Below, one piece after another: positions 1-33,116 of a stretch of DNA of 33,116 nucleotides (within the stretch, counting starts at the first letter, position 1; each line of letters begins with the position of its first letter). Made by a program: the position numbers and the translations under genes. The stretch is from Arenimonas caeni (lineage in GTDB: Bacteria > Pseudomonadota > Gammaproteobacteria > Xanthomonadales > Xanthomonadaceae): NCBI RefSeq assembly GCF_003024235.1, contig NZ_KZ679103.1, positions 1 to 33,116 on the forward strand, read 5' to 3'. Below the pieces are notes generated by a model that made no database searches, was not told where the DNA came from, and was given only the letters and a program-made list of their open reading frames with translations.

Positions 1-2110
1 GCCGGCCCCGGCGTCCGCGCCCGAGGCCGCCCCGCTGGCGCCCGGCGCCATCGTCATCCACGAACGCAAGCCGCGCCCCAAGGCGCCGCCGCCGGCCCCC
101 GCGCCCAAGGCCGCCGCGCCGGCCAGCAAGGCCGGCCCCAAGCACAAGGCCCGCGGCTCGCACGCCATGGTCGACAACGAGGGTGACGGTGGCCAGGCCA
201 CGCGTTTCGCCGCCGGCCAGCTGCACCTGTCCGAGTCCGAGCGCGCCCGCCGTGGCGCCGCCGGCAACCGCAAGAAGTCCAAGGTCCGCGGCGCCGAGCC
301 GGCGCGCAGCGGTGGTGGCCAGCACGGCTTCTCCCGCCCGACCGCGCCGATCGTGCGCGAGGTCTTCATCGGCGACTCCATCGCCGTCGCGGACCTGGCC
401 CAGAAGCTGGCCATGAAGGGCGGCGAAGTGGTGCGTGCGCTGTTCAAGATGGGCGTGATGGCCACCATCAACCAGGTGATCGACCACGACACCGCGGTGC
501 TGGTGGTCGAGGAGCTGGGCCACAAGGCCAGCAAGTCGGCCGAGGACGATGCCGAGACCGCGCTGGTCGCGCTGCAGGAAGAAGTGCAGGGCGACAGGAA
601 GTCGCGTCCGCCGGTGGTCACCATCATGGGCCACGTCGACCACGGCAAGACCTCGCTGCTCGACTACATCCGCCGCACCAAGGTGGCCACCGGCGAAGCC
701 GGCGGCATCACCCAGCACATCGGTGCCTACCACGTCGAAACCCCGAAGGGCGTCATCAGCTTCCTCGACACCCCGGGCCACTCGGCCTTCACCTCCATGC
801 GCGCGCGCGGTGCCAAGCTCACCGACATCGTCGTGCTGGTGGTCGCGGCCGACGACGGCGTGATGCCGCAGACGGTGGAGGCCGTGCAGCACGCCCGTGC
901 CGCCAACGTGCCGCTGCTGGTGGCCGTGAACAAGATCGACAAGCCCGAAGCCAACCCCGACAACGTCAAGCAGGGCCTGGTCAAGCTCGAGGTCGTGCCC
1001 GAGGAGTGGGGCGGCGACGTTCAGTTCGTCAACGTCTCGGCCAAGACCGGCGAAGGCGTGGACGCGCTGCTCGACGCGATCAGCGTGCAGGCCGAGGTGA
1101 TGGAACTGCAGGCCGTCTACGACGCCCGTGCCACCGGCACGGTGATCGAGTCGGCGCTCGACAAGGGCCGCGGCCCGGTCGCCACCGTGCTGGTGCAGCA
1201 GGGCACGCTCAAGAAGGGCGACTTCCTGGTCTGCGGCATCCACTACGGCCGCGTGCGCGCCCTGTTCGACGAGAACGGCAAGCAGGTCGACCAGGCCGAG
1301 CCGTCGATCCCGGTGCAGGTGCTCGGCCTGTCGGGCGTGCCCGACGCCGGCGACGACTTCGTGGTCGTGGCCGACGAGCGCCTGGCCAAGGACGTGGCCC
1401 AGCAGCGCGACGCCAAGAAGCGCGAGTCGCGCCTGGTCGCCGCCGCCGGCAGCCGCATGGAAGACATCATGGCCCAGATGGGCCAGGACAGCGGCCAGGT
1501 CACCCTGAACCTGCTGGTGAAGGCCGACGTGCAGGGTTCGGTCGAGGCGCTGCGCCAGGCCCTGGTGGCGCTTTCGAACGAGCTGATCAAGATCAACGTG
1601 GTCAGCTCGGGCGTGGGCGGCATCACCGAGTCCGACGCCACCCTGGCCGCCACCTCGAAGGCGGTGATCATCGGCTTCAACGTCCGCGCCGACGCCAGCG
1701 CCCGCAAGGTCATCGAGACCAACGGCCTGGACCTGCGCTACTTCTCGATCATCTACGACGTCATCGACCAGGTGAAGCAGGTGGCTTCCGGCCTGCTGGG
1801 CAAGGAAGTGCGCGAGGAGATCATCGGCATCGCCGAGGTCCGCGACGTGTTCCGCAGCTCGAAGTTCGGCGCCGTCGCCGGTTCGCTGGTCATCGAGGGC
1901 GTGGTGCGCAAGAGCAAGCCCATCCGCGTCCTGCGCGACAACGTGGTGGTGTTCGAGGGCGAGCTCGAGTCGCTGCGCCGCTTCAAGGACAACGTCGAAG
2001 AGGTCAAGTCCGGCACCGAGTGCGGCATCGCGGTGAAGGCGTACAACGACGTCAAGCCGGGCGACCAGATCGAGTGCTTCGAGCGCATCGAGGTGCAGCG
2101 CACCCTCTGA
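1..2110 (+). CDS. infB: Translation initiation factor IF-2 (5' partial)
   Basis: IF-2 is the GTPase that brings fMet-tRNA to the 30S subunit and promotes subunit joining. The frame is open from base 2 with no start in view, so the gene begins upstream. About 702 residues are visible; the missing part should be the rest of the variable N-terminal region. The visible N-terminus is Ala/Pro/Lys-rich linker (2-340), followed by the IF2_N domain (about 345-515). The G domain then shows G1 GHVDHGKTS (629-655), G3 DTPGH (from 767) and G4 NKID (from 929), followed by the beta-barrel and C-terminal fMet-tRNA-binding domains. The stop lies 14 bases before rbfA, so infB, rbfA and truB read as one transcript. 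The internal ATG at 167 is not the real start, because homologous-looking low-complexity coding continues upstream of it. Confidence 0.97.
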
Positions 2111-2124
2111 GGGAGGCCCACGCC

Positions 2125-2487
2125 ATGGCGACCAAGAGCTTCCATCGCACCGACCGGGTCGCGGCGCAGCTGCGCCGCGACCTCGGCCAGATCGTCCACC
2201 AGGCCGTGCGCGAGCACGCCCTGCCTTCGGTGTCGGTTTCCGACGTCGAGGTCACCCGCGACCTGGCCCACGCCAAGGTCTTCGTCACCGCGCTGCTGGC
2301 CGAGCAGGGTCCGGCGGCGGTGGCCGCGCTCAAGGAACTGGCGCCGGAGCTGCGCCATCGCCTGGCCCAGGCCATCCGCATGCGCCACGTGCCCGAGCTG
2401 CATTTCCACTACGACGACTCGGTCGACAAGGGCGAGCGCATCGAACAGCTGCTGCGCGAAAGCCCCGTCCCGCCCGAATCCGACTGA
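2125..2487 (+). CDS. rbfA: 30S ribosome-binding factor A
   Basis: RbfA is a small KH-fold protein that binds the 30S subunit near the 5' end of 16S rRNA and is needed for late small-subunit maturation and cold adaptation. The product has 120 residues, close to the usual family length. It starts [20 protein letters not shown], a typical RbfA N-terminus, and contains the conserved [20 protein letters not shown] core and the [21 protein letters not shown] segment near the C-terminus. GGGAGG at 2110-2116 is a good ribosome-binding site for the ATG at 2125. It sits 14 bases after infB and 9 bases before truB, which is the standard order of this operon in gammaproteobacteria. Confidence 0.96.
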
Positions 2488-2496
2488 GGCCCTCGC

Positions 2497-3417
2497 ATGG
2501 GCCGTATTGCGTGGCGCCCGGTCGACGGCATCGTTCTGCTCGACAAGCCGGCGGGCATGAGTTCGAACGCGGCCCTGCAGGCCGTACGCCGCCTCTACCG
2601 CGCCGAGAAGGGCGGCCACACCGGGGCGCTCGACCCGCTCGCCACCGGCCTGCTGCCGGTCTGTCTGGGCGAGGCCACCAAGATCGCCGGCCTGCTGCTG
2701 GCCGGACGCAAGGCCTACGAGGCCGGCGTGGTGCTGGGCGCCACCACCGACACCGATGACGCCGACGGCCAGGTGCTGCGCACCCGGCCGGTGCCGGCGC
2801 TCGACCGCGCCACGGTCGAGGCGGCGCTGCGGTCCTTCCTGGGCCGCATCCGGCAGCGCCCGCCGATCTACTCGGCGCTCAAGCAGGGCGGCGAGCCGCT
2901 GTACGCCAAGGCCCGCCGCGGCGAGGCGATCGAGGTGCCCGAGCGCGAGGTCGAGGTCGAGGCCATCGAGCTGCTGGCCCTCGACGGCGACCGGCTCCGG
3001 CTGGCGGTGACCTGCGGCTCGGGCACCTACATCCGCAGCCTCGCCCGCGACCTGGGCGAAGCCCTGGGCTGCGGCGCCCACATCGCCAGCCTGCGCCGCA
3101 CCTGGGTCGAGCCCTTCGACCAGCCCGACATGGCCAGCCTCGACCAGCTCGAGGCCCTGGCCGCCGCCGGCGGGGAGGCCGCGCTCGACGCCAGGCTGCT
3201 GCCGGTGGACGCCGGGCTGGCGCGCTTCCCGGCCCTCGTCCTGGACACCGCCGGGGCCGCCCGGGTGGCCCACGGCCAGCCGGTGCCGTCGCCCGGCCCG
3301 GTCCTGGAAACCCTGAACCTGGTGGGGCCGGACGGGCGCTCCCTGGGCCTGGGCCGGCGCGACGAGCAGGGCCAGGCCTGGCCCCGGCGCCTGTTCCGCT
3401 GGGGCAGTGCCGCCTGA
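2497..3417 (+). CDS. truB: tRNA pseudouridine(55) synthase
   Basis: TruB converts U55 in the T-loop of tRNAs to pseudouridine and also acts as a tRNA chaperone. The 306-residue product is the normal size. It opens with [14 protein letters not shown] and carries the family motif [16 protein letters not shown], where Asp46 is the expected catalytic aspartate. Later conserved pieces include the [22 protein letters not shown] region and [19 protein letters not shown]-terminal PUA-like domain follows from about residue 245. The ATG at 2497 is 9 bases after the rbfA stop, with only a weak GAGG ribosome-binding sequence, so translation may be coupled to rbfA. No rho-independent terminator is obvious directly after the stop; the rpsO promoter follows instead. 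Confidence 0.96.
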
Positions 3418-3453
3418 GCCCGCGCTTCCGGGACCGTCTTCACAACGTGAACC

Positions 3454-3482
3454 TTGTCCGGCAAGCCCTTGTCCGGTAGACT
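3454..3482 (+). promoter_or_regulatory. rpsO promoter
   Basis: A sigma70-type pair is visible: -35 TTGTCC (3454-3459), a 17-base spacer, and -10 TAGACT (3477-3482), giving an expected start near 3489. The nine bases CTTGTCCGG occur twice here (3453-3461 and 3469-3477); the second copy ends at the first base of the -10 box. This would give rpsO an RNA leader of about 98 bases. Only truB lies upstream on the same strand, so read-through from the infB operon is also possible. Confidence 0.6.
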
Positions 3483-3536
3483 TTTGCGGCTTTTTAACGA
3501 AAGCAATCCCCCAACCGGCGGGCCTTCGCGGTGCGT

Positions 3537-3553
3537 CGTCGCCATAGGCGGCG
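3537..3553 (+). promoter_or_regulatory. Hairpin in the rpsO leader, candidate S15 autoregulatory element
   Basis: CGTCGCC (3537-3543) pairs with GGCGGCG (3547-3553) across an ATA loop. The seven-pair stem includes a G.U pair (3539 with 3551) next to a C-G pair (3540 with 3550). S15 is known to recognise a G.U/G-C step in 16S rRNA and in several rpsO leaders, so this could be the autoregulatory site. The stem lies between the predicted transcript start (about 3489) and the rpsO start codon at 3587. The pairing is seen in the sequence; the S15 role is inferred. Confidence 0.35.
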
Positions 3554-3586
3554 TTCCTGCGGGCTGCGCATCACCAGAGAAAAGAC

Positions 3587-3847
3587 ATGTCCATTGATTC
3601 CGCCAAGATCATCGAAGAGTTCAAGCGCACCCCGAACGACACCGGTTCGCCGGAAGTCCAGGTCGCGCTGCTCTCGGCCCGCATCGACCAGCTGACGGAC
3701 CATTTCAAGGCCCACAAGCAGGACCACCACTCGCGTCGTGGCCTCCTGAAGATGGTCAACCAGCGCCGCAGCCTGCTGGGCTACCTGAAGAAGAAGGACG
3801 CCGCGCGCTACCAGACGCTGATCGAGCGCTTGGGCCTGCGCCGCTAA
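3587..3847 (+). CDS. rpsO: 30S ribosomal protein S15
   Basis: S15 is a primary-binding protein of the 30S central domain and forms the B4 bridge to the 50S subunit. The 86-residue product is slightly shorter than the 89 of E. coli S15. It keeps the conserved blocks [41 protein letters not shown] and [13 protein letters not shown]. The purine-rich AGAGAAAAG just before the ATG at 3587 acts as ribosome-binding site. The gene has its own promoter at 3454-3482 and is followed by a strong hairpin before pnp, the usual rpsO-pnp arrangement, in which the two genes are partly co-transcribed. Confidence 0.97.
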
Positions 3848-3861
3848 GACGAGCAAGACCC

Positions 3862-3894
3862 CACACGGCGCAGAAATGCGCCGTGTGCATTTTC
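3862..3894 (+). terminator. rpsO-pnp intergenic hairpin (attenuator/terminator)
   Basis: A perfect 11-base-pair stem runs from CACACGGCGCA (3862-3872) across a GAAA tetraloop (3873-3876) to TGCGCCGTGTG (3877-3887). It is followed by CATTTTCGG with a short T4 run. The T run is weak, so this may be a partial terminator that lets some RNA polymerase through into pnp. In enterobacteria the stem upstream of pnp is an RNase III target used in PNPase autoregulation; an equivalent role here is possible but not shown. Confidence 0.65.
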
Positions 3895-3985
3895 GGGGAA
3901 CGGAAAGAATCCGGGACGGAAATGCGACAACCGCGGGGCAGGGTGCCCCGTGGGGATGAATCCAGAGACAAAGGAAGCGATAAAC

Positions 3986-6082
<2,097 letters not shown>

Positions 6083-6110
6083 GCCCCGCTTTCAACCCAG
6101 GCTTGAAGGA

Positions 6111-6138
6111 AAAGCGGGCTCCGGCCCGCTTTTTCTTT
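6111..6138 (+). terminator. pnp rho-independent terminator
   Basis: AAAGCGGGC (6111-6119) pairs with GCCCGCTTT (6124-6132) around a TCCG loop, followed by TTTTTCTTT. It lies 28 bases after the pnp stop codon and is a classic intrinsic terminator. Confidence 0.85.
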
Positions 6139-6197
6139 GCCCGCGAATCGCCACCTGCTTGCCCCAGGATGCAAGTCCCTTCAGGCTGGTGTCCGCG

Positions 6198-7040
6198 ATG
6201 ATCGACGCCATCGACCGCCACTTCGAATCCGCCCACCCCTGGCCGCCGCTGGCCGCGCTGCCACGCTGGCTGCGCGAGCTGCTGTACTTCGGCGCCAAGG
6301 AGGCCCGGGCCTGCCTGTTCGTGGTGCTGTTCTTCGCCGCCGTGTTCACCGTGCCGCGCGAAGGCCTGGCGGGCGTGGCCCGCTACGACCTGCTGCTGCT
6401 CTGGGCGCTGGCCGTGCAGGCCTGGATGCTCTGGACGGGGCTCGAGACCCGCGACGAGGCCAAGGCCATCGGCCTGTTCCACGTCTTCGGCTTCGCGCTC
6501 GAGGCCTTCAAGGTCTCGCCCGGCATCGGCTCGTGGAGCTACCCGGATCCGGCGCTGACCAAGGTGTTGGGCGTGCCGCTGTTCGCCGGCTTCATGTACG
6601 CCGCCGTGGGCAGCTACGTCATCCAGGCCTGGCGCCTGTTCGACCTGCGCATCCGCCACCATCCGCCGTACTGGATGGCGGTGCTGGTGGCGGGGCTGGT
6701 CTACGCGAATTTCTTCACCCACCACTTCATCGGCGACTACCGCTGGTACCTGGCCGCGCTCGCGCTGGGCCTGTACGCGCGCACCACGGTGGAGTTCCGT
6801 CCGCTCGACCGGGTGCGGCGCATGCCGCTGCTGCTGGCCTTCGTGCTGATCGGCTTCTTCGTCTGGCTTGCCGAGAACATCAGCACCTTCTTCCGCGTCT
6901 GGAGCTACCCCGACCAGATGGGCGCCTGGGCGATGGTGCACCTGGGCAAGTGGAGCTCGTGGGCGTTGCTGGTGGTGATGACCTTCACCCTCGTCGCCGG
7001 GCTCAAGCACATCAAGACGCGCATCCACGTGCCCGACTGA
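6198..7040 (+). CDS. DUF817 family integral membrane protein
   Basis: The 280-residue product looks like the DUF817 family (PF05675), polytopic membrane proteins of unknown function. It has about seven to eight hydrophobic segments. Conserved-looking pieces in the loops are FHVFGFALEAFKVSPGIGSW, FAGFMYAAVGSYVIQAWRLF and FVWLAENISTFFRVWSYPDQ; repeated GSWSYP/RVWSYPDQ motifs flank acidic and aromatic residues. I chose the ATG at 6198; in-frame GTG (6189) and TTG (6159) codons upstream are alternatives but carry no hydrophobic or conserved extension. The gene follows the pnp terminator and is 10 bases before the next gene, so the two are probably co-transcribed. Some automated pipelines label similar sequences as carotenoid-biosynthesis-like; nothing here supports a carotenoid role. 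Confidence 0.8.
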   Translation: MIDAIDRHFESAHPWPPLAALPRWLRELLYFGAKEARACLFVVLFFAAVFTVPREGLAGVARYDLLLLWALAVQAWMLWTGLETRDEAKAIGLFHVFGFALEAFKVSPGIGSWSYPDPALTKVLGVPLFAGFMYAAVGSYVIQAWRLFDLRIRHHPPYWMAVLVAGLVYANFFTHHFIGDYRWYLAALALGLYARTTVEFRPLDRVRRMPLLLAFVLIGFFVWLAENISTFFRVWSYPDQMGAWAMVHLGKWSSWALLVVMTFTLVAGLKHIKTRIHVPD

Positions 7041-7050
7041 AGGACGCTCC

Positions 7051-7671
7051 ATGGACCTGATCATCGTCATCCTCGACCTGCTGGGCACCTTCGCCTTCGC
7101 GCTCAGCGGCGCGCTGGTGGGCGTCCGGCACCGGCTGGACCTGTTCGGCGTGCTGGTGCTGTCCTTCGTCGCCGCCTGCGGCGGCGGCCTGATGCGCGAC
7201 ACGATGATCGGCGCGACGCCGCCGGCGGCGCTGGAGGACTGGCGCTACATCGCGGTCGCGATTGCCGCGGGCCTGCTCACCTTCTGGCGCGCCGGCGCGA
7301 TCGAGCGCTGGCGCAACCCGGTGCAGTCGCTCGACGCGGTGGGATTGGGCGTGTTCGCCGTGGCCGGCGCGCTCAAGGCCCAGGCCTTCGGCCTCGGGCC
7401 AGTGGGCGCAATGTTGCTGGGCATGCTCACCGGCATTGGCGGCGGCATGGTCCGCGACGTGCTGGTGGCGCAGGTGCCCACCGTGCTCAAGGCCGAGCTC
7501 TACGCCGTCGCCGCGCTGGCCGGCGCCGGCGTCGTGGTGCTGGGCAAGGCGCTCGAGCTGCCGCTCACCGCGGTGGCCGTGGCCGGCGTGCTCACCTGCA
7601 CCGGCCTGCGCCTGTTCGCCATCCGCCGCGGCTGGCGGCTGCCGTTGGCCGAGCCGCCGGATTCGCCCTGA
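7051..7671 (+). CDS. UPF0126 (TRIC-channel-like) membrane protein
   Basis: The 206-residue product is a member of the UPF0126/YicG family (PF03458), which shares the fold of eukaryotic TRIC cation channels; some members have been linked to glycine transport. It is made of two similar three-helix units. The first contains LDLFGVLVLSFVAACGGGLMRD and the second LGPVGAMLLGMLTGIGGGMVRD, each ending in the family GGG-x-x-RD signature. A seventh helix follows. The ATG at 7051 comes 10 bases after the DUF817 gene, whose stop overlaps the AAGGA ribosome-binding sequence. The 3' end is three bases from the convergent permease gene. The ion or solute carried cannot be told from sequence. Confidence 0.85.
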   Translation: MDLIIVILDLLGTFAFALSGALVGVRHRLDLFGVLVLSFVAACGGGLMRDTMIGATPPAALEDWRYIAVAIAAGLLTFWRAGAIERWRNPVQSLDAVGLGVFAVAGALKAQAFGLGPVGAMLLGMLTGIGGGMVRDVLVAQVPTVLKAELYAVAALAGAGVVVLGKALELPLTAVAVAGVLTCTGLRLFAIRRGWRLPLAEPPDSP

Positions 7672-7674
7672 GGC

Positions 7675-9072
7675 TCAGACCCAGCCGGTGGCGTAGAACA
7701 CGCCGATGATCACGAACACCGCCATCGTCTTGATGATCGTGATGGCGAAGATGTCCTTGTAGGCCTGGCGATGGGTCAGGCCGGTGACCGCGAGCAGGGT
7801 GATCACCGCGCCGTTGTGGGGCAGGGTGTCCATGCCGCCGCTGGCCATCGAGGCCACGCGGTGCAGCACCTCCATCGGGATGCCGGCGGCGTTGGCGTTG
7901 GCGATGAAGGTGTCGGCCATGGCCGCCAGCGCGATCGACATGCCGCCCGAGGCCGAGCCGGTGATGCCGGCCAGGGCGGTGACCGTGATCGCCTCGTTCA
8001 CCAGCGGGTTCGGGATCGAGCCGAGCGCGCTGGCGACCACCAGGAAGCCGGGCAGGGCGGCGATGACCGCGCCGAAGCCATACTCCGAGGCGGTGTTCAT
8101 CGAGGCCAGCAGGGCGCCACCGATCGCCGGCTGGGTGCTCTCGGCGAAGTGCCGGCTCACCGCCTTCCAGCCCAGCACCACCACCGCCAGGATGCCGGTG
8201 AGCAGCGCCGCCTCCACCGCCCAGATGGCGGCGACCTTCGAGACTTCCTGCACCACCGGCGCGGCATTGCCGATCACCGAGGGCTCGAAGCTGTGGCTCT
8301 CGCCGTAATGGCGGGTGATCAGGCCCGTGTAGACCTTGTTGGTGACGCCCACCAGCACCAGCGGCAGCAGCGCGACCCAGGGGTTGGCCAGCTTGTCGCC
8401 GGCGAACGGGGCCGGCTCGTTCTTCAGGTCGGTGCCATAGCCTTCGCCGGCGGCGCGGGCCGCGCGCCGGCGCCACTCGAGGTAGGCCATGCCGAGCGCG
8501 AGGATGAACATGCCGCCGATGGTGCCCAGCACCGGCGCGGCCCAGGTGTCGGTGCCGAAGAAGCCGGCCGGGATGATGTTCTGGATCTGCGGCGTACCCG
8601 GCAGCGCGTCCATTGTGAAGGTGAAGGCGCCCAGGGCGATGGTGCCGGGGATGAGGCGCTTGGGAATGTCGGCCTGGCGGAAGAGCTCGGCGGCGAAGGG
8701 ATAGACCGCGAACACGACCACGAACAGCGACACGCCGCCGTAGGTCAGCACCGCGCACACCGCCACGATCGCCAGCATCGCCCGGTCCGGGCCGAACAGG
8801 CGGATGGCCGCGGCCACGATCGACTTGGAGAAACCCGAGACCTCGATCAGCTTGCCGAAGATGGCGCCCAGCAGGAATACCGGGAAGTAGAGCTTGAGGA
8901 AGCCCACCATCTTGTCCATGAACAGGCCGGTGAACATCGGCGCCACCAGGGAGGGATCGGTGAGCAGCACCGCGCCCAGGGCCGCCACGGGCGCGAACAG
9001 GATCACGCTGTAGCCGCGGTAGGCGACGAACATCAGGAAGCACAGCGCGGCGAGCACGATCAGGAAGGACAT
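7675..9072 (-). CDS. GntP-family permease, probable 3-hydroxybutyrate importer
   Basis: The 465-residue, very hydrophobic product has 12 or more membrane segments and resembles the GntP family of gluconate and organic-acid:proton symporters. Family-like features include the DKMVGFLKLYFPVFLLGAIFGKL region near residues 52-75, the TYGGVSLFVVVFAVYPFA segment, and the late GGMDTLPHNGAVITLL segment. The ATG at 9072 was chosen because the reading frame upstream is not hydrophobic and runs into the intergenic regulatory region. GntP permeases sit beside 3-hydroxybutyrate dehydrogenase genes in several proteobacteria. Together with the depolymerase, oligomer hydrolase and dehydrogenase here, this suggests import of 3-hydroxybutyrate across the inner membrane. 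Other hydroxy acids such as gluconate or citrate cannot be excluded. It is divergent from the TonB receptor and shares its regulatory region. Confidence 0.8.
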   Translation of the reverse strand: MSFLIVLAALCFLMFVAYRGYSVILFAPVAALGAVLLTDPSLVAPMFTGLFMDKMVGFLKLYFPVFLLGAIFGKLIEVSGFSKSIVAAAIRLFGPDRAMLAIVAVCAVLTYGGVSLFVVVFAVYPFAAELFRQADIPKRLIPGTIALGAFTFTMDALPGTPQIQNIIPAGFFGTDTWAAPVLGTIGGMFILALGMAYLEWRRRAARAAGEGYGTDLKNEPAPFAGDKLANPWVALLPLVLVGVTNKVYTGLITRHYGESHSFEPSVIGNAAPVVQEVSKVAAIWAVEAALLTGILAVVVLGWKAVSRHFAESTQPAIGGALLASMNTASEYGFGAVIAALPGFLVVASALGSIPNPLVNEAITVTALAGITGSASGGMSIALAAMADTFIANANAAGIPMEVLHRVASMASGGMDTLPHNGAVITLLAVTGLTHRQAYKDIFAITIIKTMAVFVIIGVFYATGWV

Positions 9073-9136
9073 GCCTTCGGTTTCCCGGGGGTTTGCCAGG
9101 GTCCGAGTGTCGGGCGCGGCCGTGCCGCGGGCCACT

Positions 9137-9150
9137 TGTACCAAGGTACA
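9137..9150. promoter_or_regulatory. Palindromic operator, copy 1 (permease / TonB receptor)
   Basis: TGTACC-AA-GGTACA is a perfect 6+6 inverted repeat with a 2-base centre. Its core GTACCAAGGTAC is the exact reverse complement of the core of the palindrome at 17819-17834. Its centre (9143.5) lies 31.5 bases upstream of the -10 box at 9175, equal to the spacing at the second copy. No good -35 hexamer is present between them, which fits a promoter that needs an activator bound near -43. The NarL/LuxR response regulator at 18839 is the likely binder; this is inferred. Confidence 0.7.
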
Positions 9151-9174
9151 GGTGCCGTCGCGGTGGCGGCGGAC

Positions 9175-9180
9175 TAGTCT
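9175..9180 (+). promoter_or_regulatory. -10 box of the TonB receptor operon
   Basis: TAGTCT within GGACTAGTCTGCC has the TAnnnT form seen at several promoters in this window. The predicted transcript start is about 9187, leaving a leader of roughly 43 bases before the ATG at 9230. A matching -35 is lacking; the palindrome at 9137-9150 is centred about -43.5. The promoter would drive the receptor, depolymerase and kinase genes. Confidence 0.5.
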
Positions 9181-9229
9181 GCCGTGCAACCGGCCGTCCG
9201 GCCGCACGAACGTCCTGCAAGGGGAACAC

Positions 9230-11485
9230 ATGAAGCGCAACCACCTGAGCCTGGCCATCGGCCTCACCCTGTCCCTCGTCGCCCTGCAGGCGCAGGCGCA
9301 GGAGGCCGTCGACGGGCAGGAGGGCGAGGGCCAGGCCACCGCCACCACGCTCGACACCATCGAGGTCACCACCGCGCGTCGCCGCGCGGAGTCCATCGAC
9401 GAGGTGCCGGTGGCCGTGAGCGCCTTCGGCGAGTCCGCCCTGCGCGACCTGCAGGCGACCAACATCGACGGCCTCCAGGGCGCGGTGCCGAACATGAACA
9501 TCGTGCAGGGCCGCGGTTCCTCGAACTCGGTGAACGTGTTCATCCGCGGCATCGGCCAGCCCGACGCGCTGCAGACCTTCGACCCGGGCGTGGGCATGTA
9601 CGTCGACGACGTCTATTACTCGCGCATCAACGGTGCGCTGTTCTCGCTGTTCGACGTCAACCGGGTCGAAGTGCTGCGCGGCCCGCAGGGCACGCTCTAC
9701 GGCAAGAACTCCACCGGCGGCGCGGTCAAGATCAGCACCCGCGACCCGTTCGAGGACCAGGGCGGCGCGGTCGAGCTCACCGTCGGCGACTACGGCCGTC
9801 TCGAGGGCCGCGCCTACGTCTCCGGCCAGTTCGGCGACTCGGTGGCCATGAGCCTGGCCGCCGCCAAGATCAGCCGCGACGGCTACGTCACCGACCCGCC
9901 CACCGGCAAGGACTACAACGACGAGGACACCGCTGCGGCCCGCTTCAAGCTCGGCTTCCGCGCCGGCGACGACTTCACAGGCACTTTCTCGCTCGACTAC
10001 ACCCGCCAGGACAACGCGCTCACCCTGGGCCGCCCGGTGGCGCCGCTGTACTCGGTGAACCTGGCCGGCGGCATCGTCCTGCTGAGCCTGCCCGAGACCG
10101 GCGAGTACGACTTCCGCACCCGCACCTCGTTCGCGCCCGACCAGGGCCAGGACATGACCCACAAGGGCGCCGCGCTGAACCTGCAGTGGCAGCTGTCGGA
10201 CGCCTGGACCGCCAAGTCCATCACCGCCTGGCGCAAGCTCGACACCGCCTCGTTCATCGACATCGACGCCTCGGAGTTCGAGCTCGGTGACGTCTTCGTG
10301 GGCGTCGACCAGCGCCAGCTGAGCCAGGAACTGCAGCTGCAGTACGACAACGGCGACAACCTGCGCGCGATCTTCGGCCTGTACTACATGGACGAGCAGG
10401 TGCCCTCGCACCAGGAGGCCTACGCCGACGACTTCCTGGTCTGGGGCGCGACCCCGATCAGCTTCCTGCGCACCATCGACGACGACCTGTCTAACAAGTC
10501 GGTCGCCGGCTTCGTCCACGTCGACTGGGACTTCGCCCCCACCTGGACCCTCGCCGCCGGCCTGCGCTACACCAAGGACAGCAAGGACTACTACCGCACC
10601 ACCTCGACCTTCTCGGACGTGCTGGGCAACGCCGACCCGGCGCTGGCCTTCAGCATCTCCGACAGCTGGACCGCGCTCACCCCGAGCCTGAGCCTGCAGA
10701 AGGCCTTCAGCGACAACATGATGGGCTACGTCTCGGCCAACCGCGGCTACAAGGCGGGCGGCTTCAACGGCCGCGCCAACGCCGCCACCGAGATCAGCGC
10801 CTTCGAGCCCGAGTATGTCTGGACCTACGAGGCCGGCCTGAAGATGCGTTCCGGCGATGGCCGCCTGTCCGGCCGCATCGCCGCCTTCCACAGCCAGTAC
10901 AAGGACTTCCAGGCCCGCGTCTCGGAGGTCATCAACCCCAACGACCCGATCCCGAACTTCGCCTTCCCGGTGCTCAACGCCGCCGAGCTGGCCATCGACG
11001 GCATCGAGTTCGAGGGCGTGGCGCGGCTGGGCGAAGGCACGCTGCTGTCGGCCCAGCTGGGCTGGATGAACGCGCGCTACGAGGAGTTCATCGACCCGCG
11101 CGTGGCCGTCAACCCGGCCCTGGCCAACCTGCACGACAACGTGCCGTTCTCGCCCGACTTCACCGCCCGCATCGCCCTGCAGCACGGCTTCGAGCTGGCC
11201 AACGGCAGCCTGCTCACCATCGGCGGCGACGTGTCCTACCGCGACGAGACCTGGCTGAGCGTCGACAACGCCCCGGGCCTGCGCCAGGGCGCGTACACCG
11301 TGGCCGGCCTGTTCGGCGGCTGGGACTCGGCCGACGGCCGCTGGCAGGGCCGCCTCGGCGTGCGCAACCTGACCGACGAGGTCTACAAGACCGACGGCCA
11401 GGAGTTCTCGTCGATCGGTGGCATCCAGACCGTTTACTACGGCGCGCCGCGCAACTACTACGCATCGATCCGCTACAACTTCTGA
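9230..11485 (+). CDS. TonB-dependent outer-membrane receptor, candidate 3HB-oligomer importer
   Basis: The 751-residue product has a signal peptide (MKRNHLSLAIGLTLSLVALQAQAQ, cut after about residue 24), and a TonB-box-like segment TLDTIEVTT near residues 37-45. The plug domain includes VNVFIRGIGQ, the GVGMYVDDVYYSR loop and VEVLRGPQGTLYGKNSTGGAV. A 22-strand-type barrel ends in the terminal aromatic SIRYNF. The ATG at 9230 has AAGGGGA at 9219-9225. The plug type is that of receptors annotated for iron complexes, but in Xanthomonads and relatives many such receptors carry carbon sources. It stands head-to-head with the GntP permease, is followed after 8 bases by the depolymerase, and carries the same operator as the dehydrogenase. 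This suggests uptake of 3-hydroxybutyrate oligomers or a related ester. No siderophore or iron gene is nearby. Confidence 0.9.
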   Translation: MKRNHLSLAIGLTLSLVALQAQAQEAVDGQEGEGQATATTLDTIEVTTARRRAESIDEVPVAVSAFGESALRDLQATNIDGLQGAVPNMNIVQGRGSSNSVNVFIRGIGQPDALQTFDPGVGMYVDDVYYSRINGALFSLFDVNRVEVLRGPQGTLYGKNSTGGAVKISTRDPFEDQGGAVELTVGDYGRLEGRAYVSGQFGDSVAMSLAAAKISRDGYVTDPPTGKDYNDEDTAAARFKLGFRAGDDFTGTFSLDYTRQDNALTLGRPVAPLYSVNLAGGIVLLSLPETGEYDFRTRTSFAPDQGQDMTHKGAALNLQWQLSDAWTAKSITAWRKLDTASFIDIDASEFELGDVFVGVDQRQLSQELQLQYDNGDNLRAIFGLYYMDEQVPSHQEAYADDFLVWGATPISFLRTIDDDLSNKSVAGFVHVDWDFAPTWTLAAGLRYTKDSKDYYRTTSTFSDVLGNADPALAFSISDSWTALTPSLSLQKAFSDNMMGYVSANRGYKAGGFNGRANAATEISAFEPEYVWTYEAGLKMRSGDGRLSGRIAAFHSQYKDFQARVSEVINPNDPIPNFAFPVLNAAELAIDGIEFEGVARLGEGTLLSAQLGWMNARYEEFIDPRVAVNPALANLHDNVPFSPDFTARIALQHGFELANGSLLTIGGDVSYRDETWLSVDNAPGLRQGAYTVAGLFGGWDSADGRWQGRLGVRNLTDEVYKTDGQEFSSIGGIQTVYYGAPRNYYASIRYNF

Positions 11486-11493
11486 AGCACCGA

Positions 11494-12543
11494 GTGATGG
11501 CTGACTTTCCCCGGGAGTGTTCCCGCCGGGCCGCGCAAGCGGCCCGTGTTTTTATCTGCACGGCGCTGGCCGCAGTCGTAAGCGCCTGTGCCGCCGGCAC
11601 CGCGCCGCCGCTGCCGGCGCTGGACGTCGATCCGGACCGGATCGCCGTGGCCGGGCTTTCCTCCGGCGCCTACATGGCGACCCAGGTGCACCTGATCCAT
11701 TCCGACCGGCTGCGCGGCGCGGCCCTGGCGGCCGGCGGCCCCTACGGCTGCGCGGGTGGCTCGCTGGAGACGGCGCTGGGTGCCTGCATGGTCGGCACGC
11801 CGGACGTGGCGGCGCTGGCGGCGACCGCGCGCGAACGCGCCGGCACCGGCGACATCGCCCCGCTGTCGGGCCTGGCTGGCGATGCGGTCTACGTGCTGCA
11901 CGGCAAGGCCGATGCCGTCGTCTCGGAGGAGGTTTCGCGTGCCGCCGGCGGACTCTACGCGGCGCTGTCGGACGAAGTCGGGGGCGTCGCGATCGAAGCC
12001 GACTTCGAGCGCGATTTCCCGCACCTGCTGCCCACCGTCGGGCAGGGTGTCGACTGCCCGCTTGGCGGCGAGCCCTGGCTGGGCCGCTGCGGCTTCGACG
12101 CCGCCGGCGCGATGATGGCGCACCTGTTCGGCCCGGCCCCGGGGGAGGCCGGCGAGGCCGCCGGCGAGCTGCGCCGCTTCGACCAGTCCGCCTACGTGCC
12201 CGCGGACGCCGACCCGCTGCTGGCCGACGAGGGCTACCTGTACCTGCCGCCGGCCTGCGCCGACGGCGGGCGCTGCGGGCTGCTGGTGGTCTTCCACGGC
12301 TGCCAGCAGCACGCCGGTAACGTCGGCGAGGCATTCGTACGCGACGCCGGCTTCAACCGCTGGGCGGACGTGCACGGCGTGGCGGTGCTGTATCCTCAGG
12401 CGCGATCAAGCTACCTGCCGCTGAATCCGAAGGCATGCTGGGACTGGTGGGGTTACACGGGCGCCGACTACGACACCCGGCGCGGCGCGCAGCCGCGCTG
12501 GCTGGCCGCCGCCATGGGCGCGCTCGGCGCACCGATGCCATGA
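11494..12543 (+). CDS. Lipoprotein PHB depolymerase-like esterase
   Basis: The 349-residue product looks like a polyhydroxybutyrate depolymerase-family alpha/beta hydrolase. The lipobox VSAC places the lipid-bearing cysteine at residue 32, with Ala at +2, which favours the outer membrane. The lipase box GLSSG (54-58) gives Ser56. Asp140 in HGKADAVV and His177 in FPHLLP are likely triad partners. The oxyanion-hole motif VFHGCQQ (His268) comes after the triad, and CWDWWGY (315-321) is typical of the family. This order (Ser, Asp, His, then oxyanion hole) matches the circularly permuted type II catalytic domain. No linker or C-terminal substrate-binding domain is present, so soluble polymer fragments or oligomers are more likely substrates than crystalline PHB. 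GTG 11494 and ATG 11497 are adjacent possible starts; it follows the receptor by 8 bases. Confidence 0.82.
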   Translation: MMADFPRECSRRAAQAARVFICTALAAVVSACAAGTAPPLPALDVDPDRIAVAGLSSGAYMATQVHLIHSDRLRGAALAAGGPYGCAGGSLETALGACMVGTPDVAALAATARERAGTGDIAPLSGLAGDAVYVLHGKADAVVSEEVSRAAGGLYAALSDEVGGVAIEADFERDFPHLLPTVGQGVDCPLGGEPWLGRCGFDAAGAMMAHLFGPAPGEAGEAAGELRRFDQSAYVPADADPLLADEGYLYLPPACADGGRCGLLVVFHGCQQHAGNVGEAFVRDAGFNRWADVHGVAVLYPQARSSYLPLNPKACWDWWGYTGADYDTRRGAQPRWLAAAMGALGAPMP

Positions 12544-12559
12544 AGCCGCGGGCGCGGTC

Positions 12560-15500
12560 GTGCTGACCGACGCCCTGGTCGTCGGCGCCGGCCTGCTCTG
12601 GCTGGGCCTGCTGTTCGGCGCCGCGCTCTGGGCCGAGCGCCGTCCGGGCCTGCTGGCGCGGCACTGGCCGGTGGTCTATAGCCTGTCGCTGGCGGTGTAC
12701 TGCACGTCCTGGACCTTCTACGGCACGGTTACCCAGGCCCAGCGCTCGGGCTGGCCGATCCCGCCCACCTTCCTGGGCACGATCCTGCTGTACGTGCTGG
12801 GCTTCGGCTTCCTGCTCAAGCTGCTGCGGCTGGCGCGCGAAAACCGTTCGACCTCGCTGGCCGACCTGATCGCCACGCGCCTGGGCCGCAACTCCTGGCT
12901 GGCCGCCGTGGTCACCCTGGTGGCGCTGCTGGGCATCGTTCCCTACCTGGCGCTGCAGCTCAAGGCGGTGGCGATGAGCTACGGCCTGCTCACGCGGGCG
13001 TCCGACCTCGCGCCGCCGGCCTGGCAGGACAGTGCGCTGTACGTGGCGCTGGCCATGGGCCTGTTCGCGATGCTGTTCGGCACGCGCCGCGTGTCGGCCG
13101 CCGAACACAACCGCGGCCTGGTGCTGGCGATGGCGGTCGAGTCGCTGCTCAAGCTCGGCGCGATGCTCGCGCTGGGCGCGTTCGTCGTCTTCGGGCTGGA
13201 CTTGCCCGATGTGGAACTGCCGCCGCCGCCCGCCGATGGCGCCTCGGGCTTCCCGGCGCTGGTGCTGCTGGGCGCGCTGGCCATGTTCACGCTGCCGCAC
13301 CAGTTCCACGTCGGCGTGGTCGAGTGCCGCGGCGAGCGCGAACTGCGCACCGCGCGCTGGCTGTTCCCGCTGTACATGCTGGCGATCGCGCTGCCGATCC
13401 TGCCGATCGCCCGGGCCGGCGACCAGCTGCTGGCGCCGGTGGGCGTGCCCTCGGATCTTTACGTGCTGGCCCTGCCGCTGGCCCAGGGCGCCGAGGTGAT
13501 GGCGCTGCTGGCCTTCCTCGGCGGGCTCAGCGCCGCCACCGGCATGGTGATCCTGGCCACGCTGGCGCTGAGCGTGATGATCTCCAACCACTGGCTGGCG
13601 CCGCTGCTGGTGCGCGGCCGCTGGGGTGGCGGTGCCGGCGCCGACCTGCGCGGCGCCGTGCTGGCGCAGCGCCGCATCGGCATCCTGGTGGTGGTGCTGC
13701 TGGCCTGGGGCTACAGCCGGCTGGTGGCCGGCTCCGATGCGCTGGCCGACATCGGCGCGCTCTCGTTCTCGGCGCTGGCGACGCTGGCGCCGGCCGTCGC
13801 ATTCGCGGTCTGGCGGCCGCAGTTGCCGGCGCGCGCGGTGCTCGCGGGCCTGGTGGTCGCCTTCGCGCTGTGGTGCTGGGTGCTGCTGGTGCCGGCCTTC
13901 GCCGAGGCGTCCGGGCAGGCGCCGGGCTGGCTGGTGGACGGGCCGCTGGGCTGGGCCTGGCTTTCGCCCGAGCAGATGTTCGGCCTGGGCGACTGGAGCC
14001 GCGTGGGCCGCGCCACCGTGATCAGCCTGGTGGCCGGCGCGCTGCTGCCCTGGATGCTCGCTTCGCGCCTGGACGTGGCCACGCCCGAGACCGGCGCGCT
14101 CTCGCGCGAGGCCCTGCGCGAAGTGGCGGTGCGCTTCCTGCCGGCCGAGCGCGTGGATTCGCTGCTGGCCGGCGTGCCGGCGGGGCAGGCGGTGCCGGCC
14201 GAGGCGAGGCAGGCGGTGGAGCGCGAACTGGGCGCGGTGCTGGGCGCGGCCTCGGCGCGGCTGCTGCTCGACGCCGCGTGGCGCGCGCAGGGCACCGACC
14301 TCGACACGGTGGCCACCATCGTCGGCGAGGCGTCGCAGGCGCTGCGCTTCAACCAGCGCGTGCTCGAGGCGGCGCTGGAGAACATGAGCCAGGGCATTTC
14401 GGTGGTGGACGCCGAACTGCGCCTGGTGGCCTGGAACCGGCGCTACGCCCAGTTGTTCGACTATCCCGACGCGCTGCTGCAGGTGGGCATGCCGGTGGCC
14501 GAACTGGTGGCGCACAACGTGCGCCGCGGCCTGGCCGGCCCGGGGCCGGAGGACGTGGAGGTCGCCAAGCGCATCGAGCACATGCGCGCCGGCACGCCCT
14601 ACGTGGCCGAGCGGCGGCTGGGTGGTGCGGTGGTGGAGATCCGCGGCAACCCGATGCCCGGTGGCGGCTTCGTGGCCACCTTCACCGATGTCACGGAATT
14701 CCGCCGCAACGAGGCCGAGCTCAAGTCGGTGGCCGAGACGCTCGAGCAGCGCGTGGCCGAGCGCACCGCCGAACTGGCCGGCGCCAAGGCCGAGGCCGAG
14801 CGCGCCAACCGCGCCAAGTCGCGCTTCCTCGCGGCCGTGAGCCACGACCTTGCGCAGCCGCTCAATGCCGCGCACCTGTTCGTGCACGCGCTGGCGCCGA
14901 AGCTCGAAGGCACGCCGCACCAGGAAGCGCTGGACAACATCGATGGCGCGCTGGGCTCGGCCGAGGGCCTGCTCTCGGGCCTGCTGGATATTTCCCGCCT
15001 CGATGCCGGCGGCATGGCGCCCAAGCCCGCGGCGTTCCGACTCGCCGGCCTGCTGCAGCCGCTGGTGGCGGAGTTCGGCGTGCTGGCGGCGCAGAAGGGC
15101 CTCGAGCTGCAGCTGGTGCCCAGCGGCGCCTGGGTGCACAGCGACCCGCAGCTGCTGCGCCGCGTGCTGCAGAACTTCCTGGGCAACGCGGTGCGTTACA
15201 CCACGCGCGGGCGCATCGTCGTCGGCTGCCGCCGACGCGGCGGGCAGCTGGCGATCGAAGTCTGGGACACCGGCCCGGGCATCGCCGAGGCGGACCGGAT
15301 GGCGATCTTCGAGGAGTTCCGCCGGCTCGACAAAGGCGGGCAGGGCCTCGGCCTGGGCCTGGCCATCGCCGAGCGCGTGGCGCGGCTGCTGCGGCATCCG
15401 CTGGGCCTGCGCTCGTGGCCGGGCCGTGGCACGGTCTTCTCTATCACGGTGCCGATCGCCGCGCCCGTCGCCGAGCCGCCGGCCGAGCCCGCCGCCCCGG

Positions 15501-15883
15501 CGCCGGTGCCCACGCGCGGCCGCGTGCTGGTGGTGGACAATGACCCGGACGTGCTGCGCGGCATGCGCGCGCTGCTCGAAGGCTGGCACTGCGAAGTCCA
15601 GTCAGCGCGCGGCGCCGACGAGGCGCTGGCATGCATCGCGGCCGCGGTGCCGGACCTGGTGCTGCTCGATTTCCACCTCGACGCCGGCCTGACCGGCCTG
15701 GCGCTGCGCGAGCAGCTGCTGGCGCGCATGCCCGCGCGGCCCTGCGTGATCATCACCGCCGACCACGGCCCCGAGGTGCGCGACGCCGTCGCGGCCGCCG
15801 GCTGCGTGCTGCTGCACAAGCCGCTAAAGCCGCTGGCGCTGAAGTCCGTGATGTCGCGCCTGCTGGCCGAAAAAACACCGTAG
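12560..15883 (+). CDS. Hybrid sensor histidine kinase, SSS-STAC-PAS-HK-REC (CrbS-like)
   Basis: The 1107-residue product joins a solute:sodium symporter (SLC5/SSS) region to a kinase. Residues 1-500 hold about 13 membrane helices. A STAC-like linker (about 515-575, with ELGAVLGAASARLLL) follows, then a PAS domain (about 600-715) and a coiled coil (715-755). HisKA has SHDLAQPL with phospho-acceptor His762; the ATPase domain has N872/N876, DTGPGI (903-908) and GLGLGLAI; and a C-terminal receiver has Asp1037 and Lys1087. This is the architecture of CrbS/MxtR and CbrA-type kinases; CrbS works with a LuxR-type regulator on acetyl-CoA synthetase genes. The GTG at 12560, 16 bases after the esterase stop, is the only plausible start and has a poor ribosome-binding site. 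The membrane part may sense or carry the ligand. The stop codon TAG lies inside a REP-like GTAGGAGCGC. Confidence 0.9.
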   Translation: MLTDALVVGAGLLWLGLLFGAALWAERRPGLLARHWPVVYSLSLAVYCTSWTFYGTVTQAQRSGWPIPPTFLGTILLYVLGFGFLLKLLRLARENRSTSLADLIATRLGRNSWLAAVVTLVALLGIVPYLALQLKAVAMSYGLLTRASDLAPPAWQDSALYVALAMGLFAMLFGTRRVSAAEHNRGLVLAMAVESLLKLGAMLALGAFVVFGLDLPDVELPPPPADGASGFPALVLLGALAMFTLPHQFHVGVVECRGERELRTARWLFPLYMLAIALPILPIARAGDQLLAPVGVPSDLYVLALPLAQGAEVMALLAFLGGLSAATGMVILATLALSVMISNHWLAPLLVRGRWGGGAGADLRGAVLAQRRIGILVVVLLAWGYSRLVAGSDALADIGALSFSALATLAPAVAFAVWRPQLPARAVLAGLVVAFALWCWVLLVPAFAEASGQAPGWLVDGPLGWAWLSPEQMFGLGDWSRVGRATVISLVAGALLPWMLASRLDVATPETGALSREALREVAVRFLPAERVDSLLAGVPAGQAVPAEARQAVERELGAVLGAASARLLLDAAWRAQGTDLDTVATIVGEASQALRFNQRVLEAALENMSQGISVVDAELRLVAWNRRYAQLFDYPDALLQVGMPVAELVAHNVRRGLAGPGPEDVEVAKRIEHMRAGTPYVAERRLGGAVVEIRGNPMPGGGFVATFTDVTEFRRNEAELKSVAETLEQRVAERTAELAGAKAEAERANRAKSRFLAAVSHDLAQPLNAAHLFVHALAPKLEGTPHQEALDNIDGALGSAEGLLSGLLDISRLDAGGMAPKPAAFRLAGLLQPLVAEFGVLAAQKGLELQLVPSGAWVHSDPQLLRRVLQNFLGNAVRYTTRGRIVVGCRRRGGQLAIEVWDTGPGIAEADRMAIFEEFRRLDKGGQGLGLGLAIAERVARLLRHPLGLRSWPGRGTVFSITVPIAAPVAEPPAEPAAPAPVPTRGRVLVVDNDPDVLRGMRALLEGWHCEVQSARGADEALACIAAAVPDLVLLDFHLDAGLTGLALREQLLARMPARPCVIITADHGPEVRDAVAAAGCVLLHKPLKPLALKSVMSRLLAEKTP

Positions 15884-15894
15884 GAGCGCAGTCG

Positions 15895-17784
15895 TCAGGG
15901 CAGGTTGCCGAGGTGGGCTGGCGTGAGCGGCGGCACCGCGCCGTCGGCGAAGCCGCGCGGCGTGGTGGCGAACTCCGTGTCGGCCGGCAGCGGCGCGCCT
16001 TCGGCCACGTGCTTCCAGGCCGCGTCGAGGGCGCGGTAGCCGTAGGGCAGCATCGGCAGGTAGCGGGCGCCAAGCACCGGCAGGCCCAGGAAGGCATCGA
16101 AATGCTGCGCGTTGCGCACGCGCCAGTAGCGCAGCGTCGCGCCTTCGCTCGCGAAACCGTGCGCGTAGGCCGCGCCGCTGAAGGCCTCGGGAATCAGCCC
16201 GTCATCGGTGCCGTGCACCACGATCACCGGCAGTCCCTCGCGCGGCGCACCGGCCTGCGTGGCGGCGATGCCCGCGCGCACCACGCTGGCCGCGTCTTCC
16301 CACAGCGCGCGCAGGCACTGGTTGCCCGGCAGGGTCGGGTCGGCGCCGGCCTCGACGCCGCCGCGCAGCGCGATGCCGTTGCCCGGCGGGATGCCGCTGG
16401 CGTCGCTCCACCAGGCCGCGCGTTCGGCGGCGGTGGGCGCACGCGGCTGGCCGTCAGGGCCGGCCACGGCGAAGGAGAAGCCGCAGGGCATGGCGTCGAC
16501 GCCGGCGCGCGCATAGGCCGAGGCGTAGGTGGCGTTCACCGCGCGCCAGAGGTCGAAGTTCACGCTCAGCACGCCGGCGGCGATGGCTTCGTCGGTCCAG
16601 CCGGTGGAGAGCAGGTGCTCGCGCGCGGCTTCGGCCTGGGCCGCGGGCTCGTCGGCCTGCACCCAGCCCATCGACTTGAGCGAGGCGCAGCGCGCCGTGC
16701 CGGCCGGCGACTTGCCGCCGTTCGGCCTCGCCAGCAGCACGCCGTCGTAGGCCGCCGCGTTGAGCGCGCAGGGCATCCACAGCGCCGCCTCGGTCGAGTA
16801 GTCGTAGAGCGCGCGGCCGCTGCCGGTGCGCAGGATGTTGGGCGAGACCGCGACCACGGCGTCGATGCCCGTGTCGGGCAGTTCGGCCGCGCGCAGTACC
16901 GCGCCGCCGCCGTTGGACACGCCGACGGCGACGATGCGCGTGTTGCCTGGCGTCCACGGGCCGGCGTCGGGGTGCGCCAGCGAGAGCACCTGCAGCGCGA
17001 AGTCCGAGGCCTGGGCCACGTGGCGGCCCCAGTCGGCTTCGGGGTTGTCGCCCGAGTGCGCGTGCTTGACCGCGATCGGCGCCACGCCGTCGCCGGCGGG
17101 CGCGGCGGGCACGCTCAATTCCACCGGCTCGCCCGGCGCGGCGACGCGGCCGTCGAGGCCGATGCCGCGGCCGTCGGCGGTGTCGACGTAGCCGGTGCCG
17201 GCGCCCTTGTCGGTGTAGGCCACCGCGCAGCCGCGCGGCAGGCCCCAGGCGCCGGCGAGCGCGATGGCGCCATAGATGCCGCGCGAGCCCGAGGAGGCCG
17301 TGACCACCACGCAGCGCGCCTGCAGGTCGAAGTTGTCCGGCACCTGCACCAGCACGCGGTGCGGCTGCTTGCGGCCGGGCAGGCGCACCAGCGCCTGGTA
17401 TTCGCGGCCGGGCACCGGCGCGAGCGAGCCATAGAGCTCGCCGTAGCCACCGCCGGGCGCGAGGTCGGCAATGCCGCGCCAGTTGGCCCAGATGGCGCGC
17501 CGGCGCAGCTCTTCCGCCGTGGGCGCGTCGGCATTGGCGAAGGCGGGCGGCGCGGCGCTGCGCAGGCCGTCGGCGCCGAGGCCGGCGGTGAGCAGGTCAT
17601 TGCCGTCGCGGTACGTGCGCAGGTCGATGCCGGCCTCGATGGCCAGTTCCGGCGCGGCGCGCGATCCGCCGTCGGCGGCGCAGCCGGCGAGGGCGGCGGC
17701 GAGGGCGAGGGCCAGCGGCAGCGCGGCGTGGCGACGTTCCCGGGCGTTCCGGGGGCGGGCAGGGGCGTGGGCGGTGTCGTTCAT
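15895..17784 (-). CDS. D-(-)-3-hydroxybutyrate oligomer hydrolase (lipoprotein)
   Basis: The 629-residue product matches the 3HB-oligomer hydrolase family (3HBOH, PF10605), which cleaves short 3-hydroxybutyrate oligomers to monomer. Family segments include GLPRGCAVAYTDKGAGTGY, the lipase box GVSNG (288-292, Ser290), VHGTDDGLIPE (Asp527/528) and RNAQHFDAFLG (His561). A lipobox LAGC puts the lipid cysteine at residue 35 with Ala at +2, predicting an outer-membrane-anchored periplasmic enzyme. Characterised Ralstonia PhaZb/PhaZc-type enzymes are not all exported, so this is worth noting. The gene converges on the kinase gene with an 11-base gap and diverges from the dehydrogenase. A TAAGGT -10 box ends six bases before the ATG, so its mRNA is probably leaderless. 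Confidence 0.9.
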   Translation of the reverse strand: MNDTAHAPARPRNARERRHAALPLALALAAALAGCAADGGSRAAPELAIEAGIDLRTYRDGNDLLTAGLGADGLRSAAPPAFANADAPTAEELRRRAIWANWRGIADLAPGGGYGELYGSLAPVPGREYQALVRLPGRKQPHRVLVQVPDNFDLQARCVVVTASSGSRGIYGAIALAGAWGLPRGCAVAYTDKGAGTGYVDTADGRGIGLDGRVAAPGEPVELSVPAAPAGDGVAPIAVKHAHSGDNPEADWGRHVAQASDFALQVLSLAHPDAGPWTPGNTRIVAVGVSNGGGAVLRAAELPDTGIDAVVAVSPNILRTGSGRALYDYSTEAALWMPCALNAAAYDGVLLARPNGGKSPAGTARCASLKSMGWVQADEPAAQAEAAREHLLSTGWTDEAIAAGVLSVNFDLWRAVNATYASAYARAGVDAMPCGFSFAVAGPDGQPRAPTAAERAAWWSDASGIPPGNGIALRGGVEAGADPTLPGNQCLRALWEDAASVVRAGIAATQAGAPREGLPVIVVHGTDDGLIPEAFSGAAYAHGFASEGATLRYWRVRNAQHFDAFLGLPVLGARYLPMLPYGYRALDAAWKHVAEGAPLPADTEFATTPRGFADGAVPPLTPAHLGNLP

Positions 17785-17790
17785 CGTCCG

Positions 17791-17796
17791 ACCTTA
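17791..17796 (-). promoter_or_regulatory. -10 box of the oligomer hydrolase, probably leaderless mRNA
   Basis: On the minus strand the sequence reads GCTAAGGT, six bases, then the ATG at 17784. With TAAGGT as -10, the transcript would start at or within a base of the A of the start codon. The centre of the palindrome at 17819-17834 lies about 42.5 bases upstream of that start, the mirror image of its position relative to the dehydrogenase promoter. Confidence 0.45.
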
Positions 17797-17818
17797 GCAA
17801 TGGCGCGCGACGCGGGCA

Positions 17819-17834
17819 TCGTACCTTGGTACGA
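17819..17834. promoter_or_regulatory. Palindromic operator, copy 2 (oligomer hydrolase / 3HB dehydrogenase)
   Basis: TCGTACC-TT-GGTACGA is a perfect 7+7 inverted repeat with a 2-base centre. Its inner 12 bases are the exact reverse complement of the inner 12 bases of the palindrome at 9137-9150. The centre (17826.5) is 31.5 bases before the -10 at 17858 on the plus strand, and about -42.5 from the predicted hydrolase transcript start on the minus strand. One site could thus activate both divergent genes. Confidence 0.7.
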
Positions 17835-17857
17835 CGCGGCGGGCGGGCCGGCGCTGC

Positions 17858-17863
17858 TAGGGT
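17858..17863 (+). promoter_or_regulatory. -10 box of the 3HB dehydrogenase promoter
   Basis: TAGGGT in GCTGCTAGGGTGGCGG has the TAnnnT form. The expected start is about 17870, giving a leader of some 28 bases before the ATG at 17898. There is no recognisable -35, and the palindrome at 17819-17834 is centred at about -43.5, as at the receptor promoter. Confidence 0.5.
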
Positions 17864-17897
17864 GGCGGCCTGTCTTCCAGCACGTGGAAAGCCCGTC

Positions 17898-18707
17898 ATG
17901 AGTGATCGTTTCCTCGCCGGCCGCACGGCCCTGGTCACCGGCTCCACCTCGGGCATCGGCCTGGCCATCGCCGAGGCCCTGGGCGCGGCCGGTGCGCGGG
18001 TCGTGGTCAATGGCCTGGGCAGTGCGGAGCAAATCGAAGCGGCGCTGGCCGCCGTGCGCGCCGCCGGCGCCGAGGATGCCTGGCTCGAGGCGGCCGACCT
18101 GTCCGATCCGGCCGCCATCGAGGCGATGATGCAGCGCCTGGGCGAGCGCGGCGCCGTCGACATCGTGGTCAATTGCGCCGGCGTGCAGCACACCGCGCCG
18201 ATCGGCGAGATGCCGGCGGCGACCTGGGACAAGCTGATCGCCATCAACCTCAGCGCCGCCTTCCACACCATGCGCCTGGCGCTGCCGGGCATGGTGGCGC
18301 GCGGTTTCGGCCGGGTGGTGAACATCGCCTCGGTGCACGGCCTGGTGGCCTCGGTGAACAAGTCGCCCTACGTGGCCAGCAAGTTCGGCCTGGTCGGCCT
18401 GAGCAAGGTGGCGGCGCTCGAATGCGCCGGCGCCGGCAGCCGCGACAGCGGCGGCGTGACGGTGAACTGCGTCTGCCCGGGCTGGGTGGAGACCCCGCTG
18501 ATCGAGCCGCAGATCGCCGCCCGCGCCGCCGAGCACGGCGGCGACCGCGACGCCGGCGTGCGCGCGCTGCTGGCCGAGAAGCAGCCCAGCGGCCGCATGT
18601 CGCTGCCCTCGGACATCGCCGCGACCGTGCTGTTCCTGTGCCGCCGAGAGGCCCACAACCTCACCGGCGCCGCCGTGCCCGTCGACGGCGGCTGGACCAG
18701 CCAGTGA
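17898..18707 (+). CDS. 3-hydroxybutyrate dehydrogenase (SDR family)
   Basis: The enzyme would oxidise D-3-hydroxybutyrate to acetoacetate with NAD+ in the cytoplasm. The 269-residue product is a classical short-chain dehydrogenase. It has the cofactor motif TGSTSGIG (14-21), NCAGVQH near 92-98, catalytic Ser145, and Tyr158/Lys162 in YVASK. The VQHTAPI and VCPGWVETPLIEPQI segments, together with the end PVDGGWTSQ, resemble bacterial BdhA proteins. A short Gly/Ser-rich insert (about 178-186) precedes VTVNCVCPGW. I chose the ATG at 17898, where homology starts; an in-frame start at 17826 lies inside the operator and is rejected. The gene is divergent from the oligomer hydrolase that makes its substrate, and a REP doublet separates it from the response regulator. 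Confidence 0.88.
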   Translation: MSDRFLAGRTALVTGSTSGIGLAIAEALGAAGARVVVNGLGSAEQIEAALAAVRAAGAEDAWLEAADLSDPAAIEAMMQRLGERGAVDIVVNCAGVQHTAPIGEMPAATWDKLIAINLSAAFHTMRLALPGMVARGFGRVVNIASVHGLVASVNKSPYVASKFGLVGLSKVAALECAGAGSRDSGGVTVNCVCPGWVETPLIEPQIAARAAEHGGDRDAGVRALLAEKQPSGRMSLPSDIAATVLFLCRREAHNLTGAAVPVDGGWTSQ

Positions 18708-18723
18708 GCGCTCAGCGCTCACC

Positions 18724-18807
18724 GTAGGAGCGCCTTCAGGCGCGAATCTTTTGCTCTTGCCTTTGCCTTCGGCCAAGGAGCGCCTTCGCGCCTGAAGGCG
18801 CTCCTAC
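18724..18807. repeat. GTAG-type REP doublet (REPIN-like)
   Basis: A 22-base unit beginning GTAGGAGCGC and ending GGCGCGA (18724-18745) is repeated as a perfect inverted copy at 18786-18807, about 40 bases apart. Each unit contains its own small palindrome (GCGCCT-2-AGGCGC type). The pattern is that of GTAG REP sequences of Stenotrophomonas, Xanthomonas and Pseudomonas, which are mobilised by RAYT transposases; none is in this window. The intervening part is T- and C-rich and differs in composition from its surroundings. The inverted unit ends 19 bases before the -10 box of the response regulator gene. Confidence 0.8.
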
Positions 18808-18826
18808 AGGAGGCGCGGCACAGGGC

Positions 18827-18832
18827 TAGAAT
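18827..18832 (+). promoter_or_regulatory. -10 box of the response regulator, probably leaderless mRNA
   Basis: TAGAAT is followed by six bases and then the ATG at 18839, so the expected start coincides with the initiation codon. A -35 would fall at about 18804-18809, overlapping the end of the REP doublet, and does not match consensus well. No ribosome-binding sequence is placed for this ATG apart from the distant AGGAGG at 18808-18813. Confidence 0.5.
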
Positions 18833-18838
18833 CCCCGC

Positions 18839-19498
18839 ATGACCCGCCTGCTGATCGCCGACGACCACCCGCTCTACCGGCTCGCGCTGTCGCAGGCGGT
18901 GCGCGGCGTGCTGCCGGAGGCGACGATCGACGAGGCCGAGGACCTGCCCGGCGTGCAGGCGGCGCTGGCCGCGAATCCCGATACCGACCTCGTGCTGCTG
19001 GACCTGCACATGCCCGGCAGCCATGGCCTCGTGGGCCTGGCCTCGCTGCGCGCCGAGTTCCCCGGCGTGGCGGTGGCGATGATCTCGGCGCACGAGGACC
19101 CGGCCACCATCCGCCGTGCGCTCGCCTACGGCGCGGCGGCCTACCTGACCAAGCGGGCCGACCTGGCCGAACTGCAGGCCGGCCTGCGCGCGGTGCTGGC
19201 CTGCGAGGAATGGCTGCCACCGGCGCTGCGCGAAGCCGTCGCCAGCGCCGCCCCCGAACCCGGCGACCGCGAAACCGCGGCGCGCCTGGCCACGCTCAGC
19301 CCGCAGCAGTTCAAGGTGCTCACGCGCGTGGCCGAAGGCCGGCTCAACAAGCAGATCGCCGACGAGCTCGGCATCCAGGAGCGCACGGTGAAGGCGCACA
19401 TGAGCGCCATCTTCGAGAAGCTCGGCGTGCGCAACCGCACCCAGGCGGGCGTGCTGCTCGGCGCGCTGGCCCTGGCCGACCCCGCGCGCGAGGCCTGA
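18839..19498 (+). CDS. NarL/LuxR-family response regulator (CrbR-like)
   Basis: The 219-residue product has a receiver domain (1-120) with acidic pocket Asp8-Asp9, phospho-acceptor Asp55 in LVLLDLHMPG, and Lys105 in YLTKRAD. A LuxR-type helix-turn-helix follows (about 150-212: LSPQQFKVLTRVAEG, LNKQIADELGIQERTVKAHM). Such regulators bind inverted repeats as dimers. It is the only DNA-binding response regulator in the window and lies about 3 kb from the SSS-type hybrid kinase. That kinase class partners LuxR-type regulators (CrbS/CrbR). It is therefore the likely reader of the two GTACC-NN-GGTAC palindromes; this is inference. The ATG at 18839 is the natural start of the receiver domain. It converges with the next gene, with no bases between the stops. 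Confidence 0.9.
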   Translation: MTRLLIADDHPLYRLALSQAVRGVLPEATIDEAEDLPGVQAALAANPDTDLVLLDLHMPGSHGLVGLASLRAEFPGVAVAMISAHEDPATIRRALAYGAAAYLTKRADLAELQAGLRAVLACEEWLPPALREAVASAAPEPGDRETAARLATLSPQQFKVLTRVAEGRLNKQIADELGIQERTVKAHMSAIFEKLGVRNRTQAGVLLGALALADPAREA

Positions 19499-20797
19499 TC
19501 AGCGCCAGAACGGGATGCGCCAGGCTGGCGGCCCGGCGCCATCCTTCGGCGGCTCGGCCGGCGTGAGCGTGATCTGCAATTCGTGCCGACCCGGCGCCAG
19601 CCCGCCCAGCGGCACCATGTAGAGCAGGCCGCGCAGGTCGCGCCCGGCATCGGAGAACGCCTCCGGTGCCAGCGCCAGTGGTTCGCCGTCGAGCGTGAGC
19701 GTGAAGCCGGCTTCCAGGCAGCCAAGCGTCGCCAGGTGGCGGGCGTCGCGGCCGGCCCCGTCCCGTGGCACCGGGCCGCGGTCGCAGCGCTCGAGCAGGT
19801 GCGCGTGCGCGGTCGGCACGTAGGGGACCACCAGCGGCAGGTAGCGGTCGCGCGCCACCAGGTCGGGGATGAAGGGCAGGCCGGGCGTCTGCCCGGGTTC
19901 GTGCCGCGAGGCGTAGTGGTGGTGGCGAACGGCGCGCGTCGCGTCGCGCTGGCCTTCGGGGAACAGCCCGTAACTGCCCGGGCCGAGGTCGTCGTCGTAG
20001 GCCGCCGCCAGTGCGATGCTCAGGACGGTGACGCACACCATCACCACTGCCACCACCCAGGTGCTGCGCTTCTCGCCGACGTTGCTCGAGTAGATCGTGA
20101 CCAGCGGGCTCGATTCGCGGCTCATCCCGGCCCAGGAATAGGCCGAGAGCGTACCGCGCAGGATCCGCCAGGGAAGGCCGCCGGGGCGCAGGCGGTGGCC
20201 GAACAGTCGGTCGGCGTAGCCAGCCGCCAGTTGGGGCCCGATCCAGAGCGCCATCAGCGCGAGCAGGATGCCGGTGGCCAGGCGGCTGTCGCCCAGCAGC
20301 GAGGCGATGGCCAGCGACACGAGGAACAGCAGCAAGGCCGCGACGGTCACCGTCGCCAGCACCAGGGCCAGGCCCAGGCCGAGGCCGAAGACGACCGTGG
20401 CGCGGTTGTCGGCGCGCTCGATGGCGTCGTCCATGTTGGTCCAGCGCTTTTCCAGCAGCGACCTGGCGATCGGCCCGGCCTGCAGGCGGTCGGTGTTGAG
20501 CCCGCCGGGGAAGACCGAATCCATGCCCACCAGCGCCACCCAGTAGCCGCGCAGGCCGAGATGCAGCAGGAAGGCCAGGCACAGCAGCACCACCGCGCTG
20601 TTGCCGTAGAGCAGCATCAGCCGGCCCAGCTCGAGCCAGGGGTCGGCCAGGCGCGGCAGCAGGTAGTTGCCCCAGGCGGGCAGGGCGCCGGCCAGCTGCA
20701 CCAGGGCGAACACCGTTGCGCCCGAGAGCAGCAGTTCGATTTCCCAGGTGGGCGTGGTGCGCTTGGGCAGGGGCAGGTTGTCGGTTGGTTCGGCCAT
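19499..20797 (-). CDS. Unrecognised integral membrane protein with a C-terminal soluble domain
   Basis: I do not recognise this 432-residue protein. It has hydrophobic segments near residues 20-42, 62-84, 132-162 (possibly two helices), 168-190 and 245-267. Between the second and third lies a polar loop with KRWTNMDDAIERADNRATVVFG. After the last segment comes a soluble region of about 165 residues. It contains FTLTLDGEPLALAPEAF and a strand-rich end, GGLAPGRHELQITLTPAEPP, which looks like a small beta domain, probably on the periplasmic side. I chose the ATG at 20797 because the longer open frame upstream overlaps the divergent gene's promoter and is unlike a protein. The gene is convergent with the response regulator and divergent from the next hypothetical gene. 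No operon partner suggests a function. Confidence 0.75.
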   Translation of the reverse strand: MAEPTDNLPLPKRTTPTWEIELLLSGATVFALVQLAGALPAWGNYLLPRLADPWLELGRLMLLYGNSAVVLLCLAFLLHLGLRGYWVALVGMDSVFPGGLNTDRLQAGPIARSLLEKRWTNMDDAIERADNRATVVFGLGLGLALVLATVTVAALLLFLVSLAIASLLGDSRLATGILLALMALWIGPQLAAGYADRLFGHRLRPGGLPWRILRGTLSAYSWAGMSRESSPLVTIYSSNVGEKRSTWVVAVVMVCVTVLSIALAAAYDDDLGPGSYGLFPEGQRDATRAVRHHHYASRHEPGQTPGLPFIPDLVARDRYLPLVVPYVPTAHAHLLERCDRGPVPRDGAGRDARHLATLGCLEAGFTLTLDGEPLALAPEAFSDAGRDLRGLLYMVPLGGLAPGRHELQITLTPAEPPKDGAGPPAWRIPFWR

Positions 20798-20869
20798 GGT
20801 GTCGGGGGCGCCTTGAAGGAGACTTAGCCTGTCAGACGCTGCCGGGGCCAACAAGGTGACCGCGGCTGC

Positions 20870-20875
20870 TAGCAT
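20870..20875 (+). promoter_or_regulatory. Probable -10 box for the hypothetical pair
   Basis: TAGCAT in GCTGCTAGCATTCGCC has the same GCTAGnnT form as other promoters in this window. It would start transcription near 20882, about 34 bases before the ATG at 20916. No clear -35 was found. Confidence 0.35.
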
Positions 20876-20915
20876 TCGCCGACCCGGGACGGGGAGAGCC
20901 CGGAGGAACCCGGAA

Positions 20916-21629
20916 ATGAAGAAGCTGGTCTGGCTCGTGGTGCTGGTGGCCGTGGTGGTGGGCGCGAAGGAGTTTCTGTCGGGCGGCGGATCGCTGCCGG
21001 GCATGTCGCCGCCGAGGTTCGAGAACCCCTATCCGGCGAGTTCGCCGCTGCATGCGCAGCACCAGGACTTCATCGACCGCGCCAACGCCGACGAGAAGCT
21101 GCGCAAGCGCTTCGCCGGCATCATGACCAGCAAGGGCCTGTTCGCCGAACTCAAGCTGGCGCTGGCGCGCGGTGCGCAGTCGCTGGAGGGGCCGATGGTG
21201 GTCAGCGCCACCCGCGCGATGGCCGCGGTGATCCCGCGCCTGCCCGAGCGCAGCTGCGCCAAGCTCATGCGCCCGCGCGACGACTTCGACCCCGAGCTCG
21301 AGCGCGACGTGCGCGCCGCCTTCGAGCGGTTGCCGCCGCGGCACCACAAGAACTTCCTGGAGTTCTACCTGCGCGCGCTGCAGGCCGAGGTGCACGACGC
21401 GCCGCGCGTGGCGCGCGACCCGGCGGCTCGGGAGCGCGCGCTGGTCCACCTGGGCGAGGCCTATCCGGGCGCGTTCGGCCAGCGGCTTGCCGGCGTGCTC
21501 AGGGACCCGCTGCGGGCCAGCGACGAGGATGCCTGCTGGGCGATCAATTCGATGACCCACACCTCCACCCAGCTCGACCCGGAAAGCGCCGAGGCGCTCT
21601 CGCGCCTGCTCTGGGGCGGGGAAGGCTGA
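20916..21629 (+). CDS. Hypothetical protein with an N-terminal membrane anchor
   Basis: I do not recognise this 237-residue protein. It begins with a single hydrophobic segment, KKLVWLVVLVAVVVGAKEFL, which would anchor it in the inner membrane or act as an uncleaved signal. A Gly/Pro linker (about 22-45) follows, and the rest is a mostly helical soluble domain rich in charged residues. The domain contains CAKLMRPRDDFDPELE, LPPRHHKNFLEFYLRAL and DEDACWAINSMTHTSTQLD; two cysteines (about 114 and 213) could form a bond if it is periplasmic. The ATG at 20916 has an excellent GGAGGAA at 20902-20908. The following HExxH gene starts four bases after its stop, so the two are probably translated together and may act together. 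Confidence 0.75.
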   Translation: MKKLVWLVVLVAVVVGAKEFLSGGGSLPGMSPPRFENPYPASSPLHAQHQDFIDRANADEKLRKRFAGIMTSKGLFAELKLALARGAQSLEGPMVVSATRAMAAVIPRLPERSCAKLMRPRDDFDPELERDVRAAFERLPPRHHKNFLEFYLRALQAEVHDAPRVARDPAARERALVHLGEAYPGAFGQRLAGVLRDPLRASDEDACWAINSMTHTSTQLDPESAEALSRLLWGGEG

Positions 21630-21633
21630 GCCG

Positions 21634-22086
21634 GTGGGGCGGGCCGCCCGCGCGCTGGGGTTCGCGCTCGGGGTGGCCTGGGCCCTGCCGCTGAGCCTGC
21701 TGGCCGCGCTGGCCGGCGTGCTGGCCCTGGCGTTCGGGGCCCGGCCGCGCTGGTCCGACGGCGCGCTGGTGTTCCATCGGTTCCCTTGGGGCCCGGGCGG
21801 CGCCCTGGCGCTGGGCAACGTCATCCTGCACACCGGCGCGAGCCTGGACGAGACCACGGCGACCTACGCCAGCGCCGCGGCCGGGCGCTTCGACGTGCGG
21901 GTGCGGCTGGGCGACCACGAGCGGGCCCACGTCTACCAGGCGATGGTGCTGGGGCCGCTGTTCCCGCTGCTGTACCTGGCCTGCGGCGGCGTCAGCCACC
22001 GCAACCGCTTCGAGCAGGCCGCCGATCGCTACGCCCGCGAGGGCCGGGGCTGGTGGCCCTGGCCGCGTCCGCCGGCGGGGCATTGA
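21634..22086 (+). CDS. Small membrane-anchored HExxH protein, possible metallopeptidase
   Basis: The 150-residue product starts with one long hydrophobic segment (about 9-37). It then shows GDHERAHVYQAMVLGPLFPL. The HExxH sequence is His95-Glu96-Arg-Ala-His99, followed by Val-x-Gln as in several minimal zinc peptidases. A downstream NRFEQAADRYARE gives Glu127 and Asp131 in the position where gluzincins often carry an E-x-x-A-D third-ligand helix. A second hydrophobic segment (about 104-118) lies between the two. Similar small HExxH-VxQ proteins are usually annotated as hypothetical. The GTG at 21634 lies four bases after the upstream stop, pointing to translational coupling; no ATG in frame is better placed. 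Zinc binding and proteolysis are inferred only from the motif. Confidence 0.65.
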   Translation: MGRAARALGFALGVAWALPLSLLAALAGVLALAFGARPRWSDGALVFHRFPWGPGGALALGNVILHTGASLDETTATYASAAAGRFDVRVRLGDHERAHVYQAMVLGPLFPLLYLACGGVSHRNRFEQAADRYAREGRGWWPWPRPPAGH

Positions 22087-22117
22087 CCGGGGACAAACCC
22101 GGGCCCGGCGGCGCTGC

Positions 22118-22123
22118 TAGACT
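22118..22123 (+). promoter_or_regulatory. Probable -10 box of the cysteine dioxygenase gene
   Basis: TAGACT in GCTGCTAGACTGTCC has the TAnnnT form and equals the -10 of the rpsO promoter. The predicted start is near 22130, about 27 bases before the ATG at 22157. A convincing -35 at 17-base spacing is missing. Confidence 0.4.
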
Positions 22124-22156
22124 GTCCGTCACATTCCAGTCACGTTGGATGCCCGC

Positions 22157-22735
22157 ATGCAGGCCCTGGATTTCCCCGGTTGCCGGGAACTGTTCGCCAT
22201 GATCGACCGCGCCGTGGCCTCGGGCTGCGAGCGCGAAACCACCGACTGCATCCGCAACGGCCTGGCCGAGCTGATCCGCACCCACGCGGTGCAGATGCCG
22301 GCCTGCGTGCTCGAACCGGTCGCCGACCATTACGCGCGCCGCGAACTCTACCGCTGCGAAAAGAGCGGCTACAGCGTGGTGGCGATGACCTGGGGCCCGG
22401 GCCAGGGTACGCCGGTGCACGACCATTCGGGCGTGTGGTGCGTCGAGGGCGTCTGGCAGGGCCAGCTCGAGATCACCCAGTACGAGCTGCGCGAGGAGCA
22501 GGACGACCGCGTGCGCTTCGAGCCGGTGGGCACCCAGATCGCCGGCGTCGGTTCGGCCGGCAGCCTGATCCCGCCGCACGAGTACCACGCCATCCGCAAC
22601 CCCAGCGCCGACGCGGTGGCCATTTCCCTGCACATCTACAAGCAGGCGCTGACCTGCTGCTCGATGTTCCAGCCCGAGGCCGACGGCTGGTACCTGCGCG
22701 CCCCGCGCCAGCTGGGCCTGGACGCGGCCGCCTGA
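22157..22735 (+). CDS. Cysteine dioxygenase family protein
   Basis: Thiol dioxygenases of this cupin family oxidise cysteine to cysteine sulfinate with O2, using an Fe(II) held by three histidines. The 192-residue product has the first two ligands in PVHDHSGVWC (His88 and His90) and the third probably at His144 in YHAIRNPS. Cys95 lies five residues after His90 and Tyr161 lies in SLHIYKQ. These match the Cys93-Tyr157 pair that forms the thioether crosslink in mammalian cysteine dioxygenase. YARREL carries the arginine expected to bind the cysteine carboxylate (Arg61/Arg62). This favours cysteine over 3-mercaptopropionate as substrate. I chose the ATG at 22157; a TTG four codons upstream (22145) is an alternative. 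The gene is monocistronic and is followed directly by a tRNA gene whose promoter overlaps its end. Confidence 0.85.
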   Translation: MQALDFPGCRELFAMIDRAVASGCERETTDCIRNGLAELIRTHAVQMPACVLEPVADHYARRELYRCEKSGYSVVAMTWGPGQGTPVHDHSGVWCVEGVWQGQLEITQYELREEQDDRVRFEPVGTQIAGVGSAGSLIPPHEYHAIRNPSADAVAISLHIYKQALTCCSMFQPEADGWYLRAPRQLGLDAAA

Positions 22736-22737
22736 GC

Positions 22738-22743
22738 TATACT
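22738..22743 (+). promoter_or_regulatory. -10 box of the tRNA-Leu gene
   Basis: TATACT begins two bases after the cysteine dioxygenase stop codon, and transcription should start near 22750. The bases after it, CGCGCCGCC, form the GC-rich discriminator typical of stable-RNA promoters under stringent control. The -35 region would lie inside the dioxygenase coding end and does not match consensus well. Confidence 0.55.
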
Positions 22744-22757
22744 CGCGCCGCCCACGT

Positions 22758-22843
22758 GCCGGTGTGGCGGAATGGTAGACGCGGCTGACTCAAAATCAGC
22801 TGCCAGCAATGGCGTGTAGGTTCGAGTCCTATCACCGGTACCA
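22758..22843 (+). tRNA. tRNA-Leu (anticodon CAA)
   Basis: The 86-base sequence folds as a class II tRNA. The acceptor stem GCCGGTG pairs with CACCGGT (one G.U), followed by discriminator A and an encoded CCA (22841-22843). The anticodon arm is GCTGA-CTCAAAA-TCAGC, with anticodon CAA reading UUG. A long variable arm (TGCCAGCAATGGCG region) and the T-loop GTTCGAGTC complete it. UUG is a rare leucine codon in this GC-rich genome. A strong terminator begins right after the CCA. Confidence 0.96.
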
Positions 22844-22871
22844 AAAATCCCGCTTTCGCGGGATTTTTTTT
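22844..22871. terminator. Bidirectional terminator between tRNA-Leu and the ccm-metX operon
   Basis: TCCCGC (22848-22853) pairs with GCGGGA (22858-22863) across TTTC. The stem is extended by A-T pairs and has T8 on the plus strand (22864-22871) and T5 on the minus strand. It can end both the tRNA transcript and the long minus-strand operon, whose last gene stops at 22888. Confidence 0.88.
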
Positions 22872-22887
22872 GGCCCGCCGGCGAGGC

Positions 22888-24000
22888 TCAGAGCTTGGCG
22901 AGGAAGCCGCCGATGGCGGGTCCGAAGCGGGCGATGTCCACCAGGAAGGCGTCGTGGCCCTGCGGTGATTCCAGCGCGAGGAATTCGGAATTGGCGCCAC
23001 CGGCGCGCAGGCCCTCGGCGACCTGCTCCTGTTGCTGCAGCGGGAACAGGATGTCGGTGTGCACGCCGATGCTCAGCGCGCGCTCGAGCCGGATCGAGGC
23101 CAGCGCCTTCATCAGGTCGCCGCCGGCGTATTCGGCCACGTCGAACCAGTCCATCGACCGGCTCAGGTAGAGGTAGCAGTTGGGGTCGAAGGTGCGCACG
23201 AAGCGGCGCGCGTGGCCCTCGAGGTAGCGCTCGACCTCGAACTCCAGGCCGAAGGGGTCGTCCTCGCGGCATTCGCTGTCGAGCCGCACGCGGCCGAAGC
23301 GGCCGTCCCACTCGATCGCCGAGCGGTAGGTCACCACGCCGAGCTTGCGGGCGATGCGCATGCCGTTCTCGGGGTAGGCGTGGTCGTCGTACAGGCCCTG
23401 GTTCCAGTTCGGGTCGAGCCGGATCGCCTCGCGCTGCAGCGAGCGGATGGCGATCGAGAACGGCAGCGCCTGCGGTGCGCCCGACACCTGGATATGGCTG
23501 CGCGCCAGCCCCGGGTGCAGCAGCAGGAAGGCCAGCGCGCCCATGCCGCCCATGGAATTGCCGATCACGCAGGCCAGGCGTTCGATGCCGAGCTCGCGCA
23601 GCACCTCGCGCGCGGCGCGGGCGCCGTCCTCGATCGACAGGTCGGGGAAATCGAGCCGGTAGGCGCGGCCGGTGTCGGGGTTGACCGAGGCCGCGCCGGT
23701 GCTGCCCTTGCAGCTGCCCAGTGGGTTGACGCAGACGACGAACCAGCGGTTGGTGTCGATGGGCTTGCCGGGCCCCAGCATCGCCTCCCACCAGCCCGGC
23801 TCCGGGTTGCTGGCGTTGGCCGCGGCATGGGCGTTGGGCGACAGCCCGGGCAGGATCAGGATGGCGTTGTCGCCCGAGGGCGACAGCTCGCCCCAGGTTT
23901 CGTAGGCGAGCACGGCGCCGGACAGGCTGCCGCCGCGCTTGAAGTGGAAGGGCGAGGGGAGCCGGGCGAAACGGGTGCCCGGCGGGATGGTTTCGGTCAT
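22888..24000 (-). CDS. MetX-family acyltransferase, probable serine O-succinyltransferase
   Basis: The 370-residue alpha/beta hydrolase belongs to the MetX family of homoserine/serine acyltransferases. Catalytic residues are visible: Ser149 in GNSMGG, Asp316 in HTDILFP and His349 in PQGHD. The segment VNPLGSCKGSTG (about 91-102), and the stretch from SIAIRSLQREAIRLDP to the YLEGHARRFVR region, read like the Xanthomonas enzymes shown to succinylate L-serine for cysteine synthesis. Typical homoserine acetyltransferases carry LGGCQG instead. Serine is therefore the favoured substrate, succinyl-CoA the donor, and homoserine the alternative. Its ATG overlaps the ccmI stop as ATGA, so it is the last cistron of the cytochrome c maturation operon. 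A cysteine dioxygenase gene lies just beyond the terminator. Cysteine supply for heme ligation is a possible but unproved link. Confidence 0.82.
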   Translation of the reverse strand: MTETIPPGTRFARLPSPFHFKRGGSLSGAVLAYETWGELSPSGDNAILILPGLSPNAHAAANASNPEPGWWEAMLGPGKPIDTNRWFVVCVNPLGSCKGSTGAASVNPDTGRAYRLDFPDLSIEDGARAAREVLRELGIERLACVIGNSMGGMGALAFLLLHPGLARSHIQVSGAPQALPFSIAIRSLQREAIRLDPNWNQGLYDDHAYPENGMRIARKLGVVTYRSAIEWDGRFGRVRLDSECREDDPFGLEFEVERYLEGHARRFVRTFDPNCYLYLSRSMDWFDVAEYAGGDLMKALASIRLERALSIGVHTDILFPLQQQEQVAEGLRAGGANSEFLALESPQGHDAFLVDIARFGPAIGGFLAKL

Positions 24001-24995
24001 TGCACCACTTTAGCAACCACCAGCGTCGCGGTGGCGCCGTCGGCGACATCGAGTTCGATCGCCTCGGCCTCGAGGTCGCCCGGGGCCGCGCCGGCGTCGC
24101 CGGACTTGGACACCCGCGCCAGCAGGCGCACGCGCGCCTGCCCGGAGAGCTTCTGGGCCGGCATCAGGCCGTCGGCATCCGACAGCGTGAGCTCCAGCGG
24201 GAAGCCGCTGGCCGGCAGGCGCCTGACCGCCACCGGCAGGCCGCCCTCGAGGGTGCGGGCGAAGACGTAGAGCGTGTCGCCCTCGGCGAGCTGGCCGGCC
24301 ACGGCCGGGTCGAGCCGGACGGTGACCCGCAGGGTCGGGCCGGCCGTCGCCTCCGGGGCCGGCGCCAGCGGCTCGAGGCCGGCCAGCGCGCGGGCCTGGT
24401 CGATCTGCGGCCGCAGCGCGGCGGCGGTGCTGGCCTCGACCACCGGCAGCAGGCGCTCCCACAGCGCCGCGGCTTCGGCCGGGTTGCCCGACTGCAGATG
24501 GTGGGCGCCGAGGTAGAACAGGCCGCGCTGGTGCGTGGGGCGGATCTGCACGGCGCGCTCGAGCAGGGCCACGGCCGTGGCCGGGTAGCGGCCGTCGCCG
24601 GCGGCGCGCAGCTGCGCGTCGGCCAGTTCGACCATCAGGTCGGGCTCGTCGGGCAGCAGCGCCTGGGCGCGGCCGAAGGCCTCGACCGCGTCGGCCCAGC
24701 GCTCCTGCGCGGCGCGGCTGCGGGCCAGCAGCACCCAGCCCTCGACGCTGCCGGGCTCCTCGGCCAGGCGCCGTTCCAGCTGCACGATGGCTTCGTCGAG
24801 CGTCGTCGGCGTTTTGACCATGGCCGGGTCGAGCGCGTCGGGCGTGCCCAGCAGGGCGTAAAGGCCGAGCGTGCCCGGGCCCAGCACGAGCGCCACCGCC
24901 AGCGCGACCAGGGGCGCCGCCTTCCACAGCGGCCGCAGCACGATGGCCAGCACCACGGCCAGCAGGCCGACAGAGGCAATCACCAAACCGGACAT
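23997..24995 (-). CDS. ccmI: Cytochrome c maturation protein CcmI
   Basis: CcmI is the apocytochrome c chaperone of the System I heme ligation complex. The 332-residue product has two membrane helices (about 3-20 and 29-50) and a periplasmic TPR region (about 65-190, with LDEAIVQLERRLAEEPGSVEGW and RWADAVEAFGRAQALLPDEP). A C-terminal beta-rich domain (about 225-332) resembles the NrfF/CcmI-2 type. The loop between the two helices is only about eight residues (RPLWKAAP). In E. coli and Rhodobacter it is a long cytoplasmic loop with a leucine-zipper-like segment. The ATG at 24995 overlaps the ccmH stop (ATGA); a longer frame upstream is Arg/Gly-rich shadow sequence. The stop overlaps the following acyltransferase start the same way. 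Confidence 0.88.
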   Translation of the reverse strand: MSGLVIASVGLLAVVLAIVLRPLWKAAPLVALAVALVLGPGTLGLYALLGTPDALDPAMVKTPTTLDEAIVQLERRLAEEPGSVEGWVLLARSRAAQERWADAVEAFGRAQALLPDEPDLMVELADAQLRAAGDGRYPATAVALLERAVQIRPTHQRGLFYLGAHHLQSGNPAEAAALWERLLPVVEASTAAALRPQIDQARALAGLEPLAPAPEATAGPTLRVTVRLDPAVAGQLAEGDTLYVFARTLEGGLPVAVRRLPASGFPLELTLSDADGLMPAQKLSGQARVRLLARVSKSGDAGAAPGDLEAEAIELDVADGATATLVVAKVVQ

Positions 24996-25423
24996 CACCA
25001 CTCCTGGCCGTCGTCGGCCGGCGCCGCCACCGGCGCCTTGCCCGCGCGCCGGCGCACGACCACCACCACCGCGGCGGCGCCGCCGAGCAGGATCAGCGCC
25101 GGGCCGAACCACAGCGGCCAGGTGGCCGGCTTCACCGGCGGGTTGTAGAGAACGAACTCACCGTAGCGCGCGACCAGGTAATCCTTGATCTCGCGGTCGG
25201 ACTTGCCCTCGCGCATCAGCTCCAGCACCTGGGCGCGCAGGTCGGCGGCGATCTGGGCGTTGGAGTCGGCCAGCGACTGGTTCTGGCACATCACGCAGCG
25301 CAGCTCGGCGCTCAGCGACCGGAAGCGCGCTTCCTCGGCGGCGTCGCGGAACTCGATCGGCTCGAACGCGGCGGCGACCGAGGCGAACAGCAGCAGGCAG
25401 GCGGCCAGCAGCCAGGTCTTCAT
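24995..25423 (-). CDS. ccmH: Cytochrome c maturation protein CcmH (thiol oxidoreductase)
   Basis: CcmH keeps the CxxCH cysteines of apocytochromes reduced and presents them for heme attachment in the periplasm. The 142-residue product has a signal/anchor (MKTWLLAACLLLFASVAAAF), then the family motif LRCVMCQNQSLADSNA with Cys43 and Cys46. The KDYLVARYGEFVLYNPP segment and a C-terminal membrane helix (about 105-127) follow. It is the short CcmH form without TPRs, matching the separate ccmI next door. The ATG at 25423 overlaps the ccmG stop as ATGA. A longer upstream frame is Arg/Gly-rich and was rejected. Confidence 0.95.
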   Translation of the reverse strand: MKTWLLAACLLLFASVAAAFEPIEFRDAAEEARFRSLSAELRCVMCQNQSLADSNAQIAADLRAQVLELMREGKSDREIKDYLVARYGEFVLYNPPVKPATWPLWFGPALILLGGAAAVVVVVRRRAGKAPVAAPADDGQEW

Positions 25424-25953
25424 TCCAGCGTCTCCAGCAGCGGCAGCAGTTGCTGCTGCACGACCTCGTCGGTGACCGGGCCGACGAACTTCCAGCGCAC
25501 CATGCCCTGCGCATCGACCAGGAAGGTCTCGGGCGCGCCGTAGATGCCCCAGTCGAGCGCCGCGCGGCCCTCGACGTCGGCGATGACCAGGTCGTAGGGG
25601 TTGCCGAACTGCGCCAGCCAGCGGAAGGCGTCCTCCGGCTCGTCCTTGTAGTCGTAGCCGACCACCCGGATGCGGCCCGATTCGGCCAGCCGGGTGATCA
25701 CCGGGTGCTCGTCGCGGCAGGCCGGGCACCAGCTGCCCCAGACGTTGAGCAGGTAGGGCGCGCCGAGCAGGTCGGCCTTGCGGATGATCCGGTCGGGCTC
25801 GCCCAGCACCGGCAGCGCGAAATCCGGCGCCGGCTTGCCCAGCAGCGGCGAGGGCAGGATGCTGGTGTCCTTGCCCGAGTTCATCATCACGCCCACGCCG
25901 AGCAGCAGGGCCAGCAGGGCGAAGGCCAGCAGCGGCAGCAGGCGCTTGATCAT
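25420..25953 (-). CDS. ccmG: Thiol:disulfide interchange protein CcmG/DsbE
   Basis: CcmG is a membrane-anchored thioredoxin-like protein that passes electrons from DsbD to CcmH or apocytochrome c. The 177-residue product has an N-terminal anchor (about 4-23). Its thioredoxin fold carries the active site WGSWCPACRDEHP (Cys76 and Cys79), the GAPETFLVD cis-proline segment (about 139-147), and the acidic GYDYKDEPEDA insertion common in this subfamily. Both ends overlap neighbouring cistrons by four bases (ATGA), so translation is coupled with ccmF and ccmH. Confidence 0.95.
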   Translation of the reverse strand: MIKRLLPLLAFALLALLLGVGVMMNSGKDTSILPSPLLGKPAPDFALPVLGEPDRIIRKADLLGAPYLLNVWGSWCPACRDEHPVITRLAESGRIRVVGYDYKDEPEDAFRWLAQFGNPYDLVIADVEGRAALDWGIYGAPETFLVDAQGMVRWKFVGPVTDEVVQQQLLPLLETLE

Positions 25954-27887
25954 GCGCCGGCCCCCGCGGCCACCGGCCGGCGGAAGCGCCGGTCGAGCGT
26001 GACGATGAAGGCGCCGGCCGCCATGAACAGCGAGCCGAGCCAGATCAGCCGGATCCAGGGTTTGACGTACAGGCGCAGCGCCCAGCCGCCGGTCTGGTCG
26101 GTGGGCTCGCCCAGGGCCACGTACAGGTCGCGGCTGAGGCCGCCGTCGAGCGCGGCCTCGGTCATCACCTGGCCGCCGGCCAGGTAGGCGCGCTTTTCCG
26201 GGTGCATCACCGCGATCTCGCGGCCGTCGCGGCTCACCACCACGGTGCCGTGGTCGGCGACGAAGTTGGGGCCCTGACGCTTTTCCACGCCGCGGAACGC
26301 GAAGTCATAGCCACGCAGTTCGAACACCTGGCCCGGCCGGGCCGCCACGTCGCGCTCGATGCTGGTCGACTCGGTGATGAACACACCGGCCACGAAGATG
26401 CCGATGCCGGCGTGCGCCAGCAGCATGCCGGTCATCTCGGCGGTGAAGCGCGTGCCCCTGGAACTGGACTTCAGGCGCTGCCAGGCGAAGCGGGCCGTGC
26501 CGGCCACCACCCAGGTGGCGCCGAGCAGGCCGAACGCGGTCTTGGCGGTGCCGTGCGGCCAGGCGAAGAAGGCCAGCACGCCGACCAGCACCGCCAGCGC
26601 CGCCCAGGGCGCCAGCCAGCGCAGCGGCTGCGAGAGGTCCTCGCGCTGCCAGCGGCTGAGCGGCCCGAACGGCACCAGGGCCACCAGCGGCGCCATCAGC
26701 AGCACGAACAGCAGGCCGAAGTAGGGCGGACCCACCGAGATCTTGCCCAGGTCGAGCGCCTCGGCCAGCAGCGGGTAGAGCGTGCCGAGCAGGATCATCG
26801 CCGCCGAGGCGGTGAGCAGCAGGTTGTTGGCGAGCAGGAAGGTCTCGCGCGAGGCGGCGGCGAAGGGCTTGCCGGTTTCCTCACGCGGCGCCCGCACTGC
26901 GTACAGCAGCAGCGAACCGCCGATCACGATGGCCAGGAACACCAGGATGAACATGCCGCGCTCGGGATCCGAGGCGAAGGCATGCACGCTGGTGAGCACG
27001 CCCGAGCGGACCAGGAAGGTGCCCAGCAGCGACAGCGAGAAGGCGGCGATGGCCAGCAGCAGGGTCCAGCCGCGGAAGCTGCCGCGCTTTTCCGTCACGG
27101 CCTGCGAATGCAGCAGCGCGGCGCCGACCAGCCAGGGCATGAAGCTGGCGTTCTCCACCGGGTCCCAGAACCACCAGCCGCCCCAGCCGAGCTCGTAGTA
27201 GGCCCAGAAGCTGCCCAGCGCGATGCCCAGGGTCAGGAAGGCCCAGGCCACGTTGGTCCACGGCCGGCTCCAGCGCACCCACTGCGCATCGACCTTGCCG
27301 TCGATCAGCGCCGCCACCGCGAAGGCGAAGGCCACCGCGAAGCCCACGTAGCCCATGTACAGCAGGGGCGGGTGGAAGATCATGCCCGGGTCCTGCAGCA
27401 GCGGGTTCATGTCGCGGCCTTCCACGGCCGCCGGCAGCAGGCGCTCGAAGGGGTTGGAGGTGAACAGGGTGAAGGCCAGGAAGCCCAGCGCGACCATGCC
27501 CATCACCGCCAGCACGCGCGAAACCACCGTCGCCGGCAGCGCCTTGGAGAACACGCCGACCGCGGCGATCCAGGCGCACAGGATCAGCACCCACAGCAGC
27601 AGCGAGCCCTCGTGCGCGCCCCAGACCGCGGTGAACTGGTAGGCCACCGGCAGCAGCGTGTTCGAATTCTGGGCCACGTAGGCCACCGAGAAGTCGTGCT
27701 GCAGGAAGGCCCAGGTGAGCAGGGCGTAGGAGACCGAGACCGCCAGCAGCAGCGCGTACGACAGCGGCCGGGCGGTGGCCATCCAGGCCGCGTTGCCGCG
27801 GTGCGCGCCGACCAGCGGCAGCACCGACAGCAGCAGCGAGAGCATCAGCGCCAGCGCGAGGCTGGCCAGTCCGAACTCGGGAAGCAC
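25950..27887 (-). CDS. ccmF: Heme lyase subunit CcmF
   Basis: CcmF takes heme from holo-CcmE and, with CcmH and CcmI, joins it to apocytochrome c. The 645-residue product has about 15 membrane helices. It carries the tryptophan-rich heme-handling motif GWGGWWFWDPVENASFMPWL (234-253), AVWGAHEGSLLLWVL (88-101), and PLLQDPGMIFHPPLLYMGY (162-180), whose histidines are typical heme ligands. The start is a GTG at 27887 directly after the ccmE stop codon (TGAGTG, no gap), with the family N-terminus PEFGLASLALAL following it. The length is normal, and the end overlaps ccmG by ATGA. Confidence 0.96.
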   Translation of the reverse strand: MLPEFGLASLALALMLSLLLSVLPLVGAHRGNAAWMATARPLSYALLLAVSVSYALLTWAFLQHDFSVAYVAQNSNTLLPVAYQFTAVWGAHEGSLLLWVLILCAWIAAVGVFSKALPATVVSRVLAVMGMVALGFLAFTLFTSNPFERLLPAAVEGRDMNPLLQDPGMIFHPPLLYMGYVGFAVAFAFAVAALIDGKVDAQWVRWSRPWTNVAWAFLTLGIALGSFWAYYELGWGGWWFWDPVENASFMPWLVGAALLHSQAVTEKRGSFRGWTLLLAIAAFSLSLLGTFLVRSGVLTSVHAFASDPERGMFILVFLAIVIGGSLLLYAVRAPREETGKPFAAASRETFLLANNLLLTASAAMILLGTLYPLLAEALDLGKISVGPPYFGLLFVLLMAPLVALVPFGPLSRWQREDLSQPLRWLAPWAALAVLVGVLAFFAWPHGTAKTAFGLLGATWVVAGTARFAWQRLKSSSRGTRFTAEMTGMLLAHAGIGIFVAGVFITESTSIERDVAARPGQVFELRGYDFAFRGVEKRQGPNFVADHGTVVVSRDGREIAVMHPEKRAYLAGGQVMTEAALDGGLSRDLYVALGEPTDQTGGWALRLYVKPWIRLIWLGSLFMAAGAFIVTLDRRFRRPVAAGAGA

Positions 27888-28367
27888 TCAGTAGCCTCCC
27901 TCGGAATCGTCGCCGGACTTGCCGGTCTCGACCTTGTGCTTCTCGTGCGCCTTGCCCATGGCCTCGGCCACCTCGCGCGGCATGTACTGCTCGTCGTGCT
28001 TGGCCAGCACCTGGGTGGCGTGGAACTCGTCGCCGACGCGGCGGCCGGTGGCGATGACGGCCTGGTTCTCGCGGAACAGGTCGGGGAGGATGCCCTCGTA
28101 GCGCGCGGTCATCACCGCGTCGCCGTCAGTCACGCCGAAGCTGACCTTGAGCGTGCCTTCCTCGCGCAGCAGGCTGTCCTTGGCGACCATGCCGCCGAGC
28201 CGGAACACGGCCTGGTCGGCCGCCTCGCCGGCGTAGACCTCGCTGGGCGTGTACAGGTAGGTGATGTTCTCGCGCAGGGCCAGGGTGACCAGGCCGGCGG
28301 CCACCGCCGAGGCGGCGACCAGGCCCAGCACCAGCCAGAGGCGACGCTTGCGGGTGGGATGCATCAT
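27888..28367 (-). CDS. ccmE: Heme chaperone CcmE
   Basis: CcmE binds heme covalently through a histidine in the periplasm and hands it to CcmF. The 159-residue product has an N-terminal membrane anchor (about 10-30) and an OB-fold domain. LAKHDEQYMP holds the heme-binding His124 and the axial Tyr128, equivalent to LAKHDENYTP in E. coli. A charged C-terminal tail follows. Two ATGs stand in tandem (28367 and 28364). The first overlaps the ccmD stop as ATGA, the same join used along the operon, so I chose it. The stop is directly followed by the GTG of ccmF. Confidence 0.95.
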   Translation of the reverse strand: MMHPTRKRRLWLVLGLVAASAVAAGLVTLALRENITYLYTPSEVYAGEAADQAVFRLGGMVAKDSLLREEGTLKVSFGVTDGDAVMTARYEGILPDLFRENQAVIATGRRVGDEFHATQVLAKHDEQYMPREVAEAMGKAHEKHKVETGKSGDDSEGGY

Positions 28368-28525
28368 GCGGGCTTGTCCTGCTGGTTGCGTGCGGCCTCG
28401 CGGCGGGCGCGCAGGGCGATGGCGCGGCGGGTGCGGCCGATGCGCAGGCGCGGGGCCAGGAAGTCCCAGGCCAGGTAGGCCGCGAAAACGGCGTAGGCGC
28501 CGACGACGTACTCGATGTAGCTCAT
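28364..28525 (-). CDS. ccmD: Heme exporter accessory protein CcmD
   Basis: CcmD is a small membrane protein that helps release holo-CcmE from the CcmABC complex. The 53-residue product has one membrane helix (about 5-24) with YVVGAYAVFAAYLAWDFLAPRL, the usual Tyr/Ala-rich pattern, and then an Arg-rich cytoplasmic tail with the typical RRAIALRARRE. The ATG at 28525 overlaps the ccmC stop (ATGA). It is identified by size, pattern and place between ccmC and ccmE. Confidence 0.93.
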   Translation of the reverse strand: MSYIEYVVGAYAVFAAYLAWDFLAPRLRIGRTRRAIALRARREAARNQQDKPA

Positions 28526-29274
28526 CGGGCATCCTCCGCGGCGGCGGCGCGGGCCCAGTCCTTGCCGGCCTCGCGCTCGAGGTTGTCGGCGCGGGCGCGC
28601 TGGAGCAGCGAACCGACGAACCAGAACTTGGTCGCGAACACCATCACCCACAGCGGCCAGGCCATCGAGGCGTCCATGGTCGATTCGCCGAAGAGCTTGA
28701 TCGTCGCGCCCTGGTGCAGCGAGTTCCACCACTCCACCGAGTAGCGGATGATCGGCAGCAGCACCACGCCGACGATCGAGAGGAAGCCGGCGGCGCGGGC
28801 CGCGGCACGGCGGTCCTCGATGGCCGAATACAGGCCGATCACGCCCAGGTACATGAACAGCAGCACCAGTTCCGAGGTCAGGCGCGGATCCCAGTCCCAC
28901 CAGGTGCCCCACATCGGCTTGCCCCAGATCGAACCGGTGGCCAGGGTGACGAAGGTGAACCAGGCGCCGACGGGCGCGCAGGCCATGGCCAGGATCTCGG
29001 CCAGCTTGATGTGCCAGACCAGCGCGATGGTGGCGTAGAAGGCCATCAGCGCGTAGACGAACAGGCTCATCCAGGCGGCCGGCACGTGGATGTAGAGGAT
29101 GCGGAAGCTGTCGCCCTGCTGGTAGTCGGGCGGCACCATGAACAGCGCGCCGTACAGCCCGATGGCCATGCCCAGCAGGCCCAGGCCGAAGCCCCAGGGG
29201 GTCCAGCGCGCGGCGAAGCGGTCGAAGGTGGGGGGTGATCCGAGTTGGTGGAACCAGAGCAGGACAGGATTCAC
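28522..29274 (-). CDS. ccmC: Heme exporter protein CcmC
   Basis: CcmC loads heme onto CcmE together with CcmD. The 250-residue product has six membrane helices and the tryptophan-rich periplasmic motif WGTWWDWDPRLT (122-133). Flanking histidines at His63 (YIHVPAAW) and His187 (SLHQG) are expected to bind heme. The start is a GTG at 29274, 10 bases after the ccmB stop and with a poor ribosome-binding sequence. An ATG in the same frame does not occur before the conserved LGSP segment, so the GTG is preferred. The end overlaps ccmD by ATGA. Confidence 0.95.
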   Translation of the reverse strand: MNPVLLWFHQLGSPPTFDRFAARWTPWGFGLGLLGMAIGLYGALFMVPPDYQQGDSFRILYIHVPAAWMSLFVYALMAFYATIALVWHIKLAEILAMACAPVGAWFTFVTLATGSIWGKPMWGTWWDWDPRLTSELVLLFMYLGVIGLYSAIEDRRAAARAAGFLSIVGVVLLPIIRYSVEWWNSLHQGATIKLFGESTMDASMAWPLWVMVFATKFWFVGSLLQRARADNLEREAGKDWARAAAAEDAR

Positions 29275-29284
29275 GGCGGCGTTT

Positions 29285-29968
29285 TCAGGTCAGGGCGATT
29301 CGGATCGCCGCGGCGGCGGCGAGCGGGGCAAGCACCAGGCACAGGACCAGGCCGGCGGCCAGCAGCAGCAGCGCTCCGGCCCAGGGCAGCCCTTGGGCGG
29401 CGGCCATCACGCTTCCGGCGCCGAACACCAGCACGGGCAGGAAAAGCGGCAGCGCCAGCAGGGCCAGCAGCATACCAGAGCGTCGTATGCCGACCGTGAG
29501 CGCCGCCACCACTGCGCCGAGCAGGCTCAGCAGCGGCGTTCCCAGCAACAGCGAGACCAGCAGCAGCGGCAGGAGTTCCCCCGGCAGGAACAGCAGTTCG
29601 GCCAGCAGCGGCACCAGCAGCACCAGCGGCAGGGCCGAGGTGGCCCAGTGCACGGCGACGCGCACGGCGACCAGCCAGGCCAGCGGCACCGGCGCGAGCA
29701 GCATCTGCTCGAGGCTGCCGTCCTCGAGGTCGCCGCGGTAGAGCGTGTCGAGCGTGAGCAGCCCCGCGAGCAGCACCGCCACCCAGAGCACGCCCGGGGC
29801 GATGCGCGCCAGCTGGGCCGGCTCCGAGCCCACCGCCAGCGGGAACAGGGCCACCACCATCAGCGCGAACAGCAGCGGCTGGGCGGCGTCGCCGCGCCGG
29901 CGCCAGACCAGGCGCAGGTCGCGCCGGGCCTGGGCGCGGGCCACCGCCCACAGCGAGGGCGCGCTCAT
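29285..29968 (-). CDS. ccmB: Heme exporter protein CcmB
   Basis: CcmB is the membrane subunit of the CcmAB ATP-binding cassette complex that drives release of holo-CcmE. The 227-residue product has six hydrophobic helices. Typical segments are the early [25 protein letters not shown] region, [20 protein letters not shown] and [20 protein letters not shown] chose the ATG at 29968, which overlaps the ccmA stop (ATGA); the long open frame upstream is a shadow of ccmA. The gene has the usual position between ccmA and ccmC. Confidence 0.95.
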
Positions 29969-30618
29969 GCCGGCCTCCGGGCGGGGGCGAGTTCGAGCGT
30001 GCGCACCGGCACCGGCGGCGCGGCGTAGGCGCCATGGGTGGTCAGCAGCACCGCGCCGCCTTCGGCGACGTGGTCCTGGATCAGCCGGTTCACCAGGGCG
30101 ATGCCCTCGAGGTCGAGGTTGGCGTAGGGCTCGTCGAGCAGCCACAGCGGCGCGCGCTGCAGGCCCAGCCGGGCCAGGCCCAGGCGCTTGTTCTGGCCGG
30201 CGGAAAGGCGCCGGGCCGGGGTGTCCTCGTAGCCGGCGAGCCCGACCCGGGCCAGGGCCGCGGCCAGGTCCAGGCCGGCCGGCGCACCGGCGAGGGCGCG
30301 GGCGAACTCCAGGTTCTCCAGCGTCGACAGTTCGGCCTTGTGGCCGGGCAGGTGGCCCAGGTAGGCGCTGCCGCGGGCGAGATGGTCGCGATCGACCGGC
30401 TGGCCGGCCAGGTGGACCTCGCCGGCGCCGGCCGCCAGCAGGCCGGCGAGCACGCGCAGCAGGGTGGTCTTGCCGGCGCCGTTGCCGCCGAGCACCAGCA
30501 GGGCCTGTCCGCGCCCGAGCTCGAAGTCGAGCGGGCCGAACACGGGCTCCTCGTTGCGCGAGAAACACAGCCCGCGGGCTTGCAGCAGCGGCTCGTCGGC
30601 GGGCAGGGAAGCATCCAT
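29965..30618 (-). CDS. ccmA: Cytochrome c biogenesis ATP-binding protein CcmA
   Basis: CcmA is the ATPase of the CcmABCD complex. The 217-residue product has Walker A GGNGAGKT (44-51), the signature-like [14 protein letters not shown], Walker [13 protein letters not shown], and a switch histidine in LLTTHGAY. The signature has LSAGQ in place of LSGGQ, as is usual for CcmA. It is the first gene of a nine-gene maturation set plus one acyltransferase (30618 down to 22888) in which nearly every join is an ATGA overlap. A TAGAAT -10 box lies only nine bases before the ATG, so the operon mRNA has almost no leader. Confidence 0.95.
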
Positions 30619-30627
30619 TGCGCGGCG

Positions 30628-30633
30628 ATTCTA
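30628..30633 (-). promoter_or_regulatory. -10 box of the ccm operon
   Basis: On the minus strand GGTAGAATCG carries TAGAAT, identical to the -10 box before the response regulator gene at 18827. Transcription should begin about three bases before the ccmA ATG, so the mRNA is nearly leaderless. This is the only promoter-like sequence seen for the 7.7-kb operon. Confidence 0.5.
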
Positions 30634-30684
30634 CCGGCAGCCCCGCGGGCGCGGCCATGACCACGGTCAAGCCCCCGTTTTTTG

Positions 30685-30690
30685 CATAAT
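30685..30690 (+). promoter_or_regulatory. -10 box of the aminotransferase/omega-amidase pair
   Basis: CATAAT lies in an unusually T-rich stretch (GTTTTTTGCATAAT). The start should fall near 30697, leaving about 20 bases to the ATG at 30717, with AGGA at 30707-30710 as ribosome-binding site. It is divergent from the ccm promoter, about 52 bases away. Confidence 0.5.
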
Positions 30691-30716
30691 CGCCGTTCGC
30701 CGACACAGGAACCGAG

Positions 30717-31865
30717 ATGAACCCCGAGACCAAGCTCCCCAAGGTGGGCACCACCATCTTCACCGTGATGTCCCAGCTGGCGCTCGAACACCGGGCCGTG
30801 AACCTCGGCCAGGGCTTCCCCGACTTCGCGGTGCCGGGGCGGCTGGTGGACGAGCTGGCACGGGCCATGGCCGAGGGCCGTAACCAGTACGCGCCGATGA
30901 CCGGCATCCCGGCCCTGCGCCAGGCCATCGCCGCCAAGTCGGAGCGCTGCTACGGCCGCAAGGTCGACGCCGACGCCGAAGTGACGGTGACCAGCGGCGC
31001 CAGCGAGGCGATCTTCGATGCCGTGCACGCCGTGGTGCGGGCGGGCGAAGAAGTGATCGTGCTCGACCCCTGCTACGACTGCTACGAGCCGGCGATCGAG
31101 CTGGCCGGCGCCCGCGCCGTGCACGTGCCGCTCGACCCGGTCGACTTCTCGGTGGACTGGCAGCGGGTGAAGGACGCGATCAGCCCGCGCACGCGCATGC
31201 TGATGATCAACAGCCCGCACAACCCCTCGGGCGCGATGCTCTCGCCCGACGACATGGCCGCGCTGGCCGGGCTGCTGCGCGGCACCGGCATCGTGCTGCT
31301 CTCGGACGAGGTCTACGAGCACATCGTCTTCGACGGCGCCCGGCACGAAAGCGTGCTGCGCTACCCGGAACTGGCCGAACGCGCCTTCGTGGTTTCGAGC
31401 TTCGGCAAGACCTACCACTGCACCGGCTGGAAGGTGGGCTACGTGGTGGCGCCGCCCGCGCTCAGCGCCGAGTTCCGCAAGGTGCACCAGTACAACACCT
31501 TCTGCACCTTCGCCCCGGCGCAGTTCGCGTTCGCGGCCATGATCGAGCACGAGCCGGAGCACTACGAGCAGCTCGGCGCCTTCTACCAGGCCAAGCGCGA
31601 CCGCTTCCGCCGGCAGCTGCTGGGCACCAGGCTCAGGCCGCTGCCGGTGCCTGGCGGCTATTTCCAGCTGGTCGACTATTCGGCCGTCAGCGACCTGCCC
31701 GACACGGAGTTCTGCCGCTGGCTGACGATCGAAAAGGGCGTGGCGTCGATCCCGCTGTCGCCTTTCTACGAAACGCCGCCCGCGGGCCAGCGCCTGGCGC
31801 GGCTGTGCTTCGCCAAGGAAGAGGCCACGCTGGATGCGGCGATTTCGCGGCTGGAGGCGCTCTGA
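30717..31865 (+). CDS. ybdL: Methionine/glutamine-type aminotransferase (YbdL-like)
   Basis: The 382-residue product is a fold-type I PLP aminotransferase of class I/II, most like E. coli YbdL and glutamine transaminase K. It prefers methionine and aromatic amino acids or their keto acids. It shows NLGQGFPDF near the N-terminus, the GASEAIFDA phosphate-binding turn (94-102), NSPHNPSG (165-172, Asn169), SDEVYEH (Asp197), and the PLP lysine Lys231 in SSFGKTYHCTGWKVGY. The omega-amidase gene begins four bases after its stop. This pair forms the glutamine-transaminase/omega-amidase pathway: glutamine aminates the keto acid of methionine, and the resulting alpha-ketoglutaramate is hydrolysed. This makes methionine salvage a likely role. 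Confidence 0.88.
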   Translation: MNPETKLPKVGTTIFTVMSQLALEHRAVNLGQGFPDFAVPGRLVDELARAMAEGRNQYAPMTGIPALRQAIAAKSERCYGRKVDADAEVTVTSGASEAIFDAVHAVVRAGEEVIVLDPCYDCYEPAIELAGARAVHVPLDPVDFSVDWQRVKDAISPRTRMLMINSPHNPSGAMLSPDDMAALAGLLRGTGIVLLSDEVYEHIVFDGARHESVLRYPELAERAFVVSSFGKTYHCTGWKVGYVVAPPALSAEFRKVHQYNTFCTFAPAQFAFAAMIEHEPEHYEQLGAFYQAKRDRFRRQLLGTRLRPLPVPGGYFQLVDYSAVSDLPDTEFCRWLTIEKGVASIPLSPFYETPPAGQRLARLCFAKEEATLDAAISRLEAL

Positions 31866-31869
31866 GCCC

Positions 31870-32661
31870 ATGCGCGACCTTCGCGTCTCATTGGTGCAGG
31901 GCGACACCCGCTGGCACGACCCGGCTGGCAACCGCGACTACTACGCCGGGCTCGTCGCGCCCCTGGCCGGCCAGACCGACCTGGTTCTGCTGCCCGAGAC
32001 CTTCACCTCGGGCTTCAGCAACGAGGCCCTGGCCAGCGCCGAAACCATGGACGGCCCCACCGTGGCCTGGCTGCGCGAACAGGCCGCGCGCCTGGGCGCG
32101 GTGGTCACCGGCAGCGTGCAGGTCCGCGAGGGCGAGGGCGTCTACAACCGCATGCTCTGGGCCACGCCCGAGGGCGGCCTGCGCTGGTACGACAAGCGCC
32201 ACCTGTTCCGCATGGCGCGCGAGCACGAGCGCTATGCGGCGGGCAGGGATGCGATCACGGTGGAGCTGGCGGGTTGGCGGATCCGGCCGCTGGTCTGCTA
32301 CGACCTGCGCTTCCCGGTCTTCATCCGCAACCGCTTCGAAGCCGGGCGCTTCGACTACGACCTGCTGCTGTTCGTGGCCAACTGGCCAGCCGCGCGCCGG
32401 CACGCCTGGCGCACCCTGCTGCGGGCGCGGGCGATCGAGAACCTGGCCTACGTGGCCGGCGTGAACCGGGTGGGCACCGACGGCAACGGCTTCGCCTACA
32501 GCGGCGACAGCGCCGCGCTGGATTTCCTGGGAATGGACCTGGCCGACCTCGACGACCAGGCGCAGGTGCGCACCGTGGTGCTGTCGGCCGAGGCCCTGGC
32601 CGGGCATCGCGAGCGTTTCCCGGCCCAGCTCGACGCGGACCGGTTCACGCTGCTCGACTGA
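31870..32661 (+). CDS. yafV: Omega-amidase (nitrilase superfamily, YafV/NIT2-like)
   Basis: Omega-amidase hydrolyses alpha-ketoglutaramate or alpha-ketosuccinamate to the dicarboxylic keto acid and ammonia. The 263-residue product carries the nitrilase triad: Glu43 in LPETFTSGF, Lys109 in YDKRHLF and Cys143 in LVCYDLRFP. FVANWPAARRHAW (about 175-187) and the RAIENLAYVAGVNRVG segment are typical of the YafV branch. The ATG at 31870 is four bases downstream of the aminotransferase stop. A longer frame from 31834 overlaps that gene and was rejected. It ends two bases from the convergent gene, with no hairpin between. Confidence 0.9.
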   Translation: MRDLRVSLVQGDTRWHDPAGNRDYYAGLVAPLAGQTDLVLLPETFTSGFSNEALASAETMDGPTVAWLREQAARLGAVVTGSVQVREGEGVYNRMLWATPEGGLRWYDKRHLFRMAREHERYAAGRDAITVELAGWRIRPLVCYDLRFPVFIRNRFEAGRFDYDLLLFVANWPAARRHAWRTLLRARAIENLAYVAGVNRVGTDGNGFAYSGDSAALDFLGMDLADLDDQAQVRTVVLSAEALAGHRERFPAQLDADRFTLLD

Positions 32662-32663
32662 AC

Positions 32664-33116
32664 TCAGTCGTCCGAGGGCAGGCCTTCCGGACGACGCGGC
32701 TTGAAGCCGCGGTTGCCGCCGCCGGGACGCGGGCCACCGACGCCGGGGCGGGCACCGCCACCGCCACCGGGACGACCCGCGCCACCGCCGCCACCGGCCT
32801 TGCGCGGACCGCCGCCGCCGGGCTTCTTCGGGCCGCCGTAGGGGCTGGGGCCACGCGCGCCGGCACCGGCCGCGCCCGCCGGCTTGTTGCCATAGGGGCG
32901 CGGCGGCTTGGCGCCGCGCGGGGCGCGCGGCGGGGCGACCTTGGAGCCGGTTTCCACGCCCTCGGGCACGTACCAGCTGCGGAAGGCGGCCGGGTTGTGG
33001 TCGTGGCCGTGGGTGGGCTGGGCGTCGCCGCGCGGACCGCGGGGCTTGCCGCCCGGGCCGCGCTTGCCGCCGCCGGGACGCCCGGCGTCGGCGCGGTTGC
33101 CGAAGTTGTCGTCGCG
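32664..33116 (-). CDS. C-terminal tail of a probable 23S rRNA pseudouridine synthase (RluB-like), partial
   Basis: The frame is open to the window end, so only the last 150 residues are seen and the catalytic part lies beyond 33116. The visible part is low-complexity and basic: Arg/Gly/Asn runs, then HDHNPAAFRSWYVPEGVETG (around 33000-32950), followed by a long Pro/Gly/Lys/Arg tail with repeated P-G-G-G-G units, ending EGLPSDD. The SWYVPEGVETG piece after a disordered basic stretch resembles the end of long-tailed RluB proteins of Xanthomonads, which modify U2605 of 23S rRNA; I rely on that resemblance alone. The GTG at 32969 is internal, not a start. It is convergent with the omega-amidase gene, separated by two bases. 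Confidence 0.6.
   Translation of the reverse strand, partial: RDDNFGNRADAGRPGGGKRGPGGKPRGPRGDAQPTHGHDHNPAAFRSWYVPEGVETGSKVAPPRAPRGAKPPRPYGNKPAGAAGAGARGPSPYGGPKKPGGGGPRKAGGGGGAGRPGGGGGARPGVGGPRPGGGNRGFKPRRPEGLPSDD

Follow-up and report, generated by a model that had tools for sequence, protein, structure and literature searches.

The acetate system CrbS/CrbR (MxtR/ErdR) pairs an SLC5-fused kinase with a NarL/LuxR-type regulator and, in the portions of the reports at hand (PMC5715377, PMC8402216), an imperfect palindrome centred near -44 with inner letters TACC-AA-.GT; according to the same portion of PMC5715377, this ACTU box, at -52 to -36, is required for CrbR activation. The pyruvate system RpuS/RpuR of Sinorhizobium likewise comprises an SLC5/STAC kinase and a regulator, and the part of its description that was accessible gives a target promoter with a -10 and without a recognisable -35 (PMC9100948). 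A transporter-like domain is also fused to the histidine kinase of the CbrA/CbrB histidine system, as stated in the accessible part of its record (PDB 10ED; PMC13022988). A transporter-fused kinase with a regulator, a palindrome centred near -44 with those inner letters, and predicted promoters with a -10 but no recognisable -35 recur at the locus described here. Among the openly licensed papers listed in the searches, none has a title or abstract start describing the system proposed here.

The window, that is, the whole 33,116-nucleotide stretch of Arenimonas caeni DNA that was analysed (NZ_KZ679103.1), contains two palindromes, R1 and R2. They are likely to be the operators of one dedicated CrbR-like two-component system for the use of the bacterial bioplastic PHB, of 3HB oligomers and of 3-hydroxybutyrate, from which PHB is built. 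Both lie between divergent genes (a permease and a TonB receptor-PHA depolymerase-SLC5 kinase cluster at R1; a 3HB-oligomer hydrolase, 3HBOH, and a 3HB dehydrogenase at R2), so each site can serve two transcripts. The features are as follows.

7675 to 9072, minus strand: permease, CitMHS/GntP-type by way of a homologue 39% identical
9106 to 9111, minus strand: GACACT, candidate -10 of the divergent permease, 32.5 bp from the R1 centre
9137 to 9150, no strand: R1 palindrome TGTACCAAGGTACA, predicted operator, centre 9143.5
9175 to 9180, plus strand: TAGTCT, predicted -10 of the receptor operon, 31.5 bp from the R1 centre
9230 to 11485, plus strand: TonB-dependent receptor (PF00593, PF07715)
11494 to 12543, plus strand: short-chain-length PHA depolymerase, catalytic type 2 (NF050059, above cut-off)
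12560 to 15883, plus strand: SLC5-fused hybrid histidine kinase with PAS, HisKA, HATPase and receiver (domains and PDB 10ED)
15895 to 17784, minus strand: 3HBOH (PF10605), predicted leaderless mRNA
17791 to 17796, minus strand: TAAGGT, predicted -10 of 3HBOH, 30.5 bp from the R2 centre
17819 to 17834, no strand: R2 palindrome TCGTACCTTGGTACGA, predicted operator, centre 17826.5
17858 to 17863, plus strand: TAGGGT (extended TGCTAGGGT), predicted -10 of the dehydrogenase, 31.5 bp from the R2 centre
17898 to 18707, plus strand: 3-hydroxybutyrate dehydrogenase, SDR (NF009093 above cut-off, TIGR01963 below)
18827 to 18832, plus strand: TAGAAT, candidate own -10 of the regulator gene, 6 nt before its ATG
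18839 to 19498, plus strand: CrbR/ErdR-like NarL/LuxR response regulator, proposed binder (PF00072, PF00196)

Conservation, spacing, gene linkage, co-occurrence, regulator clade and the difference from the ACTU box were computed for this system. The first-pass annotation had described reverse-complementary palindromes 8.7 kb apart, and letters and coordinates agree: the 12-bp cores, GTACCAAGGTAC at 9138-9149 (R1) and GTACCTTGGTAC at 17821-17832 (R2), are mutually reverse-complementary. They are the sole copies found in the 2.95-Mb genome, with no third copy in an exact search (GTACCNNGGTAC) or at one mismatch (GTACCWWGGTAC), and the reversed-pattern control gave zero matches in both. The earlier statement that the window holds no third copy is correct even with one mismatch allowed (0.01 expected from shuffles) and extends to the whole genome, where the palindrome search that had been suggested returned two copies rather than a frequent, randomly placed motif. 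Under Markov models trained on the window, the AA/TT form is expected 1e-4 to 3e-3 times per window and 0.01-0.23 times per genome.

The distance from palindrome centre to -10 box is 30.5-32.5 bp at most of the promoters compared, to the left and to the right of R1 and R2 alike. On the receptor side of R1, TANNNT stands at 31.5 or 32.5 bp in 13 of 13 Arenimonas and 13 of 14 Lysobacteraceae regions; on the permease side, GANACT, a consensus picked post hoc after the alignment had been viewed, stands at 30.5-32.5 bp in all regions (13/13 and 14/14, respectively). Around R2, TANNNT is found at 30.5 bp on the 3HBOH side in 15/15 Arenimonas and 28/30 Lysobacteraceae regions, with one more at 31.5 bp, and at 30.5 or 31.5 bp on the dehydrogenase side in all 15 Arenimonas regions. 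The spacing of exactly 31.5 bp before TAGnnT boxes that was first reported thus applies to the A. caeni genome but widens to 30.5-32.5 bp in relatives. Counted from the -10 boxes, the operators would lie at about -43.5, consistent with the activator-type layout near -43 proposed at the outset. A scan of 7600-19600 returned no sigma-70 promoter that includes a -35, in line with the earlier remark that neither promoter has a recognisable one, but shuffles give just 0.3 as well, so the missing -35 carries little weight. The original link between the receptor-depolymerase-kinase operon and the dehydrogenase stands for both but was incomplete, having overlooked the leftward permease and 3HBOH.

For the permease, searches of Pfam, NCBIfam and PDB gave no match to the protein; its class rests on the homologue. 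In the kinase, residues 2-452 match PDB 10ED, which is the SLC5-STAC portion of CbrA (E 3.5e-46; the match ends at residue 452), ahead of PAS_7, HisKA, HATPase_c and receiver domains; it is through this match that the SLC5 domain characteristic of SLC5/STAC two-component systems is recognised, the Pfam SSF threshold not being reached. The kinase is the third gene downstream of R1, with gaps of 8-16 bases, an arrangement that supports the suggested positive feedback on the sensor, which would follow from its place in an activated operon. A terminator-like hairpin at 11527-11546 was set aside, as it lies inside the start of the depolymerase frame and four such matches against 3.3 expected mean little. 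At R2, 43 of 44 regions have the 3HBOH ATG 6-8 nt past the -10, the basis for predicting a leaderless mRNA.

The regulator carries a receiver (PF00072) and a LuxR-type DNA-binding domain (PF00196), as CrbR and ErdR do. All 16 regulators aligned have the same recognition-helix residues, QERTVKAH, a point in favour of the preferred explanation. In A. caeni the regulator gene is probably transcribed from a separate promoter, judging from the TAGAAT box, so that control by R1 or R2 is not evident; of 13 other Arenimonas loci read by eye, most show a similar box about 6-7 nt ahead of the ATG. Control from R2 is not favoured here, given the REP-like inverted repeat and the TAGAAT box between dehydrogenase and regulator. 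In 23 Lysobacteraceae loci with the regulator as the right-hand gene, the box is mostly farther from the site (30.5 bp in 2, 36.5-37.5 in 5, 41.5-43.5 in 12 and 56.5 in 2, with none found in the remaining 2), which counts against the preferred explanation.

The R1 core is exact in 15/15 Arenimonas sequences and the R2 core in 13/15, figures that are ascertained, since most of the 15 genomes compared alongside the window were picked because the palindrome had already been seen. Less biased are the loci taken by 3HBOH score, the family-wide motif counts, the loci taken by gene layout and the co-occurrence within the genus. Relatives of the R2 site were found by script in 29 of 30 Lysobacteraceae loci chosen by 3HBOH score, and a separate scan of 23 named 3HBOH loci showed no site above its threshold in four (L175, L181, L182 and L219); the R1 form in the family is mostly GTCCGAAGGTAC. 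Identity is 100% and 99% in the palindrome columns and 77% and 70% in the rest of the gaps. A motif taken from relatives of the R2 site, built from 30 loci inside the same 297 Lysobacteraceae genomes, occurs in 164 of 212 genomes with 3HBOH and in none of 85 without it, as raw genome counts that include shared ancestry; the exact motif is absent from the other 48 3HBOH genomes. It has at least 150 places, 118 with a listed 3HBOH coordinate and 32 without; among the matches listed, 106 of the 118 fall upstream of 3HBOH at a distance of 78-229 bp, and another 11, at 8.5-9.8 kb, are where an R1 partner would be expected. The predicted system is widespread in Lysobacteraceae, is seen in Rhodanobacter and Dyella loci, and has a counterpart in Idiomarinaceae: all seven Idiomarinaceae/Alteromonas loci, picked by gene layout, have a related palindrome at 31.5-bp spacing (an eighth, L185, gave only GTACGAAGGGAC and was left out). 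Lack of conservation upstream of orthologues, named beforehand as grounds for abandoning the proposal, was not what the comparison found.

The idea of a chance pair, or of a neutral repeat, is hardly credible. Its one foothold is that GTACCNNGGTAC with its spacer left free should turn up 0.2-2.9 times in a genome, which makes the palindrome on its own no great rarity. The letters are nevertheless conserved in Lysobacteraceae and in another order, as are position, spacing and co-occurrence, and this reading is rejected on conservation. Since a palindrome by itself does not name its protein, an activator or repressor encoded elsewhere might bind it while the targets of the neighbouring two-component system lie in other DNA. 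We consider this improbable: the AA/TT palindrome occurs in 15 of 17 Arenimonas genomes with the adjacent NarL/LuxR regulator (G180 and G300 having the regulator and no exact palindrome) and in none of eight without it, the regulator is beside the site in 20/20 Lysobacteraceae loci, the seven marine loci again place the site upstream of a receptor followed by the regulator, and the box is similar to the one known for CrbR proteins, to which the regulator is related. This co-occurrence of site and gene supports the NarL/LuxR protein initially put forward as the candidate binder.

Somewhat less probable still is that the system is the acetate regulator CrbS/CrbR of this lineage, its ACTU box drifted and PHB genes recruited into its regulon. 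ErdR is indeed the nearest curated model (206 bits against a cut-off of 390, a cut-off that does not discriminate, as none of 54 Lysobacteraceae genomes passes it, acs-linked regulators included), A. caeni shows only one ErdR-like regulator at a threshold of E 1e-40 and one SLC5-type kinase, and the inner letters are common to both boxes. However, the regulator falls outside the acs-linked CrbR group, the 3HBOH-linked regulators forming their own 43-row set at 99* in a tree built by FastTree alone, with an arbitrary root and weak deep branches (64). The acs gene adjoins 26 of 30 CrbR-like loci of Lysobacteraceae, while in A. caeni it lies on a different contig (C5), not beside the regulator gene, and no palindrome was seen upstream of it by eye; moreover, both regulator kinds coexist in some genomes, e.g., G013. 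The comparison with CrbR/ErdR motifs that had been called for bears out a resemblance to the ACTU box but also differing outer letters: sites of the PHB/3HB system have A11 C12 in 71/71 cases (row L009, its regulator start mis-anchored, was left out, although its genome has the site) and none has the ACTU-type ending GTCT/GTCG, whereas acs sites have C11 and T/G12 in all 14 chosen, from 23 upstream regions, with one match per locus taken by eye where there were several and L195 dropped. The separation at positions 1 and 11 hinges on which matches are taken, since two unused ones upstream of acs, in L195 and L238, have GTAG as their ending. Tree, box letters and a paralogue in the same genomes all disfavour the acetate regulon proper.

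For the dedicated PHB/3HB system, the following mechanism is proposed. The SLC5-fused kinase would sense 3HB or a related short-chain acid and phosphorylate the adjacent CrbR-like regulator. A dimer of this regulator, bound at GTACC-WW-GGTAC some 43.5 bp ahead of the start sites, would then bring RNA polymerase to extended -10 promoters that lack a -35. Since each operator sits midway between two opposite -10 boxes, one site could activate both directions: R1 the permease and the receptor-depolymerase-kinase genes, R2 the leaderless 3HBOH and the 3HB dehydrogenase. Polymerases on either side of one operator may exclude each other. We infer phosphorylation, binding and activation rather than repression from sequence, and the inducer, start sites, operon structure and mutual exclusion are proposed on the same footing.

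A wider, joint reading is more tentative, and we put it at somewhat less than an even chance: a transporter-kinase sensing 3HB or its oligomers would be a further SLC5-type class beside those for acetate, histidine and pyruvate, with a code-insulated regulator and alternating operators. The code change would consist of box ends G..AC instead of the A/C..CT of the paralogue CrbR, matched by a helix start QERT (QETT in marine relatives) instead of SEAT, and each operator would drive two opposite promoters in alternation, one giving the leaderless hydrolase mRNA.

The outcome is a concrete, testable regulon (operators, regulator, sensor and targets) for extracellular PHB/3HB use. Genomes of some Lysobacteraceae, with a paralogous CrbR only a few outer box letters apart, offer a natural case for insulation of sister regulators, and the midway operators make it possible to ask how one activator would serve two opposite promoters.

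Each described relative differs in its own way. The regulator of CbrA/CbrB, CbrB, is of the sigma-54 activator type. The signal of that system is histidine, as given in the accessible part of PMC13022988. In RpuS/RpuR, going by the available portion of PMC9100948, the site is an imperfect direct repeat rather than a palindrome and the target is the pyruvate symporter MctP. CrbS/CrbR, the closest, is acs-linked and, in the sites compared, its box ends in A/C..CT, whereas the PHB system is linked to 3HBOH, the receptor and the PHA depolymerase, its box ends in G..AC, its regulator belongs to a separate clade, and its operators are predicted to work in two directions.

The two palindromes R1 and R2, each flanked by a divergent gene pair, are predicted operators of what is, judged from sequence, most likely a two-component activator dedicated to PHB/3-hydroxybutyrate (3HB) use. 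The features concerned are as follows:

7675-9072, minus strand: permease, left of R1, of CitMHS/GntP type solely via its homologue at the Aliidiomarina locus L200
9138-9149: R1 palindrome core, GTACCAAGGTAC
9230-11485: TonB receptor, right of R1
After the TonB receptor, right side of R1: PHA depolymerase (NF050059, above cut-off)
12560-15883: hybrid kinase, right side of R1, after the depolymerase
15895-17784, minus strand: 3HB-oligomer hydrolase (3HBOH; PF10605), left of R2
17821-17832: R2 palindrome core, GTACCTTGGTAC
17898-18707: 3HB dehydrogenase, right of R2 (NF009093, above cut-off)
18839-19498: NarL/LuxR regulator, beyond the dehydrogenase

The N-terminus of the hybrid kinase matches PDB 10ED, the SLC5-STAC part of CbrA, and the other kinases in the same genome align with the hybrid kinase only from about residue 731 onward. 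For the regulator, the best NCBIfam model is ErdR, with a score under the cut-off; it is 94% and 81% identical to its A. metalli and A. oryziterrae counterparts, which puts the window in Arenimonas, and its next match within the genome has 31% identity. Compared with most of the family loci L111-L130, where kinase and regulator converge, the 15895-19498 block (3HBOH, dehydrogenase, and regulator) is inverted relative to the kinase; the family order is retained in the genus loci L093 and L101.

The first-pass annotation had reported one palindrome twice, each copy centered 31.5 bp upstream of a TAGnnT box, and both the pair and the spacing were confirmed. The motif is not frequent and randomly placed: no further exact copy was found in the 2,953,983-base assembly, nor any additional copy of the WW-spacer form with one mismatch, and the reversed-pattern control gave 0 matches. 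With one mismatch allowed, the WW form matched 0.01 times in the shuffled window. Window-trained Markov models predict 1e-4 to 3e-3 AA/TT forms in the window and 0.01-0.23 in the genome (0.2-2.9 in the genome with any spacer).

The site is also kept upstream of orthologs across Arenimonas. In genus loci mostly picked because the palindrome was already present, the R1 core is exact in 15/15 sequences and the R2 core in 13/15. Palindrome columns average 100% identity for R1 (13 rows) and 99% for R2 (15 rows), versus 77% and 70%, respectively, in other intergenic columns. The genus set comprises 25 genomes: 15 of the 17 that encode the regulator also have the AA/TT palindrome, against none of the eight that lack it, four of which are <86% complete (Fisher 4e-5, kinship ignored). 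The two regulator-bearing exceptions are G180, with R2 one letter off (L101), and G300; the regulator-less G246 has a palindrome with a CT spacer.

Across the Lysobacteraceae, CATCGTAC-type sites were found by script upstream of 3HBOH in 29 of 30 loci chosen by 3HBOH score; the thirtieth, L009, was mis-anchored, and its genome carries the family motif. The pattern CATCGTACYTWSGTMC, derived from those 30 loci, was found in 164 of 297 family genomes (reversed control, 2), all among the 212 with 3HBOH and none among the 85 without it. Among the matches listed, 118 had a comparable coordinate: 106 precede 3HBOH by 78-229 bp, another 11 are 8.5-9.8 kb from it on the same contig, matching the position expected of the R1 partner, and one is on a separate contig beside dehydrogenase and regulator genes. 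All 20 family loci compared (~20 kb each) contain both 3HBOH and the regulator. The orthologous kinase is absent only from L115 and L116 (18 of 20), and the permease occurs in 14, with the sequence often stopping short of its position; R1 in these 14 is mostly GTCCGAAGGTAC.

Beyond the family, 19 of 23 named 3HBOH loci have a site near 3HBOH at the script's threshold (none in L175, L181, L182, and L219), and the complete cluster with both sites is present in L177, L178, and L180, from Rhodanobacter and Dyella. Within ~9 kb of the regulator, a Dyella and a Rhodanobacter locus (L177:1468-3318 and L180:2039-3889) encode an acyl-CoA synthetase with 40-41% identity to acs, which could be an acetoacetyl-CoA synthetase of the same pathway. 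A marine counterpart of the cluster occurs in Idiomarinaceae and Alteromonas: seven loci selected by gene layout (L194, L199, L204, L220, and L226, Pseudidiomarina; L200, Aliidiomarina; L216, Alteromonas) have the permease divergent from the receptor, then the regulator, with the kinase nearby; L216 also has SDR and depolymerase homologs. Their permease-receptor gap contains a GTACYWWNGTAC palindrome, single on the locus strand searched, with TANNNT at 31.5 bp in 7/7 and additionally at 26.5 in L199 and L200. These loci are richer in AT, and TANNNT is 20-30 times as frequent in them as in the window.

In the GC-rich window, TANNNT occurs at 0.00048 per base and strand. Leftward from R2, a box lies at 30.5 bp in 15/15 genus and 28/30 family regions (31.5 in one more), and rightward at 30.5/31.5 in 15/15 genus regions; R1 has a rightward box at 31.5/32.5 (13/13 genus, 13/14 family) and a leftward GANACT, a consensus selected post hoc from the viewed alignment, at 30.5-32.5 (13/13 and 14/14). 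The 3HBOH ATG is 6-8 nt downstream of its -10 in 43 of 44 regions having such a box, which predicts a leaderless mRNA. Seven dehydrogenase-first family loci have the box at 30.5/31.5. A uniform spacing rule is countered by the 23 family loci with the regulator as right-hand gene, where the nearest box is mostly farther away: 30.5 in 2, 36.5-37.5 in 5, 41.5-43.5 in 12, and 56.5 in 2, with no box found in the remaining 2. In ten family loci (L010, L012, L013, L016, L020, L022, L025, L029, L030, and L031), the regulator start codon is 6-7 nt past a TANNNT box, and R2 there may have leaderless mRNAs on both sides.

These data support the earlier proposal that the adjacent NarL/LuxR regulator binds the palindromes, and extend it to the divergent genes. 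A regulator dimer at about -43.5 would substitute for the absent -35 element. With the operator midway between two -10 boxes ~62-64 bp apart, the flanking polymerases would overlap, predicting alternating firing. R1 probably also provides feedback onto the kinase. That the regulator activates its own gene is not supported in this genome, where the gene is preceded by a REP-like inverted repeat and by a TAGAAT box distinct from those at R2. The repeat (18724-18807, GTAGGAGCGCCTTCAGGCGCG and its complement), between the dehydrogenase and regulator genes, resembles Stenotrophomonas REP elements of the GTAG type.

A FastTree was built from 125 regulators (root arbitrary, deepest branches weak at 64). 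In it, all 38 3HBOH-linked regulators fall inside a single set of 43 rows (99), the marine regulators, seven in number, form their own adjoining group (95; 91), and CrbR-like rows are placed elsewhere. The recognition helix reads QERTVKAH in the 3HBOH group, QETTIKQH in the marine one, and SEATxKAH in CrbR groups. In 26 of 30 CrbR-like family loci, acs lies inside the 1.5-kb flank. This genome and G042 each encode one ErdR-like regulator at E 1e-40, many family genomes two or more; this genome thus seems to lack a CrbR linked to acs (acs at G000:C5:80795).

In published work, P. fluorescens acs has an ACTU box at -52 to -36 that is required for activation (PMC5715377); phosphorylation increased the DNA affinity of ErdR, which did not bind an acs promoter in which no box could be identified (PMC8402216). 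Sites upstream of acs are mostly [AC]TACCAA[GT]GTCT (14 loci used out of 23; one site per locus, picked by eye, outer letters left free in the scan). Of these 14 sites, five have TANNNT at 31.5 bp and three at 33.5. Comparison with the CrbR/ErdR motif, suggested in the first-pass annotation, bore out a shared interior, TACC-AA-.GT, and separated the ends: positions 1, 11, and 12 read G..AC in 71 new-system sites, whose selection favored GTAC arms, versus A/C..C[TG] in the 14 acs sites, without overlap. At L195 and L238, however, acs matches left unused have GTAG ends, which weakens the case for a complete separation of the two boxes. That the system represents a distinct 3HB-sensing SLC5-type class, its regulator insulated from CrbR by the box ends and its operators working alternately in two directions, is a tentative proposal, plausible yet somewhat doubtful as a whole and made slightly less likely by these unused matches. 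The predicted mode of working resembles that of CrbS/CrbR, but the PHB/3HB regulator is not classed as CrbR because its clade, gene linkage, and box ends differ.
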